Assembly: GCF_007556815.1 (NCBI RefSeq)
Contig: NZ_CP041745.1
Span: 1,527,001-1,591,000 of the forward strand
Length of the DNA: 64,000 bases
Direction of reading: 5' to 3'
DNA from: Paraburkholderia megapolitana
Lineage (GTDB): Bacteria; Pseudomonadota; Gammaproteobacteria; Burkholderiales; Burkholderiaceae
Shown piece after piece: positions 1-64,000 of this stretch (the first letter of the stretch is position 1; every line of letters starts with the position of its first letter). Under the pieces are notes generated by a model. It searched no databases, was not told the origin of the DNA, and worked only from the letters and a program-made list of their open reading frames with translations. The position numbers and the translations under genes were made by a program.

Positions 1-868
1 CGGCAGCGATCGCACGCGCGGCTTCTACGGTAGCTGGCAGTTCGTGAGTCAGGGGCTCAATACCGTGTGCGGATCGCTGCTAGGCGTGGCGCTTGCGGCA
101 TGGCTGTCGCCGCAGGCGCTCGAAAGCTGGGGTTGGCGCGTGCCGTTTGTGATCGGCATGGCGATGGGGCCGGTTGGCATCTATATTCGCCGTCATCTCG
201 ACGAAACGTTGCCGTTGCCGCCGGCGGGCGTGGCGCAGACGGATCTCGCGGCCATGAAGCAGCCAGTGCGGGAGATCTTCAACGGGCATTCCGCCGCGGT
301 CGTATGCGGTGTGCTCACGACGATCGGTGGTACCGCCGCGAACTACATCGTGCTGTTCTATCTGTCCACCTACGCGATCCGCATCCTGCATCTGCCGATG
401 GCGCTCGCTTTGTGGGCCGCGTGGACCGCGGCGGCGGTCACGGTGGTGTGCTCGCCGTTTGCCGGAGCGCTATCGGATCGCGTCGGCCGCAAGCGCGTGA
501 TGTGGATCTCGCGCGTGCTGCTGATCCTCGCGGTGTATCCCGCGTTCATGGCGATCAACGCGACGCCGACCGTGCCGGTGCTGCTCGCCGTGGTGGCAGG
601 GCTCGCGGTGCTGGTCGCGTTTACCGCGGTACCGAACATCGTGATGTTGCCGGAGCTTTTTCCGCGTGCGATCCGGGCGACGGGGATGTCGATTGTCTAC
701 TGCATCGGCGTGTCGATCTTCGGTGGGTTTGCGCAATTCTTCGCGACGTGGTTGATCCAGCTGTCGGGCAATACGTTGGCGCCTGCGTGGTATCTGATCG
801 GCTGCAGCCTGGTGTCGTTGTTGCCGCTGCCGTTCATGCGTGAAACGGCGGGTAGGGCGATTGATTGA
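1..868 (+). CDS. MHS-family MFS transporter, 5' end cut off by the window
   Basis: Reading frame opens at base 2 and runs to a TGA at 866-868, giving about 288 residues of the C-terminal two thirds of a metabolite:H+ symporter; the usual family length is about 430-450. Seen: several hydrophobic membrane segments and a second-half motif A (GALSDRVGRKR) in the loop after the middle helices, as in citrate/alpha-ketoglutarate/shikimate-type MHS permeases. The substrate cannot be read from the sequence. The N-terminal half and the promoter lie before base 1. No partner gene follows on the same strand, so nothing in the context narrows its job. Confidence 0.85.
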   Translation, partial: GSDRTRGFYGSWQFVSQGLNTVCGSLLGVALAAWLSPQALESWGWRVPFVIGMAMGPVGIYIRRHLDETLPLPPAGVAQTDLAAMKQPVREIFNGHSAAVVCGVLTTIGGTAANYIVLFYLSTYAIRILHLPMALALWAAWTAAAVTVVCSPFAGALSDRVGRKRVMWISRVLLILAVYPAFMAINATPTVPVLLAVVAGLAVLVAFTAVPNIVMLPELFPRAIRATGMSIVYCIGVSIFGGFAQFFATWLIQLSGNTLAPAWYLIGCSLVSLLPLPFMRETAGRAID

Positions 869-951
869 TTCGGGGCAGTGGGTTGGGGTGCAGACTCGCG
901 GTTGAATTCGCTGTTGCGTTCTATTGCACGCCATATTCGTTCGACCAGCCA

Positions 952-1854
952 TCAACCAGCCAGATCGCGAACCGGTTTCGCTTTGTCGTTAAACCACTTC
1001 GTCAGCCCCACATCATCCCATCCGCGCGCGATGGCTTCGGCTTGCCGCAGCCGCTCGACGCCCTCCGCTTTGCGCGAAAGACCGATCAGTGCACGTGCGG
1101 ACTCAAGCAGCAGAAACGCGCGATCGACGTCTTCGGAACCGTTCGTCTCGATCAGTTGCCGACCGCGTTCGGCGGCTTCGAGCGCGTTCGCGTAATCGGC
1201 GATGCGGTTGAAAACCAGCGCGCACAAATAATCGGCGCGCTCGTGATTGACCCATGTTCCCGCGCGCTGCCAAAGCATCCGTGCCGCTGCTGCCCCTTGA
1301 ACCATCGCAGCGCGCACATCGGCATGGCCGAGCGTTTCATCGTCCAGCTCGATCAGCGCGGAGACGGCATTGTTCAGGCTCGCAGCAACCGCAGCGTCGA
1401 CGCCGCTCGCATCGTTCCACTGCTCGACGCCCCCGGCAATCGAGAGCAAAGCCACCGCCGCTTCAAGCGCGCGAGCAGGGCTGATGGAGAAACTGATAGC
1501 GGACGCGCGCACCGCGATAGTTGCCTGGTCTGCGCGTATGCGATCCTGGACCATGCGGCGTTCCAGCGCGATGCCGGCAAGCAGATTGCCACTGAGATGC
1601 GCGGCCACGGCGGCGTGGCGAAGCGCGGGTTGCGGCAACGACGTATGCCGCGAAATGGCCTTTTCAATCAACTCGTGAGCCTCGGACCAGTGACCGAATT
1701 TCTCGCCAATCACGTGGTCCACGAGCCATGTGAAACGGCCGAGCTGATCTGCGGGTACATCTTGATCAACCATCCCGTGAAGCGCCGCGGCTGCCGCTTG
1801 AGGTTCGTCGTCGTGGTTCTGCATCAACAGGCTGAGGTCGTCCGCAATGGTCAC
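952..1854 (-). CDS. Hypothetical alpha-helical (TPR-like) protein
   Basis: A 300-residue soluble protein with a GTG start preceded by AGGAAA about nine bases upstream. It has no signal peptide or membrane segment. The sequence is almost entirely amphipathic helices rich in Ala, Leu and Arg, with alternating small and large residues of the kind seen in tetratricopeptide-type repeats; the C-terminal part (ALEAAERGRQLIE, followed by a second similar helix pair) is the most TPR-like. I do not recognise a named family. It is followed on the other strand by the transporter end and preceded by a separate membrane-protein gene. A scaffold or regulatory role would be a guess. Confidence 0.7.
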   Translation of the reverse strand: MTIADDLSLLMQNHDDEPQAAAAALHGMVDQDVPADQLGRFTWLVDHVIGEKFGHWSEAHELIEKAISRHTSLPQPALRHAAVAAHLSGNLLAGIALERRMVQDRIRADQATIAVRASAISFSISPARALEAAVALLSIAGGVEQWNDASGVDAAVAASLNNAVSALIELDDETLGHADVRAAMVQGAAAARMLWQRAGTWVNHERADYLCALVFNRIADYANALEAAERGRQLIETNGSEDVDRAFLLLESARALIGLSRKAEGVERLRQAEAIARGWDDVGLTKWFNDKAKPVRDLAG

Positions 1855-1976
1855 GTTGCTAGTTTCCTGTTTGAGCCGCAGTCAGCCGAAGCAGACTTTG
1901 GAGAGCTGTGGGAAGGATTGAGCATGAAGCTTAATGCAAGATTTAGTCTTCTTTGTCCCATCGCCAGCGGACCACG

Positions 1977-2390
1977 TTACCAATGCCAGCTCCAGCGGCT
2001 AAGCCAGGCTACGAGTGCCAGTCCCACGACAATCGCGACGATCGCAACCAGCAGGCGGCGCCACGCGGACAATCCGTTCGCGTCCGGGATGATCTTGAGC
2101 GAAACAAGAGCGATGCCACCATAGAGAGCGTAGAACGCTACCGCCGCACCCGCTAGAGCTGCAACCACAGTCATGAGCCGCATGGAGTCAATCACATACC
2201 AGGGAAACGAGCTGGATTCCCAGGGGTTGCCGGCGAGGCTGTAGTTGCTGAAATCCCGGTACACGAGAGCGCTAACGATCATCAGAATAAAAATGCTGGC
2301 GACGCAGAGCGCGCAGACAATTGCGTAGGCGACGATGACGATCTTTCTGCCTGCGACGAACCAGGAAGGTAAGGGGTGGGCGTTCTCCAT
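1977..2390 (-). CDS. Small integral membrane protein, function unknown
   Basis: 137 residues with a strong Shine-Dalgarno (AAGGAGTGTC before ATG). Hydrophobic stretches at about residues 14-40, 66-92 and 110-132 predict three transmembrane helices, with short basic loops and a Trp-rich C-terminus. No catalytic motif is visible. It lies 18 bases downstream of the MerR-type gene in the same orientation, so the two are probably co-transcribed; the regulator may act on this gene or on the divergent hydrolase. Family membership is not recognised. Confidence 0.7.
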   Translation of the reverse strand: MENAHPLPSWFVAGRKIVIVAYAIVCALCVASIFILMIVSALVYRDFSNYSLAGNPWESSSFPWYVIDSMRLMTVVAALAGAAVAFYALYGGIALVSLKIIPDANGLSAWRRLLVAIVAIVVGLALVAWLSRWSWHW

Positions 2391-2408
2391 GACACTCCTT
2401 CGCGGAAA

Positions 2409-2807
2409 TTAGTCTAGAGGCGGAACTGCTCCATCAGCCAGCGTCTTCAGCAGGCGCGCACGACGGCGTTCGAGATCGGCAATCTGACGCTCGATCGAGG
2501 CCAGGCGTTTGCGTTGAGCCGCGGAGGTTTCAGGGCATGCACCCGCGCCTTCGATCATACGCATGCAGTCGGGAAACGAGCGGATATCGGCCAGGCTGAA
2601 ACCCGTCGCGATCATGCGCTGAATCTGCCTGACCTGCGTGACGGCTGCCACTGGAAACACCCGGTAGCCATTGGTTGCGCGAACAGAGGTTAGCAGGGCG
2701 TGTTCATCGTAATGACGGATCGAGCGCACGCTTGCGCCGGTCTCTCGCGCCAGTTCGCCGATGGATAGCAACCTTTGTTCAATAGATTGGATCATGCGAA
2801 AAAGCAT
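2409..2807 (-). CDS. MerR-family transcriptional regulator
   Basis: 132 residues. The N-terminal winged helix-turn-helix has the typical opening LLSIGELARETGASVRSIRH followed by YDEHALL, then a central helix region and a C-terminal coiled coil rich in Arg, Glu and Leu. One Cys (in DCMRMIEGAGAC) lies before the coiled coil, with a second nearby; they could bind a metal or thiol ligand, but the full metal-binding pattern of CueR or MerR is not evident. The start is uncertain: ATG 2807 and ATG 2795 both lack a good ribosome site. It is divergent from the secreted hydrolase at 2884, with a MerR-like dyad between them, the classical arrangement for a self-regulated activator. Confidence 0.85.
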   Translation of the reverse strand: MLFRMIQSIEQRLLSIGELARETGASVRSIRHYDEHALLTSVRATNGYRVFPVAAVTQVRQIQRMIATGFSLADIRSFPDCMRMIEGAGACPETSAAQRKRLASIERQIADLERRRARLLKTLADGAVPPLD

Positions 2808-2819
2808 AGCACTTATCGC

Positions 2820-2850
2820 TTGACCCTCACATCAGTGTCAGGCTCCAGAC
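2820..2850 (+). promoter_or_regulatory. Putative MerR-type operator/promoter between divergent genes
   Basis: TTGACC at 2820-2825 resembles a -35 box. The imperfect dyad CCTCACATCAGTGTCAGG at 2825-2842 follows, and a weak -10 would start near 2845, giving a long spacer of about 19 bases. MerR-family activators bind such a dyad inside an over-long spacer. The -10 match is poor, so this is a candidate only. Confidence 0.4.
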
Positions 2851-2883
2851 TGTGAGCGTCTTAACGTTCCAGGAATACAACTC

Positions 2884-3792
2884 ATGCTCTACAAAACTCT
2901 TCGTCACGCGCTTGCGGCGTTCGCAGCGACGGTTGCCACGCTCGCAGTGTCATCAACGGCAATCGCGGATACAAAAAACTATACGGTCACCGCGCCGGAC
3001 GGCGTCGCACTGGCCGTCCAGGAATCGGGAAACCCACATGGGCCTGCTGTCGTGCTGATTCACGGATTGCTCGGCAGTCGTTTGAACTGGGATGCACAGG
3101 TCAACAGTGCCGAGCTGCAGCGGTATCGCATCATTACCTACGATCTGCGCGGCCACGGTTTATCCGGCAAACCAGTCGGGGCCGAAGCGTATCGCAACGG
3201 ACGGCATTGGGCCGATGACCTCGCCACCGTCATTGCGTCGTCGCATGCGAATCGACCTGTGCTGGTCGGGTGGTCGTTGGGCGGCGCCGTCATATCGAAC
3301 TATCTGGCCGCATTCGGCGACAACCAGATTGCCGGGGCGGTGTATGTCGACGGTGTCATCGAACTGAAAGCGGACCAGATTGTGGCGCGTCCGCAGGTCT
3401 ATCGCGACATGACTTCAGCCGATCTGAAAACCCACCTCGATGGCGAGCGCACGTTCCTGAGCCTGTGCTTCCACACGCAGCCCGACAGCTCCACCACCGA
3501 GCGCCTGCTTGCAAACGCGGCGATGGCGTCGTGGGACATGCAAAGCGCCGTTCAGTCGATGACGGTCCCTGCTGCCGAGGGCTTAAGCAAGATCAAGGTG
3601 CCCGTGCTGCTGCTCTACGGCGAGCAAGACGCGCTTGTGAACACGCGCGGCGCAATCGCCCGGGCGAAAGCACTCGATCCGCACATTCAAACGAAGCTGT
3701 ACGCAAATTCAGGTCATGCGCCTTTCATGGAAGAGGCGGATCGTTTCAATCACGATCTGGCGGCTTTCATCGATAGTGTTGCGACGCACTGA
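2884..3792 (+). CDS. Secreted alpha/beta hydrolase
   Basis: 302 residues. An N-terminal signal peptide with an Ala-rich core ends at a plausible AIA-DT cleavage site, so the enzyme should be periplasmic or exported. The alpha/beta hydrolase fold is shown by the oxyanion segment VLIHGLLGSRLNW, the nucleophile elbow GWSLGG (Ser), an acid in LLYGEQDALV and the final His in NSGHAPFME. Substrate is unknown; the family includes esterases, lactonases and haloperoxidase-like enzymes. ATG 2884 has AGGAA eight bases upstream. It is divergent from a MerR regulator that may control it. Confidence 0.85.
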   Translation: MLYKTLRHALAAFAATVATLAVSSTAIADTKNYTVTAPDGVALAVQESGNPHGPAVVLIHGLLGSRLNWDAQVNSAELQRYRIITYDLRGHGLSGKPVGAEAYRNGRHWADDLATVIASSHANRPVLVGWSLGGAVISNYLAAFGDNQIAGAVYVDGVIELKADQIVARPQVYRDMTSADLKTHLDGERTFLSLCFHTQPDSSTTERLLANAAMASWDMQSAVQSMTVPAAEGLSKIKVPVLLLYGEQDALVNTRGAIARAKALDPHIQTKLYANSGHAPFMEEADRFNHDLAAFIDSVATH

Positions 3793-3947
3793 GTCGATAT
3801 CCGGGAGTCAATCGACGATCGCGCTGTTACACCGACGCAAAAGACAATTGCCGGCTGGCATGTCCATGGTGTCGGGTCGCTGCGGTAAGCTGGGTCATCG
3901 CTCGACAACACCGGTTGGCGGGCCTCCTTTCAAGGACAGGTTCGCCC

Positions 3948-4478
3948 ATGAATGCCGTCGATTCCCTGCCATCTCTCGTCGACATCCTCGAGCCTGGCCT
4001 TTCGCTCGTGTTTTGCGGAATCAACCCGGGTATCCGTGCGGCATCGACGGGTCATCACTTTGCAGGCAGAAGCAACCGGTTCTGGCGAGTCGTGCATCTT
4101 GCCGGCTTTACGCCCGAACAGATTCGTCCCGAAGACGATCGCACGTTGCTTCAGTACGGTTACGGTCTCACGGCAGTGGTTCCGCGGGCCACTGCAAGTG
4201 CCGCCGAACTGTCACGCCCGGAGATCGAACTGGCTGGGGATGACTTCCGACGCAAGATCGAGCAGTACGCACCACGCCACATTGCGTTTCTGGGAAAGAT
4301 GGCGCTCTCGGCGATCTCCGGTACACGCGATATCGAGTGGGGGCTGCAAACCAGATCGTTCGGCGGTGCACGCACGTGGGTCTTGCCGAATCCAAGTGGA
4401 TTGAACCGGGCGTTCGACCTCGATGCACTGGTCGTCGCCTACCGGGAAGTTCGCATCGCATTGACGTCCGGCTCTTAA
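3948..4478 (+). CDS. mug: G/U (T) mismatch-specific uracil/thymine DNA glycosylase
   Basis: 176 residues from ATG 3948, which has GGACAGG eight bases upstream; a TTG at 3915 in the same frame is less likely. Mug-type glycosylases of the uracil-DNA glycosylase superfamily remove uracil, ethenocytosine and sometimes thymine from mismatches. Seen: the catalytic-loop motif GINPG near residue 26 (Asn of the NPG motif activates water) and the DNA-intercalating loop NPSGLN near residue 150, in the right order and spacing for the family. Base-excision repair enzyme of the cytoplasm. It stands alone between a hydrolase and an oxidoreductase with no operon partner. Confidence 0.9.
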   Translation: MNAVDSLPSLVDILEPGLSLVFCGINPGIRAASTGHHFAGRSNRFWRVVHLAGFTPEQIRPEDDRTLLQYGYGLTAVVPRATASAAELSRPEIELAGDDFRRKIEQYAPRHIAFLGKMALSAISGTRDIEWGLQTRSFGGARTWVLPNPSGLNRAFDLDALVVAYREVRIALTSGS

Positions 4479-4531
4479 ACATGAGCGCCGGTCTTTCTTC
4501 GCAGGACATGAAGTAGTACGGAGGTGTCACC

Positions 4532-5470
4532 ATGATTGAGTCGACCGATTTCCGCAGCAAAACCCTGGCGCTAAATCACGGAGACGGCCGTATGCCCGCG
4601 CTCGGATTCGGCACGCTGATTCCCGATGCCGCCACCACGATCAGCGCGACCAGAGACGCACTGCGCGCCGGCTATCGACACTTCGACGCCGCCGAGCGCT
4701 ATCGCAACGAGCGCGAAGTTGGCGAAGCGCTGCGCACAGAACGCGCTGCAGGAGGGATCGCACGCGAAGACCTCTTCCTCACCACCAAACTGTGGAATAC
4801 CAATCATCGGCCCGAGCGCGTCCGGCCGGCCTTCGAGGCAAGTCTTGAAAGACTCGGCATCGACTACCTCGATCTGTATCTGATCCACACGCCGTTCGCG
4901 TTTCAACCAGGGGAAGAGCAGGACCCCCGCGACGAAAACGGCGCGGTCGTCTACGACGAAGGAGTAACCTTGCTCGATACGTGGAGAGCGATGGAAGCGC
5001 TCGTCGATCAGGGGAAGTGTCGGGCCATCGGTCTATCCGACATCGGTCTCGACAGATTGCGCCCGCTCTATGAAGCGGCACGGATCAAGCCGTCGGCCGT
5101 GCAGATCGAAGCGCATCCGTATCTTCCGGAAACGGAACTGCTGGAATTCTGCAAGGAGCACGGAATCGTGTTTCTGGCCTTCGCGCCATTGGGTCACGGA
5201 ATCCGGCCGGGACCGCTCGAAGATCCGGTCATTGTGCGGATCGCCGCGCAAACCGGTATAACGCCTGCGCAGGTGCTGCTGGCGTGGGCGGTTCAGCGCG
5301 GTGGTGCGTTACTCACCACACCGAAAACCGAGGCCCGTGCGCGCGAGAATTTCACTGTCTCGGCGCTTCCCGCCGACGCATTCGACGAGATCAACCGGAT
5401 CGAGACAAGGCAGCGGTTCAACGAAGTCGTCAAGACGGGTAGCCCGGGGTTTATTCCGCGGCGCACGTAA
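4532..5470 (+). CDS. Aldo/keto reductase
   Basis: 312 residues, the usual AKR length. Seen: GFGTLIPDA near the N-terminus, FDAAERYRNEREVG with the catalytic Asp and Tyr, TTKLW with the catalytic Lys, and DLYLIHTPF with the catalytic His; IGLSDI and QIEAHPYL are further barrel signatures. NADPH-dependent reduction of carbonyl compounds is known for the family; the specific substrate is not evident. ATG 4532 follows a GGAGG ribosome site. The NTF2-like gene begins 37 bases downstream with its own good ribosome site, so the two may be co-transcribed. Confidence 0.9.
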   Translation: MIESTDFRSKTLALNHGDGRMPALGFGTLIPDAATTISATRDALRAGYRHFDAAERYRNEREVGEALRTERAAGGIAREDLFLTTKLWNTNHRPERVRPAFEASLERLGIDYLDLYLIHTPFAFQPGEEQDPRDENGAVVYDEGVTLLDTWRAMEALVDQGKCRAIGLSDIGLDRLRPLYEAARIKPSAVQIEAHPYLPETELLEFCKEHGIVFLAFAPLGHGIRPGPLEDPVIVRIAAQTGITPAQVLLAWAVQRGGALLTTPKTEARARENFTVSALPADAFDEINRIETRQRFNEVVKTGSPGFIPRRT

Positions 5471-5507
5471 CCGATTAGCGTAACAGACGGGTATCCGGAG
5501 GCACATC

Positions 5508-5894
5508 ATGCAGGAAGCACAAATACGCGAAATCCTGAATGCGCACTGGCAGGCGTCGGCGGCCGGCGATCTGGAAGCGGAACACGACATCTACGCCGAC
5601 GATTCGATCTGCGACTATCCGCAGTCACGCGAACGGATTCTCGGGCGAGCCAATTTGCAGGCGCTGCGCGGACATCATCCAGGCAAGCCGTCGGGGTTCG
5701 AGGTCACGCGGATTCAGGGCGAAGGCAATCTCTGGGTTTCGCAATACTCGATCAACTACCAGGGGCGAGCCGCCTACACGATCAGCGTCATGGAGTTCCG
5801 CGACGACGGCAAGGTCGTGCACGAGACGCAGTACTTTACGGACCCGTTCGAAGCACCGGCGTGGCGCAGCCAGTGGGTTCAGAAGATGCCGTGA
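5508..5894 (+). CDS. SnoaL/NTF2-like small protein
   Basis: 128 residues with a strong GGAGG site before ATG 5508. The pattern, an N-terminal helix with HWQASAAGDLEAEHDIYADDSICDYPQ, an RILGR segment and later beta strands ending in TQYFTDPFEAP, fits the cone-shaped NTF2-like/SnoaL fold. Members are small isomerases, dehydratases or ligand-binding proteins, often poorly characterised. No signal peptide. Its position after the aldo/keto reductase suggests a shared minor metabolic role, which is inference. Confidence 0.75.
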   Translation: MQEAQIREILNAHWQASAAGDLEAEHDIYADDSICDYPQSRERILGRANLQALRGHHPGKPSGFEVTRIQGEGNLWVSQYSINYQGRAAYTISVMEFRDDGKVVHETQYFTDPFEAPAWRSQWVQKMP

Positions 5895-5945
5895 CGCTTG
5901 TCGTCATCGGCATCGTCATCGGCATCCTCGGTCGTCGAGGCAAGA

Positions 5946-7232
5946 CTAGTCCGCGGATCCCGCAGCAGCAGGTGCGTCGCCCGTAGCGCCTGCTGCCGCT
6001 TCTTCGGCACGGTGCGCATCGCGAGTCTCGGGCATCGCGAGCCAGACGAGCAGCACCGCGAGCGCCCCGGCCGTCGCGAGCCCGAAGAAGCTGGTGGCAT
6101 TGCCGAAGTGATCCGCGACGAAGCCCGCGGCCGCTGTACTGAGCGTTGCACCGATGCCCGCCGCGAGGCCGAACAAGCCGATACACAGGTTGTAGCGTCC
6201 CTTGCCGCCGGCGACGTCGGCCGCGATCAGCGGCAACATCACACCGAATACCGCCGCGCTTATCCCGTCGAGCATCTGCACCGGCACCAGCAGAAAAGGG
6301 CTGCTCACACCCGCAAACAACAGCGCACGCACCGGCAGCGCGGAGAAGCCGATCAGCAGGATCGGCCGGCGTCCCCAGCGCTGCGCAGTGCGTCCGACCC
6401 ATGGCGAGAGCATCGCGACGATCGCCTGCGGCACGATGATGCACGCGGCAATCACGAGCTGCACGTTGTCGCCCATGCCGGCAGTCACTTCGCCGGCCGC
6501 GAGATTCAGCATCGCCGCATTCGACAGATGGAACAGCACGATACAGGCCGCGAAGGTCAGCATGCGGCGATCGCGCAGCAGCTCGAGCAAGGTCTCGCGC
6601 TCGCCCAGCGCGTCTGTTTTTGCACTGGCTTTGTTCGGCTTGACGGCTTTCGCGGGCGAGCTGGTGTACTCGGACTGGATCATCGCGAGTGCGACGAGTG
6701 CGGGCAGCGCCAGCCCGGCGGTTAGCCAGAACACCGCGCGCGCCGAGAAGTATTCGCCGAACAGACCCATCAGGCCGGCCGCGACCGCACTGCCTATCGA
6801 TGCCCAGCGTGCATTGCGCCCAAGCCGGTCGCCGAGATCCTGACGGCCCACGAGCGCGAACGAGATTGCCGCCATTGCCGGCACGAGCATGCAGCTCGCG
6901 AAGCCGTGGAATACTTCCGCGGCGATCACCGGCAACACCGTCGGACTCGACGCGAGCAAGACCGCACTCAGAATGATCGCGACGATTGCCCAGGCAGCAG
7001 CCCCTTTCTTGTTCTTCAGCGCATCGACCGCGGCGCCGCCAGGCACCTGGCTGACCATTGCGCTGATCGTGCCCACCGACAGCACCATGCCGATCTCACC
7101 CTGCGTCCACTTATGCGAGGCGAGATACGACGCGATGAACGGCCCGAAGCCCGTTTGCACGTTGGCCACGAAAAAGTTGAGCCAGTCGAGCGCGCGCAGG
7201 CTGCGGGTATTGACCATAAGCGGGTTCGTCAT
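5946..7232 (-). CDS. MFS transporter
   Basis: 428 residues with about twelve hydrophobic segments in two halves and a central cytoplasmic loop around residues 195-215 rich in Lys and Ala. The N-half loop after helix 2 (PGGAAVDALKNKK) and the C-half loop (GRTAQRWGRRPIL) are the motif A positions. The C-terminal tail is Ala-rich. Substrate unknown; the general look is that of a drug- or metabolite-efflux MFS. Its ATG overlaps the stop of the upstream lipoprotein gene by four bases (ATGA), so translation of the two is coupled and they probably work together at the envelope. Confidence 0.85.
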   Translation of the reverse strand: MTNPLMVNTRSLRALDWLNFFVANVQTGFGPFIASYLASHKWTQGEIGMVLSVGTISAMVSQVPGGAAVDALKNKKGAAAWAIVAIILSAVLLASSPTVLPVIAAEVFHGFASCMLVPAMAAISFALVGRQDLGDRLGRNARWASIGSAVAAGLMGLFGEYFSARAVFWLTAGLALPALVALAMIQSEYTSSPAKAVKPNKASAKTDALGERETLLELLRDRRMLTFAACIVLFHLSNAAMLNLAAGEVTAGMGDNVQLVIAACIIVPQAIVAMLSPWVGRTAQRWGRRPILLIGFSALPVRALLFAGVSSPFLLVPVQMLDGISAAVFGVMLPLIAADVAGGKGRYNLCIGLFGLAAGIGATLSTAAAGFVADHFGNATSFFGLATAGALAVLLVWLAMPETRDAHRAEEAAAGATGDAPAAAGSAD

Positions 7233-8221
7233 CTCGACGCCCGGGCCGGCGAGGCCGCTGCGGGTGGAGCAGTTGGGGGAGCCGCGCTAGCGGGCGCAGC
7301 CGCGACCGGCACCACAGGAGAAACCGCCTGGATTGGTTTGTCCGACGCGTAGGGTGGCGACGCCTTGATCTGCGCGTCGTTGAGATCGAGCAGGGCGTGC
7401 AGCAGTTTATCTTTGGTGACGAAGCGCAGCGCCGACCAGTTTGCCGCGATCGTGCGACGGTCCGGGCTCACCATGCCGCTGACGTCGAGGACGACGGCCT
7501 GCGGTTGCGCGCTACCGTCGATCAGCACATCGACCACGCGACCCACGGCGGCGCCGTTCGGTCGTTCGACGGTCGTGTCGAGCAGCGGCAGTTGCGTGGC
7601 CGTTACCGGCACACCTGCGCCGGCGCGCTTCGGGCGATCGGCGAGCGGCAGCTTGCCGACCGGCACATCGAGTGTGATCGGCGAGCCATGGCCGCCCGGC
7701 GTGAAGCGGAACACGCTCCACGGAAAGCTCACCTTGCGGTCGCCGATACCGAGAAAGCCCTGCAGATTCACGATCATCTCGTTGGGCTTGCCGCCCGCGT
7801 CGGCAACCAGGTCGACCGCGCGGCCGATCACCTTGCCGTCGCGTCGCTGCACTTCGCTGTCGAGCAGCGCATGCGTCTGGCTGCGATCGATCAGACGCGT
7901 CGTGATGATCGGCGCAGGCGGCGGCGCAACCGGCGCGGACGCGACAACGGGTGGCGGCGGTTCGGGCTTGTGCGGCTTGACGGTCGGGTGCTTCGGTTTA
8001 TGCGGCTGGTCGTGTCCGGTCGTTTCGGGCTCTTCGGGTTCGGGCTCGGATGCCGCGACCGGTTCGCTGGCGGGTTCCACCGTGCTGACGAGCGCATCGG
8101 TGACCGGCGCGGGCTGCTGCCCGTGGAACAGCGCACAACCTGACAGCACAAGCGCGGCGAGCGCACCGGGTAGCAGGGGAGTTGGCAGACGCAAAGCTGG
8201 ACGTGGCAAACCGCCGCTCAT
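7229..8221 (-). CDS. PRC-barrel domain lipoprotein
   Basis: 330 residues from ATG 8221, chosen because GGAG lies nine bases upstream; in-frame starts at 8236 and 8269 are less well supported. Seen: a signal peptide ending in a lipobox (LVLSGC, Cys29), a long Pro/Glu/Lys/His-rich low-complexity linker (about residues 35-100), then two PRC-barrel-like repeats beginning LIDRSQTHALLDSEV and LPLLDTTVER, each with GKVIGRAVDLV or GAAVGRVVDVL. A Pro/Ala-rich tail follows. Likely an envelope-anchored protein whose linker spans the periplasm. It is the first gene of a two-gene unit with the MFS transporter (4-base overlap). Confidence 0.8.
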   Translation of the reverse strand: MSGGLPRPALRLPTPLLPGALAALVLSGCALFHGQQPAPVTDALVSTVEPASEPVAASEPEPEEPETTGHDQPHKPKHPTVKPHKPEPPPPVVASAPVAPPPAPIITTRLIDRSQTHALLDSEVQRRDGKVIGRAVDLVADAGGKPNEMIVNLQGFLGIGDRKVSFPWSVFRFTPGGHGSPITLDVPVGKLPLADRPKRAGAGVPVTATQLPLLDTTVERPNGAAVGRVVDVLIDGSAQPQAVVLDVSGMVSPDRRTIAANWSALRFVTKDKLLHALLDLNDAQIKASPPYASDKPIQAVSPVVPVAAAPASAAPPTAPPAAASPARASR

Positions 8222-8280
8222 CAATGAGTACTCCATGGGCCGCGCGGCGCACCTGTGGCGCCGCGGCATTGATCGATAGA

Positions 8281-8729
8281 TAGGGCGCAGTTTAACCTGC
8301 GGCGGCGCATCGCCTCGTTCAGCGCGGCGATGCGTTGGCGTTAGCGCGCGACGCGAGGTAAGATCGGCGCCGTTCGCTTCCGTTCAAAATCGCTGTACGT
8401 GCAGGCCGGAAGAACGACATGCGGTCATGCGTTACAGCAAGCCGGCAGCAATCCGGCGGCGATTCCGCCGCCGTCCGGCCGTAGGTGTAAACACGCGGCG
8501 CCTGCCCGCATACTCCCGTCCCTCCCGCGATATACGCCCGCTGACATGCCGGGCATGCCGTCCCTGCGATGGGAGGCCCGCTTGTGTTCGCCTACCCTTC
8601 GGGACAGCAAAAAAGAACGCTGCAGCGGCGCGCTGCAAGCCGAACCCGCAGCACATAAACCCAAGAGACGAACCCTGACGACGGCTGCACGCCAGCCGTT
8701 TCAGCATGCTGATAAAGGAGGCATTCGCC
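8281..8729 (+). other. Gene-free structured leader of the purine permease gene
   Basis: No convincing gene in this 449-base gap. Instead there is dense dyad symmetry: an outer pair GGCCGG (8404-8409) with CCGGCC (8475-8480) enclosing a perfect 8-bp stem with an ATTC loop (8454-8473) and a small CATG/CATG pair (8418-8429). A further CATGCC/GGCATG dyad lies near 8548-8560. This could be an RNA leader or attenuator for the permease at 8730. It does not match a riboswitch class I can recognise. Confidence 0.4.
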
Positions 8730-10124
8730 ATGATGGAACCCCACGCACACCCGCTCGCCGATGTCGAAACCCGGACGTTCGATCCGGCGTTCGGCAAACA
8801 AGGTCTGCTCGACCGCTACTTCGAAATCAGCGCACGCGGTAGCACGCAACGCCAGGAATTCATCGCCGGAGTGACGACGTTTCTCGCGATGGTGTATTCG
8901 GTGTTCGTCGTCCCCGGTATGTTCGGCAAGGCGGGCTTCGATACGAGTGCGGTGTTCGTCGCCGTGTGTCTGACCACCGCGTTCGGCTCGTTGCTGATGG
9001 GCATCTGGGCGCGTCTGCCGATCGCGATCGGTTGCGCGATCTCGCTTACGGCGTTCACCGCATTCGGTCTCGTACTCGGCAAGGGGTTGCATCCGACGGT
9101 CGCGCTTGGCGCTGTGTTTCTGATGGGCGTGGTGTTCACGACGATCTCGGTGACCGGCGTGCGCGCGTGGATTCTGCGCAATCTGCCGACAGGTATCGCG
9201 CACGGCACCGGTATCGGCATCGGCCTCTTTCTGCTGCTGATCGCCGCCAACGACGTCGGTCTCGTGATGAAAAACCCGGGGCCGGGGCTGCCCGTTTCGC
9301 TTGGCCATATCACGTCGTTGCCGGTGCTGATGTCGGTAGCTGGGCTGGCGGCGATTGTCGGTCTGGTGCGTCGCCGTGTGCCGGGCTCGATCCTGATCGT
9401 GATCGTTGCGATCTCCGCGCTGGGGTTGCTGCTCGACCCTGCGGTGACGTACCACGGTGTTTTCGCGTTGCCGTCGCTGAGTGCGCCGGGCCATGCGTCG
9501 CTGATCGGTGCGATGGATATCAAGGGCGCGCTGTCGCTCGCCGTGCTGCCAAGCGTGCTCGCCCTCGTGATGACCGCCGTGTTCGATGCGACGGGCACGA
9601 TCCGCGCGGTCGCGGGCCAGGCCGGCCAGCTCGATGCGAATGGACGCATCATCAACGGCGGCCGCGCGCTGACCGCCGATTCGCTCAGCTCGATCTTCTC
9701 CGGTTTTCTCGGCGGCGCACCGGCTGCTGCGTATATCGAATCGACAGTCGGTGTCGCGGCGGGTGCTAAAACGGGAATGGCGGCAGCGGTTGTCGGGTTG
9801 CTGTTCCTCGTCGTAATGTTCTTCTCGCCACTCGCCGGATTGGTGCCGTCTTATGCGACCGCGCCCGCGTTGATGTACGTCGGGCTGCTGATGCTGTCGA
9901 GCGTCAGCAAGCTCGACATGGACGATATGGTCGACGCGATGTCGGGGCTCGTGTGCGCGGTGTTTATCGTGCTGACCGCGAATATCGTGACCGGCATCAT
10001 GCTCGGTTTCTGCACGCTGGTGATCGGGCGTATTGTCAGCGGCGAGTATCGCAAGCTCAACGTCGGTACGGTGGTGATTGCGGTGGTGCTGGCGGCGTTT
10101 TATCTTGGCGGCTGGGCGATCTGA
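8730..10124 (+). CDS. NCS2/AzgA-type purine (guanine/hypoxanthine) permease
   Basis: 464 residues from ATG 8730, which has AAAGGAGG eight bases upstream; an in-frame ATG at 8706 lacks one. About 12-14 membrane segments. Family signatures: [22 protein letters not shown] at the N-terminus, [19 protein letters not shown], and [13 protein letters not shown] followed by [19 protein letters not shown] in the conserved substrate region. This is the COG2252 branch (AzgA, GhxP, PurP), proton-coupled import of guanine, hypoxanthine or adenine. The N-terminus before the first helix is unusually long (about 35 residues). Exact base specificity cannot be told. Transcription is probably closed by the hairpin at 10158. 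Confidence 0.88.
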
Positions 10125-10157
10125 GCGTTGCAGCCGTAACGTCTTTGTTCGGTGCAT

Positions 10158-10184
10158 GCGGCCCGCAATCGGCGGGCCGCGTTT
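10158..10184 (+). terminator. Intrinsic-type terminator after the purine permease
   Basis: Perfect 9-bp stem GCGGCCCGC (10158-10166), loop AATCG, GCGGGCCGC (10172-10180), then GTTT. The T run is short, but the stem is strong and lies 33 bases after the stop codon. Confidence 0.6.
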
Positions 10185-10375
10185 GATCGCACTGTCTGCT
10201 TACACCCGGTCGACCCATTTTCGCGCGTGTCTTTTTCACGCGGAGGCAGCGCCCGAAGCCGACTCGCACTACACTGGCACGCATCGTCCGCGAACGGGAT
10301 GCGTGTGCTAGTGCCTTTTGATGGCTCCGACGGTCCGCGGCTCAAGACAACACTCGTTGATCAGGAGACGCCCGC

Positions 10376-12856
10376 ATGACCCGAACACCATTCGCCCTGC
10401 GGTATGCCGCAACGTCCGTCGTGCTGGCCGCGATAAGTGCATTGAGCGCCGGCCTGCCGACCCTTGCGGCCGCGCGCGAGATCCAGCAACAGGTGTTGCA
10501 CGTACCGGGCCTCGCGCAACCGGCCGACATCCTGATCGATCACTGGGGCGTTCCGCACATCTACGCAAAGACGGAAAGCGACGCGTTCTTCGTGCAGGGT
10601 TTCAACGCTGCGCGCGATCGCCTGTTCCAGATCGACCTGTGGCGGCGGCGCGGGCTCGGCACGCTGTCCGAAGTGTTCGGCCCGAGCTACGTCGAGCAGG
10701 ATCGCGCCTCGCGGCTCTTCCTGTATCGCGGCGACATGCAGACCGAGTGGCAGCGCTATAGTCCCGACGCGCAGCAGATCGCGACGCGTTTCGTCGCCGG
10801 TATCAATGCGTATATCGACTGGTTGAAACTGCACCCGGAGCAGATGCCGTACGAGTTTCGCAAGCTCGATTACCAGCCTGCGAAGTGGGCGCCCGAGGAC
10901 GTCGTGCGGATTCGCAGCCACGGCTTGACGCGCAATCTGACTAGCGAGGTGGCGCGCGCAAATGTGGCGTGCAAGGCCGGCCTCGCGGCCGACGAACTGC
11001 GCGTCGGCTTGCAGCCGCCGTGGCAGACCCAGGTGCCCGATGGCCTCGATCCGTGCCTGCCGAAAGACGTGCTGAAGGTCTTCGATCTCGCGACGCGCAA
11101 TGCGGTGCTTACGCCAGCCGCGCTCTCGCATGCGAGCGACGGCGCGGCAGCGCACGCGAACACGAACACGCTCGCCCTGGCCAGCAACGATGCCGCTGAC
11201 GACCGCATTGAAGACCCCGATGAAACCAGCGAAGGCAGCAACAACTGGGTCGTCGCACCGGGCAAATCGGCAACCGGTCGCGCGATCATGGCCAACGATC
11301 CACACCGTGCATATTCGGCGCCGAGCCTGCGTTATATCGCGCAGATCAGCACACCGACGCTCAATATCATCGGTGCGGGCGAGCCGTCGCTGCCGGCGGT
11401 GTCGATCGGCCACAACGGCACGATCGCCTTCGGCCTGACGATCTTCAACATCGATCAGGAAGACCTGTATGTGTACCAGCTCAATCCGGACAACCCCGGC
11501 GAGTATCGCTATCGCGACGGCTGGGAACCGTTCCGCGTGATCCACGAAACGATCGACGTGCGCGGCGGTGCGCCGGTACCGGTCGATCTCACGTTCACGC
11601 GTCATGGTCCGGTGATCGATGTCGACGGCGAGCATCATCGTGCGTTCGCCGTGCGCTCCGCGTGGCTCGAACCCGGGATGTCGCCGTACTTCGGCTCGGT
11701 GGGCTACATGCGGGCTCGCACGTTCGCGCAGTTCCAGCACTCGATGCTGAACTGGGGCGCGCCGACCGAAAACCAGGTCTATGCGGACGTGCACGGCAAT
11801 ATCGGCTGGGTGCCGGGCGGTCTCGCGCCGAAGCGGCCCAACTGGGACGGGCTGATGCCAGTACCCGGCGACGGCCGCTACGAATGGGCGGGCTTCTGGC
11901 GCGGCGATCAGTTGCCGTCGATCTATAACCCGAAGCAGGGCTACTTCACGTCGTCGAACCAGATGAACCTGCCCGACGACTATCCGTATCGCGAGCGCAA
12001 GCTCGGCTTCGAATGGACCAACGGCTCGCGGCACGAACGCATCGACGAAGTGCTAAAAGGATTGCCGAAAGTCTCACTGGAAGATTCTGAGCGGTTGCAG
12101 AACGATCTCGTGTCGATCCCGGCGCAGCGCCTCGTTGCGTTGCTCGCACCGCTGTCGAGCGACGACCCGGACACGCATGCGGCGCTCGCGTTGCTCAAAG
12201 GCTGGAATGGCGAGGTACGCGCCGATTCGGCGCAGGCCGCGCTCGAAGAGGTGTGGTTTAGCCGGCATCTCGGCAAGACGTTCAAGGCAGCACTGCTGTC
12301 GCAAACGGCCGCGGCCACGTTCGGTGCGCCCGATCCAGCGGTGATGCTCGACACGCTCGAGCATCCGGAGCAGCGCTTCGGTACCGATGCCGCAGCGAAA
12401 CGCGACGCGGTGCTGCTGAAGAGTCTCGGAGAAGCGTGGGCCGAGGTGCGTTCGCTGGAAGGCGCCGACGCGACGCAATGGCAATGGGGCAAGCTGCAGA
12501 CCAATCTGAACGCGCACCCGTTCGCGGCGATCGTCGACGACGCGATGCGCGCGAAACTGAATGTCGGTCCGCTCGCGAAGGGCGGCGATCCGTTTACGCC
12601 GAATCAGTCGACGTATCGCGTCAACGATTTCGTCCAGACCAATGGCCCGTCGTTTCGCGTGGTTGTCGATGTGGGTAACTGGGACAATTCGCGCGCGGTG
12701 AATCTGCCGGGGCAGTCGGGCGACCCCGACAGTCCGCACTATCGCGATCTCGCACCGCTGTGGTTGAAGGGGGCGTATTTCCCGCTGCTGTATTCGCGTA
12801 AGGCCGTTGAGGCCGCGACCGAAACGAAACTGCATCTGGTGCCGGCGTCGCAATGA
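10376..12856 (+). CDS. Penicillin acylase-family Ntn hydrolase (AHL-acylase type)
   Basis: 826 residues. A signal peptide (cleavage near AAA-RE, residue 33) sends it to the periplasm. The family matures by autocleavage: a spacer is lost and a new N-terminal Ser becomes the nucleophile. Seen: EGSNNWVVAPGKSATGR with the predicted nucleophile Ser288, followed by ANDPH and later EGSNNW-dependent pocket motifs such as FTRHGPVI; the alpha chain has QGFNAARDRLFQIDLWRRRG. Substrates in the family are penicillins, cephalosporins and N-acyl-homoserine lactones (PvdQ, QuiP); quorum-signal degradation is plausible for this group of organisms but is inference. Length agrees with the family (about 750-850). 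It stands alone. Confidence 0.88.
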   Translation: MTRTPFALRYAATSVVLAAISALSAGLPTLAAAREIQQQVLHVPGLAQPADILIDHWGVPHIYAKTESDAFFVQGFNAARDRLFQIDLWRRRGLGTLSEVFGPSYVEQDRASRLFLYRGDMQTEWQRYSPDAQQIATRFVAGINAYIDWLKLHPEQMPYEFRKLDYQPAKWAPEDVVRIRSHGLTRNLTSEVARANVACKAGLAADELRVGLQPPWQTQVPDGLDPCLPKDVLKVFDLATRNAVLTPAALSHASDGAAAHANTNTLALASNDAADDRIEDPDETSEGSNNWVVAPGKSATGRAIMANDPHRAYSAPSLRYIAQISTPTLNIIGAGEPSLPAVSIGHNGTIAFGLTIFNIDQEDLYVYQLNPDNPGEYRYRDGWEPFRVIHETIDVRGGAPVPVDLTFTRHGPVIDVDGEHHRAFAVRSAWLEPGMSPYFGSVGYMRARTFAQFQHSMLNWGAPTENQVYADVHGNIGWVPGGLAPKRPNWDGLMPVPGDGRYEWAGFWRGDQLPSIYNPKQGYFTSSNQMNLPDDYPYRERKLGFEWTNGSRHERIDEVLKGLPKVSLEDSERLQNDLVSIPAQRLVALLAPLSSDDPDTHAALALLKGWNGEVRADSAQAALEEVWFSRHLGKTFKAALLSQTAAATFGAPDPAVMLDTLEHPEQRFGTDAAAKRDAVLLKSLGEAWAEVRSLEGADATQWQWGKLQTNLNAHPFAAIVDDAMRAKLNVGPLAKGGDPFTPNQSTYRVNDFVQTNGPSFRVVVDVGNWDNSRAVNLPGQSGDPDSPHYRDLAPLWLKGAYFPLLYSRKAVEAATETKLHLVPASQ

Positions 12857-12870
12857 AGTCCGCTAGCGCA

Positions 12871-13053
12871 TCACAACGACATGTCGAACGCGGGCCGCAG
12901 AAACAGCTCGATGCCCATCACGATCAACCCAAGCGCCGCTGCGGATAACGTCAGCGTGCCGTACTCATCGTGACGCAGGTCGTGCAGACACGCCACGACG
13001 AAAAGGATCGCGAGCAGATTGGTGAGCCAGTCGAAATTCAGCGCAAGCGTCAT
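12871..13053 (-). CDS. Small membrane protein, function unknown
   Basis: 60 residues from ATG 13053; a GTG at 13086 in the same frame would add 11 residues and start inside the inverted repeat at 13071-13112. Two hydrophobic helices (WLTNLLAILFVVACL and LTLSAAALGLIVMGIELFL) are joined by a short charged loop (HDLRHDEYG). No clear ribosome site for either start. It converges with the acylase gene with only 14 bases between the stops. The protein-like composition supports it, but homology is unverified. Confidence 0.55.
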   Translation of the reverse strand: MTLALNFDWLTNLLAILFVVACLHDLRHDEYGTLTLSAAALGLIVMGIELFLRPAFDMSL

Positions 13054-13070
13054 GAGGGAAATCGCAGCTC

Positions 13071-13112
13071 GTCGATAGAATCGCACCCAGAATTGCGGGC
13101 GATTCTATCGAC
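13071..13112. repeat. Perfect 14-bp inverted repeat upstream of the small membrane gene
   Basis: GTCGATAGAATCGC (13071-13084) and its exact reverse complement GCGATTCTATCGAC (13099-13112) are separated by 14 bases. It lies between the stop of the epimerase-like gene and the start of the small membrane gene, both leftward. There is no T run on either side, so an operator or a structured mRNA element is as likely as a terminator. Confidence 0.65.
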
Positions 13113-13150
13113 ATGAGCTTACGGATTCGCAACACCTACGCTTACATCGC

Positions 13151-14065
13151 TTACGCTTTGCGCACCATGTCGTGACGGATCCAGTCGAGCACCGACGTAT
13201 GCTTCGGCTGCCAGCCGAGCAACGTGCGGGCGCGCTCGCCGCGCACCCGGCTGTTCGAGCCGAGTCCATACGACGCCATCTCGTAGCCCCATTCTTTTTG
13301 CGCTTCTTCGAGCGGCCAGTCTTGCGGCTTGCCGAGACCGAGCACGTCGGCGATCGCAGTCGTCATGTCGCGGAACGACGCTTCGCTGCTTTCGATGAAA
13401 TAGAACGTACCGGCCGGGGTTTTTTCGAGCGCGAGGCGATACACGTCCACGACATCGTCGATATGCACGTTCGACCAGACGTTGCCGCCACTGCCCACAT
13501 GCCGTACCACGCCGCTCTTCTGCGCCTGGCTGATCAGGCGCGGCAACTGCACGCTCGCGCTGCCGGGTACCGCACCGTGACCGTAGATCAGCGTATTGCA
13601 CAGCACCGCCGAGCGCACACCGCGCTTCGCGGCATCGAGCACGAGCCGGTCGATCGCGACGCGGGCAGCTTTGTCCGCGGTCGGTTCGGGCAACGCGTCT
13701 TCGCGGTACACCGGCGCCGCCCCGTTGGCGCCTGCTTCGCCACCCGATGCATCGCCGACGATGCTCGAGCCGCTCGTGTGCAGGAACGGTTTGCCGGAAC
13801 CGGCAACGCCTTCTATCAGCGCCTCGACCGCGCCGCGGTGGTCGCTGCTTGCCGCGTTGATGACAGCGTCGGCGGCTTGCGCCTGTTCGATCAGCAGGGC
13901 GCGGTCGTCGAGCGTGCCGACCACAGTCGCGATGCCGAGGCGTTGCAGTTCGGCCGCCTGTTCGGGCTTGCGCACGAGACCGGTGACACGATGACCCGCG
14001 CGGACCAGCCCGACCGCAATCGAGCCGCCGATAAAGCCGTTGGCGCCAGTAATGAAAATGTTCAA
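13151..14065 (-). CDS. NAD-dependent epimerase/dehydratase-family protein (extended SDR)
   Basis: 304 residues from a TTG at 14065, chosen because GGAG lies six bases upstream and the protein then begins directly with the Rossmann motif (NIFITGANGFIGG). An ATG at 14149 would add 28 residues with no known role. Seen: the NAD(P)-binding GxxGxxG, a conserved Ser/Thr region (HTSGSSIVG), and NTLIYGHG with a Tyr, although the classic YxxxK is not clear (DKAARVAIDRLV lies nearby). A SNVHIDDVVDVY segment is typical of extended SDRs. Substrate unknown. It is a single gene divergent from hutH. Confidence 0.8.
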   Translation of the reverse strand: MNIFITGANGFIGGSIAVGLVRAGHRVTGLVRKPEQAAELQRLGIATVVGTLDDRALLIEQAQAADAVINAASSDHRGAVEALIEGVAGSGKPFLHTSGSSIVGDASGGEAGANGAAPVYREDALPEPTADKAARVAIDRLVLDAAKRGVRSAVLCNTLIYGHGAVPGSASVQLPRLISQAQKSGVVRHVGSGGNVWSNVHIDDVVDVYRLALEKTPAGTFYFIESSEASFRDMTTAIADVLGLGKPQDWPLEEAQKEWGYEMASYGLGSNSRVRGERARTLLGWQPKHTSVLDWIRHDMVRKA

Positions 14066-14254
14066 GACGTTCTCCAGTGGGTTCGCTTCGTGAAGCAGTG
14101 AGGCGAGTATGCGGCGCGGTCCCGCATACAAAAAGGGCACCCGCCTCAAATCACTTTTGATCTGAACGCATGAATCGGCCGCCTATTCAAGCAGGCGGCG
14201 CGGCGCCATCGCGTGGACGGTTTTTTGTCCGCTTGCGCGGTTAAATTTTGAACG

Positions 14255-14264
14255 TGTATATACA
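14255..14264. promoter_or_regulatory. HutC operator, distal copy
   Basis: TGTATATACA, a perfect palindrome identical in core to the operator at 14406-14419 and 153 bases upstream of it. HutC repressors of proteobacteria recognise this type of TGTATATACA dyad. The distance would allow looping, or control of the leftward epimerase-like gene. Confidence 0.6.
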
Positions 14265-14405
14265 AGCTGTGGCGCGACGCACGGTAGCCGGCTGAGGCGG
14301 CACACCGCCGGCCTGGCCCCGGAGTGCTGTGGCACAGCACAAAAATAACGCGGTCAGCCATGACTGGCCTAGTGGAAACCCCTGATGCGCGGTGCGTCGA
14401 AAGGA

Positions 14406-14419
14406 CTTGTATATACAAG
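14406..14419. promoter_or_regulatory. HutC operator overlapping the hut promoter
   Basis: CTTGTATATACAAG is a perfect 14-bp palindrome. It overlaps the proposed -35 box (14407-14412), so a bound HutC would block RNA polymerase. Urocanate releases HutC in known systems. Confidence 0.75.
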
Positions 14420-14435
14420 CTGGCGACGCTAGACT
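14407..14435 (+). promoter_or_regulatory. Putative hut operon promoter
   Basis: TTGTAT (14407-14412), a 17-base spacer and TAGACT (14430-14435). Both boxes are imperfect sigma70 matches, but the spacing is ideal. The transcription start would fall near 14442, between two HutC operator copies. No convincing sigma54 site was found. Confidence 0.45.
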
Positions 14436-14444
14436 TTCGGAAAT

Positions 14445-14454
14445 TGTATAGACA
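14445..14454. promoter_or_regulatory. HutC operator, proximal copy
   Basis: TGTATAGACA differs at one position from the perfect core and sits at the predicted transcription start, just before the AGGA ribosome site of hutH. Confidence 0.55.
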
Positions 14455-14466
14455 GGATCGACTCCC

Positions 14467-15993
14467 ATGATGAAGCTCACACCCGGTCAACTGACACTGC
14501 CCCAACTGCGCAAGATCGCCCGCGAGTCCGTCTCGCTCCAGCTCGATCCGGCAAGCTTTGCCGCGATCGACGCGTGCGCGCAGGCCGTCGCGGACATCGC
14601 CGCGAAAGGCGAACCCGCCTACGGCATCAATACGGGCTTCGGACGTCTTGCCAGCACGCATATTCCACGCGACCAGCTCGAGCTGTTGCAGCGCAATCTG
14701 GTGTTGTCGCATGCGGTTGGCGTCGGCGAGCCGATGTCGCGGCCGGTCGTGCGTCTGCTGATCGCACTGAAGCTGTCGAGCCTCGGCCGCGGTCACTCCG
14801 GCATCCGCCGCGAAGTGATGGACGCGCTGATCACGCTGTTCAATGCGGACGTGCTGCCGGTCATCCCTGTGAAGGGCTCGGTCGGCGCATCGGGCGATCT
14901 CGCACCGCTCGCGCATATGTCGGCGGCGCTGCTTGGCGTCGGCGAAGTGATCGTCAAGGGCGAGCGCACGCCTGCTATCGAAGGGCTGCGGCTCGCCGGT
15001 CTGAAGCCGCTGACGCTGCAAGCGAAGGAAGGGCTCGCGTTGCTGAACGGCACGCAGGCTTCCACCGCGCTCGCGCTGTACAACATGTTCGCGATCGAAG
15101 ACCTGTTTCGCACCGGTCTCGTCGCGGGGGCACTGTCGGTCGATGCGGCGGCCGGTTCGGTCAAGCCGTTCGACGCACGCATTCAGGCGCTGCGCGGCCA
15201 CTCCGGACAGATCGACGCGGCGGCCGCGTACCGCGAACTGCTCGACGGCTCCGGGATCAATCTGTCGCACGCCGATTGCGACAAGGTGCAGGACCCGTAC
15301 TCGCTGCGCTGCCAGCCGCAGGTGATGGGCGCCTGCCTCGACCAGATGCGCCACTCGGCCGACGTGCTGCTGATCGAAGCGAACGCAGTCTCGGACAACC
15401 CGCTGATCTTCCCGGACACCGGCGAAGTGCTGTCGGGCGGTAACTTCCACGCGGAACCGGTCGCTTTCGCCGCCGACAATCTCGCGCTCGCCGCCGCCGA
15501 AATCGGCGCGCTGGCCGAACGCCGCATCGCACTGCTGATCGACACGACGCTATCGGGCCTGCCGCCGTTTCTCGTCAGGGATGGCGGCGTGAACTCCGGC
15601 TTCATGATCGCGCACGTCACGGCCGCCGCGCTCGCGTCCGAGAACAAGACGCTCGCGCACCCGGCTTCGGTCGACTCGCTGCCTACCTCCGCGAACCAGG
15701 AAGATCATGTGTCGATGGCGACGTTCGCTGCGCGCAAGCTCGGCGATATCGCCGAGAACACCGCGAACATCCTGTCGATCGAACTGCTCGCTGCCGCTCA
15801 AGGCGTCGATCTGCGCGCGCCGCATCAGACGAGCCCGAACCTGCAGCGCGTGATGCAGACCGTGCGTAAAGAAGTCGCGCACTACGAAATCGATCATTAC
15901 TTCGCGCCGGACATTGCGGCCGTGACGAAGCTCGTGCAAACCGGCACGATCGCCGCGCACAGCCCGTTCGCGTTCGCCTCCGAAGCGAAGTGA
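14467..15993 (+). CDS. hutH: Histidine ammonia-lyase
   Basis: 508 residues, the usual length. Deaminates L-histidine to trans-urocanate and ammonia, the first step of histidine catabolism in the cytoplasm. The MIO prosthetic group forms from Ala141-Ser142-Gly143 in [14 protein letters not shown], clearly present; YGINTGFG (near residue 52) carries the catalytic Tyr. Start ATG 14467 (a second ATG follows at once) lies behind AGGA and three HutC operator copies. First gene of the operon; hutC follows 50 bases downstream. Confidence 0.98.
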
Positions 15994-16043
15994 TCGCACA
16001 TTGAACGTATCGAACGACTGACGCTGCTCACCTGGCAATCCGC

Positions 16044-16739
16044 ATGAACGCACCGGCTTATCAAGGCATCAAGGACTTCATCCTCTCCCGCATTCATGCG
16101 GGCGAATGGGGTGAGGGCGACCAGGTGCCGTCGGAAAACGAACTGGCACGCGAGTTCAAGGTTGCGCGGATGACGGTGAACCGTGCGCTGCGCGAGCTGA
16201 CTTCGGAGCAGGTGCTCACGCGTGTGCAGGGTGCGGGCACGTTCGTCGCGCGGCCGAAGTACGAGTCGACGCTGGTGGCGATTCGCAGCATTTCCGACGA
16301 GATCGTGGCGCGCGGTCATCGCTATCGCGCAGACGTGCTGGAACTCGGTGCCGCGATTGCCGACGAGGCGCTTGCCGAAGAAATGCAGGTCGCCGCGGGC
16401 AGTCCGATTTTCTTTTCACGCGTACTGCATTGCGAAAACGACGAACCGGTCCAGCTCGAAGAGCGCTGGGTGAACCCCGCAGTCGCACCTGAATACGCGC
16501 TGCAGGATTTCACCAATACGACGCCGAACCAGTACCTCGTGCGCGTCGCGCCGCTGCAGCGTGTCGAGTACCGCATCGAGGCAGCCGCACCGGACGACAG
16601 CACGCGTGAGCAACTGACGATGGACCCGCTCGAACCATGCCTCGTGCTGCATCGGCGCACGTGGTCGCAGAGCGTGGTCGCATCGATTGCGAACCTGTGG
16701 CACCCAGGCAGCCGCTATCGCTTCACCGGACATTTCTGA
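16044..16739 (+). CDS. hutC: Histidine utilisation repressor (GntR family)
   Basis: 231 residues: an N-terminal GntR winged helix (about residues 5-73, with SENELAREFKVARMTVNRAL as recognition region) and a C-terminal UTRA ligand-binding domain (about 95-231; RWVNPAVAPEYALQDF is characteristic). In known systems HutC represses hut genes until urocanate binds. Lying between hutH and hutU inside the operon it regulates gives autoregulation. The operators at 14255, 14406 and 14445 fit its expected site. Confidence 0.95.
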   Translation: MNAPAYQGIKDFILSRIHAGEWGEGDQVPSENELAREFKVARMTVNRALRELTSEQVLTRVQGAGTFVARPKYESTLVAIRSISDEIVARGHRYRADVLELGAAIADEALAEEMQVAAGSPIFFSRVLHCENDEPVQLEERWVNPAVAPEYALQDFTNTTPNQYLVRVAPLQRVEYRIEAAAPDDSTREQLTMDPLEPCLVLHRRTWSQSVVASIANLWHPGSRYRFTGHF

Positions 16740-16821
16740 ACGCACGCGTCACCGTTCCATTCACATAACTTACCTCTAGCTCAACCCGCGAGCCCAACCC
16801 GGAACCAGAGAGCCAGCCATC

Positions 16822-18510
16822 ATGAACAATCCGAAACACATCGACCCGCGTCTCGATCCGACCCGCACGATCCGTGCCCCGCGCGGCACTGAGAAGACCT
16901 GCAAGAGCTGGCTCACGGAAGCCGCGTACCGGATGATCCAGAACAATCTGGACCCGGAAGTCGCCGAGCATCCGCACGCACTGGTCGTGTACGGCGGCAT
17001 CGGGCGTGCGGCGCGCAACTGGGACTGCTTCGATCAGATTCTCGCGTCGCTGAAGGATCTGAACGACGATGAAACGCTGCTGATCCAGTCGGGCAAACCG
17101 GTTGGCGTATTCCGCACGCACGCCGATGCGCCGCGCGTGTTGCTCGCGAATTCGAATCTCGTGCCGCACTGGGCGACGTGGGAACACTTCCACGAACTCG
17201 ACCGCAAGGGCCTGATGATGTACGGCCAGATGACCGCGGGCAGCTGGATCTATATCGGCAGCCAGGGCATCGTGCAGGGCACGTACGAAACGTTCTTCTC
17301 GGTGGCGAACCAGCATTTCAATGGCGACCCGAAGGGCCGCTGGATTCTGACCGGTGGCCTAGGCGGCATGGGTGGCGCGCAGCCGCTCGCCGCGACGATG
17401 GCAGGCTTCTCGATGGTTGCGGTGGAATGCGACGAGACGCGTATCGATTTCCGTCTGAAGACGCGCTACGTCGACAAGAAAGCACGCACGCTCGACGAAG
17501 CGCTCGCGATGCTCGACGAAGCGAAGCGCGACGGCAAGCCGGTCTCGATCGGCCTGCTCGGCAATGCGGTCGACGTGTTTGCCGAATGCGTGACGCGCGG
17601 CATCACGCCTGATTGCGTGACCGATCAGACCAGTGCGCACGATCCGATCCACGGTTATCTGCCGCAGGGCTGGAACGTCGAAGACTGGCGCGAGCGTCAG
17701 AAGACCGCGCCGGACAGCATCGTGCAGCCGGCCAAGCAGTCGATGGCGAAGCAGGTGCAGGCCATGCTGACCTTGCAGGAACGCGGTGCGGCAACACTCG
17801 ACTACGGCAATAACATCCGTCAGATGGCGCTCGAAATGGGCGTCGAAAACGCGTTCGATTTCCCCGGTTTCGTGCCCGCGTATATTCGCCCGCTGTTCTG
17901 CGAAGGCAAGGGGCCGTTCCGCTGGGTTGCACTGTCGGGCGATCCGGAAGACATCTACAAAACCGATGCGAAGGTCAAGGAACTGATCCCCGACGATCCC
18001 CATCTGCACAACTGGCTCGACATGGCGCGCGAACGTATCGCGTTCCAGGGGCTGCCTGCGCGGATTTGCTGGGTTGGTGTGAAGGATCGTTATCGCCTGG
18101 GCCTCGCGTTCAACGAAATGGTCAAGAACGGCGAACTGAAGGCGCCGGTCGTGATCGGTCGCGATCACCTCGATACGGGGTCGGTGGCAAGCCCGAACCG
18201 CGAAACCGAATCGATGAAAGACGGCTCGGATGCGGTTAGCGACTGGCCGCTGCTGAATGCGCTGTTGAACACGGCAGGTGGCGCGACGTGGGTGTCGCTG
18301 CATCACGGCGGCGGTGTCGGCATGGGCTTCTCGCAACACTCGGGCGTTGTGATCGTGTGCGACGGTACGGATGCGGCGGCCCGCCGGGTCGAACGTGTGC
18401 TGTTCAACGATCCGGCGACGGGCGTGATGCGTCATGCGGATGCTGGCTACGAACTCGCGCAGGAAACGGCGCGTGAAGTGAACCTCAAGCTGCCGATGCT
18501 TGGTCGCTGA
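16822..18510 (+). CDS. hutU: Urocanate hydratase
   Basis: 562 residues. Converts urocanate to 4-imidazolone-5-propionate using tightly bound NAD+. Seen: the NAD-binding glycine-rich stretch [12 protein letters not shown] near residue 181, a Cys-containing segment [23 protein letters not shown], and the highly conserved C-terminal [17 protein letters not shown]. Length agrees with the family (about 555-570). hutD begins eight bases after its stop. Confidence 0.98.
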
Positions 18511-18518
18511 GCGTCGCC

Positions 18519-19148
18519 GTGACGTTGAAGACGACACTGATCCGCGCAGCTGAACTCGTCGCGTCGCCGTGGAAGAACGGCGGTGGCGTGACGCGCGAGA
18601 TTGCGGCGCATCCGCAGGGCGCGCCGCTCGATACTTTCGTGTGGCGCGTGAGCGTGGCCGATGTCGCGGCAGCAGGGCCGTTCTCGAAGTTTCCGGCCAT
18701 CGACCGGACGCTCGTGCTGCTGTCCGGTGCGGGCATGCTGCTCGACGAGCATGCAGCGCATGACAGCGAGCACGGCCTGCACACGCATACGCTGACACAG
18801 CCGCTCGACGTCGCGCGTTTCGCCGGCGAAGCGGCGATCGATGCGCAACTGGTCGACGGCGCGACCCGCGACTTCAACCTGATGCTGCGACGTGGTGCGG
18901 CGACCGGCACACTCGATGTGTGGCGTGGCGACGGTCGCGACATGCAGCGCACGTTGAATGGCGACGTCGTGCTGCTGTACTGCGCGGCGGGGCGGGTGAC
19001 GCTCACGCTGGGCGACACGCCGCCGCTACATTGCGCGACTGGCGACACGCTACGTATCGACGCAGCCGCTGCGTTACCGTGCGTTGCGAGTGCCGCAGGC
19101 ATGCCCGGCGCAATCGCGCTGCTCGCCATCGAGATCCGTTACGCGTAG
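18519..19148 (+). CDS. hutD: HutD cupin-like protein
   Basis: 209 residues from GTG 18519, eight bases after hutU. HutD-family proteins have a double cupin-like fold and limit hut induction in Pseudomonas, perhaps by binding formylglutamate; no enzyme activity is established. The family opening [13 protein letters not shown] is present at about residues 17-29, followed by [22 protein letters not shown], with a second beta-rich half. Position inside the hut operon supports the call. Confidence 0.93.
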
Positions 19149-19240
19149 CATCGTTTGTCATCCCGATCCCGCGCGTCCGGGTTGCCATCGGACGCGCATC
19201 GACAGGCCAGATCACGCGGCCGTGTGGTTATGAATACGCG

Positions 19241-20479
19241 ATGAAGCACACTGTCTGGCATCACCTGAATCTCTGTCCGCACGGCGATCCCACTGCGACG
19301 GTTACCGACGCGGCGATTGCGGTGCGCGACGGTCGCATCGACTGGCTTGGCGCGGCCAGCGACCTCCCAGCGGCGTACGCACAATGGCCGCGCGAAGACC
19401 TGGGCGGCGCCTGGGTTACGCCTGGCCTCGTCGATTGCCACACGCACCTCGTGTACGGCGGCCAGCGCGCCGATGAATTCGCGCAGCGGCTCGCGGGCGT
19501 CAGCTACGAAGAGATCGCGAAGCAGGGCGGTGGCATCGTGTCGACGGTTCGCGCCACGCGCGCAGCCGACGAAGCGACGCTACTACGCGACGCCGCAACG
19601 CGGCTCGAACCGCTGCTTGCCGAAGGCGTCACCGCAATCGAAATCAAATCGGGCTACGGCCTCGACCTCGCGAGCGAACGCAAGATGCTGCGCGTCGCGC
19701 GACAACTCGGCGAGCGCTATCCGGTGACGGTTTATACGACCTTTCTCGGCGCGCACGCGTTGCCGCCCGAGTTCGCGGGCCGCGCCGACGATTACATCAC
19801 CGAAGTGTGCGAGCACATGCTGCCGGCGCTCGCGGACGAAGGGCTCGTTGATGCCGTTGATGTGTTCTGCGAGCGCATCGGCTTTTCACTTGCACAGAGC
19901 GAGCGCGTGTTCGACGCCGCCGCACGTCGCAACCTGCCGGTGAAGATGCACGCGGAACAGCTTTCGAACAGCGGCGGCACAGCGCTGTCGGCACGGCATC
20001 GCGCGCTGTCGGCGGATCACCTCGAATTTCTCGACGAAGCGGGCGTCGCCGCGATGCAGGCGGCGGGCACGGTTGCCGTGCTGTTGCCCGGCGCGTACTA
20101 CTTCATTCGCGAGACGCAGTTGCCGCCGCTCGACCTGCTGCGGCGCTACAACGTGCCGATCGCGATTTCAACCGATAGCAATCCGGGCACGTCGCCCGTC
20201 ACGTCGCTGCTGCTGATGATGAACATGGCAACGACACTATTCCGCATGACCGTGCCCGAAGTGCTGCAAGGCGTGACGCAGCACGCGGCACGCGCACTCG
20301 GCAAGGCCGACGTACATGGCACGCTCGCGGTCGGTCGATCTGCCGACTTCGCCGTATGGCCCGTCACGACGCTCGCCGAACTCGCCTACTGGTTCGGCAG
20401 GCCGCTCTGCGCGCGAGTCGTGCGCCACGGCGAAACCGTCTACACGCGGCCCACTGCGCCGCTTTCCACTCACGTCTAA
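19241..20479 (+). CDS. hutI: Imidazolonepropionase
   Basis: 412 residues from ATG 19241; the open frame extends upstream into hutD but that part is not protein-like. Amidohydrolase that opens imidazolonepropionate to formiminoglutamate. Seen: metal ligands in [10 protein letters not shown], the SGYGLDL segment, [11 protein letters not shown] with a catalytic His and Glu, and [11 protein letters not shown] with the metal-binding Asp. Length is normal for the family (about 405-415). A 92-base gap to hutD holds no clear terminator. hutF begins two bases after its stop. Confidence 0.96.
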
Positions 20480-20481
20480 AC

Positions 20482-21873
20482 ATGACTCACGCAGACCGAT
20501 CGCTTTTCGCCGAATACGCGTGGTTGCCCGACGGCTGGCGCCATAACGTGCTGCTGCAATGGGACGCTCACGGCGTATTGACAACCGTCACCGCCGATAG
20601 CGAAGCACCGGCAGGCGTCGCACGCGCGGCCGGTCCATTGTTGCCGGGCATGCCGAACCTGCATTCGCATGCGTTTCAGCGCGCGATGGCCGGCTTGACC
20701 GAATACCGCGCCAACGCAGTCGACAGTTTCTGGAGCTGGCGCGACCTGATGTACCGCTTTGCCGCGAAGATCACGCCTGAAGGGCTCGCGGCCATCGCGC
20801 AATGGCTCTACATCGAGATGCTGAAGGCGGGCTATACGTCGGTGTGCGAGTTTCACTACGTGCATCACCAGGCCGACGGCGCGCAGTATCCGCAAGCCGC
20901 CGAACTGGCCGCGCGCGTCGTCGACGCAGCGGCTGCGAGCGGCATCGGTATCACGATGCTGCCCGTGCTGTATCAGTACAGCGGTTTCGGTGCGCGTGCG
21001 CCGCGCGACGATCAGCGGCGCTTTATCAATACGCCGGAACAACTGCTCGAAATGCTCGCGCAACTGCAACACGCACGGCCCGAGCATCACGCGCTGCGCT
21101 ACGGCGTCGCGCCGCATTCGCTGCGCGCCGTGTCCGAAGCTTCGTTACGCACGTTGCTCGAAGGGCTCGACGCGATGTTGCCGGGCGCACCCGTGCATAT
21201 CCACATCGCCGAGCAGACCGCCGAAGTCGACGCATGCGTCGAGACCGAAGGGGCGCGGCCGGTGCAATGGCTGCTCGACCGCTTCGACGTCGACGCGCGC
21301 TGGTGCCTCGTGCACGCGACTCATATCGATGCGCACGAAACCGCGGCGCTCGCGAAGAGCGGTGCGATCGCGGGCCTGTGCCTGACCACCGAAGCAAATC
21401 TTGGCGACGGCATTTTCCCGGCGCCGGAGTATCTCGACGCACACGGGCGTTTCGGTATCGGGTCGGATAGCCATATCGGCGTCGACTGGCGTGCCGAATT
21501 GCGTCTGCTCGAATACGGCAAGCGGCTCGCACGCAGGCAACGCAACGTGCTCGCGAGTGCCGCGGCGCCGCGCGTGGCCGACCGGCTGTTCGCCGGCGCG
21601 CTCGAGGGCGGCGCGCAGGCGACCGGCCGCAAGGTCGGCGCATTGCAGGTGGGCCTGCGCGCGGACTGGATGGTGCTCGACGCTGAGCACCCGAGTATCG
21701 CCGGTCATCCGGCCGACACGTGGCTCTCGGGCACGGTGTTCTGCGAGCACGGCGAAACGCCGGTGCGCGATGTGTATACCGGCGGCGAGCAGGTTGTGAC
21801 CAACCGGCGTCATCGCGACGAAGCCCGCGCTTATGCGCAGTACCGCGCGGCGCTGGCCGATCTGTTAGCCTGA
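20482..21873 (+). CDS. hutF: Formimidoylglutamate deiminase
   Basis: 463 residues from ATG 20482, two bases after the hutI stop. Amidohydrolase that deiminates N-formimino-L-glutamate to N-formyl-L-glutamate and ammonia, the HutF branch of the five-step pathway. Seen: PNLHSHAFQRAMAGLTEYR (metal-binding HxH and a substrate loop typical of HutF), HYVHHQ, HIAEQTAEV and FGIGSDSHIG with the metal Asp. Its presence with hutG defines the route; no glutamate formimidoyltransferase or HutG-agmatinase-type enzyme is present. Confidence 0.96.
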   Translation: MTHADRSLFAEYAWLPDGWRHNVLLQWDAHGVLTTVTADSEAPAGVARAAGPLLPGMPNLHSHAFQRAMAGLTEYRANAVDSFWSWRDLMYRFAAKITPEGLAAIAQWLYIEMLKAGYTSVCEFHYVHHQADGAQYPQAAELAARVVDAAAASGIGITMLPVLYQYSGFGARAPRDDQRRFINTPEQLLEMLAQLQHARPEHHALRYGVAPHSLRAVSEASLRTLLEGLDAMLPGAPVHIHIAEQTAEVDACVETEGARPVQWLLDRFDVDARWCLVHATHIDAHETAALAKSGAIAGLCLTTEANLGDGIFPAPEYLDAHGRFGIGSDSHIGVDWRAELRLLEYGKRLARRQRNVLASAAAPRVADRLFAGALEGGAQATGRKVGALQVGLRADWMVLDAEHPSIAGHPADTWLSGTVFCEHGETPVRDVYTGGEQVVTNRRHRDEARAYAQYRAALADLLA

Positions 21874-21912
21874 GCGACCCGGCTTCTTTCCACCGATACC
21901 GACCGTACCGAT

Positions 21913-22761
21913 ATGACCGCTTCGAATACATCGAACCCACCGAACACTTCGCAAACTTCGAACCCGACGCCGGTTTTTTCGCTGCAACGAGGAAGCCTGC
22001 CGCTTTTGATCTCGATCCCGCATCTGGGCACGCGCATTCCCGACGATATCGCCGCGACGATGACGCCGGTCGCGCAGCGCGTCGACGATTGCGACTGGCA
22101 TCTGGACCGGCTGTACGCGTTCGCTGCGCGCCTTGGCGCATCGATACTCGCGCCGGTCTACGCGCGCTACGTGATCGATCTGAACCGCCCGCCCGATGGC
22201 GCGAATCTTTATCCGGGGCAGGACACGACAGGGCTGCTGCCAGTCGATACGTTCGACAAGGAACCGCTCTATCGCGACGGCCATCTACCGACCGACGCGG
22301 AAGTCGCGCGTCGTCGCGAGCTTTACTGGCAGCCGTATCACACGGCGCTTGCCGACGAACTCGCGGCGCTCAAGGCGCAGCACGGCAAGGTGCTGCTGTG
22401 GGAAGCACATTCGATCCGCTCGCGCGTGCCGCGGTTCTTCGAAGGGCGGTTGCCGGACTTCAACTTCGGTACGTCGAACGGTGCGAGCGCGGTGCCCGGA
22501 CTTGCTGACGAGCTTGCAGCGATCGTCGAACAGCACGGCGCTTATACGGCGATCGGGAATGGGCGCTTCAAGGGCGGTTACATCACGCGGCAGTATGGTC
22601 AGCCGCAGCAGGGCGTGCATGCGGTCCAGCTGGAGCTGTCGCAGATCACCTATATGCAGGAGCAGATGCCGTACGCGTACGACGAGGCGCTGGCCGCACG
22701 TGTCGAGCCGTTGCTCGAGACGCTGCTCAAGACCGCACTCGCTCGTGTCGAAGGGAGCTAA
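21913..22761 (+). CDS. hutG: N-formylglutamate deformylase
   Basis: 282 residues. Hydrolyses N-formylglutamate to glutamate and formate, the last hut step. The FGase family is shown by LLISIPHLGTRIP near residue 32, DDCDWHLDRLY, YVIDLNRPPDG, LLWEAHSIRSRVPRFFEG and FNFGTSNG. The first 20 residues are rich in Thr, Asn and Pro and probably disordered. The downstream acetyltransferase starts four bases after its stop. Confidence 0.95.
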   Translation: MTASNTSNPPNTSQTSNPTPVFSLQRGSLPLLISIPHLGTRIPDDIAATMTPVAQRVDDCDWHLDRLYAFAARLGASILAPVYARYVIDLNRPPDGANLYPGQDTTGLLPVDTFDKEPLYRDGHLPTDAEVARRRELYWQPYHTALADELAALKAQHGKVLLWEAHSIRSRVPRFFEGRLPDFNFGTSNGASAVPGLADELAAIVEQHGAYTAIGNGRFKGGYITRQYGQPQQGVHAVQLELSQITYMQEQMPYAYDEALAARVEPLLETLLKTALARVEGS

Positions 22762-22765
22762 GTCA

Positions 22766-23212
22766 ATGCCGACACAATCAGCGACAGACGAATACGAAAT
22801 CTCAACCGATACACAGCGCCTCGACGTGGGAATGATTCACCACTTCCTCTCGGAGGAGAGTTACTGGTCGCTCGGTATCCCGCGGGCAACGGTGGAGCGA
22901 GCGATCCAGAATTCTCTGTGTTTCGGCGCGTACCGCGGAGACGAACAGGTTGGGTTTGCGCGCGTCGTCACGGACCGGTCGACGTTCGCCTTGCTTGCCG
23001 ATGTGTTCGTGCTCAAAGACCATCGCGGCAAGGGGCTCTCCAAGCGCCTCATGCAGTGCGTCGTCGAGCACGAGGACCTGCAAGGTCTAAGGCGCTTGCT
23101 GCTTCTGACTTCGGACGCCCACGGCCTGTACAAGCAATACGGCTTCAAGGAGCTCGGGAATCCGGCGCGTTTCATGGAGATACTTCGGGCGGACATCTAT
23201 CGTTCGTCCTGA
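22766..23212 (+). CDS. GNAT-family N-acetyltransferase at the end of the hut operon
   Basis: 148 residues from ATG 22766, with GGGAG eight bases upstream and only four bases after the hutG stop, so it is almost surely co-transcribed. GNAT fold: the acetyl-CoA-binding segment DHRGKGLSKRLMQ (Q/RxxGxG/A type), preceded by the FALLADVFVL strand and followed by LLLTSDAHGLYKQYGFKEL. The acceptor is unknown; a role in protecting or disposing of an amine from histidine breakdown is inference from position only. Confidence 0.85.
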   Translation: MPTQSATDEYEISTDTQRLDVGMIHHFLSEESYWSLGIPRATVERAIQNSLCFGAYRGDEQVGFARVVTDRSTFALLADVFVLKDHRGKGLSKRLMQCVVEHEDLQGLRRLLLLTSDAHGLYKQYGFKELGNPARFMEILRADIYRSS

Positions 23213-23228
23213 TGGCTTAAACGTGAGC

Positions 23229-24590
23229 TCAGGACGCAAAGCCTTGCAATTGCTCGATGCGCTGCTCGGTTAGCCACGCTTTCCAGTCGCTGGCGCTGCT
23301 GTCCGGATACCGCGAAGCGGCGAAACCGACCCACGCGTCACGATAGGTGATCCACAGTTTTTCGGTTTTCCGGATGCCGTCTGCGGTAATGGTCCCTTCG
23401 TCCGACCAGTCTTTGCGCTGCATGATTTTCCGGTAGATCGCGTTTAGCCGCTGGTCTGCGCGCGCAAAGTCGGCGTGTGGCGGAAGTTTGCCTGATTCGA
23501 ATTGCTTGATGTCTTTCAGAAATGCAGCGTGCAAGCTCGACTCCTCGTCGGCAATGAACGAAGCGCGCGCGGACCCGCTCATGTCTTGTTCGGATTGCGC
23601 GTGCTCTGAATAGAACGCCTCCGCCGCCGCACGCAGCGCGCCAAAAGACGCCTTCTGTGGAGCGGTCCACGTCCGCGTCAGGCTGGCGATTTCGCGGTTG
23701 CGCTGCTTGTTTAGAACCCTCTCGCTCTCGGCGCTACACATGCCGGAGTTCATGCCGCTGCTGGCGTAGTCGCAAAACCTGAACGGCGTCTTCAAGGTGC
23801 TTTGCTCTCGGGTTTCCGTAAGCGCCGCGACCATACCGTCGAGTTCGGCGGGCACGGTGCTCGCGTGGCAAACCAGCGCAATGGCCAGACTGGGGTTGCG
23901 TTTGACCCCCCATCCATTGGCATACACCTCGGCGACCTGGTTGTTATCGACAGGGTCTTGCGAGAGCAGACACTCGCGATATCGCTGCCAGTCCGCTGGC
24001 GATTTCGCGTTTGTCTGATAGTCCGGGCAATCGGCATTGCTCAAAGCCGTCATCCTGGCGGGCGATGGTTGATCGCGTGGCGGCAGATCGGGAGCGCCGG
24101 CTTGCTGGCAGCGATCGATGGTAGTCAGCTCTTCTTTGGTAAACACGCCGAGGTCGATCTTGAGTTTTCGCGCAAGATCGGCGTAGCGTTTTGCCGCATC
24201 GACATCCGCCGACGCACCTGCGCGAAACAGCAGCGCGTCGAACACCTCCTGAAAGGCCGGTGGGTATCCCATGTCGGCGGCACGCTCGTAATACACGAGC
24301 GGTGGTTCTTTGCCTAACCCCGCATAGCCAAGCCAGTACCATGCTTCAGCGAGGCCATGGTCCGCGGCCTTTTGAATCCAGAGACCCGCTTGATTGTGCA
24401 GCGTTGGATCTTGCTGGTCATAGAGCGCCTTGCCATAGGCGAATTCTGCTTGCGCATTACCCTTCGCGGCTGCGGTGTGCAGCGACGTTAAGCCGGCGGG
24501 CGTCTGCGGGTCGTGCCCTTGAGCATAGGCACCGGATATTGCAACAAGGCCGAGCAGCACGCCCGTTAGAACTGCGATCCGCCGAATCAT
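23229..24590 (-). CDS. Secreted Sel1-repeat / LprI-like protein
   Basis: 453 residues from ATG 24590, chosen because a signal peptide (MIRRIAVLTGVLLGLVAISG, cleavage AYA-QG) follows directly; an in-frame ATG at 24668 would bury it behind 26 residues. The N-terminal half has Sel1-type repeats (KGNAQAEFAYGKALY; HGLAEAWYWLGYAGLG). The C-terminal third (QRLNAIYRKIMQRKDW, then EKLWITYRDAWVGFAASRYP) resembles the LprI/DUF1311 lysozyme-inhibitor-like domain. Several Cys pairs suit a periplasmic protein. Role unknown; envelope stress or lysozyme defence is the family-based guess. Confidence 0.75.
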   Translation of the reverse strand: MIRRIAVLTGVLLGLVAISGAYAQGHDPQTPAGLTSLHTAAAKGNAQAEFAYGKALYDQQDPTLHNQAGLWIQKAADHGLAEAWYWLGYAGLGKEPPLVYYERAADMGYPPAFQEVFDALLFRAGASADVDAAKRYADLARKLKIDLGVFTKEELTTIDRCQQAGAPDLPPRDQPSPARMTALSNADCPDYQTNAKSPADWQRYRECLLSQDPVDNNQVAEVYANGWGVKRNPSLAIALVCHASTVPAELDGMVAALTETREQSTLKTPFRFCDYASSGMNSGMCSAESERVLNKQRNREIASLTRTWTAPQKASFGALRAAAEAFYSEHAQSEQDMSGSARASFIADEESSLHAAFLKDIKQFESGKLPPHADFARADQRLNAIYRKIMQRKDWSDEGTITADGIRKTEKLWITYRDAWVGFAASRYPDSSASDWKAWLTEQRIEQLQGFAS

Positions 24591-24797
24591 GGTCGTATGG
24601 GAGCCGGAATTCACTGGTGCCGTCGATGTTGGGATATCCACCACGGAGCGTGTGCCCAGTTCGCTCATTCCCTGCGACGACCTGAAGGACGGGCGAGGGC
24701 GCTCAAGCTGGACCTCGCTATCGAGTGTACCCGCCGCCGCTCGCAGTTTAAGCTCAAGCGAATCTCGGCAATCCCGGTATGAGCGAGCTGCCGTCGC

Positions 24798-25169
24798 TTA
24801 GGCGCTTGCGACGAACAGCAACACAATACAGATCATTCCACCGAACCACACGAGCGAACGCAGCGGCGCCCAGCCCAGCAGATAGAGCAACCCGTGCACC
24901 ACGCGTATGGCGACGAACGCGATCGCAAGCTGGTCCACGTGCGGCGTATTCACACCCTTGTGCCAGACCACGGCCAGCGCCGCCGTGAACAGCGCTAACG
25001 CTTCCCACGCGTTCTGATGTGCCCCGACCGAACGCCCACGCCAGCCCTCCAGCTTCGCCAGATAATTGCGCGGCATACCGTTGTCATAGCCCTTCTTCGA
25101 TTTGGCGCAAACGGTCCACACGAAAGGCAGTAGTGCGACGATCAGCAGACATGTCTCCGTCGTTGTCAT
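24798..25169 (-). CDS. MAPEG-family membrane protein
   Basis: 123 residues with four predicted membrane helices. The loop after helix 1, with RNYLAKLEGWRGRSVGAHQNAWEAL, carries the Glu, Arg and Asn arrangement of the MAPEG superfamily (membrane-associated eicosanoid/glutathione metabolism), and RVVHGLLYLLGWAPLRS is its third-helix signature. Bacterial members are mostly uncharacterised. ATG 25169 has GGGAG eight bases upstream. Single gene. Confidence 0.85.
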   Translation of the reverse strand: MTTTETCLLIVALLPFVWTVCAKSKKGYDNGMPRNYLAKLEGWRGRSVGAHQNAWEALALFTAALAVVWHKGVNTPHVDQLAIAFVAIRVVHGLLYLLGWAPLRSLVWFGGMICIVLLFVASA

Positions 25170-25594
25170 TGTTTGTTCTCCCTGAGTTTTTGACGATAAA
25201 AATCGTTACATTGTGTAATGGCGAAATCTGCGAAGCCCGCGCAGATTAGCATCTGGCCGCAGCGTCGGCGCAGTCGTTTTCTAGACGAGATACTCGGCTG
25301 GATTTTGAGCGGCTTGCGGCGCGAAGCGCCACCGCGCGAGCCTGTCGTGTCGAAACGCATCGTTGCGCGCGCACCGAACGCGTGGAACGACCTGCCACAC
25401 GGGCGGTCTCTTTCAAACGCTCTCTATCACGAGCGTTCTTCGTAAAGCCTCTGGAAAACCCTGGTATGCCGGTTGCATCGCAGGCGAGGATACGGCTACC
25501 CTGTGGAGCACATACATGGCGCGCAGCGGCATCACCGCGCAATAACGTGACATCGACGTCACATCGAACGACACATCAACATCGGGTGAGAGAG
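25170..25594. other. Intergenic region with a TTACA-TTG-TGTAA dyad
   Basis: 425 bases without a gene I can support. A perfect 5-bp dyad TTACA/TGTAA with a 3-base spacer lies at 25206-25218, upstream of the MAPEG gene, and could be an operator. A 75-codon frame at 25218-25445 lacks a ribosome site and was not accepted. Confidence 0.4.
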
Positions 25595-26272
25595 ATGGAT
25601 GACTCAGCGATGAAAGATCCGAATGATTCACGGCTCGACATATGGCGAGCCAACCTCGTCGCGTTGACGCGCGAAGTCGGCGCGGCGACGCGGCTTGCAC
25701 GCATGATGACGTTCTCCGCCACCTATCGGAAGCTGATGCTGTCCGGCCAGCGCGATTTCAGCGAAGAGTTTGCGCGCGGTGTCGAGGCGGTGACCGGCTT
25801 GCCGGCCGGCTGGATGGACGTGCCGCATGAAGCGCGCGAGGTTCCCCAGGCGGCGCGCGCCGCGATCGACAATGAAACGCCGCTCGCGCGTTTTCGCGGC
25901 ACGGCCCACCCGGTGCGCAAGAAGACGGTTCTGCGGCCGCCCGAACCGATCTTCGGGCAGCCCGCGGCGCGGCGTACCGAAGACGAAGGCGCCGATGTCG
26001 AAGCGCATCGGCGGCTCGTGCATTTTCGCAAGGTGCGCGATCTGGCCATGCAGGATGTACGACGGCTCGAACGGCATCTCGGCCGGCCGCCCGTCGAACT
26101 GGCTGCGCTGCGCGCAAAGGTCGACGACGTGATTGCGGCGGGCGATCTCGACGGTCCCGATCGTGCGGATCTCGTGGGGCGGCTCGAACAGATCGACAAG
26201 CATCGGCAGATGCTGCAGCGGCATGTCGAGAAACTTCAGCAACTGCTCGGGCGACTTGGCGAAAGCGACTGA
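25595..26272 (+). CDS. Putative HTH-like protein with C-terminal coiled coil
   Basis: 225 residues from ATG 25595 behind a GAGAGAG purine stretch (ATG 25610 is an alternative). Residues 10-65 (ANLVALTREVGAATRLARMM, then SATYRKLMLSG and EFARGVEAVTGLPAGWMD) look like a Cro/C1-type helical DNA-binding region: helix, turn, recognition helix, then a helix ending in a Leu-Pro-x-GW. The middle is basic and Pro-rich; the end (residues 150-222) is a highly charged coiled coil. No named family recognised. DNA binding is inference from pattern. Confidence 0.65.
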   Translation: MDDSAMKDPNDSRLDIWRANLVALTREVGAATRLARMMTFSATYRKLMLSGQRDFSEEFARGVEAVTGLPAGWMDVPHEAREVPQAARAAIDNETPLARFRGTAHPVRKKTVLRPPEPIFGQPAARRTEDEGADVEAHRRLVHFRKVRDLAMQDVRRLERHLGRPPVELAALRAKVDDVIAAGDLDGPDRADLVGRLEQIDKHRQMLQRHVEKLQQLLGRLGESD

Positions 26273-26306
26273 AGGCGTGCGCCTTTGCGTGCGTTTTTGC
26301 GTGCCT

Positions 26307-27176
26307 TCACAGCCGCAGTTCCGAGAGAATCTGTTCCGCAAGAAAGTCGCACGGCGGACGATTCGAACGGGCGCTGCGCGCCAGCACGATTTCGAGTTCC
26401 GGCAGGCCGGGCAAGCCATGCGCGCGCCCGAGTTGTACGAACTGCGCAGGTACTGCGCAGCGCGCTAATGGCGCGATGGCCAGACCGGCCTCGACCATGC
26501 TGAACAGTCCCATCAGGCTCGGGCTTTCGTAAGAGGTGCGATAGGCGATCTTCGCGCGCTCCAGCGCCTGGATCGCGTTGGCCCGCGCGACACTGCCGGT
26601 ACCGAATAGCGCCACCGGCAACGGCCGTTCCTTCCAGACCTCCATACCCGGAGCGCCGGGGCCGGCCCAGACCATCGGTTCGAAACGGATGAACTCGCCG
26701 TTCAGTCCTTTCATCCGTGTCACGCAGGCGAGGTCCACCTTGTTGTCCTTCACGAGCGGTCCGAGCGCGTGGCTCGGCAGACCGATCACCTGGATCTCGA
26801 CCTTCGGGTAGCTCGCCGAAAACTTGCGCAGCACGGCGGGCAGCAACGACGACGCGTAGTCGTCGGGTACACCGATCGCGACGCGGCCCTTGACTTCCGG
26901 ATGAACCATCGACGCCCACGCCTCGTCGCGCAACGCGAGCATCCGACGCGCGTACGCGAGCAGCAACTGGCCGTCCTGAGTGAGCGTGACGTTGCGCGGC
27001 CCGCGCACGAAAAGTGTCTTGCCAAGCGCGCTTTCGAGCGCGCGGATCTGCATGCTGAGCGCCGACTGCGAACGATGCACGAGCGCCGCGCCCCGCACGA
27101 AACTGCCGGCATCGGCGACGGCCACCACCATCGCGAGGACGTCGAGATCGAGAGACTTGATTGTTTGAGTGGACAT
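26307..27176 (-). CDS. LysR-family transcriptional regulator
   Basis: 289 residues. N-terminal LysR winged helix: LDVLAMVVAVADAGSFVRGA, RSQSALSMQIRALESALGKTLF and TQDGQLLLAYARRML, followed by a type 2 periplasmic-binding-like effector domain (from about residue 92, GRVAIGVPDDYASSLLP). Effector unknown. It is divergent from the aminotransferase gene with a perfect T-N11-A dyad between them (27206-27220), so it probably controls that gene and itself. Confidence 0.93.
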   Translation of the reverse strand: MSTQTIKSLDLDVLAMVVAVADAGSFVRGAALVHRSQSALSMQIRALESALGKTLFVRGPRNVTLTQDGQLLLAYARRMLALRDEAWASMVHPEVKGRVAIGVPDDYASSLLPAVLRKFSASYPKVEIQVIGLPSHALGPLVKDNKVDLACVTRMKGLNGEFIRFEPMVWAGPGAPGMEVWKERPLPVALFGTGSVARANAIQALERAKIAYRTSYESPSLMGLFSMVEAGLAIAPLARCAVPAQFVQLGRAHGLPGLPELEIVLARSARSNRPPCDFLAEQILSELRL

Positions 27177-27205
27177 GAGTCATCCATGAGCCATCAGAAA
27201 ATCTG

Positions 27206-27220
27206 ATTGAAGGGTTCAAT
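27206..27220. promoter_or_regulatory. LysR-type operator (T-N11-A)
   Basis: ATTGAAGGGTTCAAT: perfect 6-bp arms with a GGG spacer, matching the LysR T-N11-A rule, located between the divergent regulator and aminotransferase genes, 30 bases upstream of the lysR start. Confidence 0.6.
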
Positions 27221-27307
27221 ATAACGCGTTTGCCTGAAGGCAGCGATGCTGCGCATACTGCGTCGACTTCACTGATTTGCCGCCGCCGCGGCCCGGAGAC
27301 CCGTGCA

Positions 27308-28522
27308 ATGCCGAAGACTTACGACGAATTCAAACAACTGGACATGCGTCTCGACATGTCGCGCGGCAAGCCCGCGCCGGAGCAACTGGACCTCGCGTGG
27401 GCATTGCTCAACGAGGCGGGCTCGACGGGTTTCCTCGCACGCGATGGCTTCGATTGCCGTAACTACGGGCACGCGCTTGGGTTGCCCGAGGCGCGCGAGT
27501 TCGGTGCGTCATTGCTCGATGTGCCGGTGGGGCAGGTCGTGGCTGCCGGCAATTCGAGTCTCGAGTTGATGTACGACGCGCTTGCGTTTGCGATGTCGTT
27601 TGGGGTGCCGGCCGGCGAACCATGGTCACGCGGCGACGTCGCCTTTCTGTGCCCGGTGCCGGGCTACGACCGACATTTTTCGATCTGCGCCGCGCTCGGC
27701 ATTCGCATGATCCCCGTACCGATGACCGACGACGGTCCCGACATGGACGTCGTCGAAGCGCTCGTGCGCGAGGACGCATCGATCAAGGGGATCTGGTGCG
27801 TGCCGCTTTACAGCAACCCGAGCGGGGCCATCTATTCGGCAGAAGTCGTGCACAGGCTCGCATCGATGCCGACCGCCGCCGCCGACTTCCGTCTGTTCTG
27901 GGACGATGCGTACCGCTTCCATCATCTGACCGACACGCGGCACACGACGCCGAACGTGCTCGACGCGTGCGTGGCGGCGGGGCATCCGGACCGTGCGCTG
28001 ATTTTCGCGTCGCTGTCGAAGGTGACGATAGCGAGCGGCGCCATCGCATTCCTCGCCTCGTCGCCGCGCAACCTGGCGTGGTGGCAGCAGCGCAGCGCGG
28101 TGCGCACGATCGGTCCGGACAAACTGAACCAGTTGCGGCACGTAAAACTGCTGCGCGATCGCGCCGGTGTCGAGCAGTTGATGGAGCGTCATCGTGCGTT
28201 GCTGCGGCCGAAGTTCGATGCTGTAACGGCAGCGTTTCGCGAACGGCTCACAGGGGTGCCCGATGTGAGCTGGAACGAACCGGCAGGGGGTTACTTCATC
28301 AGCCTCTACGTGCCGGCTGGCCTCGCGAAGCGCACGGTCGCGCTGGCCGCGGCTGCAGGTCTCGTGTTGACGCCTGCCGGCGCGGCGTTCCCGCACGGTG
28401 ACGATCCGCACGACCGGCATCTGCGGATCGCACCGACGTTTCCTTCGCTCGACGAGGTACACGTTGCGGCGCAGGGCATCGCGCTGTCGCTGCTGCGTGC
28501 GATCGACGAAGCGACGCGTTGA
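27308..28522 (+). CDS. PLP-dependent aminotransferase (class I, aspartate-type PF12897-like)
   Basis: 404 residues from ATG 27308; the frame stays open for 26 codons upstream but the N-terminus of the family (MPKTYDEFKQLDMRLDMSRG) fits here. Seen: LDMSRGKPAPEQLDL, GNSSLELMYDAL, CPVPGYDRHF, VPLYSNPSGAIYS (Asn-Pro of the PLP site), WDDAYRFHHL (Asp and Tyr contacting the cofactor), SLSKVTIASGAIAF with the Schiff-base Lys, and the substrate-carboxylate Arg near LRIAPTFP. Family members are Asp/2-oxo-acid transaminases; the substrate here is not proven. Divergent from lysR; an exporter gene follows 51 bases downstream. Confidence 0.85.
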   Translation: MPKTYDEFKQLDMRLDMSRGKPAPEQLDLAWALLNEAGSTGFLARDGFDCRNYGHALGLPEAREFGASLLDVPVGQVVAAGNSSLELMYDALAFAMSFGVPAGEPWSRGDVAFLCPVPGYDRHFSICAALGIRMIPVPMTDDGPDMDVVEALVREDASIKGIWCVPLYSNPSGAIYSAEVVHRLASMPTAAADFRLFWDDAYRFHHLTDTRHTTPNVLDACVAAGHPDRALIFASLSKVTIASGAIAFLASSPRNLAWWQQRSAVRTIGPDKLNQLRHVKLLRDRAGVEQLMERHRALLRPKFDAVTAAFRERLTGVPDVSWNEPAGGYFISLYVPAGLAKRTVALAAAAGLVLTPAGAAFPHGDDPHDRHLRIAPTFPSLDEVHVAAQGIALSLLRAIDEATR

Positions 28523-28573
28523 GCGGGCGGGCGACGGGTTTCGCAAGACGGGATTTTGCGGTAAAAGAACCGC

Positions 28574-29962
28574 ATGACCGACCGCGCCCGACTCATCCCT
28601 CTCATCGTCGCCTGCCCGCTGTTTCTGCAAAACCTCGACACGTCGATCATGGCGACGGCGTTGCCGTCCATTGCACGTTCGCTCGAGGTCCAGACGCTGC
28701 ATCTGAATCTCGCGATTACGTCCTACCTGCTGAGCCTCGCGGTGTTCCTGCCCGCGAGCGGCTGGCTCGCCGACCGCTTCGGTCCGCGTCGCGTGTTCTG
28801 CGCGGCGATCGTGCTGTTCTCGGTCGGCTCCGCGCTGTGCGGGCTCGCTAACTCGCTGCCGCAGCTCGTTGTATTCCGCGTGCTGCAAGGGATGGGCGGT
28901 GCAATGATGGTGCCGGTCGGTCGTCTGATCCTGCTGCGCAGCGTGCCGCCCGCGCGCATGGTCGCCGCGATGGTCTGGTTCACCGTGCCCGGTGCGATCG
29001 GCCGGCTGGCCGGGCCGCTGCTCGGCGGCCTTGTCGTCACCATCACATCGTGGCGCTGGATCTTCCTGCTGAACGTACCGTTTGGCGTGCTCGGTGTGCT
29101 GCTCGCGCTGAACTTCATCGATGGTACATACGAGCCGCTCATCGAGCGCTTCGATCTCGCAGGTTTCATTCTGCTTTCGACAGGGCTCGTCGGCCTGGTC
29201 GGCGGTCTCGATACCGCGGGCCGCGGGCTCGTGCCGCCCACCGTCACGTTTGCTTTCGCGTCGATCGGTGCGCTATCGCTGCTTGCCTACTGGTTCTATA
29301 GCCGCCGCCGCGCCGATACGATCATCGACCCCGGCATCCTGCGTTATCGCGCGTATCGGACCGCCGTGCTCGGCGGCATGCCGCTGCGTATCGCGATCGG
29401 CGCGTCGCCGTTCCTGCTGCCGCTGATGTTCCAGCTCGGCTTCGGCTTGTCGCCGCTGCAGTCAGGATCGCTGAGCGTGGCGACCGCGATCGGCTCGCTC
29501 AGCGTGCGTGCAGTGATGACATCGGCGATCCGCCGCGTCGGATTTCGTACGCTGTTGATCGGCGCGACTTCGCTGACTGGTTGCTTCTATGCGTGCTATG
29601 GGCTGTTTCGACCGGGCACGCCCCATCTGCTGATCTTCGTCGTGCTGTTGTTTGGCGGGTTGTTCAATTCGCTCGGCATGGTGACGCTCAACACGCTCGG
29701 CTACTCGGATATGCCGAAGCTGAAAATGAGCCGCGCCACCGCGCTGTCGAGCATGGCGCAGCAACTGTCGATCAGTATCGGTGTCGCGTTCGGTGCGTCG
29801 CTGCTGACGTTGACCGCGCATCTTTATGGCGGCAGCGCCGCGCTTCTGAGTGCACGCGATTTTTCGCCGGCGTTCTTCGTGGTTGGCGCGCTGACGCTTT
29901 GCTCGCTGTTCTTTTTCGTGCGGCTTTCGCATGATGAAGGGGCGGAGTTGCGGCAGCGGTGA
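28574..29962 (+). CDS. DHA2-family (EmrB/QacA) MFS exporter
   Basis: 462 residues with about 14 membrane segments, the hallmark of the DHA2 branch. Seen: the helix 1 motif LDTSIMATALPSIARSL (motif D1), LADRFGPRRVF (motif A) and RVLQGMGGAMMVPVGRLIL with PGAIGRLAGPLLGG (motif C) in helix 5, characteristic of antiporters. It likely exports a toxic or amphipathic compound. No membrane-fusion partner is adjacent. It may be co-transcribed with the aminotransferase gene upstream. Confidence 0.9.
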   Translation: MTDRARLIPLIVACPLFLQNLDTSIMATALPSIARSLEVQTLHLNLAITSYLLSLAVFLPASGWLADRFGPRRVFCAAIVLFSVGSALCGLANSLPQLVVFRVLQGMGGAMMVPVGRLILLRSVPPARMVAAMVWFTVPGAIGRLAGPLLGGLVVTITSWRWIFLLNVPFGVLGVLLALNFIDGTYEPLIERFDLAGFILLSTGLVGLVGGLDTAGRGLVPPTVTFAFASIGALSLLAYWFYSRRRADTIIDPGILRYRAYRTAVLGGMPLRIAIGASPFLLPLMFQLGFGLSPLQSGSLSVATAIGSLSVRAVMTSAIRRVGFRTLLIGATSLTGCFYACYGLFRPGTPHLLIFVVLLFGGLFNSLGMVTLNTLGYSDMPKLKMSRATALSSMAQQLSISIGVAFGASLLTLTAHLYGGSAALLSARDFSPAFFVVGALTLCSLFFFVRLSHDEGAELRQR

Positions 29963-30041
29963 CGGGCGAGGCATCGCTCGGACGCGTCGCACGGTGTCGC
30001 GAGTGGCTGCTTGCTGAAATGGCGCGGTGCCGAAACACGCA

Positions 30042-31295
30042 CTACATGCGCAGTCCTGCGATGTACTTCGCGCGTGGCCGTAACAGAAAGGCCTGCGCAC
30101 GCTGTTCCAGCACATGCGCGACCCAGCCGGCGGTGCGGCTGATGATCCACACGGCGGTCGCCGTGCCATCCGGCAGCCCCAGGGCGCGGGCAAGCACGAC
30201 GAGCGCGATCGCCACGCCCGGATGCATCGAGAGCCTGTCTTCCGCGAGCATGAGAAAGTCGAGCGTGGGCGCGGTGTGCGGTGTCGCATGTCGCAGCGCG
30301 CGCACCTGTTCGAGAATCAGATTGGCTCGCACATCGCCGTCCGGATACAACGGATGGTTGAAGCCGAAGAGGCTTGCGCCGACTTCGCGAACCAGTTGCA
30401 GACGGTCTGCCTGATCGCAACTGGCGATGTCGCGCAACAGCAGCGTCTCCACTCTCTCGGTTGCGGTACCCGTCGAGAAACCGACGTGCGAACCGATCGC
30501 CGACGCGATGCAGTTGTAAAGATCCGCATTCGTCGATGCCGCAACTCGCGCAGCGAACGTTGCCGGCGCGAGTTCGTTGTCCGCCAGCACCGTGAGCGCG
30601 CCATTGAGTGCGAACACGGCGTCGGGCGTACCGGTGCCTCCTGCCGCGCGCAGCAGATAGGCCGCCATACTCTCGCCGCGCTCGCGCATCACAAATGCAC
30701 GCGCGTTGCTCAGAAAGCCGAGACATCCGGTCATCGTCTGCATGATGAGGCGCGCCGCCTGCACGGCACTGCCATCGGAGATCTCTTCCGCGCCGCGTCC
30801 CTGCATGCCGAGCGCGAGCGGCACCATACCGAGCAGATTGGCGATGTCGCTGCCATCCAGTTTGCCGGCGTACGCGTCGAATAACGGCAACACGGCTTGC
30901 GGTGTGTCGAGCGTCCCCCACGCAGTGACGCCGTCTTGCCAGATGCCCGTCATCAAAAGCTGCGAAACCGATTCGAACGACGAACCCGCTTTCGCCATCT
31001 CGACTGCAGACCGGTTGCGATACAGCGGTCCTTGCGCCGTGATGTTCGTGATGGCCGACGCGAGCACCGGCTCACCCCAGCGCATCGTCGATTCCGCCGA
31101 TGCTGCTCTCGCTGTGCGTCCGCGTTTGCGGCTTCCCACCCGTTCGACATCGGCGCGCACATACAGGCTGCGACGACCGTCGTCGTGCGGCGCAGTGCCG
31201 ATCAATCCGCGGCTTACGTACGAATAAAGCGTGGCCGGTTTGATATTGAGCCGTGCCAGCACCTCTTCTCGTGTCATCAGATCTTTGGTCGTCAT
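30042..31295 (-). CDS. HTH domain fused to a degenerate citrate-synthase domain (probable regulator)
   Basis: 417 residues from ATG 31295. Residues 7-55 form a MerR/excisionase-type helix-turn-helix (MTREEVLARLNIKPATLYSY, then RRSLYVRADVERV); residues 70-417 are a citrate-synthase fold ending RPRAKYIAG. Gap-free comparison with remembered GltA motifs ([20 protein letters not shown]) puts Thr275 where catalytic His264 should be, and ADNEL where ADHEQ carries His229. His314 (GFNHPLYPDGDVRA), Asp346 (PTLDFLML), Arg323 and the RTAGW Arg are kept. Activity is therefore doubtful and a sensor role likely: the domain may bind a carboxylate effector. Divergent from the catabolic operon; ATATTGATT repeats lie between. 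Confidence 0.85.
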   Translation of the reverse strand: MTTKDLMTREEVLARLNIKPATLYSYVSRGLIGTAPHDDGRRSLYVRADVERVGSRKRGRTARAASAESTMRWGEPVLASAITNITAQGPLYRNRSAVEMAKAGSSFESVSQLLMTGIWQDGVTAWGTLDTPQAVLPLFDAYAGKLDGSDIANLLGMVPLALGMQGRGAEEISDGSAVQAARLIMQTMTGCLGFLSNARAFVMRERGESMAAYLLRAAGGTGTPDAVFALNGALTVLADNELAPATFAARVAASTNADLYNCIASAIGSHVGFSTGTATERVETLLLRDIASCDQADRLQLVREVGASLFGFNHPLYPDGDVRANLILEQVRALRHATPHTAPTLDFLMLAEDRLSMHPGVAIALVVLARALGLPDGTATAVWIISRTAGWVAHVLEQRAQAFLLRPRAKYIAGLRM

Positions 31296-31297
31296 TG

Positions 31298-31315
31298 AAT
31301 CAATATAATCAATAT
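31298..31315. promoter_or_regulatory. Tandem operator half-sites (AATCAATAT x2)
   Basis: Two exact, adjacent 9-bp copies AATCAATAT (31298-31306 and 31307-31315) abut the start codon of the HTH-citrate-synthase gene. The reverse complement ATATTGATT recurs once more at 31426-31434. Binding here would block expression of the regulator itself. Confidence 0.55.
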
Positions 31316-31425
31316 AAATTGAGCTATAGAACAGCATCTCATGTTCTCGGAGAAGTCTAGCAGAGCGCCATAGAATCTGGAAATTTCAGCCTTTCTCACC
31401 ATGGCACATCGGTACAACGAGTTTT

Positions 31426-31446
31426 ATATTGATTTCAAATATCAAT
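31426..31446. promoter_or_regulatory. Operator-like dyad before the catabolic operon
   Basis: ATATTGAT, TTCAA, ATATCAAT: contains the same 9-mer ATATTGATT as the sites at 31298-31315, and a 6-bp dyad ATTGAT/ATCAAT with a 7-base spacer (31428-31446). It lies 100 bases upstream of the bicupin gene, where a regulator of the operon would bind. Confidence 0.5.
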
Positions 31447-31546
31447 CTTGAACGATAAAAAACCGGAGAGTAACTTCCAGTCCTCAGTTCTATTTTTTGC
31501 ACCCGTCCGGCAGCACGCCGACCGGGTGTCTTGAGGAGACTTTCCG

Positions 31547-32674
31547 ATGCATGACCTGAGACGCGAATTCGGGCCGGCGCAAGCGCACTTCGTCGATCAG
31601 ACGGGCCAGCGTCCCCATGACAATCGTTACTGGGCGCCGGTGATCGTGAGTCGCGAAGCGATCGACGCCGAAGTGGCTCGTCTCGCCGCGTTGCCGAAGC
31701 CGCAGGACGGCCGCCGTCATTCGTTGATCGTTCACCCGTTCGCACGCGAGGGCTCGCCGGGACTTGCGCCCGGCATCCAGGTATCGCTCCAGGTGCTGTT
31801 GCCGGGCGAATCGACCGAGCCGATGCGTCACAACGCGACCGAGGTGAATTTCTGCATTCGCGGTGGCGGCGCGACGCGCGTTGCGGGTCGCACGATCGCA
31901 TTCCGCCAGTACGACGTGTGGAACCATCCGTCCTTCGTGGCGTACTCGCATACCAACGACACGGACGACGTCCAGGTGCGTCTCGTCTATTCGAACATTC
32001 CGTTGCTACAGCACATGGAAGTGTATGTGCCGGAGTTCGGCGTCGAACTCGACGTGCCGACTGAAACAGCGAACATGCACGCGAGTGACGACCCGAAGCG
32101 CCGCAATCCGTTCGGTACGTTCCCGATCGGCAACGACGGCGGTCTGCTGATGCCGTACGAAACGTTGATCAATCCGCAGGTGGTCGACTCGCGTCCGTTG
32201 CACTTTCCGTGGCAACAGGTGAAGGCCGAACTCGACAAGCTCGAGGCGCTCGGCAGCGAATACGTCGGGCGGCGTCTGTACATGATGTACAACCCCGTGA
32301 CGGGCCGCACTAACGGCATCACGCCGAACTTCTTTGCAACGATGACGATCCGGCCGCCGAAGATCGTCGATCGTCCGCATCGTCACGTGTCTTCCGCGAT
32401 CAACTATTACTTCTCGGGTTCGGGCTACAGCATGGTGGCGGGCAACCGCTACGAGTGGAAAGCCGGCGATCTGATGCTGTCGGCACCTGGCTGGGCCGTG
32501 CACAACCACGCGTCCTATGACGACTACGTGTACGAGCTGACCATTCAGGACCAGCCGCTCAATATCTACATGCAATCGCTGCTGTGGCAGGAGAGCATGA
32601 AGGAACCTCTCGCGCTGCTCGGCACGCAAACGGGCTTTTCGACCAACCGCGCGAATACCGCCAAGGTCGCCTGA
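31547..32674 (+). CDS. Bicupin ring-cleavage dioxygenase-like protein (gentisate dioxygenase family)
   Basis: 375 residues; ATG 31547 has GAGGAGA eight bases upstream. Two cupin domains as in gentisate, salicylate and 1-hydroxy-2-naphthoate 1,2-dioxygenases. Known gentisate dioxygenases keep the iron in the N-terminal cupin; here that domain has only MRHNATEVNF (one His of the HxH pair), whereas the C-terminal cupin has a full set: RPHRHVSSAINYYFSG (His278, His280) and GWAVHNHAS (His319/His321). The metal site thus seems to have moved to the second cupin. First gene of the operon; the aldolase follows 28 bases on. Expected to cleave a hydroxylated aromatic carboxylate; substrate unknown. Confidence 0.82.
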   Translation: MHDLRREFGPAQAHFVDQTGQRPHDNRYWAPVIVSREAIDAEVARLAALPKPQDGRRHSLIVHPFAREGSPGLAPGIQVSLQVLLPGESTEPMRHNATEVNFCIRGGGATRVAGRTIAFRQYDVWNHPSFVAYSHTNDTDDVQVRLVYSNIPLLQHMEVYVPEFGVELDVPTETANMHASDDPKRRNPFGTFPIGNDGGLLMPYETLINPQVVDSRPLHFPWQQVKAELDKLEALGSEYVGRRLYMMYNPVTGRTNGITPNFFATMTIRPPKIVDRPHRHVSSAINYYFSGSGYSMVAGNRYEWKAGDLMLSAPGWAVHNHASYDDYVYELTIQDQPLNIYMQSLLWQESMKEPLALLGTQTGFSTNRANTAKVA

Positions 32675-32702
32675 TTTGCGCGACCGACAAGGAATCTGAA
32701 CC

Positions 32703-33596
32703 ATGCGCGATATCTCATGGCTGAAGGGCTCGATTACGCCGATCGTCACGCCGTTTCGCAACCAGGCGGTCGATTACGAAACCTACGCGCGGCTCGTCGA
32801 CTGGCAAATCGTCAACGGGGGGCACGGTGTGCTCGTGAACGGCACGACAGCCGAGCCTAGTCTGCTCACTGTCGCCGAACGCAACCGCCTGGTGGACGTG
32901 GCGATCGAGGCGGCGGCGGGTCGCGTTCCGGTGCTCGCTGCGACGGGCTCGCAATCGCACGCCGAAACCGTCGAGCTGACGCAACACGCCGACAAGGCCG
33001 GTGTCGATGCGCTGCTGATCGTCACGCCGTACTACATCCGTCCGCCGCAGCGGGGCCTCGTCGAGTATTACGCGGACATTGGCGCACGAACCGAACGACC
33101 GCTGCTGATTTATCACATTCCGGGGCGAGCCGCCGTCGGCATGGAGCTCAACACAGTCAAGACGATCCGCGAACGCGTGCCGAATCTGGTTGGCATGAAG
33201 CACGCGGTCAACGACATGGCCTTCGTTACGCACATGCTCGATGCGTTCGGGCCCGAGTGGCGCGTATTCGTCGGGCTCGAGGAGTTGAGCTACCCAATGC
33301 TCGCCGTCGGCGCGTGCGGGTTGATGAATGCCGTCGGAAATCTGGCGCCGCGCAAGGTCGCCGGTCTGGTCGAAGCCGTCGAGCGCGGCGATCATGCTGC
33401 CGCCCGCCAATTGCACTTCGCGCTTTTCGAGCTGAACCAGGCGGTGTTTTACGACACGAATCCGATTCCCATCAAATACATGATGAAGCGCATGGGCCTG
33501 ATTCCAGCCAACGACCATCGCCTGCCGATGATGCCCGCCACGCGCGAACTCGAAGCACGGCTCGACGGCGTGCTGGATCGCGCTGGTCTGCTCTGA
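32703..33596 (+). CDS. DapA-family (dihydrodipicolinate synthase-like) aldolase/hydratase
   Basis: 297 residues. TIM-barrel class I aldolase family. Seen: NGTTAEPSLLTVAERN (pyruvate-binding GTTxE), VTPYYIRPPQRGLVEYY, IYHIPGRAAVG with the catalytic Tyr137, and GMKHAVND with the Schiff-base Lys166. The operon setting makes lysine biosynthesis unlikely; the family also includes hydratase-aldolases that split aromatic ring-cleavage products into pyruvate and an aldehyde. Start ATG 32703 has AAGGAA upstream. The next gene begins 42 bases after. Confidence 0.88.
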   Translation: MRDISWLKGSITPIVTPFRNQAVDYETYARLVDWQIVNGGHGVLVNGTTAEPSLLTVAERNRLVDVAIEAAAGRVPVLAATGSQSHAETVELTQHADKAGVDALLIVTPYYIRPPQRGLVEYYADIGARTERPLLIYHIPGRAAVGMELNTVKTIRERVPNLVGMKHAVNDMAFVTHMLDAFGPEWRVFVGLEELSYPMLAVGACGLMNAVGNLAPRKVAGLVEAVERGDHAAARQLHFALFELNQAVFYDTNPIPIKYMMKRMGLIPANDHRLPMMPATRELEARLDGVLDRAGLL

Positions 33597-33638
33597 ATGC
33601 ACGTTGACGACGCGAGCCACCATGAACCGGAGACAACG

Positions 33639-34193
33639 ATGAGCGACCGAATCCCCAGGCTGGAGATGACCCAGATGCGCGTCGATCTGGCTGCGTATCT
33701 GACGCCCCGCGTCGAGCGGCTGCGTTATCTCGGCGAGCTTTTCAAGTGCATTGGCCATGCGCCCGACGTCACGCTGCATTTCATGCATTTCACCGATGCA
33801 CTGAAGCACGCGTTGCCCGACCGTCTGACCGAACTCGGTGCGCTGACTGTCGCGAGCTACATGGAGAATCGTTACGAACGCAATCAGCACGAGCGGTTGA
33901 GCGTCAAACTGGGTTTCCCATGCGCGTGGATCGCACAGGTCAACCAGCTCGATCCTTCGGCTGCGACGGAGTTGAGCGAAACCGAGTTGGCTGCGCAGCG
34001 CTATGCGCTCAAGGCGTTGCGGACCCGCGGGCTGGATGCGCAGGAGGAGTTCGACACGCTGGCGACCCTCGTGACGCCCGCCGAAGCAATGGCGTTCGTA
34101 ATGCTGATCGGCCGCTACGTTACGCATGCGATTGCCGTCAATACGCTACGGCTGGAGCCGCCCGTGCCGTCCATCTTCGCGGGCGAACCATGA
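33639..34193 (+). CDS. Carboxymuconolactone decarboxylase/AhpD-like protein
   Basis: 184 residues from ATG 33639 with CGGAG upstream; the open frame extends 14 codons earlier without support. All-helical. The segment LTVASYMENRYERNQHERLSVKLGFP resembles the core of AhpD/CMD-like proteins, with the His-containing helix pair, but the CxxC of AhpD is absent, so peroxidase activity is unlikely; a decarboxylase or lactone-processing role fits the operon better. The stop overlaps the next start (ATGA), so it is coupled to the ornithine-cyclodeaminase-like gene. Confidence 0.75.
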   Translation: MSDRIPRLEMTQMRVDLAAYLTPRVERLRYLGELFKCIGHAPDVTLHFMHFTDALKHALPDRLTELGALTVASYMENRYERNQHERLSVKLGFPCAWIAQVNQLDPSAATELSETELAAQRYALKALRTRGLDAQEEFDTLATLVTPAEAMAFVMLIGRYVTHAIAVNTLRLEPPVPSIFAGEP

Positions 34194-35179
34194 GCGCAGC
34201 GACTCCGCCCATCTGGATCTCGGAGCAGCAGATCGTCTCGCTGATGAACCTGTCGGGCGCGATCGAGGCGCTCGAAAGCGGCCTTGCGCAACAGGCAGGT
34301 GGCGTGGCGCTCAACATGGGAAAAACGCACGTCGCGTGGGGGCATAACAATCTGCACGCGATTGGCGCAGCGTTTCAGGAAGCAGGCATCGTCGGCACCA
34401 AGACGTGGGCGCATACGGAAGGCGGCGCCTGCCCGCTGCTGATGCTCTTCGACAGTACGAACGGTCAATTGAAGGCCATTCTCGAAGCGTTTGCACTCGG
34501 CCAGATGCGCACGGGTGGCATTTCCGGTGTCGCGACCCGATGGCTCGCGCAGCCCGACGCGGAGGTGCTCGCGCTGATCGGCACCGGCAAGCAGGCGCTC
34601 GCGCAGCTCGCTGCCGTCGCCGCGGTACGACGCCTGAAGCTGGTGCGTGTGTACAGCCCGACGCCGGACAAGCGTCGCGCGTTCGTCGAGCGGGCGCGCG
34701 AAAAGTTCGAGATTGAAATCGTTGAGGCCTCATCGGTGGAAGCCGCCGTTGCCGGTGCGCCGATCGTTACGACAGTCACGCGCGCTACGCAAGCGTTTCT
34801 GCCTGCATCGGCCCTCGCGCGCGGCGCGCACGTGAACGCTGTAGGCGCCATTACGGAAGAACGAATCGAACTTGCCGACGATGTGTTTGCGCGCTGTACG
34901 CGTGCCGTAGTCGACGATCTCGGCGCGGCCAGGCGGCTTTCGACGGAGTTCGTCCGCGCATACGGTGCGACGGATCGCTGGAACGAAGTGGTGCCGTTAT
35001 GCGACGTCGTTGCGCAACGCCTCGCACGCACGGCATCCGACGACATCACAGTGTTCAAGGCGATGGGTATGGGTGTATCGGATCTCGCGCTCGGCCTGCG
35101 TCTGTACGCGCTCGCGAGCAGGATGGGGCTCGGTATACCGCTGCCGCAACCGCGCCGCGAGTTGCCGCGCCTCGACTGA
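34190..35179 (+). CDS. Ornithine cyclodeaminase/mu-crystallin family protein
   Basis: 329 residues from ATG 34190 (4-base overlap with the gene before). NAD(P)-binding Rossmann domain: LALIGTGKQALAQLAAVAAVR is the GxGxxA motif, GAHVNAVGA and FVRAYGATDRW follow, and TVFKAMGMGVSDLALGLRLY is the C-terminal family signature. Known members deaminate ornithine, reduce ketimines or oxidise amino acids. In this operon an imine- or keto-acid-reducing step is the inference. A 134-base gap before the porin gene marks a possible internal promoter. Confidence 0.88.
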   Translation: MSAATPPIWISEQQIVSLMNLSGAIEALESGLAQQAGGVALNMGKTHVAWGHNNLHAIGAAFQEAGIVGTKTWAHTEGGACPLLMLFDSTNGQLKAILEAFALGQMRTGGISGVATRWLAQPDAEVLALIGTGKQALAQLAAVAAVRRLKLVRVYSPTPDKRRAFVERAREKFEIEIVEASSVEAAVAGAPIVTTVTRATQAFLPASALARGAHVNAVGAITEERIELADDVFARCTRAVVDDLGAARRLSTEFVRAYGATDRWNEVVPLCDVVAQRLARTASDDITVFKAMGMGVSDLALGLRLYALASRMGLGIPLPQPRRELPRLD

Positions 35180-35313
35180 CCGCGCGTGTGCGAGTGCGGT
35201 TTCGCTCGCGTTGCTTCGCGCGCAAGCTTGTCCGGAATCGACTCGCTGTGTTCCGGCACGACGATTTCGAATCTGAATGAATACACGAATAAAACAATAT
35301 TGGAGACTCGACA

Positions 35314-36375
35314 ATGAAGAAGCACCATGCGCTCACCGCGGTCGCCGTGTCATGCGCGGCTGTCCCGACTGCCTATGCGCAAAGTTCGGTGACACTCTAT
35401 GGCATCACTGACGTCGGCATCGAAGTCGTCAATCATGTGCCCGGTCCGAACGGCACCTCCGGAACGGCGGTGCGTATGGAGTCGGGCAACCTCGCCGGTT
35501 CGCGCTGGGGTTTGCGCGGTCAGGAGGATCTGGGCGGTGGATTGACGGCTGAGTTCGATCTGGAGAACGGCTTCTCGATTGCAAACGGCACGTTGGCGCA
35601 GGGCGGTCGCCTGTTCGGACGTAAGGCGTACGTCGGGTTGAACACGCCGTATGGCGAGGTGACGTTAGGTCGACAGTACAACCTCCTGTACGGGTTGATG
35701 TACGTGTACGATCCGCTCAACTTCAATCCCGGCTATTCGGCGCAGGGCTACGATGCGACCCTGGTGGGCCGCGTCGATAATTCAGTGCGGTATCTGGCTC
35801 ATTTCTCGGATGTGACATTTGCGGCGTTGTACAGCACGGGCTTCGACTCGACCATTCCGAACGGTGCACAGGTGCCGGGCCACTCGAAGGTCGGCCGCGA
35901 ATACAGCGTTTCGCTGCAGTACGCGAACGGGCCGGGCAATGTCGGGATTGCGTACGATCAGATGCAGGGCACCTCGATCGCGACCGCGGACGTGACGCAG
36001 ATGCGCGTGATGGGCGGCGGGTCGTACTCGTTTGGGCCCGTGAAGGCCTTCATCGGTACACGCTGGCTCAACATTCGCAACAACATGGCGCTGCAAAGCT
36101 CGCTGCTGTACTGGCTGGGCGCCGCGTGGCAGGCCAGCGTGCCGCTCGTATTTTCGCTGGGTGCCTATCAGGAACGTATTCGCGGAACCGGGCAGAAGAC
36201 CACGAGCGGCGTGCTGCTAGCCGACTACTTTCTATCCAAGCGCACGGACGTCTACGCCGAGGTCTCGTATGTCAGCAATGCCAGTGGCCTGAATTTCGGC
36301 GTGCGTGCGCTCGGCGACGTAACGACGGGCAGCAACCAGACCGGCGCAGTGGTCGGCATCAGACACGCCTTCTGA
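35314..36375 (+). CDS. Outer-membrane porin (Burkholderia/Neisseria type)
   Basis: 353 residues. Signal peptide cleaved at AYA-QS, then the standard start SSVTLYGITDVGIE of 16-stranded trimeric porins. GSRWGLRGQEDLGGGLTAEFDLENGF, GRLFGRKAYVGLNTPYGEVTLGRQYN and the C-terminal GAVVGIRHAF with a terminal Phe for BAM recognition all match. It is likely the outer-membrane entry route for the substrate of this operon. The MFS gene starts 14 bases after it. Confidence 0.95.
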   Translation: MKKHHALTAVAVSCAAVPTAYAQSSVTLYGITDVGIEVVNHVPGPNGTSGTAVRMESGNLAGSRWGLRGQEDLGGGLTAEFDLENGFSIANGTLAQGGRLFGRKAYVGLNTPYGEVTLGRQYNLLYGLMYVYDPLNFNPGYSAQGYDATLVGRVDNSVRYLAHFSDVTFAALYSTGFDSTIPNGAQVPGHSKVGREYSVSLQYANGPGNVGIAYDQMQGTSIATADVTQMRVMGGGSYSFGPVKAFIGTRWLNIRNNMALQSSLLYWLGAAWQASVPLVFSLGAYQERIRGTGQKTTSGVLLADYFLSKRTDVYAEVSYVSNASGLNFGVRALGDVTTGSNQTGAVVGIRHAF

Positions 36376-36389
36376 CAGCGGAGAACATC

Positions 36390-37751
36390 ATGGCTCAACA
36401 CAAGGTATCGATGCCCGCGAGCCGCATCGACGTTCGCCAGGAACTGGAAGAAGCGCGTCTCGGCGGATTCCATCTTCGACTGGGTATCCTGATCTCGCTG
36501 ATCCTGCTGTTCGACGGCTACGATCTGTACAACTCCGCGTATATCGTCCACTACGTGACCGGACCCTGGGGACTTTCGCCGACGCGCATCGGCATCATGC
36601 TGTCCAGCGGACTCGCCGGATTTGCAGCGGGCTCGGCCATCAGCGGCCTGCTCGGCGATCGTTTCGGGCGGCGCAAGATCCTGCTGCTCGGCTGCTGGGG
36701 CTCCGGTGTGATGAGTCTTGCGATCGCGGTGTTCGCGGACAATCTCGCGTTGTACATTGCGCTGCGCGTGACGATGGGGCTCGCGCTCGGACTGCTGATG
36801 CCGCTCGCTGTCACCTACATCAACGAGATCGCGCCGACGCGCTCATCGAACGTTTTCACGAGCCTGTTTTTCTCGCTCGGCTGGGTGAGCGGATCGTCGT
36901 CGGCGGGGTTGATTGCGGCGTGGCTCACACCGCGTTTCGGATGGCAGAGTCTCTACTACGTCGGCGGCATTTCGCTGGTGTTCGCGCTGGCGATCCAGTT
37001 GTGGCTGCCGGAATCGCCACGCTTTCTCGCCAGCCGCGGTCGCTGGGACGAGGTGAAATCGCTGCTTTACCGGCTGCGTCCGGAACGTGCCGCGGCCTAC
37101 GACGTCGGCGAGTTCGCCGCCGCCGGTACGGTTTCGCACAGGAGCCCGCTCGGCCGGCTGCTGACGCACGAATACCGGCTGCGCACGTTGAGCTTCTGGG
37201 CTGCCGGCGCATTGAGCCTGTTCTCGGCCTACGGGCTGTCCGGCTGGCTGCCGACCATCATGCTCAAGCGCGGCGAGAATCTGTCGTCGAGTTTCGCCTA
37301 CGGCTCGCTGTTCGCCGGCATGGCGGTGGCGGGTGGTCTGATCTCGGGCTTCATCGCTGACCGGGTCGGCGATCGCCGTCGGGTCATCGCGCTGTCGTAT
37401 CTGCTAGGCGCGGCGATGGTCGCCCTGCTGGCCTGGGCAACCGACCGCACCACGACGCTCATCGCCGTCGCCGGCGCGGGTGCGTTCGTCGTCGGTTCGC
37501 AGATCGTGCTCAACAACCTCGTTGCGACCGCTTATCCGACCGAAATGCGTGGCACCGGGGTCGGTCTGTTCCTCGGTCTGTCGCGTGTCGGTGCGATGTT
37601 CGGGCCAGCGGTGGCCGGCATACTGCAACAGTGGTCGGGCGGTCCCGGCATCATGTTCGTCGCGATCGGCATTGCGCTGCTGACGACGGCCACGCTGATA
37701 CTGACCATCGGTCCTTCGCAACCGCACGTGGTCGTGACCAACGCTCACTGA
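36390..37751 (+). CDS. AAHS-type MFS transporter (aromatic acid:H+ symporter)
   Basis: 453 residues from ATG 36390 with GGAG ahead; open frame upstream overlaps the porin and is not used. Twelve helices; FDGYDLYNSAYIVHYV carries the DGYD pattern of the aromatic-acid symporter branch, and GLLGDRFGRRKILLLG and RVTMGLALGLLMPLAVTYINE are MFS motifs A and the helix 4 signature. LPESPRFLASRGR follows helix 6. It probably imports the aromatic or related acid for which the porin and dioxygenase genes provide entry and breakdown. Confidence 0.88.
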   Translation: MAQHKVSMPASRIDVRQELEEARLGGFHLRLGILISLILLFDGYDLYNSAYIVHYVTGPWGLSPTRIGIMLSSGLAGFAAGSAISGLLGDRFGRRKILLLGCWGSGVMSLAIAVFADNLALYIALRVTMGLALGLLMPLAVTYINEIAPTRSSNVFTSLFFSLGWVSGSSSAGLIAAWLTPRFGWQSLYYVGGISLVFALAIQLWLPESPRFLASRGRWDEVKSLLYRLRPERAAAYDVGEFAAAGTVSHRSPLGRLLTHEYRLRTLSFWAAGALSLFSAYGLSGWLPTIMLKRGENLSSSFAYGSLFAGMAVAGGLISGFIADRVGDRRRVIALSYLLGAAMVALLAWATDRTTTLIAVAGAGAFVVGSQIVLNNLVATAYPTEMRGTGVGLFLGLSRVGAMFGPAVAGILQQWSGGPGIMFVAIGIALLTTATLILTIGPSQPHVVVTNAH

Positions 37752-37776
37752 GTTTTCCGCTTCTACGAGAGCCACT

Positions 37777-38766
37777 ATGTCGAGACTGTCCTTGAGCCTC
37801 GCCGTCAGCGATTACGACCACGTGCGCGATCTGGTGAGTGGGCGCGTGCGGCCGGAAGGCATCGACCTGTTGCCTTCCGTGCTGAACGTCGAGGAGATCT
37901 TCTATCGCACGACCCATTTCCAGGAATGGGACATCTCCGAGATGTCGTTCGGCAAATATTCGTCGTTGCGCTCGCAAGGCGATGACCGGCTCGTCGGTTT
38001 GCCGGTGTTTCCGTCACGCTCGTTCAGGCAGTCGTCGCTCTATGTCCTTCGTGACGGTCCCGTCCTGCGTCCCGAGGACTTGCGTGGCAAACGCATCGGT
38101 ATTCCGGAGTGGGCGCAAACGGCCGCGATCTATTCGCGCGGCTGGATCGCACATTCGCTGGGTATTCCGCTCTCTGAAATCGAATGGGTACAGGGCGGCG
38201 TGAATGAGGCGGGGCGCAAGGAGAAGGTGAACGTGCGCGTGCCCGAGGGCGTGTCGTATCGCTGTGAGCCGACGCAGTCGCTGACCTCGATGCTGCTCGA
38301 CGGCAAGATCGCGGCCGTGATGAGTGCGCGTCCGCCCGAGCCGGGCGGCGACCGGGCTTTCGAAATCGTGCGTTTATTCCCCCGCTTTGCAGACACGGAG
38401 CGCGAGTACTACGAAGCCACACGCATTTTTCCGATCATGCATCTGATCGTGCTGCGCCGCGAGATCTTCGAAAAGCATCGCTGGATCGCGGGCAATCTGC
38501 TGAAGGCTTTCGAGGAAGCGAAGCGCAATAGCCTCTACCGCTTGAGCGATGTTACCTGCTCTCACTTTCCGTTGCCGTGGATGCCGGCGCGTGTCGCCGA
38601 GGCGGAGAAACTCTTTGGCGCGGATATCTGGCCTTACGGACTGGAGCCGAATCGCACGACGCTCGAAGCGTTTCTGCAGTTTGCTTACGAGCAGGGCGTG
38701 TGCCATCGGTTGCTGAAGCCGGAGGAATTGTTCCCGGTCGAAACACTCAGCACAGTGCGCGTATGA
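37777..38766 (+). CDS. 4,5-dihydroxyphthalate decarboxylase-like / NMT1-type protein
   Basis: 329 residues without a signal peptide. Type 2 periplasmic-binding fold as in 4,5-dihydroxyphthalate decarboxylase and the NMT1 group. Seen: YDHVRDLVSGRVRPEGIDL at the N-terminus, FQEWDISEMSFGKYSSLR, GKRIGIPEWAQTAAIYSRGW, and HLIVLRREIFEKHRWIAGNL. The lack of a signal peptide favours a cytoplasmic enzyme over an ABC binding protein. Phthalate-type chemistry would fit the aromatic-degradation setting, but the reaction is inference. Forty-nine bases separate it from the thiamine-diphosphate enzyme gene. Confidence 0.8.
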   Translation: MSRLSLSLAVSDYDHVRDLVSGRVRPEGIDLLPSVLNVEEIFYRTTHFQEWDISEMSFGKYSSLRSQGDDRLVGLPVFPSRSFRQSSLYVLRDGPVLRPEDLRGKRIGIPEWAQTAAIYSRGWIAHSLGIPLSEIEWVQGGVNEAGRKEKVNVRVPEGVSYRCEPTQSLTSMLLDGKIAAVMSARPPEPGGDRAFEIVRLFPRFADTEREYYEATRIFPIMHLIVLRREIFEKHRWIAGNLLKAFEEAKRNSLYRLSDVTCSHFPLPWMPARVAEAEKLFGADIWPYGLEPNRTTLEAFLQFAYEQGVCHRLLKPEELFPVETLSTVRV

Positions 38767-38815
38767 GCGCGATACGTGCCGGGCGCAGTTGGTCAAACCT
38801 CGGAGACCCATTGAT

Positions 38816-40783
38816 ATGTCCAGACGCCTTGCGCATGGGCGGCGCATTTTTCTGAAAGAAGCTTTGACCACCGCAACGGCGGCGGCGCTGGTCACGCCAC
38901 GCGGTGCTCTCGCAACGGCGCCTGCTGTTGCTGTCGGTCCCGCCGTGGTCGAACCGAACGCCGCGCTCGTCGCCGCGGAAACTCAGGCACACGCACCGAT
39001 GCCTTCGCTGTCCGAGGCCGCGGCAACCGATTCAACGCACGTCGGTAATCCCGGTTCGGATTTCATGGTGGACATGTTGAGAGCGGTCGGCATCGACTAC
39101 GTTGCAGCGATGCCAGGATCGACGTTCCGCGGTATTCACGAGTCCATCGTCAACTATGCGGGAAATACGCGCCCCGAACTGATTACCTGCACGCATGAAG
39201 AAGCGTCGGCTGCGATCGCCCATGGCTATGCGAAGGTGGCGGGTAAACCTATGGCCTGCCTGGTTCACAGTACCGTCGGATTGCAGCATGCATCGATGGC
39301 CATCTACAACGCCTGGTGCGATCGCGTTCCGATGATGGTGATCGCCGGAAATATCGAAGACGCTTCAAAGCGGCGCAACGGGGTGGAGTGGTATCACACG
39401 GCACAGGATCTGGGTGCCCTGGTGCGCGACTATACGAAGTGGGACGACATGCCACTGTCCCTGCAGCAGTACGCGGAGTCGTTCGTACGCGCTTACTCGA
39501 TGTCCGTCACCCCACCGATGGAACCCGTACTCATCGTGGCCGATGGCGAGTTGCAGGAGCGACCGATCGAGCACGCGACCGATATCGTCGTACCGGACCT
39601 TCGTCCAGTCGCACCACCGGTGGCGAGTCCCGACGCGCTTGCTGCTGCCGTTGAGCTACTGCGTCATGCGCAGTCGCCGGTCATCGTGGTCGATCGTGCC
39701 ATACGTACGGCTGCGGGCATGGACACGCTGATCGAAATTGCAGAAACCCTGAACGCTCCGGTCATCGACCTGCTCGCGCGGATGAATTTTCCGACCAACC
39801 ACTACCTCAATCTCACGTGGCAGCAAAACGCGTTGATCGGTCAGAGCGACGTCATTCTCGCACTCGAAGTGGGAGATCTCTGGGGCGTCACAGGCGTGGT
39901 GTCCGATTCGATTGGGCGGCCCTCCAGACGGATTGCACGCCCGGATGCGAAAGTGATCGGCATCTCGACCGCCTATCTGTACGGCAAGTCGAATATGCAG
40001 GATGCGCAGCGCTATTCGTCTGCGACGCTCGCCATCGCGGCCGATGCGGAAGCATCACTGGCCGAGCTGCTGCGCATCCTGAACGCATCGATGACCCCTG
40101 CGCAAAAGGCGAGCGCCACGGCGCGCGCCGAACCGCTAAAGCAGGCCTTCGATACCATGCGCGCGGCTGCGCGCAACGACGCGACGCGTGGTTGGGATGC
40201 GAGCCCGATCAGTACGGCGAGGTTGTCGCAGGAAGTCTGGAACGTAATCAGGCACGAAAAATGGGCGCTCGTATCGTCGTCGCTTTTCATTAGCCGCTGG
40301 CCGCAGCGTCTTTGGGATTTCACGGAGCCTTACCAGTACATCGGTGCCGAGGGAGGCTACGGTGTGGGCTACGGCGCACCGGCCGCCGTCGGTGCGGCAC
40401 TGGCACATGCACGAGCCGGACGCATCGCCGTAAATATCCAGACCGACGGAGACCTGATGGTGTTGCCCGGCGTGTTGTGGACGGCCGCACATCACAAGAT
40501 ACCGCTGCTGACCGTCATGCATAACAATCGGGCGTGGCACCAGGAGAGCATGCATGTCCAGCGGATGGCGAACCGGCGTGACCGTGGAGCGGACCACGGC
40601 ACCGTGGGCACGGTCCTGAACGATCCCGACATCGACTTCGCGGCAATGGCCAGGAGCATGGGCATGTGGGCGGAAGGGCCGATCGCGAAGCCAGAGGACC
40701 TGGGACCTGCTCTCGCTCGTGCGCTTGCCGAGGTAAAGAATGGGCGGCCCGCCTTGCTCGATGTCGTGACTCAACCGAGATAG
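38816..40783 (+). CDS. Tat-exported thiamine-diphosphate-dependent enzyme (acetolactate synthase/benzoylformate decarboxylase type)
   Basis: 655 residues from ATG 38816 (GGAG ten bases before). The N-terminus has a twin-arginine signal, GRRIFLKE with Arg9-Arg10 and an Ala-rich core, so the folded enzyme should be exported to the periplasm. Three TPP-enzyme domains follow: residues 78-250 with THEEASAAIAHGYAK (catalytic Glu128), 265-420 middle domain, 470-655 with QTDGDLMVLPGVLWTAAHH (metal/diphosphate site, TDGD in place of GDGS) and NN570-571. Such enzymes decarboxylate 2-oxo acids. The dihaem cytochrome c nine bases downstream suggests electrons are passed to the respiratory chain. An exported member of this normally cytoplasmic family is unusual. 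Confidence 0.85.
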   Translation: MSRRLAHGRRIFLKEALTTATAAALVTPRGALATAPAVAVGPAVVEPNAALVAAETQAHAPMPSLSEAAATDSTHVGNPGSDFMVDMLRAVGIDYVAAMPGSTFRGIHESIVNYAGNTRPELITCTHEEASAAIAHGYAKVAGKPMACLVHSTVGLQHASMAIYNAWCDRVPMMVIAGNIEDASKRRNGVEWYHTAQDLGALVRDYTKWDDMPLSLQQYAESFVRAYSMSVTPPMEPVLIVADGELQERPIEHATDIVVPDLRPVAPPVASPDALAAAVELLRHAQSPVIVVDRAIRTAAGMDTLIEIAETLNAPVIDLLARMNFPTNHYLNLTWQQNALIGQSDVILALEVGDLWGVTGVVSDSIGRPSRRIARPDAKVIGISTAYLYGKSNMQDAQRYSSATLAIAADAEASLAELLRILNASMTPAQKASATARAEPLKQAFDTMRAAARNDATRGWDASPISTARLSQEVWNVIRHEKWALVSSSLFISRWPQRLWDFTEPYQYIGAEGGYGVGYGAPAAVGAALAHARAGRIAVNIQTDGDLMVLPGVLWTAAHHKIPLLTVMHNNRAWHQESMHVQRMANRRDRGADHGTVGTVLNDPDIDFAAMARSMGMWAEGPIAKPEDLGPALARALAEVKNGRPALLDVVTQPR

Positions 40784-40792
40784 GCGGCGATC

Positions 40793-41428
40793 GTGAAAAA
40801 ATGCCCGGTATTGAACAGACACGTCGTCGCGTTTACGGTCGCGTGTCTGTTTCTCTGCGCAACAACATCCGCCGCCGATGCGACACCGGATGCGGTGGCG
40901 CGTGGGCATGCGCTCTTCGTGAGCAAGGGGTGTTTCGAATGCCACGGCTACGTCGGGCAGGGCAGCATCATGTCCGGTCCCAGCATTGCTCCTGCGCCAC
41001 TGCCTCTTGCCGCGATGGCCGCCTACATTCGCGCGCCCAAAGGCCAGATGCCGCCCTACAGCACGAAGATCCTGAGCGATGCCGAGCTGCGCGACATCCA
41101 TACCTACCTTGAGTCGATACCCGCGGATCCGAAGCTCGACACGGTTGCTCTCCTGAAGGCCGAGCGGTCGCAGACGGTGAGCACCACCGTGCCGACGACG
41201 CTTGCACATGGTGAAGCTGTATTTGCTGCTCACTGTGCGGCATGTCACGGCGCCATGGGCGAGGGTGGACTGGGGCCGGCGTTGAAAGGAGTCGCCGGGA
41301 GGCTGAACGTCGATGGGATCGCGGCCTCTGTGAGAAATCCGGCTGGCGCAATGCCTCGGCTGGTTCCGGCGGTCCTGAGCGATCAGGACGTCAACGACGT
41401 CGCGCGGTACGTCGCGACCCTGAGGTAA
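40793..41428 (+). CDS. Dihaem cytochrome c
   Basis: 211 residues from GTG 40793, nine bases after the previous stop. Signal peptide (cleavage near TSA-AD), then two class I c-type domains: CFECH at residues 47-51 and CAACH at 148-152, with Met/Pro-containing segments (APKGQMPPYS; NPAGAMPRLVP) that supply distal Met ligands. Periplasmic electron carrier. Coupling to the exported thiamine-diphosphate enzyme, rather than to an unseen oxidase, is inferred from adjacency and shared export. Confidence 0.9.
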   Translation: MKKCPVLNRHVVAFTVACLFLCATTSAADATPDAVARGHALFVSKGCFECHGYVGQGSIMSGPSIAPAPLPLAAMAAYIRAPKGQMPPYSTKILSDAELRDIHTYLESIPADPKLDTVALLKAERSQTVSTTVPTTLAHGEAVFAAHCAACHGAMGEGGLGPALKGVAGRLNVDGIAASVRNPAGAMPRLVPAVLSDQDVNDVARYVATLR

Positions 41429-41783
41429 GGATCGTGACCGCGACTATCGCGTAGAGGTTGTCGGCAAGGTCGATTTCCGTGGTGCGCCGGGTGCGACGGG
41501 CGCGGGGAGGAAGCCGCGGTATGGATCGATAGCTGAAGTGTTCATGGCGTGGGCTTCATGTAAGAAAGCGCACACGGCGTCGTGTTTGCCGGCGATGTGC
41601 TAAAACGACGATACGGAGCCGACGAGGTGACATCTTGGAGAAACTTGCTGCAGAACTGCGACGGGCGCTTACGTGCCGTGCTCGCGACCGCGTTGCCGGC
41701 AGGAGCGCGCCGCGCAGCGTGGCGGGACGCGACCTGCTAATTCCTGTCGAGCTACCACCCGGCGCATGTGGAGCACAGCCCAT
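41429..41783. other. Gene-free region after the catabolic operon
   Basis: 355 bases with no supported gene, no clear terminator and no repeat of note. The frame open across its last 110 bases into the next gene is Arg/Cys-rich and not protein-like. Confidence 0.5.
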
Positions 41784-43688
41784 ATGAGCCGTCTCGTCCG
41801 CCGCCTTCGCGCAGTAGCGGCGTTACCGTTGCTGGTCGGCGCATGCAGCGCATCCGCGGTCTATGCCGACGAAACCACCACCACCTCCTCCGACGATCCC
41901 GCGCCGTCGACGCTCGAACGCGACGTACATCTGTTCATCGTGCAAAAGGACGGCTCCATCGAAGAGCGCGACGACACGATCATGCGCGCCAACACGACGA
42001 GCGGCGTCGACGACATCGCCCAGCGCTACGTGTGGTTCAATAAGGACATCGAGCATGTCGAACTGCTGAAAGCGGAAACCATCGATCGCAACGGCGTCGT
42101 GCATCCGGTCGGCCCTGAAGCGATCCGCGATGTGCAGGAGCCGCGTTCCGCCGGTGCGCCGACGTTCCAGGACGGTGTGCTGCGCACAGTGATCTTTCCG
42201 GGTGTGGAACCGGGCGCACGCGTGCATCTCGCGTTTCGCAAGACCCGCACGATCCCGCTACAGGCCGGCACATTTGCGTATCTGGTCGAACCGACGCGCG
42301 GCCCGGTCGAACTGCAACAACTGATCTTCGATCTGCCCGACGACGTGCCGCTCTACGCAGACGCACGCGGCTACACGGCACTCCCGCCGGTGAGCGAGAA
42401 CGGCCGCACCCGCTATACCTTCGAATATCGCCACGGCCCGTATGCACCAACCGAAGCCGGCGCAGTCGGCTACGCATCATGGGGCGACCGGTTGATGGTC
42501 TCGACGGTGCCCGATTTCGCGTCGTTCGCCGCGCATTACCGCTCGGCCGCAACCGATTCGACGATGACCGATCCTTCGATCGTGAGCCTGGCGCACTCGT
42601 TGACCGCGGGCCTGACCGATCCGACCGCGAAAGCGCGTGCGCTGTATGACTGGATGCGCTTCAACATCCGCTACGTCGCGCTCTTTCTCGGCGAGACCGC
42701 GGCCGTTCCGCACAAGGCCGTCGACATCCTGCGCAACCGTTACGGTGACTGCAAGGACCATGTCGCGCTATACACCGCTTTGCTTGCTGCGGTAGGCATA
42801 CACAGTCAGGCGGTACTGCTCAATCTCGGCCCTATATATACGCTGCCGACAGTGCCGGGCTACGGCAACAGCGCGATCAATCACGCGATCGTCTGGATCG
42901 ATCAGTTGCAGCGCTTTGCCGATACGACCTCGGGCGGCGTCGCGTTCGGCTATCTGCCGGCGGGCGTGATGGACCGGCCGGTGCTGCTCGTCGACGATGG
43001 CGTGCTCGCGCGTACGCCCGCTACGCAGCCGCGCGGACGCAACACGCGGTTGCAGATCGCCATCGATACGAGCGGCACGGCGAGCTTCGCGTATCGCGTC
43101 GAAGACACGGGCGCGCCCGCCGAACTCGAGCGCAACGTGTTTCGCCGCGCGACGCACCGGCAGGCCCAGCAGCTTGCCGCGGACCGTCTGCGGCAGACCG
43201 GGTTGTACGGCATTGCGCGTGTCACGACCAGCGATGTCGCGGCGACTGACGGTCCGTTCGCAACGACGATGGAGGGCACACTCGAACATGTCGTCTGGCC
43301 CGATGGCACGACGGCGCTGCCCGCATTGACGAGTCTCGCAGGCGGACTCGGGACGCAGGTGCAGGCGTGGCTCGCGGAACCGGAGCGCACGCAGCCGTGG
43401 GCGTGCATCGGTGGAGATTTCGACGAGACGGCGGAGATCACGCTACCCGACACCGTGCACGTGACCGACCTGCCCAACGATACGGCCGTGCGGGACCGCT
43501 TCCTCGACTACACGTCGCACTACGTGTTCGACCCGGTGGCACGCACGCTGCAGATCACACGGCGGCTACACGCGCAGTTCGGGCATCAGGTATGCACGCC
43601 CGACGAATTCGCGCAGATGCGCGCCACGCTGCTGAAGATCGAGCGTGACGCATCGTCGCAAGTCGTCGTGCGGGTGGTTAAAGGGTAA
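41784..43688 (+). CDS. DUF3857 / transglutaminase-like exported protein
   Basis: 634 residues from ATG 41784 with GGAG upstream. A signal sequence of about 29 residues contains LPLLVGAC, a possible lipobox, but cleavage at VYA-DE by signal peptidase I is equally possible. Residues 45-230 match the DUF3857 beta-sandwich (FIVQKDGSIEERDD, with YVWFNKDIEHVELLKAETI). Residues 260-360 are transglutaminase-like, with LRNRYGDCKDHVALYTALL (Cys nucleophile) and INHAIVWI (His). C-terminal beta domain of unknown role. Envelope location is sure; a substrate is not evident. Convergent with the binding-protein gene. Confidence 0.85.
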   Translation: MSRLVRRLRAVAALPLLVGACSASAVYADETTTTSSDDPAPSTLERDVHLFIVQKDGSIEERDDTIMRANTTSGVDDIAQRYVWFNKDIEHVELLKAETIDRNGVVHPVGPEAIRDVQEPRSAGAPTFQDGVLRTVIFPGVEPGARVHLAFRKTRTIPLQAGTFAYLVEPTRGPVELQQLIFDLPDDVPLYADARGYTALPPVSENGRTRYTFEYRHGPYAPTEAGAVGYASWGDRLMVSTVPDFASFAAHYRSAATDSTMTDPSIVSLAHSLTAGLTDPTAKARALYDWMRFNIRYVALFLGETAAVPHKAVDILRNRYGDCKDHVALYTALLAAVGIHSQAVLLNLGPIYTLPTVPGYGNSAINHAIVWIDQLQRFADTTSGGVAFGYLPAGVMDRPVLLVDDGVLARTPATQPRGRNTRLQIAIDTSGTASFAYRVEDTGAPAELERNVFRRATHRQAQQLAADRLRQTGLYGIARVTTSDVAATDGPFATTMEGTLEHVVWPDGTTALPALTSLAGGLGTQVQAWLAEPERTQPWACIGGDFDETAEITLPDTVHVTDLPNDTAVRDRFLDYTSHYVFDPVARTLQITRRLHAQFGHQVCTPDEFAQMRATLLKIERDASSQVVVRVVKG

Positions 43689-43706
43689 AGCGCAGCGTAC
43701 GAAGAA

Positions 43707-44858
43707 TCAGCTACCGCCCTTCGTCACGATCGGCACCCAGGTACCACCCTTCACCTGATACAGCGTCGACGCGGCATTCTTCAACGCGCCATTGCTATCG
43801 AACGCAATGTGTCCGGTAACACCGTCGAAGCTGATGCTCTTCAACGCCGGGCGATAGGTCGCAGGCACCGACGACTTCGCCGCTTCCATCGCCTTGATCG
43901 CGGCCCATGCGGCGTCGTAGCCGAACGGCGCGTACGACAGGATGTCGACGCCGAACTGCTTCTTGAACTTCTGCGAGAAGTCCTTGCCACCCGGCAGTTG
44001 CGCAAGCGGCCGGCCGTACTCCCAGGCCATCGCGCCATCGGCGGCATCGCCGGCGAGCTTGATGAACTCGGGATCCATCACACCGCCACCACCCACCAGT
44101 TGCGCCTTCAGTCCCAGTTGCTTCATCTGCTTCGCCACCGACGCCGCCTGCGTATCGAGCCCGCCGAAGAACAGCAGGTCCACGTCGGTGGCCTTGATCT
44201 TGGTGAGCTGGGTACGGAAATCGACGGCCTGGTTCGACGTGAATTCGTGCGCGACGAGATTGCCGCCGTGCGCTTTCACCGCTTTCTCGAACTCGTCGGC
44301 CTCGCCCTGGCCGAAGGCGGTGCGGTCGTCGAGGATCGCGATGCGCTTCGCCTTCGTGACTTCGACTGCATAGATGCCCGCGTTGCCGGCGTTCTGCGCA
44401 TCGGTGGAGATCACCATGAAGGTGTTTGCGAAGCCCTGGCCGGTGATGACCGGATTGGTTGCCGCGGGGTCGATCATCGGAATGCCCGCGGTCTCGTAGA
44501 CGCGCGACGCGGGAATCGTCGTACCTGAGTTGAAGTGGCCGACCACCACCGACACGTTCTGGTCGACCAGCTTTTGCGCCGCTTGCACGCCGATACGCGG
44601 ATCGGCCTGATCGTCTTCCGACACGAGATCGAAGTGCGCGACCTTGTCGCCGATCTTGATCTGCTGCGCGTTGGCCTCGTCGAGCGCGAGCCGCACGCCG
44701 TTCTCGAGGTCCTTGCCGTAGCCGGCATTGGCACCGGTGAGCGGTGCGGCAAAGCCGATCTTGACCGGCAGGCTGTCGGCCAGCGCGGCGAGCGGTGCTG
44801 TCGCGAACAGCACACCCAGTGCCACCGCGATTGGATTTAGCGTCTTGCGAAAGCTCAT
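43707..44858 (-). CDS. Branched-chain amino acid ABC transporter substrate-binding protein (LivK type)
   Basis: 383 residues from ATG 44858, which has GGAG six bases upstream and starts the signal peptide (cleavage ALA-DS); earlier in-frame starts are not credible. Two-lobed type 1 periplasmic-binding protein: VKIGFAAPLTGANAGYGKDLENG, VVGHFNSGTTIPAS (ligand-binding Ser and Thr), VISTDAQNAGNAG and YGRPLAQ. Typical of Burkholderia LivK proteins for leucine, isoleucine or valine. The permease and ATPase genes are not adjacent, so it is an orphan binding protein. Confidence 0.93.
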   Translation of the reverse strand: MSFRKTLNPIAVALGVLFATAPLAALADSLPVKIGFAAPLTGANAGYGKDLENGVRLALDEANAQQIKIGDKVAHFDLVSEDDQADPRIGVQAAQKLVDQNVSVVVGHFNSGTTIPASRVYETAGIPMIDPAATNPVITGQGFANTFMVISTDAQNAGNAGIYAVEVTKAKRIAILDDRTAFGQGEADEFEKAVKAHGGNLVAHEFTSNQAVDFRTQLTKIKATDVDLLFFGGLDTQAASVAKQMKQLGLKAQLVGGGGVMDPEFIKLAGDAADGAMAWEYGRPLAQLPGGKDFSQKFKKQFGVDILSYAPFGYDAAWAAIKAMEAAKSSVPATYRPALKSISFDGVTGHIAFDSNGALKNAASTLYQVKGGTWVPIVTKGGS

Positions 44859-45197
44859 GATTTCTCCTTCCATCGACAGGTGACGCCGCCAGCGTACGGA
44901 CGATACGGCTGCGCGGGCAATGCAGGAAAACACGGAAGCGCGCGATTCACTGGTCAATGAGTGCTCAACGAGCCGTCAATGAAGCGACCAATGAAATGTG
45001 CAATACGCGCCAGGTCGGGTTCGACGTGGCGCGAATATAAGAAGCCAATTTGCGAACGTCTTGGCAGAACGCCGCGCTTCGTGTGCGCATTTCGGCACAG
45101 CGATACGCGGCGATCGAAGGGAGTTCAGGCGTGTGTGGCGAGCGTCGCGTGGCAACGCGCTGCGATTTTGTTCCAGTCGCGATTCGTCAGACCAGAC
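44859..45197. other. Gene-free region upstream of the LivK-type gene
   Basis: 339 bases without a supported gene. The motif CAATGA occurs three times between about 44954 and 44994 but without regular spacing. A promoter for the leftward binding-protein gene must lie here; I could not assign boxes. Confidence 0.4.
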
Positions 45198-45659
45198 TCA
45201 TTCGTCTGCTTGCAGACGCAACAATTCTTCGCGCAAGCGCAGCAGCGGTGCTTTGGTGTCCTCGTCGGCCCACGTGTCGAGATCGTCGATGGCACGCTGG
45301 CAGCCGTCGAGTACCAGATCGAAGTCGACTGGAATGCCGTTGGAGAGCGCGAATTGCAGTGTCTGCACGAACTGCTCGCATTCGTCTTCACCGTACGAGA
45401 TGTCGAGGTTGTCCGCGATCACGGCGGCGATGTTGCTGCGGGCGCGGTCGTCGGCGGGGACCATCTCGATGATGCCGCGCGCGACTTCTGGTGCGTGATA
45501 GAGCGCAATGTCGAGCCATTCCGTGGGATCGAAATCCGCCTCGCCGAACTGGTTCTCGAAGAACTCGATCGCTTCCTGTTCGTGGGTTTCACCGGCATCG
45601 ACGCTGATGCACAACTGCTCGAAAAATTCTTCCCGCTCGCTGCGGATATGGCCGTCCAT
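45198..45659 (-). CDS. Hypothetical acidic protein
   Basis: 153 residues from ATG 45659, which has GAGG five bases upstream; the frame extends 12 codons earlier. Strongly acidic with repeated Glu/Asp clusters (EREEFFEQLCISVDAGETH, ENQFGEADFDPTEWLD), no signal peptide or membrane segment, two Cys in the body. No family recognised. It stands alone between the LivK-type and pdxY genes. Confidence 0.7.
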   Translation of the reverse strand: MDGHIRSEREEFFEQLCISVDAGETHEQEAIEFFENQFGEADFDPTEWLDIALYHAPEVARGIIEMVPADDRARSNIAAVIADNLDISYGEDECEQFVQTLQFALSNGIPVDFDLVLDGCQRAIDDLDTWADEDTKAPLLRLREELLRLQADE

Positions 45660-45784
45660 CTGAACCTCGTTCGTTACTGGGGTGTTGCGCGGCACGCATT
45701 ATAGGCGCTTTGGGGTTGGCTCCGGGTTGAGTTCCGGCCGTGGCTCGCATAGACAAACAACACGGACAGCACGGCACAAACGCA

Positions 45785-46648
45785 CTAGCTCGTCTCCGCG
45801 ATCCACGCGTCGAACCATTCGCGCGGCCGCGCGATCTCGTCCTGGGCCGCGACCAGTTCGAGTTCATAGCGGCCCGCTTCCCAGGTGGTTCGCACCACGG
45901 CGTTAACGGCTGCGAGCGTGTGCTCGAACGCGGCGCGCAGCGGATCGCCGAGCAGCGTGCGCGCGACGAACACCGCGCTCGTCAGGTCGCCGACGCCGAC
46001 CGGTTGCCGCGCGAACGGATACAGCGGGCGCTGGCCCATCCATGCTTCGCGTTCGGTGACGGCGAGCATGTTGAAGCGGTCGGCGGGACTGTTGCGATCG
46101 AGCAGGTGCTTGACCAGCACGATCTTCGGGCCGCGCTTGAGCACTTCGCGGCAGGCGACGATCGCTTCGTCGACGGTCTCGAGCGTGCGTCCGACGAGCC
46201 GTTGTAGTTCGCTGTGATTCGGCGCGATGCCGTCGGCGATCTCGGGCATCGTGCGCACGAGAAATTCCTGGATGCCAGGTTCGACCTTGCAACCGGTCGT
46301 GGTGCCCATCACCGGGTCGCAGAAGTACCACGCGTGCGGGTTGGCGGCCTTCACCGAGGCGACGATGTCGATGACCGCCTGCGCCTGCTCGGGGGTGCCG
46401 AGGTAGCCGGACAGCACGGCGTCGCAGCGCGGCAGCATGCCGATCGCGCCGATTCCGTCGACGAGGTCGCCCATTTGCGCGGCATCGATTGCGCTACCGG
46501 TCCAGTGGCCGTATTGCGTGTGGTTCGAGAACTGGACGGTATTGAGCGGCCAGACATTGACGCCGAGCCGGCGCATCGGAAACTCGGCGGCGCTGTTGCC
46601 GGCGTGTCCGAAGACGACATGCGACTGAATGCTCAGGACGTTTTTCAT
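45785..46648 (-). CDS. pdxY: Pyridoxal kinase
   Basis: 287 residues. Phosphorylates pyridoxal to PLP in the vitamin B6 salvage route. Seen: the N-terminal [16 protein letters not shown] (substrate site typical of PdxY/PdxK), [23 protein letters not shown] (Mg/ATP region), [10 protein letters not shown], and the anion hole [14 protein letters not shown] with the catalytic Asp in GVGD. Length and motifs match PdxY. Single gene, convergent with none. Confidence 0.95.
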
Positions 46649-46834
46649 GGTCGGTTGCGATCGGGCGCGGACCTGGGCGATCCGCGTGGAAGCGAAGCGG
46701 GTGGCCGGTTACAGCCCGGTGCCCGCCAGTGCAGGAACAATACATGAGTTTTCGCGCGGCGAAACCTGTGCCGTGCGGCGAGTGTTGCCTGGAATCGTCA
46801 GTTGGCGGGGGTGAACGCGGCAAGAACACGGGGC

Positions 46835-46854
46835 GGGCCCGCTTGTGCGGGCTC
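46835..46854 (-). terminator. Possible terminator hairpin downstream of glgA
   Basis: GGGCCCGC (46835-46842), loop TTGT, GCGGGCTC (46847-46854): a stem with one mismatch. Read leftward it is followed by a mixed G/T stretch rather than a clean T run. It lies about 95 bases beyond the glgA stop and 190 bases before pdxY. Confidence 0.35.
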
Positions 46855-46920
46855 GTCTACGTGCTGGTGTCCACCCGTGATCGGCGGTGCTTGCGGCGAC
46901 TCGGAGGCCGGTCGCGGGCA

Positions 46921-46960
46921 GCCGGCGCGGGCGCCTCGCGGGCGCCTTTTATGCGCCGGC
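46921..46960. repeat. Nested inverted repeat at the glgA stop codon
   Basis: Outer arms GCCGGCGC (46921-46928) and GCGCCGGC (46953-46960) enclose two GGGCGCC copies that can pair, and on the + strand a TTTT run follows the inner stem. The glgA stop lies inside. It could terminate rightward transcription or stabilise the mRNA end. Confidence 0.5.
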
Positions 46961-48469
46961 GGGGTCTTGCACGAGCGACCGGTAAAGATCCAGATAGCGT
47001 TGCGCCGAGGCGCCCCAGCCAAAATCCTGACGCATCGCGCGCTGCTGCGCGGCCTTCCATTCACTGTGCCGCGCATGCAGCGCGAACGCGCGACGGATTG
47101 CGCCGCCGAGCGCCTCCGGCTCGAAGCGCTCGAACACGAAACCGGTGGCGAGATCGTCGGCGAGATTTTCCAGCGATGCATCGACCACGGTATCCGCCAG
47201 CCCGCCGACCCGATGCACGAGCGGCAACGAGCCGTACGCGAGCGCGTAGAGCTGTGTGAGGCCGCACGGCTCGAACCGCGACGGCACCGCAATCACGTCG
47301 CTACCGGCGACGATCGCGTGGGCGAGCGGCTCGTCGAAGCCGCGTTCGACGGCCACGGCGTCGGGATGCGCATGGGCGACGCGCAGCAGGCCGGCTTCGA
47401 GCGCCGGGTCGCCGGTGCCGAGCACCACCAGTTGACCGCCACGCGAGATGATCTCAGGCAGCGCGCCGAGCAGCAGGTCAAGGCCCTTCTGCTCGGTGAG
47501 CCGGCTGACGACGCCGAACAGCAGCGCATCGCTTTTCTGTGCGAGGCCGAAGCGTTCCTGCAGCGCGGTCTTGCACGCGCGCTTGCCGGCGAGCCGGCTG
47601 CTCGTGTAGCGCGCAGCCAGCGCTTCGTCGGTGGCGGGGTTCCATACGCCATAGTCGACGCCGTTCAGGATGCCGGTCAGATCGTGGGTACGGCCGCGCA
47701 GTAGCGCATCGAGCCCGCCGCCCTGCGCGAGCGTCTGGATTTCGCGGGCATACGTGGGGCTGACGGTGGTGAGCCGGTCGCTGTAGTAAAGCCCTGCTTT
47801 CAGAAACGACAACTGGCCGTAGAACTCGACCCCGTGCATGTCGAAGAAGTCGGCCGGCAACGCCAGATGATCGAACGTCTGCGCCGGAAACACGCCCTGG
47901 TAGGCGAGGTTGTGCACCGTGAACACCGTGTGCGCGAGACGCCTGCCGTGTCTGCGTTCGGCGGCGCGCAGGTAGGCGGGCGCGAGGCCCGCGTGCCAGT
48001 CGTGTGCGTGGATGATCTGCGGCGTCCATGCCGGGTCGGCATGCTGGGCGAGTTGCGCGGCCATCCAGCCGAGCAGCGCGAAGCGTTCCGCGTTGTCGCC
48101 GTACGGCACGTGTTGGGCATCGAGATACGGGTTGCCGGGCCGGTCGTACAGCGCGTCGTCGCGGATCATGTAGACGGAGAGGCCGTTCGCGGGCAGCGTG
48201 CCGAGTTCGAGCGTCGCGTGGGCGGCGTGCGGCGCGTGTACGGAGTATTGCAGGCCGGCGCGGGAGCCCAGCAGCGGATGATCGAGCCGCGCAACCGTGC
48301 GCAGGTCCACGAGCCCGGCCGCGACCGCGGGAAAGCCCGGCAGCAGCACGCGCACGTCCGCGCCGCGCTCGATCAGCGCGGGCGGCAGCGCACCGGCAAC
48401 GTCGGCGAGACCGCCGGTCTTGAGAAGCGGATACAGCTCGCTGGCAACGTGCAGCGCGCGAATCGTCAT
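46949..48469 (-). CDS. glgA: Glycogen synthase (ADP-glucose, GT5)
   Basis: 506 residues. Transfers glucose from ADP-glucose to alpha-1,4-glucan. Seen: the N-terminal ADP-glucose site LKTGGLADVAGALP (Lys17), HAHDWHAGLAP, TVHNLAYQGVFP, the C-terminal SRLTEQKGLDLLLGALPEI and SRFEPCGLTQLYALAYGSLP with the catalytic Glu. Length is slightly above the family norm. glgC lies 154 bases upstream in the same direction, so the pair supplies and uses ADP-glucose. The stop lies inside a strong inverted repeat. Confidence 0.96.
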   Translation of the reverse strand: MTIRALHVASELYPLLKTGGLADVAGALPPALIERGADVRVLLPGFPAVAAGLVDLRTVARLDHPLLGSRAGLQYSVHAPHAAHATLELGTLPANGLSVYMIRDDALYDRPGNPYLDAQHVPYGDNAERFALLGWMAAQLAQHADPAWTPQIIHAHDWHAGLAPAYLRAAERRHGRRLAHTVFTVHNLAYQGVFPAQTFDHLALPADFFDMHGVEFYGQLSFLKAGLYYSDRLTTVSPTYAREIQTLAQGGGLDALLRGRTHDLTGILNGVDYGVWNPATDEALAARYTSSRLAGKRACKTALQERFGLAQKSDALLFGVVSRLTEQKGLDLLLGALPEIISRGGQLVVLGTGDPALEAGLLRVAHAHPDAVAVERGFDEPLAHAIVAGSDVIAVPSRFEPCGLTQLYALAYGSLPLVHRVGGLADTVVDASLENLADDLATGFVFERFEPEALGGAIRRAFALHARHSEWKAAQQRAMRQDFGWGASAQRYLDLYRSLVQDPAGA

Positions 48470-48623
48470 AAGCGTTGAACCTGTGGAGAGACGCGGTTAA
48501 TTGAACTATCTGAGCAGCTTATCGATGCAACCTGACGGCGCGACGTACTGGCGCGGAAGCCGCTGCAATACCTCGCCATTGCAGCGTTTCCGTTTGCCTC
48601 ACTCGCGGCGAGCGCAGATCCAC

Positions 48624-49898
48624 TCAATGCGCACGTTCGGTCTGCCGTCGCAATGCTTCCGCGGTAACCAGTACGACGCCGCTGTCGGTGCGGTAGAACC
48701 GCTCGCCGTCGAGCACCGGATCCTCACCGATCACCGTACCGTCGGGAATCGAACAGCCGCGGTCGATCACCACACGACGCAGCCGGCAACTCGCGCCAAC
48801 CGTCACCTGTGGCAGCAAGACTGCCTCACTGATGTTACAGAACGACTTCACGAGCACGTTCGACGACAGCACCGAGCGCGAGATCTGCGAACCCGTGATC
48901 ACGCAGCCGCCGCACACGATCATGCTGGTGCCCGAGCCCTGCTGGCCGTTCAGGTCGCGCACGAACTTGGCCGGCGGGAGTTGCTCCTGATGCGTCCAGA
49001 TCGGCCAGCTGTGGTCATACAGATCGAGCGCGGGAATCGTCGACGCGAGGTCGAGATTCGCGGACCAGTACGCGTCGATTGTGCCGACATCGCGCCAGTA
49101 GGGTTCGGTGGTCGGGTCGGACGTCACGCACGACATGCTGAACGGATGCGCGATGGCGTGGCCCTGAGTGACGACGCGCGGCAGGATGTCCTTGCCGAAG
49201 TCGTGATCGGTGGCGGCGCTCGTGATGTTTTCCTCGAGCAGCGTGTACAGGTAATCCGCGTTGAAAACGTAGATGCCCATGCTGGCGAGCGCGATATCGG
49301 GGCGGCCCGGCATGGCGGGGGGATCGGCGGGCTTTTCGACGAAACCGGTGATACGGCGCGAGGCATCGACAGCGATCACGCCGAACGCGGTCGCCTCCAT
49401 GCGCGGCACCTCGATGCAGCCGACCGTGCAATCCGCGCCGCTCTCGGTGTGGTCGAGCACCATCCGCGTGTAGTCCATCTTGTAGATGTGGTCGCCGGCC
49501 AGTACGACGACGTATTTCGGGCGAATCGAACGGATGATGTCGAGATTCTGGAACACTGCATCCGCCGTGCCGCGATACCAGTGTGCGCCTTCGACGCGCT
49601 GCTGGGCCGGCCACAGATCGATGAATTCGTTGAACTCGCCGCGCAGGAAGCCCCAGCCGCGCTGCACATGGCGCAACAGCGAGTGCGCCTTGTACTGCGT
49701 CACCACGGCAATACGACGGATGCCCGAATTCAGGCAGTTGGAGAGCGCAAAGTCGACGATCCGGTATTTGCCGCCGAAGTGCACGGCCGGTTTCACGCGT
49801 TTATTCGTGAGCGGCCCGAGCCGGGTGCCACGGCCACCCGCGAGCACGATGGCAAGGGTGGTGTGCTGCAGATCGTTGAGACTGGCCGGTGTGTGCAT
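48624..49898 (-). CDS. glgC: Glucose-1-phosphate adenylyltransferase
   Basis: 424 residues. Makes ADP-glucose from ATP and glucose-1-phosphate, the committed and regulated step of glycogen synthesis. Seen: [24 protein letters not shown] (nucleotide site), YWPAQQ-like [37 protein letters not shown] with the catalytic Asp, FVEKP (glucose-1-P site), and a C-terminal left-handed beta-helix. An 18-bp periodic repeat lies 75-125 bases upstream of its start. Confidence 0.97.
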
Positions 49899-49971
49899 GT
49901 ACGTCTCCTATGATGTTTTGCCCCAGATGGTCGTGCTGGCGTCTTGTGCGCTGTCGTCGGGTTGCCTCGTG

Positions 49972-50025
49972 TTGCGGTTGTTGTGGTCGTTGCGGTTACG
50001 GTTTCAATTGCGGTTGCGGTGCACG
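49972..50025. repeat. Three-copy 18-bp periodic repeat upstream of glgC
   Basis: TTGCGGTT recurs at 49972, 49990 and 50008, exactly 18 bases apart, with a further TTGCGGTG at 50014. The spacers differ. Together with the rest of 49899-50302, a 404-base gap with no gene between divergent glgC and a hydrolase gene, it could hold binding sites for a glycogen regulator. Confidence 0.6.
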
Positions 50026-50302
50026 CCCCGTATTTCTAGCACCGATTCGCGGCGCACGCTCGCTTCAATGGCAGGGGTGGGGCGATAGGGGCATGGTTTG
50101 AGCCGGATTGCATCGACCGGTACCCGCGCGTCCGCTATCGACTGGCGGCCGGGCGATCGCCCGCTTGCTTCAGTCGACCCGCCGGCCAGACGATGCGGCA
50201 ACGCAATATCGACCGCAACACGCGCCACATGCCGACCTCGCAGCAGGCGGGGCAGTACGTCGGTAGAATCGTCGGCTCCGAGTCGCACGAGGCACGCCAT
50301 TC

Positions 50303-51400
50303 ATGATTTCGCGTTATCGGTTCTTCGCCACACGGTTCGCCGCGTCCATGCTCGTGTCCGCGCTGGCATTGGCGCCGGCCACCCAGGCCGGTGCTGTCGG
50401 CGATGCGTCCAGCGCCTCCAGTGCATCCGGCCCGACGCAGGCCGACAGCGACGGTCCGGTCTACGGGCCTGAACTGCAAGGCTTCAGCTATCCGGCTCCG
50501 GTCCAGCAGTTCGACTTCACATCGCAGGGCGAAGCGCTGCACATGGCCTATCTTGACGTCCGGCCGGAACATCCCAACGGGCGAACCGCGGTACTGCTGC
50601 ATGGCAAGAATTTTTGCGCGGCGACCTGGGAGGGCACGATACGCCGGCTATCCGATGCGGGCTATCGCGTGGTTGCGCCGGACCAGATCGGGTTCTGCAA
50701 ATCGACCAAGCCGGCTCACTATCAGTACAGCTTCCAGCAGCTCGCGCGCAACACGCATGCGCTGCTCGACTCGCTCGGCATCGAACGGATCACGCTGATC
50801 GGCCATTCGACCGGCGGCATGCTGGCGATCCGCTATGCGTTGATGTACCCGGCGCAAACGCAGCAGCTCGTGCTCGTCGATCCGATCGGCCTCGAAGACT
50901 GGAAGGCGAAGGGCGTGCCGTCGTTATCGGTGGACGAGTGGTATCAGCGCGAGCTGAAGACAACCGCCGACGGCATCCGCCGCTACGAACAGAACACTTA
51001 TTACGCGGGCCAGTGGCGCGCCGACTACGAGCCGTGGGTGCAGATGCTGGCGGGTATGTACCGTGGACCGGGCAAGCAGATCGTGGCGTGGAATTCGGCG
51101 CTGCTGTACGACATGATCTACACGCAGCCGGTCGTCTACGAACTGGGCAACCTGAAGGTGCCGACGCTATTGATGATCGGCGACAAGGACACCACCGCGA
51201 TCGGCAAGGACGTTTCGCCGCCGGAGGTGCGCGCGAAGATCGGCCACTACCCCGAACTCGCGAAGCTCACGCAGCAGGCGATTCCGCATGCGCGCCTCAT
51301 CGAGTTCGCGGAGCTGGGTCACGCGCCGCAGATGCAGGACCCGCAGGCGTTTCACAAGGCGCTGCTCGACGGGCTTGCCGCGGTGCCTGCAGACCATTGA
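50303..51400 (+). CDS. Secreted alpha/beta hydrolase
   Basis: 365 residues with a signal peptide (cleavage near TQA-GA) and a low-complexity Ala/Ser/Asp linker to about residue 52. Seen: LLHGKNFCAATWEGTI (oxyanion), LIGHSTGGMLAIRYALMYP with nucleophile Ser169, an acid in MIGDKDTTAIG, and His in ELGHAPQMQDP. The lid region is about 90 residues. An esterase, lipase or epoxide-hydrolase-like role is possible; no substrate can be read. Weak ribosome site before ATG 50303. Confidence 0.85.
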   Translation: MISRYRFFATRFAASMLVSALALAPATQAGAVGDASSASSASGPTQADSDGPVYGPELQGFSYPAPVQQFDFTSQGEALHMAYLDVRPEHPNGRTAVLLHGKNFCAATWEGTIRRLSDAGYRVVAPDQIGFCKSTKPAHYQYSFQQLARNTHALLDSLGIERITLIGHSTGGMLAIRYALMYPAQTQQLVLVDPIGLEDWKAKGVPSLSVDEWYQRELKTTADGIRRYEQNTYYAGQWRADYEPWVQMLAGMYRGPGKQIVAWNSALLYDMIYTQPVVYELGNLKVPTLLMIGDKDTTAIGKDVSPPEVRAKIGHYPELAKLTQQAIPHARLIEFAELGHAPQMQDPQAFHKALLDGLAAVPADH

Positions 51401-51437
51401 TTACCGAGCGGTCGATGCGGCAACCCGTGTCGGCCGT

Positions 51438-52442
51438 CTATTGCGCAGGCGCCGCCGCGGCGAGTTCGTCGTGAATCTGCGCGCCGATCTCGAACGAACG
51501 TAACCGGGCCGCGTGGTCGTAGATGTGCGCCGTGAGGATCAGTTCGTCCGCGCCGGTCTGTTCGATCACCGACTGCAGGCCCGCGCGCACCGCATCGCGA
51601 TCGCCGATCACCGTGCAGGCAAGCGAATGGGCGACGGCGGCAAGTTCGTGATCGGCGGCTTCGAGATGGTCGACCGGCGGTTGCAACTGGCCCGGTGTGC
51701 CGCGACGCAGGTTGATGAACTGCTGCTGCAGCGACGTGAAAAGACGCAGCGCTTCGTCGGTGGTATCGGCGGCGATGAGATTCACGCCGATCATCGCGTA
51801 TGGTTTGTCGAGCACCGCCGACGGACGGAATTGCGCGCGGTACACACGCAGCGCGGTCAGCATATGGTCCGGTGCGAAATGAGAAGCGAACGCAAACGGC
51901 AGGCCGAGCGCAGCGGCAAGTTGCGCGCTGAACAGGCTCGAGCCAAGCAGCCATAGCGGCACATGCAAACCTGCGCCCGGCACGGCGCGAATACGCTGGC
52001 CAGGCACCGGGTCGGCAAAATAACGCTGCAGTTCGACGACGTCGTCGGGAAACGAATCGGCGCTGCCCTGCAGGTCGCGACGTAGCGCGCGAGCCGTCGT
52101 CTGGTCGGTGCCGGGCGCGCGGCCAAGACCGAGATCGATACGCCCCGGATACAGCGACGCGAGCGTGCCGAATTGTTCGGCGATCACGAGCGGTGCGTGG
52201 TTCGGCAGCATCACGCCGCCCGAGCCGACGCGGATCGTCTTCGTGCCGCCGGCAATGTGGCCGATCACGACCGAGGTCGCCGCACTCGCAATGCCCGTCA
52301 TGTTGTGATGTTCGGCGAGCCAGAAGCGGCGATAGCCCCATCGTTCGACATGCTGCGCGAGATCGAGCGAGTTGCGGAACGCGTCCGTCGCGGATGCGCC
52401 GGCGGTGATGGGCGAGAGGTCGAGAACCGAGAAGGGGATCAT
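51438..52442 (-). CDS. LLM-class flavin-dependent oxidoreductase (luciferase-like)
   Basis: 334 residues from ATG 52442; the upstream open frame of 42 residues has no protein-like character. TIM-barrel bacterial-luciferase family: [17 protein letters not shown] at the N-terminus, [38 protein letters not shown], and [30 protein letters not shown] (the family signature of the YwnB/MsnO8-like group). Uses reduced flavin; substrate unknown. The next gene on its 5' side is the FkbM region. Confidence 0.92.
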
Positions 52443-52827
52443 GGTGGTTGTATTTGTGGCGTGACGCTGGTCTGCACGGCTAGCCGATGAAGGCCAGGCG
52501 AAAGGATGGTGTTGACGGATTTTGCCAAAGCGCCTCGATTCGTGCTGACGGTGAAAACAAGTCCACAATTGCAGCAGGGTGTTCAGGGGGCAATTCAGCG
52601 GTTATCGCGGCATGGCACACCGCTGAGTGACGGATTGGCGCAAACACCTCTCGAGCTGCGAATTTGCAATAGCGTCCACCACAAAGCTCCATGCGGGGAA
52701 ATTTGCACGTACAGTGCTTCTGGGCTGCTCTTCCGGTTTTTGCGAGTATCAACGTTCAAGCAGCAACACATCGTCTAAACTTTACCGGCAAAATGTTCAC
52801 GTACACTGATGCAAAGAAGAAGGTGTA
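52443..52827. other. Gene-free, A/T-richer region opening the low-GC block
   Basis: No supported gene, terminator or repeat. A frame at 52506-52778 has no ribosome site and no protein character. The base composition shifts to A/T in this stretch and stays lower to about 57 kb. Confidence 0.45.
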
Positions 52828-52902
52828 ATGACCCGCGCGAGTTCGACATCCTCGGGCGGCATGATCCTTACCTATAGTCAGAAAAGAAATCTTGAGCCAT
52901 GA
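52828..52902 (+). CDS. 24-codon leader ORF coupled to the FkbM methyltransferase
   Basis: ATG 52828 has a good ribosome site (AAGAAGG five bases ahead), and its TGA at 52900-52902 overlaps the ATG of the methyltransferase by the classic ATGA. The peptide is Ser/Thr-rich with a Lys-Arg near the end and shows no attenuation motif. The methyltransferase itself lacks a clear ribosome site, so ribosomes may be handed over from this leader. Too short to prove by composition. Confidence 0.4.
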   Translation: MTRASSTSSGGMILTYSQKRNLEP

Positions 52903-53699
52903 AAATAGCATTCGTTGTTGCGTCGACAGATCACGGAACGTTGATCATCAATCGGAACGATGAAAACGAGAACGAGAAATACGGTCGTTACGGCGTGGGT
53001 TCGCAGTTGTTTGCGACAGGCAGCTTCTACCCGACCGACACGGATCTGCTTACCTCTATCTTGCGGATACGAAAGCGAGCTTTCGCTGACCGACGTCCAG
53101 TTGTTGCCGTCGATTGCGGTGCAAACATCGGGATTCATAGCCTGGAGTTTGCCCGGGAGTTAGGGGCCGCGGGGCGAGTCCTGGCGATCGAGGCTCAACG
53201 AGCAATTTTCTATGCGATGTGCGGAAATATCGCAATCAACAACTGCTTTAACGTTGAGGCTAGAAACATTGCCGTCGGCTCTGTGGATGGGTTTCTCAGA
53301 GTTCCTTTCGTCAACTACCATGTGCGATCCAGTTTTGGAAGTCTGGAGCTTCGGGACCGCGAAGGGAAAGAAGACATTGGTCAAGTGGTTGACTACAGCA
53401 GTGGTTATGATGTTCCGCTGCTGAAACTAGATTCCCTCTGCAAAGAACGGGTAGATCTTGTGAAGATCGATGTTGAAGGGATGGAGGGAGAGGTTATCGC
53501 CGGTGGGATCGATCTGTTGAAAGATTCAAAACCAGTGTTGTTTGTTGAGAGAATCAAGGGGGATTTCTCTCCAATCGAATTGACGCTACGGTCACTAGGA
53601 TATGAAATCGTCGACCTCGGCCCGAATATTTTGGCAGTGTCGAATGCCGATCCGACAAAGTCGGACGTTATGAGCGCTGTAGCGAATCACATTACGTGA
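52899..53699 (+). CDS. FkbM-family methyltransferase
   Basis: 266 residues. SAM-dependent methyltransferase: VAVDCGANIGIHSLEFARELG (motif I), RVLAIEAQ (motif II), VDLVKIDVEGMEGEVIAGG with the FkbM hallmark DVEGxE, and FVERI. Substrates of the family are hydroxyls on sugars, polyketides or antigens. Codon use and base composition are clearly more A/T-rich than the flanking genes. Its last eight bases overlap the end of the convergent kinase gene. Translation appears coupled to the small ORF before it. Confidence 0.9.
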   Translation: MKIAFVVASTDHGTLIINRNDENENEKYGRYGVGSQLFATGSFYPTDTDLLTSILRIRKRAFADRRPVVAVDCGANIGIHSLEFARELGAAGRVLAIEAQRAIFYAMCGNIAINNCFNVEARNIAVGSVDGFLRVPFVNYHVRSSFGSLELRDREGKEDIGQVVDYSSGYDVPLLKLDSLCKERVDLVKIDVEGMEGEVIAGGIDLLKDSKPVLFVERIKGDFSPIELTLRSLGYEIVDLGPNILAVSNADPTKSDVMSAVANHIT

Positions 53700-55470
53700 T
53701 GGCATTGAGCGAAGTAACCAGCTTTTTACGCGTAAACGGCTTTTCGATAAATCCGTCAAATGACCGAGGGTCATCGATAAAATCGGAGCTTGTCATGTAG
53801 CCACTGATTGCGACGATACGAGTCCGGGTGTTGTTGCCGAGCCCGATCTTGAGCTGATCGGCGAGCGCGAATCCGTCGTCCTGTGCCAAGTGGATGTCGC
53901 ACAGGACAATATCGTACATATGGCGAGAGCACGCTTCGCGTGCGTTGTCCGCGTCGAGAACGTAGTCCACCCGCATGCCCAGGGACGTGGCGAGCGCCGA
54001 AAGTTCCAGACAAATAGTTTCCTGGTCGTCGATTACGAGCATCCGCTGATCAGTGAATTTCGCGTCGAGGACGTCTTCCTGAGCTTGATCGACCAGAGCG
54101 ACCATAGCGTGGCCAACTGCGCAGCGTTCTACGGGAACCCTGACCGTAAAGGTTGTGCCGCGGTCTGTCTGGCTCTTGACGGCCAAGCTTCCTCGAAGGC
54201 GCTTTACAAGTCCGCTGGCAATCGTCAAGCCCATACCGAGGCCTAATCCAATTCGATGCTGTTTGTGTACACGATAGAAGGGATCGAAGATGTGTGGGAG
54301 ATCTGACTCAGATATCCCCATCCCACGATCGGAAACAGTAACCTCAAGGACGGGATGACCCTCGTCGTCATCGACGTCAAAGCCCATTTCAATCGACATC
54401 GTCTCTGCGTGCTTTACTGCATTGTCGGCGAGGTTGTACACGATCTGCTTGATCCGTAGACGATCGGTGCGCACGCAAACGACAGCAGATTCGGTGATTC
54501 GAATCTCTGGGCAGACCCGCGATTTGTCGTTATGCAGATCTCCGACAATCTCGGTAAGCAGCTCGTCCACTCGGAACTCTGAAAAATCCAGCGCTAGGCC
54601 GTCGACCCCCAAGGTCAAAAAGTCACCTATTTCGTCGAGGTGAGTGGTGATTCGCGCGACCGCTCGCTCCATGTTCAGGAGGGTACGCATACTAGATGGC
54701 GCAACGTTTCGCTCTGACAGATTCTCAAGACCGGTCACCAGCGTTTGCATAGGATTTTTCAGTTCGTGACTGATGGTCGCGAGAAACACTCTTACAGTTG
54801 CCGTTGCTTTCTCGGCCTCTGACGCAATCTCGTGCTCCATACGACGGGCATTCTGTTCCGCCTCAAGCATCCTCAATGCGCTTCTTCGAGCCATCGAGAA
54901 ATAGGCGCTGGCAGCGATAAAGAACAACGATACGACCAGTTCCCCGTAGAACAGCAGGGAATATTTGGAATTGATGTCACGCAAGAGTGCATCTCTTCGC
55001 TGGATGCCGAGAACCCCTATAACCGACACGATTTTCTGTGAGGCGACCGTGACTTCACCCAGTTTGTTGAGGATATAGGTAGATACCTGAGGGTTGTTCT
55101 GCAAGTCTAGTTTTGTTGTTTCGATTTCATGCAGGCTTGCATTTATACGAGAAATACCTTCCTGGTAGACGGGGTCATCAAATACGTACTCGGTGGTAAC
55201 TGACCGCTGCGAGATCATGTACGCTCGTGACTGAAGCAGGGCAAAGGCGATCAGCAGGTCACGATGCGCCGGTGGATTTGGCGTATCCATCTTGATGACC
55301 AGATTTGCCAACTCGGAGTTCTGCAGTTGAAGTTGCGCGATGCCCCAATAGGAATCCTCAGTCGGACCTTTGAGGTACTCCAGCCGATCGTCAGGGATCA
55401 GGTACAGCACACCGCCTATCCAGAAGGCGCAGAGCAGAGGAAAGATTATCTTGGGTAGGTGACGAAACAT
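53692..55470 (-). CDS. Hybrid sensor histidine kinase
   Basis: 592 residues. Transmembrane helices near residues 6-26 and 172-192 flank a periplasmic alpha-helical sensor region. Then HisKA with TISHELKNPMQTLV (His235), HATPase_c with IVYNLADNAVKHA (N box), SDRGMGISESDLPHIFDPFYR (G1/F boxes) and GLGLGMGLTIASG (G2), and a C-terminal receiver with IVLCDIH (Asp525) and FIEKPF (Lys). No HPt domain is present, so the receiver may act as an autoinhibitory or relay module. The start codon directly follows the stop of the upstream periplasmic protein gene (TAAATG): three genes in one coupled operon with the BetR-type response regulator. Confidence 0.93.
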   Translation of the reverse strand: MFRHLPKIIFPLLCAFWIGGVLYLIPDDRLEYLKGPTEDSYWGIAQLQLQNSELANLVIKMDTPNPPAHRDLLIAFALLQSRAYMISQRSVTTEYVFDDPVYQEGISRINASLHEIETTKLDLQNNPQVSTYILNKLGEVTVASQKIVSVIGVLGIQRRDALLRDINSKYSLLFYGELVVSLFFIAASAYFSMARRSALRMLEAEQNARRMEHEIASEAEKATATVRVFLATISHELKNPMQTLVTGLENLSERNVAPSSMRTLLNMERAVARITTHLDEIGDFLTLGVDGLALDFSEFRVDELLTEIVGDLHNDKSRVCPEIRITESAVVCVRTDRLRIKQIVYNLADNAVKHAETMSIEMGFDVDDDEGHPVLEVTVSDRGMGISESDLPHIFDPFYRVHKQHRIGLGLGMGLTIASGLVKRLRGSLAVKSQTDRGTTFTVRVPVERCAVGHAMVALVDQAQEDVLDAKFTDQRMLVIDDQETICLELSALATSLGMRVDYVLDADNAREACSRHMYDIVLCDIHLAQDDGFALADQLKIGLGNNTRTRIVAISGYMTSSDFIDDPRSFDGFIEKPFTRKKLVTSLNAIT

Positions 55471-55968
55471 TTAGCGAATCGAAAGCGACTTGATTTGACG
55501 GATTTCTTTTGCACTGTACTGCGAAGTCTTGATACGCGAACCTTCACCTCCATCTCGGTCATACACGAGAAACAGTGGTCCGAAATTTCTGAGCAGCAAC
55601 CTCTGGCCGTCCATCGAGTATGCGAGTATCGGCTGATCCCTAAGAATGCCGGATACGTCTATGTCCTTGATTTCGTAGTCATCGTATGCGGTGATCGTTA
55701 CCGATGAACCCTTGGGGCAAGTCTTGCTGACTACATCGGCGAGGCGGATCCCGTTGTATTCTGACTTGGACTTCCAAGGTGTAGACGTCGCAACGGAGTA
55801 CTGCGGCATCGCAAGGATGTCGTGTTCGCTGAGAAATTCGACATGTGTACGGTGGCCCTCCACGCAGTAGACATATAGTTCTAAAGGGACGACGTCGGCT
55901 TGAGCGCTTGAGATCGATAACGAGATCAGCGTAAAGGCGAGCGCCACCTTAGGAGCTCTTTCAAGCAT
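55471..55968 (-). CDS. Periplasmic protein with sulfite-oxidase (molybdopterin-oxidoreductase)-like fold, probable sensor partner
   Basis: 165 residues from ATG 55968, giving a clean signal peptide (cleavage AQA-DV); ATG 55980 is an alternative. The body resembles the short molybdopterin-oxidoreductase-like proteins: TSTPW, GIRLADVV, VTITAYDDYEI, ILAYSMDGQRLLLRNFGPLFLVYDRD. The Cys that binds molybdenum in true SUOX enzymes is not at an obvious place (only the Cys in YVYCVEG and KTCPKG), so the cofactor is probably missing and the domain acts as a ligand or protein sensor. It lies between response regulator and kinase genes, overlapping the former by eight bases and abutting the latter. Confidence 0.75.
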   Translation of the reverse strand: MLERAPKVALAFTLISLSISSAQADVVPLELYVYCVEGHRTHVEFLSEHDILAMPQYSVATSTPWKSKSEYNGIRLADVVSKTCPKGSSVTITAYDDYEIKDIDVSGILRDQPILAYSMDGQRLLLRNFGPLFLVYDRDGGEGSRIKTSQYSAKEIRQIKSLSIR

Positions 55969-56812
55969 CGATTGGTCCATGCGGAAAACGAACATCCAAG
56001 GCGGCTTTGATGATAGGACCTTTGATTGGTTTCTCATACGGGCCGATAACGTTGAACTGTAGCATCGCAGTAGCGATCTGCTCTAGATGTACTGGACTCT
56101 TGGCGTACCCCGTCAAGATAATGATCGGAATGTCGTCGCCTAGACGTCTGCGGATCAGTTCCACGGCCGGAGCGGTTATCGTCCCATCGAGTATCCAGTC
56201 AAGGATGAACGCGTCAAACTGCCGCGAGTCGAGCGCAGCTTCTAACTCCTCGATCGACTGGAACTCAGCGGTATCGTAGTTATGGTTATTCAAGAAGGTC
56301 GACAGTTCACCGGAGGTCTCAACGTTATCCTCAAGAATTGCCACCATCCTTGATGGCCGAAAGTGTTTGTCACAATTGATACTGATTTTCGAAACCGGGT
56401 AGGTACCTCCAAGCGGCGTGTTGGAGTAATGGATGAGCCAATCTGGTAGTCGCTTCTCTGCAAAGAAAGTTGTGTCGTAGTCTCGACCAGGCGCGACAGG
56501 ATCGTTGTGTAAAACAGCGCGGCACAGAATGCTCGCTTCGCCCATTTTCAGCTCTGCGCTAACCTCGCGACCTGTCAGTGAACCGTCATCGCTCTGATCC
56601 TTAATCAACGTCAAAGGATCGACATTGAAGGCCTTGGCGATTGTCTTCACCTGCGCAAGAGTCCATTGGCTATTCCCCTTCATTTTGCGATGAGCGTGCG
56701 ATGCACTGAGGTCGAGTAGTTCTCCGGCAATTGCAACTTGCTTATGCCTGGGTACCCCTTTGTCGTCCAAAAGTTGTCTGACGCGCGCTGCAATGTCTTG
56801 GTTGGAATCCAT
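55961..56812 (-). CDS. Response regulator with N-terminal BetR-type HTH domain
   Basis: 283 residues from ATG 56812. Unlike standard regulators the DNA-binding part comes first: residues 8-65 (VRQLLDDKGVPRHKQVAIAG, LLDLSASHAHRKMKG, WTLAQVKTIAKAFNVDP) match the BetR helix-turn-helix family. A linker of about 90 residues follows, then a receiver (155-275) with acidic pair Glu161-Asp162, phospho-acceptor Asp205 (AFILDW), Thr234 (ILTGY) and Lys261 (YEKP). First gene of the signalling operon. Direct repeats with dyads lie 80-140 bases upstream and may be its own binding sites. Confidence 0.88.
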   Translation of the reverse strand: MDSNQDIAARVRQLLDDKGVPRHKQVAIAGELLDLSASHAHRKMKGNSQWTLAQVKTIAKAFNVDPLTLIKDQSDDGSLTGREVSAELKMGEASILCRAVLHNDPVAPGRDYDTTFFAEKRLPDWLIHYSNTPLGGTYPVSKISINCDKHFRPSRMVAILEDNVETSGELSTFLNNHNYDTAEFQSIEELEAALDSRQFDAFILDWILDGTITAPAVELIRRRLGDDIPIIILTGYAKSPVHLEQIATAMLQFNVIGPYEKPIKGPIIKAALDVRFPHGPIDA

Positions 56813-56893
56813 CGGACTGGTAGTTAGCAAGTATTTGAATTATTGCGCATAAAGCAATCAAATGCGCTTGACGAATTGTGTTCTGAAATATAA

Positions 56894-56952
56894 ATTGCGT
56901 GAAATGATGCGATTCAACCGTTGATGCATTGCGTGAAACGATACGTTTTACG
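56894..56952. promoter_or_regulatory. Paired 18-bp direct repeats with an internal dyad, upstream of the BetR-type regulator
   Basis: ATTGCGTGAAATGATGCG (56894-56911) and ATTGCGTGAAACGATACG (56928-56945) match at 16 of 18 positions with a 34-base pitch. The second copy continues into a near-perfect dyad CGTGAAACG-ATA-CGTTTTACG (56932-56952). Candidate binding sites for the regulator encoded just to the left. Confidence 0.55.
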
Positions 56953-57477
56953 ATACATGCTGTGGCCGATCAGAGCAAGGGGCCTTGCGCCCATGCATGC
57001 TACGGGGTTTGGATGGGGATTCACAGCTTCAGGCCGGACTTCCTTCGATCTGGGGGAGTTATGCGATGGATAGGCAGGGTTGCCTGGTTCAGGCTGCTGC
57101 TCTCAGTGACCGCTCGCTGTTCTACTCATCTACGTCGTATACGGCAGTAGTGCCATCCGTGGACCGCTCTTATTACCTTTGCAGACCGCTCGTGCGTTCG
57201 ACGCATCGTCGGGCCCTGATTGCTTCGATCGCAATGAATTGAGACATCGGACTGCCGGATGCTGCAGCAGCGCCGTGCCGGTCTCTTGTTCGTCGTGGAT
57301 GAGAGAGTGAGGTGGACGAGGTAATCGGATCGATGTAAAGGCCGGGTATCCTGGTGTTCCCGTGTTCATTGGGCGCGATAGGGGGGGCAATGTGTCGAGG
57401 CTAGTGCAGCTCAGGAACTGCTGGCGGCGAGCCTTTGCGACAGTAAGGTTGCTGACGCAGCCTGCAACGGAGATAGC
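56953..57477. other. Gene-free region in the low-GC block
   Basis: About 525 bases with no supported gene. Frames present are short, Arg/Cys/Thr-rich and lack ribosome sites. No terminator or repeat noted besides the sites just upstream of the signalling operon. Confidence 0.45.
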
Positions 57478-57858
57478 ATGGTGACACGCAGTGTTCGAGG
57501 CCCGAAACGCCGGGTGACTCCAATAGATGTAGACCTGACGCCGCGCTGGAGGACGTTGATGCCGATCCTGGTCTCGGCCATCGAGAACGGAACAGAGACT
57601 GGAAAAGCGAATGCCCGACGCAATCTGCTGAAGCTTGCCTGTGAGATCGATCGCGCGAATCGGTGGAATCGGCGCATGCAAGGTGCGCTCGCGCGTCTGG
57701 CAAAAATTTGGCCCAAGGGGGATGACATGCTTGATGGAGATGAGAGGGCTGCGTTGACCGAGGCCGCCGAAGTGCTGGCGATCGGCGCAGCTGCCGATAT
57801 TCGCAGGAAACGCCGATCGGGTTCCACCTCCCTATCAGGTAGTTCCAGGCGGCGATAG
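57478..57858 (+). CDS. Small hypothetical protein
   Basis: 126 residues; ATG 57478 has GGAG six bases upstream. Basic ends flank a helical core (VDLTPRWRTLMPILVSAIEN, then ARRNLLKLACEIDRANRW and LARLAKIWPKG), which resembles short Burkholderia hypothetical proteins with a DLTPxWxxLMP motif. Function unknown. It lies alone between the low-GC signalling block and the hopanoid genes, with more ordinary base composition than the kinase genes. Confidence 0.6.
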   Translation: MVTRSVRGPKRRVTPIDVDLTPRWRTLMPILVSAIENGTETGKANARRNLLKLACEIDRANRWNRRMQGALARLAKIWPKGDDMLDGDERAALTEAAEVLAIGAAADIRRKRRSGSTSLSGSSRRR

Positions 57859-58407
57859 TATTGATCGCATGAAGCGAGACAGTGAGCAAACAGATCTGAA
57901 ACGTCCGCTGACAGCACCCTGTTGGCAACGTGAAAAGCTTGAGCAAGGAAACACACAAAAAAACACACAAATCATGCAGACGTACGCAACAAATCGTAAA
58001 ACGCGCTGCTAGAATTTCTGCGACATCACTGAGCGTGCGAACGCCGTTCAACCGGTGCCGCGTCGTGTGTCTGCGCTGTTTTGCAGCGCGACATGTCACG
58101 CGTTGCGATCTCTGTATTTGCAGCCTGGATGCAGCTTTTGCATCACTTGACTGACAACCTGTCGTACCCACATCGACAGGTCGGGCACGCGATGTTTGCG
58201 TGATGCCTTCACTTGTCTGTCAAATGGGGGCTTCAATATTACAGACCATTACCGGAGTGCTTCGCACGCTGCCTGCCCGGCGGCGCGGCGCGTTTTGACG
58301 CGGCCGTCGCCGGTGCAAAACCAGGAGCAGCGGTCGTGCAGATTGACACACTCTTACTTTTATCCGTCGAAGTGTTTTGCGCAGTTATTTATCCGGAGTA
58401 ACCGGCG
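57859..58407. other. Intergenic region before hpnI
   Basis: 549 bases without a gene. It holds a repeated ACACACAAA near 57950-57970 and the inverted repeat described separately. A TTGACA at 58344-58349 could be a -35 box, but no matching -10 is clear. Confidence 0.4.
58157..58181. repeat. 8-bp inverted repeat upstream of hpnI
   Basis: ACCTGTCG (58157-58164) and CGACAGGT (58174-58181) with a 9-base spacer and no T run after. Possible operator or mRNA stem about 230 bases before hpnI. Confidence 0.45.
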
Positions 58408-59640
58408 ATGACCGCGCATACGTTGTCCCTATTCCAATGGCTGCTGATCGTGTTGTGCTGTGCCGCCACGATCTACGCACTGCTCGCCGCGGTCGCGATG
58501 CCGCGTTTCACGAAACGTGGTCTAAGCGGCGAGCGTCACGCGGGTAAGCCGCGACCCCACGGCACGCTGAGAGAGCCGGTGGCATCGGTGAGCGTGCTGA
58601 AGCCGCTTTGCGGCATGGAGCCGCATCTGTTCGAGAATCTCGCCACTTTTTGCGAACAGACGCATCAGTGCGTTCAACTGCTGTTTGGTGTTTCGTCGGC
58701 GGCCGATCCGGCGATCGCTGTCGTGCGCCGCCTGCAAAAGAAGTATCCGCGGCACGACATCGCCTTGATCGACGATCCACGCGTGTACGGCAGCAATCTC
58801 AAGGTCAGCAACCTCATCAACATGGCGCGCAATGCACGACACGATGTGATTGTCGTGGCGGATAGCGACATCGCGGTCGAGCCGGATTATCTCGAGCAGG
58901 TCACGGCACCGCTCGCGGACCCTCGTGTCGGTATCGTCACGTGCCTGTATCGTGCGCGCAGTATCGGTAGTTACTGGTCGCGCGTGGGGGCGTTGTTCAT
59001 CGACGAATGGTTTGCGCCGTCGGTGCGCATCGCGCATGCGGGCGGTTCGCGCGGCTTCGGTTTCGGCGCCACGCTCGCGTTGCGCCGCTCGACGCTCGAT
59101 GACATCGGCGGCTTCGAAGCGCTGAAAAACTGTCTCGCCGACGACTACCTGCTTGCCGAACACACGCGTCGGCTCGGTCTCGAGACGGTACTGTCGCCGG
59201 TGACGGTTGCAACCGATGTAATCGAGCGCGGCTTCATCCCGCTATGGACGCGCGAAATGCGCTGGCTGCGCACGATCCGCTCGGTGAATCCAGCGGGCTT
59301 CGCGTTTCTCTTCGTCACATTCACGTCGCCGTGGCTGCTGGCCGGCGCGCTGCTCGCACTGAGCCTGCACGCGCATCATCCCGACGCTGCGCTGGGTATG
59401 GCAATCGGCACGCTGAGCGGTCTCATCGCACGCGTGGCGCTGCATGCACGCGAGGCACGGGCCGGCCGCACGTTCTGGCGCGACCTGCCGCTCGTGCCGC
59501 TGCGCGATGGCTTGCTCGCGCTGCAATGGCTCGGCGCGGCGTTTGGCTCGCAGGTGGTGTGGCGCGGTGCGCGGATGTCGATTGCGAACCGCGTCGAAGC
59601 GCCGACTGCATCGATCATGGAAATGTCGGATGGCGGCTGA
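58408..59640 (+). CDS. hpnI: Hopanoid biosynthesis glycosyltransferase HpnI
   Basis: 410 residues. A family 2 glycosyltransferase that adds N-acetylglucosamine to bacteriohopanetetrol in known species. Seen: an N-terminal membrane helix, SVLKPLCGMEPHLFENLATFCEQ, VVADSDIAVEPDYLEQV with the DxD metal site, GALFIDEWFAPSVR, GFGATLALRRSTLDDIGGFEAL, and C-terminal membrane helices. Motifs and neighbours match HpnI well. It starts the hpnI-J-K-L run; a GGAG precedes ATG 58408. Confidence 0.93.
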   Translation: MTAHTLSLFQWLLIVLCCAATIYALLAAVAMPRFTKRGLSGERHAGKPRPHGTLREPVASVSVLKPLCGMEPHLFENLATFCEQTHQCVQLLFGVSSAADPAIAVVRRLQKKYPRHDIALIDDPRVYGSNLKVSNLINMARNARHDVIVVADSDIAVEPDYLEQVTAPLADPRVGIVTCLYRARSIGSYWSRVGALFIDEWFAPSVRIAHAGGSRGFGFGATLALRRSTLDDIGGFEALKNCLADDYLLAEHTRRLGLETVLSPVTVATDVIERGFIPLWTREMRWLRTIRSVNPAGFAFLFVTFTSPWLLAGALLALSLHAHHPDAALGMAIGTLSGLIARVALHAREARAGRTFWRDLPLVPLRDGLLALQWLGAAFGSQVVWRGARMSIANRVEAPTASIMEMSDGG

Positions 59641-59714
59641 GGTATGTTGATGAAGTGCCGCAAATCCGACGAATAACGGCTGTCAGATTTCAAATACAGG
59701 TTGCAGGAGCATTC

Positions 59715-61136
59715 ATGAAAACGCTGTTTTTGCAGGCACCGTCGTATGACGGTTTCGACGGCGGCGCGGGTTCGCGCTATCAGGCGAAGCGCGAGATCCG
59801 CTCGTTCTGGTACCCGACGTGGCTCGCGCAGCCCGCGGCGCTCGTACCCGGTAGCCGCGTGCTCGACGCGCCCGCCGACGAGTTATCTGTCGACGCGACA
59901 CTCGACATCGCGCAAGACTACGAGCTGGTCGTGATCCACACGAGCACGCCGTCCTTTCCCACCGATGCCTTGTTTGCCGAAGACCTCAAGAAGCGTCGTC
60001 CGGACGTGCTGATTGGCATGGTCGGCGCGAAGGTCGCGGTCGATCCGCATAACTCGCTGACCGCATCGGAAGCGATCGATTTCGTCTGTCGCGAAGAGTT
60101 CGATTTCACCTGCCAGGAAGTCGCCGAAGGCAAGCCGTTCGCGCAGATTCTGGGTCTGAGTTATCGCGCGGCGGATGGCTCCATCGAACACAACGGCGCA
60201 CGTCCGATCCTCGAGAACATGGACGAGCTCCCGTTCGTCGCGCCGGTCTACAAACGCGACCTGAAGATCGATAACTACTTCATCGGTTATCTGAAGCATC
60301 CGTATGTGTCGATCTACACGGGCCGCGGTTGCCGCTCGAAGTGCACGTTCTGCCTGTGGCCGCAGACAGTGGGCGGCCATCGCTACCGCACACGCTCGGT
60401 GGAGAACGTGCTTGAAGAAGTGAAGTGGATCCGCGACAACATGCCTGAAGTGAAGGAGATCATGTTCGACGACGACACGTTCACCGACTTCAAGCCGCGC
60501 GTGGAAGAGATCGCGCGTGGGCTGGGCAAGCTCGGCGTGACGTGGTCGTGCAACGCGAAGGCCAACGTGCCGTACGCGACGCTGAAGATCATGAAGGAGA
60601 ACGGTCTGCGGCTACTGCTCGTGGGTTACGAATCAGGTGACGACCAGATCCTGCTGAACATCAAGAAGGGACTGCGCACGGACATCGCGCGCCGCTTTAG
60701 CGAAGACTGCCGCACGCTCGGTATCAAGATTCACGGCACGTTCATTCTCGGATTGCCGGGCGAGACGCAGGAGACGATCGTCAAGACGATCGAGTACGCG
60801 AAGGAAATCAATCCGCACACGATCCAGGTCTCACTGGCGGCGCCTTATCCGGGCACGACGCTGTATAACCAGGCGGTCGAGAACGGCTGGCTCGAAGAGA
60901 ACAAGGTGATCAACCTGGTGAGCCGCTCGGGTGTGCAGCTAGCGGCGATCGGTTATCCGCATCTGTCGCGCGACGAGATCTACCATCAGCTGGAGCGCTT
61001 CTACCGGCAGTTCTATTTCCGGCCGTCGAAGATCTGGGAGATCGTGCGCGAGATGCTGACGAGCTGGGAGATGATGAAGCGGCGTCTGCGCGAAGGCGTC
61101 GAGTTTTTCCGTTTCCTGCGTGCGCACGAGGCGTGA
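59715..61136 (+). CDS. hpnJ: Hopanoid radical SAM protein HpnJ
   Basis: 473 residues from ATG 59715 (upstream open frame overlaps hpnI and is discarded). B12-binding-like N-terminal domain (PSYDGFDGGAGSRYQAKREI is the HpnJ opening) followed by a radical SAM core with CRSKCTFC (Cys206, Cys210, Cys213) binding the 4Fe-4S cluster, and GTFILGLPGET. HpnJ converts the glucosamine side chain to a cyclitol ether in Burkholderia-type hopanoids. The stop overlaps the next start by one base. Confidence 0.95.
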   Translation: MKTLFLQAPSYDGFDGGAGSRYQAKREIRSFWYPTWLAQPAALVPGSRVLDAPADELSVDATLDIAQDYELVVIHTSTPSFPTDALFAEDLKKRRPDVLIGMVGAKVAVDPHNSLTASEAIDFVCREEFDFTCQEVAEGKPFAQILGLSYRAADGSIEHNGARPILENMDELPFVAPVYKRDLKIDNYFIGYLKHPYVSIYTGRGCRSKCTFCLWPQTVGGHRYRTRSVENVLEEVKWIRDNMPEVKEIMFDDDTFTDFKPRVEEIARGLGKLGVTWSCNAKANVPYATLKIMKENGLRLLLVGYESGDDQILLNIKKGLRTDIARRFSEDCRTLGIKIHGTFILGLPGETQETIVKTIEYAKEINPHTIQVSLAAPYPGTTLYNQAVENGWLEENKVINLVSRSGVQLAAIGYPHLSRDEIYHQLERFYRQFYFRPSKIWEIVREMLTSWEMMKRRLREGVEFFRFLRAHEA

Positions 61137-62023
61137 TGACCGACGAGGCTCGCCTGCCGCAACGCACGCTGATCGTCACCGCGGACGACTTCGGTCTGCA
61201 TCCGCGCGTGAACGAAGCGGTCGAACGCGCGCATCTGTATGGCGTATTGACGGCCGCGAGCCTGATGGTCGCGGCGCCCGCGGCCGACGATGCGGTGGAG
61301 CGCGCGCGACGTCTGCCCGGATTGCGGGTCGGCCTGCATCTGGTGCTGGCGGACGGTCCGGCGCAGTTGCCGCATTCGGTGATTCCCGACCTCGTCGACA
61401 AGCAAGGCCGTTTCGGCGATCACATGGTGCGCGACGGTTTTCGTTTCTTCTTCCTGCCGCAGGTGCGTGCGCAGCTCGCACGGGAAATTCGCGCGCAGTT
61501 CGAGGCGTTTTCAAGAACCGGACTGTCGCTCGATCACGTGAACACGCACAAGCATTTTCATCTTCATCCGACCGTGCTCACGCTGATTCTTGCGATCGGT
61601 CGCGAGTATGGGATGCGCGCCGTGCGGCTGCCGCGCGAGGCGCATGCACCCGTCTGGCTGCGACCGTGGATCGCCCTCGTACGGAGCCGGCTCGACCGTG
61701 CGGGGGTCGCACATAACGATTACGTGGTGGGTATCGCGCAGACTGGGCGCATGGACGAGGCTGCGCTGCTCGACGCGCTCGCGAATCTGCCGCGCGGTGT
61801 CGGCGAGATCTATTGCCATCCTGCAGCGCCAGGCGACGAACCGCTCACACCGGCGATGCACGCCTATCGCCACGCCGACGAACTCGATGCATTGTTGTCA
61901 CCGCGCGTAGCCGCTGCAATCGAAGCCGCCGGCGCGACCTGCGGCGGATTTGCCGACGTACTTGCACGCAACACGTGCGATACGTGCGGTAAGCACGACA
62001 AGCGCGGCGCGTCGCTGTCATGA
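61136..62023 (+). CDS. hpnK: Hopanoid deacetylase HpnK (YdjC family)
   Basis: 295 residues from ATG 61136 (GTG at 61133 is an alternative). YdjC-like carbohydrate deacetylase: TADDFGLHPRVNEAVERAH with metal-binding Asp and His, LHLVLADGPAQLP, DHVNTHKHFHLHP, and EIYCHPA. Removes the acetyl group from the GlcNAc-hopanoid made by HpnI. C-terminal CDTCGKH near the end could bind a metal. It overlaps hpnJ by one base and hpnL by four. Confidence 0.93.
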   Translation: MTDEARLPQRTLIVTADDFGLHPRVNEAVERAHLYGVLTAASLMVAAPAADDAVERARRLPGLRVGLHLVLADGPAQLPHSVIPDLVDKQGRFGDHMVRDGFRFFFLPQVRAQLAREIRAQFEAFSRTGLSLDHVNTHKHFHLHPTVLTLILAIGREYGMRAVRLPREAHAPVWLRPWIALVRSRLDRAGVAHNDYVVGIAQTGRMDEAALLDALANLPRGVGEIYCHPAAPGDEPLTPAMHAYRHADELDALLSPRVAAAIEAAGATCGGFADVLARNTCDTCGKHDKRGASLS

Positions 62024-63033
62024 AACGACTGCAATGGGCGGCGCTGCCCGTCGGCGTCGCGATTCTGATCGGGCTCGTGTTGCACGAGGGCGCGCGCGAC
62101 GTGCTGCAGACGTTGCGCAGCGCCGGCTACGTGCTGCTATGGCTCGTGCCGTTGCATGCGCTGCCGCTGCTGCTCGATGCGTATGCGTGGCATCTGCTGC
62201 TCGCGCGGCGTGCGCGGCTCGTGTTTCTGTGGTGGGTGGCGGCGGTGCGCGAAGCGGTCAGCCGGTTGTTGCCGGTGGCGAGCGTGGGCGGCGAGATCGT
62301 CGGTATCCGGCTTGCGCGCTGGCGTGTCGACGACGCGAGCGCTGTGAGCGCATCGGTGATCGTCGAGGTGCTAGTTACGATGGCGGTGCAGTATGCGTTT
62401 GCGGCGCTGGGGCTCGTGCTGATCGTGGCGTCGAGCAGCGCCGCGGATACGTGGCACACGATCGGCGCCGCGCTGCTGCTGTCGTTACCGGTGCCGCTCG
62501 TCGCGGTCATGTTGATGCGGCGCGGCGGCATCTTTCAGGCGCTCGAGCGCTGGGCGGCACGCCTGCTCGGCGATGCGCATCCGTGGTTGCAGGGCATCGA
62601 CGGCAAGCGGCTCGATGTCGACATCGACGCGCTGATGCGCCGCACGGGGCTGCTGCTGTGCGCATTCGCGTGGCAGTTTGCCGGGTATGCGCTTGGCGCG
62701 CTCGAAACCTGGTGGGCGCTTTCGCTGCTCGGGCATCCGGTGTCGGTGGGCGGCGCGCTCGCCATCGAGGCGCTGACCCAGGCCGTACGTCACGCGGCGT
62801 TCATCGTGCCGGGGGGCGTCGGTGTGCAGGAGGCGACAATTGTGTTGCTCGCGCAACTATTTGGCGTGAACCATGAAGCGGCGCTGTCGCTTGCACTAGT
62901 CAAGCGGATGCGGGAAATCGTGTTCGGTTGTCTTGCGCTTGCGTCGTGGCAGGTGGCGGAGTTGATGCGAACGCGTACCCGGCGTGTCGGGCGTCCCGGA
63001 CGCAACGCGGAATCTCCCGCCGATCCGGTGTAA
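62020..63033 (+). CDS. hpnL: HpnL-family membrane protein
   Basis: 337 residues with about eight membrane helices of the lysylphosphatidylglycerol-synthase-TM/AglD type. Signature segments: AVREAVSRLLPVASVGGEIVGIRL, VSASVIVEVLVTM, ALTQAVRHAAFIVPGGVGVQEATIV, and LSLALVKRMREIVFGCL. The family may move hopanoid intermediates between leaflets, a role that is not settled. ATG overlaps the hpnK stop (ATGA). The downstream gap of 294 bases holds no gene. Confidence 0.9.
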   Translation: MKRLQWAALPVGVAILIGLVLHEGARDVLQTLRSAGYVLLWLVPLHALPLLLDAYAWHLLLARRARLVFLWWVAAVREAVSRLLPVASVGGEIVGIRLARWRVDDASAVSASVIVEVLVTMAVQYAFAALGLVLIVASSSAADTWHTIGAALLLSLPVPLVAVMLMRRGGIFQALERWAARLLGDAHPWLQGIDGKRLDVDIDALMRRTGLLLCAFAWQFAGYALGALETWWALSLLGHPVSVGGALAIEALTQAVRHAAFIVPGGVGVQEATIVLLAQLFGVNHEAALSLALVKRMREIVFGCLALASWQVAELMRTRTRRVGRPGRNAESPADPV

Positions 63034-63327
63034 GCACGCACCAGTACCGTTCGTACTTTGCGTTTCGATTGTGACAAACCGGTCGCCGCGCGAGGCGATC
63101 GGAAACAGCGATTCGATATCTTTGCAGCGCGCAACGCGAGGGTTGTTACCTCCGGCGTATCGTTGCGAAACGGAGCGCTGTATATTGCCGTTTTCGCCGG
63201 CGCGTATGCCGTGCATTCTGTCTGAGATTCCACGTCGAAGTGACTAAAGAAAGCGGATACTGACGTTCCGCGAACTGCAGGAATGACCGCGGACATCGAG
63301 GAAACAGCTTTCGCTGGGGAGCGTGAG

Positions 63328-64000
63328 ATGGGTAACCGTTCGTGGCTATATCTGCGGGATGACGCTCCGGATTCCGGCTACGCGCCGGAGCAGATTGCAG
63401 AAGCCAATAACAACTTTCCGACCCTGTGGAAAATTCTGCTCGCACAAGGCAATGCCGGTGACGCGATTCGCGCACAGCGTGTATTCGGCGATGCCGACAC
63501 GCCCAATCTGACTTCAGGTGCATTGCAGGCGCTCGAGCGGGTGCGCCGTGTGAGCGCCTGCTTCGCCCGCCACCCGCTATACCGGACGTTGCCCGAGCTC
63601 GCGCGGCAATTCGATGGGCTCGAGCGGTATCTGGCGGAGTGCATCGAAAAAACCGCAATCGACCCGCAACGTTTGTGCTTTTCGGCCAATCTCGACGAAC
63701 TGTCGTGGCTCGGCACCGAACCGCCCGCGCGGTTCATCGAACGAATGGGCGCGGAGTGCGACACCTGCTGGCACCAGGTCGAGACACGTCTCGACGCGCC
63801 GGCCGATCCGGCGCTCCTTGCCGCGCTCGAAATAAACGCGTTCGACGACTGGATGTCCTGGGCATGGAGTTTCGGCTTCGGTGGCCTGTCCCACGCGTAT
63901 TTCGACCGGCAGGACCCGCCGCGCGCCGAAAGCTTTACCGAATACCTCGACACCGAAGCGATGCATCTCGCCGACAGTTTCTGGCGTGTCAAAGGGGCGG
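63328..64000 (+). CDS. Unidentified protein, 3' end cut off by the window
   Basis: At least 224 residues from ATG 63328, with GGGGAG six bases before; no stop before the window edge. The N-terminus MGNRSWLYLRDDAPD recalls small Burkholderia hypothetical proteins, and the body is rich in Trp, Asp and Arg with no signal peptide or membrane segment. ALEINAFDDWMSWAWSFGFGG is a striking aromatic stretch. I cannot name the family. Confidence 0.7.
   Translation, partial: MGNRSWLYLRDDAPDSGYAPEQIAEANNNFPTLWKILLAQGNAGDAIRAQRVFGDADTPNLTSGALQALERVRRVSACFARHPLYRTLPELARQFDGLERYLAECIEKTAIDPQRLCFSANLDELSWLGTEPPARFIERMGAECDTCWHQVETRLDAPADPALLAALEINAFDDWMSWAWSFGFGGLSHAYFDRQDPPRAESFTEYLDTEAMHLADSFWRVKGA

Follow-up and report, generated by a model that had tools for sequence, protein, structure and literature searches.

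Why should a thiamine diphosphate (TPP) enzyme start with an export signal, and why should a cytochrome c gene follow it so closely? We encountered this arrangement in a stretch of 64,000 nucleotides from Paraburkholderia megapolitana (the window; Table 1). To our knowledge no TPP enzyme has been described as acting outside the cytoplasm, and searches of open papers on the topic turned up no description of an exported TPP enzyme with a cytochrome partner. An initial annotation proposed that the two proteins oxidise 2-oxo acids in the periplasm and that import of the product is thereby avoided. That reading turns out to be largely right: the export signal and the pairing are strongly supported, the oxidative chemistry is the best interpretation of the sequences, and the point about import is not supported.

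Table 1. The gene pair and the genes upstream of it in the window
Feature	Position	Strand	Basis
Citrate-synthase-like protein, possible regulator	30042..31337	-	N-terminal helix-turn-helix match, below cut-off
Cupin distantly related to gentisate and 5-aminosalicylate dioxygenases	31547..32674	+	Below cut-off
DapA-family aldolase/hydratase	32703..33596	+	Profile match
Small protein, weak carboxymuconolactone decarboxylase match	33597..34193	+	Below cut-off, E 0.056
Ornithine cyclodeaminase/mu-crystallin family protein	34184..35179	+	Profile match
Outer-membrane porin	35314..36375	+	Profile match
MFS transporter	36390..37751	+	Closest profile is that of the aromatic acid/H+ symport family, below cut-off
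4,5-Dihydroxyphthalate decarboxylase-like protein	37777..38766	+	Homologue of PDB 9jp7 over full length, residues 1-326 of 329, E 6.7e-72
TPP enzyme of the exported family, PYR-M-PP domains, 655 aa	38816..40783	+	ATG start, TAG stop; Pfam domains, family conservation
Predicted Tat signal (GRRIFLKE, hydrophobic stretch, ALA site; cleavage place inferred)	38816..38914	+	Motif in 82/84 family ORFs
Cytochrome c, 211 aa, Sec-type signal (by eye), two CxxCH	40793..41428	+	GTG start; Pfam; pairing
Haem motif 1, CFECH	40931..40945	+	C[YFW]xCH in 75/77 downstream cytochromes of relatives
Haem motif 2, CAACH	41234..41248	+	Second CxxCH in 13/77 downstream cytochromes of relatives

A TPP enzyme with a twin-arginine signal

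The enzyme begins with MSRRLAHGRRIFLKEALTTATAAALVTPRGALA. All three Pfam domains (TPP_enzyme_N, TPP_enzyme_M and TPP_enzyme_C) exceed their cut-offs. The catalytic glutamate (Glu128, in HEE) and the cofactor site (TDGD at 543-546, NN at 570-571), both noted in the initial annotation, are present, and E128, D544 and N571 are invariant across the 84 family open reading frames (ORFs, window included). With its three domains, catalytic Glu and Mg/TPP motif DG..N, the protein belongs to the decarboxylase group of the TPP superfamily. The family occurs mainly in Acidobacteriota (41 of 80 loci, going by record titles) and Proteobacteria. Since the loci were taken from the 80 best of 347 relatives, distant members are under-represented. 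The neighbourhood set consists of 84 gene-called stretches. Two of them (L099 and L100) duplicate others (L017 and L019), which leaves 82 distinct neighbourhoods with near-alike species still among them; each cluster was named after a single representative or after its likeness to a window protein.

The motif RRx[FLIVM][LIVMF] lies ahead of the enzyme domain in 82 of the 84 family ORFs (81/83 without the window), scanning anywhere from the start of the frame to the enzyme domain. Measured with one ruler, the first 60 residues of called genes, it is found in 71/84 family genes versus 37/616 other genes of the loci, a background count that includes the two repeated loci. Among database proteins the contrast is 107/120 for the family versus 0/120 for the sister clade described below. 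The twin-arginine motif is kept over several phyla while the remainder of the N-terminal region varies: of the 82 family genes that have it within the first 130 residues, 80 continue with F, 75 with L and 54 with K. The window enzyme combines the twin arginine with a hydrophobic stretch and, by eye, an AxA site, and the same genome encodes a TatC that scores above its cut-off. Cross-phylum conservation and a sister clade devoid of the motif thus strongly support a Tat-type signal, and export to the periplasm is what this signal predicts.

Alternatively, the twin-arginine stretch could be non-functional, the enzyme cytoplasmic and the adjacent cytochrome a case of incidental co-transcription. 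The location is, after all, read from sequence, and for 13 of the 120 database relatives the first 60 residues contain no such motif (at least one, P0043, starts at an internal Met). Yet a conserved motif context within an otherwise variable region, together with its absence from the sister clade, makes a cytoplasmic enzyme very improbable.

The cytochrome partner and the sister clade

The downstream gene, which starts nine bases after the TPP gene, encodes a c-type cytochrome: PF13442 (two stretches) and PF00034 both exceed their cut-offs, and the protein has CxxCH motifs and, by eye, a secretion signal. The secreted dihaem cytochrome c of the initial annotation is therefore borne out. Two haems are a minority trait, seen in the window and in 13 of the 77 downstream cytochromes of relatives.

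A CxxCH frame begins no more than 112 bases downstream of the TPP gene in 78 of the 84 family ORFs (77/83 without the window). Behind other genes of the loci such a frame is found in 16/563 cases (the two repeated loci included), a background that rules out chance adjacency; since the pair recurs across relatives, it is not an oddity of one genome either. The TPP and cytochrome distances are correlated (mirror-tree r 0.66 over 78 pairs, where the null reached at most 0.18), as expected from interaction or from shared descent alike. Overall, the conserved gene order strongly supports a pairing of the two proteins. In four of the 84 family genes (L036, L063, L069 and L070) no same-strand cytochrome was found within 1.8 kb despite sufficient room. 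L070 has a cytochrome 1.6 kb away on the opposite strand.

In a tree with 39 family rows, window included, the exported family forms one side of a branch with 98/99 support. The nearest rows are a sister clade of cytoplasmic proteins of about 590 aa, and for both groups PRK08327 is the nearest model, below its cut-off. The sister clade lacks the Tat motif in all 30 loci with a placeable N-terminus (two more were not placed) and a downstream cytochrome in all 32 loci. Instead, an aldehyde dehydrogenase is found in 11/32 sister loci versus 2/82 family loci; annotated examples lie on pCAR3 and an Acidovorax plasmid. Two family loci (L021 and L034) have an aldehyde dehydrogenase directly upstream of the TPP gene, with the cytochrome present too. 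Both groups share H151, H194, R105 and R186 but differ at residues 575-577, which are His-Gln-Glu in the exported family and Tyr/Phe-Asn-Ser/Asp in the sister clade. Among 259 genomes from the order to which G872 belongs, no family member was found at E 1e-140; the set has no known positive, and the result is hence of little weight.

Proposed chemistry of the pair

Which reaction does the enzyme catalyse? When PDB sequences were searched with a profile, benzoylformate decarboxylases came out as the nearest enzymes of solved structure (1.6e-39, versus 4.4e-29 for benzaldehyde lyase). The curated NCBIfam model for benzoylformate decarboxylase scores 152.7 bits, below its cut-off of 493. Acetolactate synthase, a label given by several sources, scores below benzoylformate decarboxylase in the same search, and no such model reaches its cut-off among the best 25 of 48; we discarded it. 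The FAD stretch GSRFDDR of acetolactate synthase reads EVGDLWG in the window enzyme, in a sequence comparison with acetolactate synthase.

Benzoylformate decarboxylase has functional roles for Glu47, His70, the Ser of NPGS and His281. In the family, E128 and H151 align with the first two (both 84/84) and S102 with the third (78/84), numbering Glu and His along the Pseudomonas chains and Ser along 4q9d. At the position of His281 no conserved His was found in the family in either register. The two also resemble each other in lacking the type of FAD stretch seen in acetolactate synthase; the differences are the Tat signal, the cytochrome partner, a His at Leu110 and an extra Glu577.

This last residue calls for caution against an oxidative reading. 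E577 is invariant in the exported family, and by ungapped extension it would coincide with the catalytic Glu of pyruvate decarboxylase, a residue of non-oxidative decarboxylation. Its register is unsure because the HMMER alignment opens a gap there. The enzyme may thus be an exported non-oxidative decarboxylase (or acyloin lyase) that releases an aldehyde into the periplasm, with the cytochrome serving a separate aldehyde or alcohol dehydrogenase. That the nearest solved relatives are decarboxylases fits this view, as does the aldehyde dehydrogenase that immediately precedes the TPP gene in L021 and L034. However, even the most frequent dehydrogenase family appears in at most 10 of the 82 distinct neighbourhoods, and in 78/84 cases the cytochrome adjoins the TPP gene itself, as it never does in the 32 sister loci. 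We consider such a division of labour unlikely.

Our preferred reading, with moderate confidence, is that the pair acts in the periplasm as a TPP-dependent 2-oxo-acid:cytochrome c oxidoreductase. The TPP enzyme would fold in the cytoplasm, probably with TPP, and leave by Tat. In the periplasm TPP would attack an aryl- or similar 2-oxo acid and CO2 would be released. The neighbouring cytochrome c would then oxidise the carbanion/enamine in one-electron steps to acyl-TPP, which water would hydrolyse to the carboxylic acid, and the electrons would pass on to the respiratory chain. Such a route would replace the cytoplasmic one suggested by the genes beside some sister genes, in which a TPP decarboxylase would yield a free aldehyde for an NAD aldehyde dehydrogenase.

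Parts of this scheme have parallels. PoxB (pyruvate:quinone oxidoreductase) is a three-domain TPP enzyme that delivers electrons to the respiratory chain, but it works in the cytoplasm with FAD and quinone. The window enzyme shares the three-domain build but starts with an export signal and is followed by a gene for a cytochrome c. The TPP intermediate of 2-oxoacid:ferredoxin oxidoreductases is reported to be oxidised through a radical (PMC5020499), and another paper provides a precedent for the oxidation of TPP carbanions (PMC11908136). The ferredoxin-dependent enzymes differ from the window pair in their iron-sulfur clusters, ferredoxin, CoA and subunit build.

Gene neighbourhoods and a possible periplasmic pathway

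The neighbourhoods of the 82 distinct loci vary, at times including tannase, UbiD and aromatic-acid genes, and converge on no single substrate. One of them is consistent with a 2-oxo acid. In L037 (Caulobacteraceae) an FMN 2-hydroxy-acid dehydrogenase, a member of a family that produces 2-oxo acids, is encoded directly upstream of the TPP enzyme and the cytochrome, and it has its own Tat-type signal and a haem-c motif, CVSCH. The arrangement parallels the mandelate pathway, where a 2-hydroxy-acid dehydrogenase gene accompanies benzoylformate decarboxylase. This dehydrogenase is found in only 1/80 family loci and its relatives in 5/398 genomes; beside the four relatives on long enough contigs (L177-L180), ten window proteins, among them the TPP enzyme and the cytochrome, gave no match, so the link rests on this single locus.

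The same enamine could also arise without decarboxylation, from an aromatic aldehyde and TPP, and be oxidised by the cytochrome to the acid; the pair would then be a periplasmic TPP-dependent aldehyde:cytochrome c oxidoreductase. The cytochrome does seem to replace the aldehyde dehydrogenase that partners some sister genes, and PQQ dehydrogenases (one representative nearest a glucose/quinate model, below cut-off) occur in 8 of the 82 distinct neighbourhoods. The 2-oxo-acid chemistry of the L037 dehydrogenase family and the retained equivalent of His70, which in benzoylformate decarboxylase is tied to decarboxylation, speak against an aldehyde substrate, and we give this reaction a low probability. 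Still less likely is that acyloins or 1,2-diketones derived from plants or lignin undergo oxidative carbon-carbon cleavage in the periplasm, with electrons passed to the cytochrome. Benzaldehyde lyase, which is among the PDB matches, and cyclohexane-1,2-dione hydrolase are TPP enzymes with related cleavages, and some relatives have tannase, UbiD or LigXa-type genes nearby. However, benzoylformate decarboxylase is the better match, and no evidence links the pair to one such substrate.

The case for a 2-oxo-acid:cytochrome c oxidoreductase combines the conserved motif and cytochrome, the contrast with the sister clade, the L037 locus and the kinship with benzoylformate decarboxylase. Against it stand E577, an FMN link confined to one locus, variable neighbourhoods, an aldehyde dehydrogenase beside only about a third of the sister genes (yet directly upstream in two family loci), the four family genes devoid of a same-strand cytochrome and an FAD verdict drawn from sequence.

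In the window itself, the porin and the MFS transporter of the same gene run argue that the product is probably imported, contrary to the claim that import is avoided. The acid may enter through the MFS transporter and then be handled in the cytoplasm by three enzymes of the run, namely the decarboxylase, the cupin dioxygenase and the aldolase. Homology places the first of these with 4,5-dihydroxyphthalate decarboxylases; its relatives occur in only three other loci (L024, L046 and L095). A phenanthrene/phthalate route through these three enzymes was considered and not upheld: the cupin is distant from gentisate dioxygenase and the aldolase unspecific, so we claim no substrate. No RNA family reached threshold in the window.

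Tentatively, and at slightly less than even probability, the pair may stand for a widespread and as yet unnamed class of exported 2-oxo-acid:cytochrome c oxidoreductases. These would decarboxylate and oxidise their substrate in the periplasm and need neither flavin nor an iron-sulfur cluster, CoA or NAD, since the TPP enamine would give up its electrons one at a time to a cytochrome of its own. Where a haem-c FMN 2-hydroxy-acid dehydrogenase is likewise exported by Tat, as it would be in some bacteria, coupling with it would complete a periplasmic mandelate-type pathway. The relatives of the window enzyme are multimers, and if the reading holds one would have to ask how a TPP-loaded enzyme passes Tat. 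If true, thiamine chemistry would extend to another electron acceptor and another compartment, and a gene pair found across phyla would gain a function. The pair, which this genome shares with many related environmental bacteria, suggests that keto acids or similar compounds are degraded beyond the inner membrane by a route not described before.

The gene pair and its place in the gene run

The initial annotation described an exported TPP enzyme paired with a dihaem cytochrome c. This description is exact with respect to the open reading frames, the domains, both haem motifs and the 9 bases that separate the two genes in the window. In the TPP enzyme, Pfam recognises only the three general domains. 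The pair closes a codirectional run of genes for, in order, a cupin dioxygenase-like protein, a DapA-like aldolase, a small protein that matches CMD weakly, an OCD-family protein, a porin, an MFS transporter and a protein homologous over its full length to 4,5-dihydroxyphthalate decarboxylase (PDB 9jp7). The run looks like an aromatic-acid pathway. Several of its genes match curated models below cut-off only.

Features with coordinates, in the window or in loci (L numbers) from genomes of relatives
Feature	Position	Strand	Remarks
TPP enzyme, 655 aa	38816-40783	+	N-terminus MSRRLAHGRRIFLKEALTTATAAALVTPRGALA; all three TPP-enzyme Pfam domains
Cytochrome c, 211 aa	40793-41428	+	GTG start; CFECH, CAACH; Sec-type signal (by eye)
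Citrate-synthase-like protein	30042-31337		helix-turn-helix match; ahead of the run, divergent from it
470-aa open frame	32715-34127	-	antisense to aldolase gene; probable shadow frame of GC-rich DNA
Histidine utilisation cluster by appearance	14467-22761		by eye from translations
FMN 2-hydroxy-acid dehydrogenase	L037:8394-9818		PF01070, 361 bits; DRRAFLQ signal; CVSCH
Cytoplasmic-type sister TPP gene	L025:13576-15345		downstream of an exported TPP-cytochrome pair
Cytoplasmic-type sister TPP gene	L027:13729-15510		downstream of an exported TPP-cytochrome pair

Export motif and cytochrome across the family

In a protein database search with the TPP enzyme, the best 120 of 7908 matches have a median length of 648 aa, and names among them include Burkholderia, Paraburkholderia, Caballeronia, Herbaspirillum, Undibacterium and Sphingomonas. 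A genome scan yielded 347 relatives, of which we retained the 80 best loci: by record title, 41 are from Acidobacteriota, the remainder mostly from Proteobacteria, plus Eremiobacterota and one Acidimicrobiia bin. Three loci hold two copies each, which together with the window gives 84 TPP ORFs. The pair is patchy in the window's bacterial family (7 of 398 genomes at E 1e-150, own genome included). Two TPP-cytochrome pairs stand in tandem in each of L034, L057 and L073.

The TPP enzyme could be cytoplasmic, like the sister clade of TPP enzymes of about 590 aa. Annotated examples of this clade lie on pCAR3 and on a plasmid of Acidovorax, and members also occur in the order and the phylum to which the window belongs. 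A tree with 39 rows from the family, 2 from the sister clade and 7 others from the window's own genome places the sister rows nearest to the family. A branch supported at 98/99 separates the family from the rest; the other rows are long branches. The N-termini argue for export of the family. A Tat-type motif, RRx[FLIVM][LIVMF], precedes the enzyme domain in 82 of 84 family ORFs, and the stretch after it reaches a best 12-residue hydropathy of 0.9 to 2.1. The two ORFs without it lie at a contig edge (L026) or have an N-terminus resembling a frame slip (L061). Within the first 60 residues the motif is found in 71 of 84 called family genes, against a background of 37 of 616 for the remaining genes of 250 aa or more at the same loci. 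Within 130 residues 82 of the 84 family genes have it, and in these F follows in 80, L in 75 and K in 54 cases. None of the 30 sister loci whose N-terminus could be placed has it, and among database proteins a single pattern finds it in 107 of 120 family but 0 of 120 sister members.

A CxxCH frame starts at most 112 bases downstream of 78 of the 84 family ORFs, against 16 of 563 background genes of that minimum length at the same loci and 0 of 32 sister loci. Where it is missing, the contig breaks off at most 160 bases beyond the TPP ORF (L047, L074), or there is room and no same-strand CxxCH frame within 1.8 kb (L036, L063, L069, L070); L070 has a related cytochrome on the opposite strand, 1.6 kb off. 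The relatives' cytochromes share C[YFW]xCH (75 of 77), conserved glycines and prolines, and MP further along. A second haem motif, as in the window, occurs in 13 of these 77; they come from Burkholderia/Caballeronia/Paraburkholderia kin, from five Acidobacteriota, from one Caulobacter and from some of the sphingomonads. Over 78 pairs, distances between TPP enzymes correlate with those between cytochromes (r 0.66, where 1000 permutations reach 0.18 at most), as would be expected of co-inherited genes.

Aldehyde dehydrogenases (>80 bits) occur at 11 of 32 sister loci, directly adjoining the TPP gene in L104, L105, L142, L163 and L165, versus 2 of 82 family loci. In these two, L021 and L034, the aldehyde dehydrogenase gene immediately precedes the TPP gene, and the cytochrome keeps its usual downstream place. 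Thus the exported enzyme has a cytochrome where some cytoplasmic ones have an NAD aldehyde dehydrogenase. It is mainly this exchange that points to the cytochrome as oxidative partner. Separately, the sister TPP genes in L025 and L027 are flanked by genes of one common cluster.

Active site and possible chemistry

With a profile of 76 relatives, benzoylformate decarboxylase ranks first in the PDB (1.6e-39). Counting along the printed profile-PDB alignments, Glu47, His70 and Leu110 of the Pseudomonas enzyme correspond to E128, H151 and H194. The family has no conserved His at His281 in either the HMMER or the DVIL/DVVL-matched register. The Ser of NPGS in 4q9d corresponds to S102. By sequence alignment to acetolactate synthase (a comparison chain, not a POX), GSRFDDR, the FAD-binding stretch of that enzyme, is EVGDLWG in the window's enzyme.

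Residues that the family conserves at 93% or more, and that are rare among 67 sister sequences, are M84, E109, N179, E351, N393, W460, A462, R469, E473, P522, H575, E577 and M579; Q576 (74 of 84 family ORFs) is Asn in 66 of 67 sister sequences. Four of these family-versus-sister positions come after the Mg-binding NN. A rival to oxidative decarboxylation is that the enzyme decarboxylates non-oxidatively, with the cytochrome in another role. The chief caution against an oxidative reaction is E577, invariant in the family, which by ungapped extension would fall on Leu461 of benzoylformate decarboxylase, the site of pyruvate decarboxylase's catalytic Glu. This register is unsure, because HMMER opens a gap there; if right, it would favour acid-base chemistry at the enamine and may speak for a non-oxidative enzyme.

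For oxidative decarboxylation, a cytochrome haem could plausibly act as one-electron acceptor from a TPP intermediate. For DXP synthase, PMC11908136 reports that an oxime, as outside acceptor, oxidises the carbanion on TPP, giving acetyl-TPP first and acetate after it; according to PMC5020499, 2-oxoacid:ferredoxin oxidoreductases proceed through a radical. The enzyme might also oxidise an aldehyde, or cleave an acyloin or diketone oxidatively.

Neighbours, substrate class and novelty

Gene content varies over 82 distinct family neighbourhoods, in which each cluster is named after a single representative or by eye. Tricarballylate-dehydrogenase-like FAD enzymes occur in 10 (representative above the TcuA cut-off), TonB-type receptors, by eye, in 9, MFS transporters resembling the window's and PQQ dehydrogenases in 8 each, UbiD-type decarboxylases in 7, amidohydrolases in 6, and dihydroxyphthalate-decarboxylase-like proteins, tannases and LigXa-type Rieske oxygenases in 4 each. 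In several Acidobacteriota the FAD gene is divergent and ahead of the TPP gene; it adjoins it in L050, L055, L062 and L063 and is near in L060 and L083. Close kin in Caballeronia are surrounded by genes annotated as ring-hydroxylating dioxygenase and PdxA, and there too a citrate-synthase-like gene is present. Citrate-synthase-like proteins lie near exported and cytoplasmic TPP genes alike (window, L010, L011, L102, L105, L142, L146, L168). The copies in the window and in L105 match a helix-turn-helix at their N-terminus, below cut-off, and these proteins are perhaps carboxylate-sensing regulators.

The most telling locus for substrate class is L037 (Caulobacteraceae), which reads probable TonB receptor (by eye), FMN 2-hydroxy-acid dehydrogenase, TPP enzyme, cytochrome. 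Among the best 120 relatives of its FMN protein (P0241-P0360), 119 have a Tat-like motif, all 120 an internal CxxCH, and several the source name 4-hydroxymandelate oxidase. This family looks like an exported flavocytochrome. A periplasmic mandelate-type route, from 2-hydroxy acid to 2-oxo acid to carboxylic acid with cytochromes as acceptors, would look like this gene set. Since an FMN dehydrogenase stands beside the pair at 1 of 80 family loci, L037 supports the substrate class and does not prove it.

No NCBIfam model reaches its cut-off among the 25 of 48 matches listed (best NF006203, 251 bits versus 456). We found no description of an exported TPP enzyme-cytochrome pair in the open full-text literature. 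If the chemistry is borne out, the pair may represent a new enzyme class.
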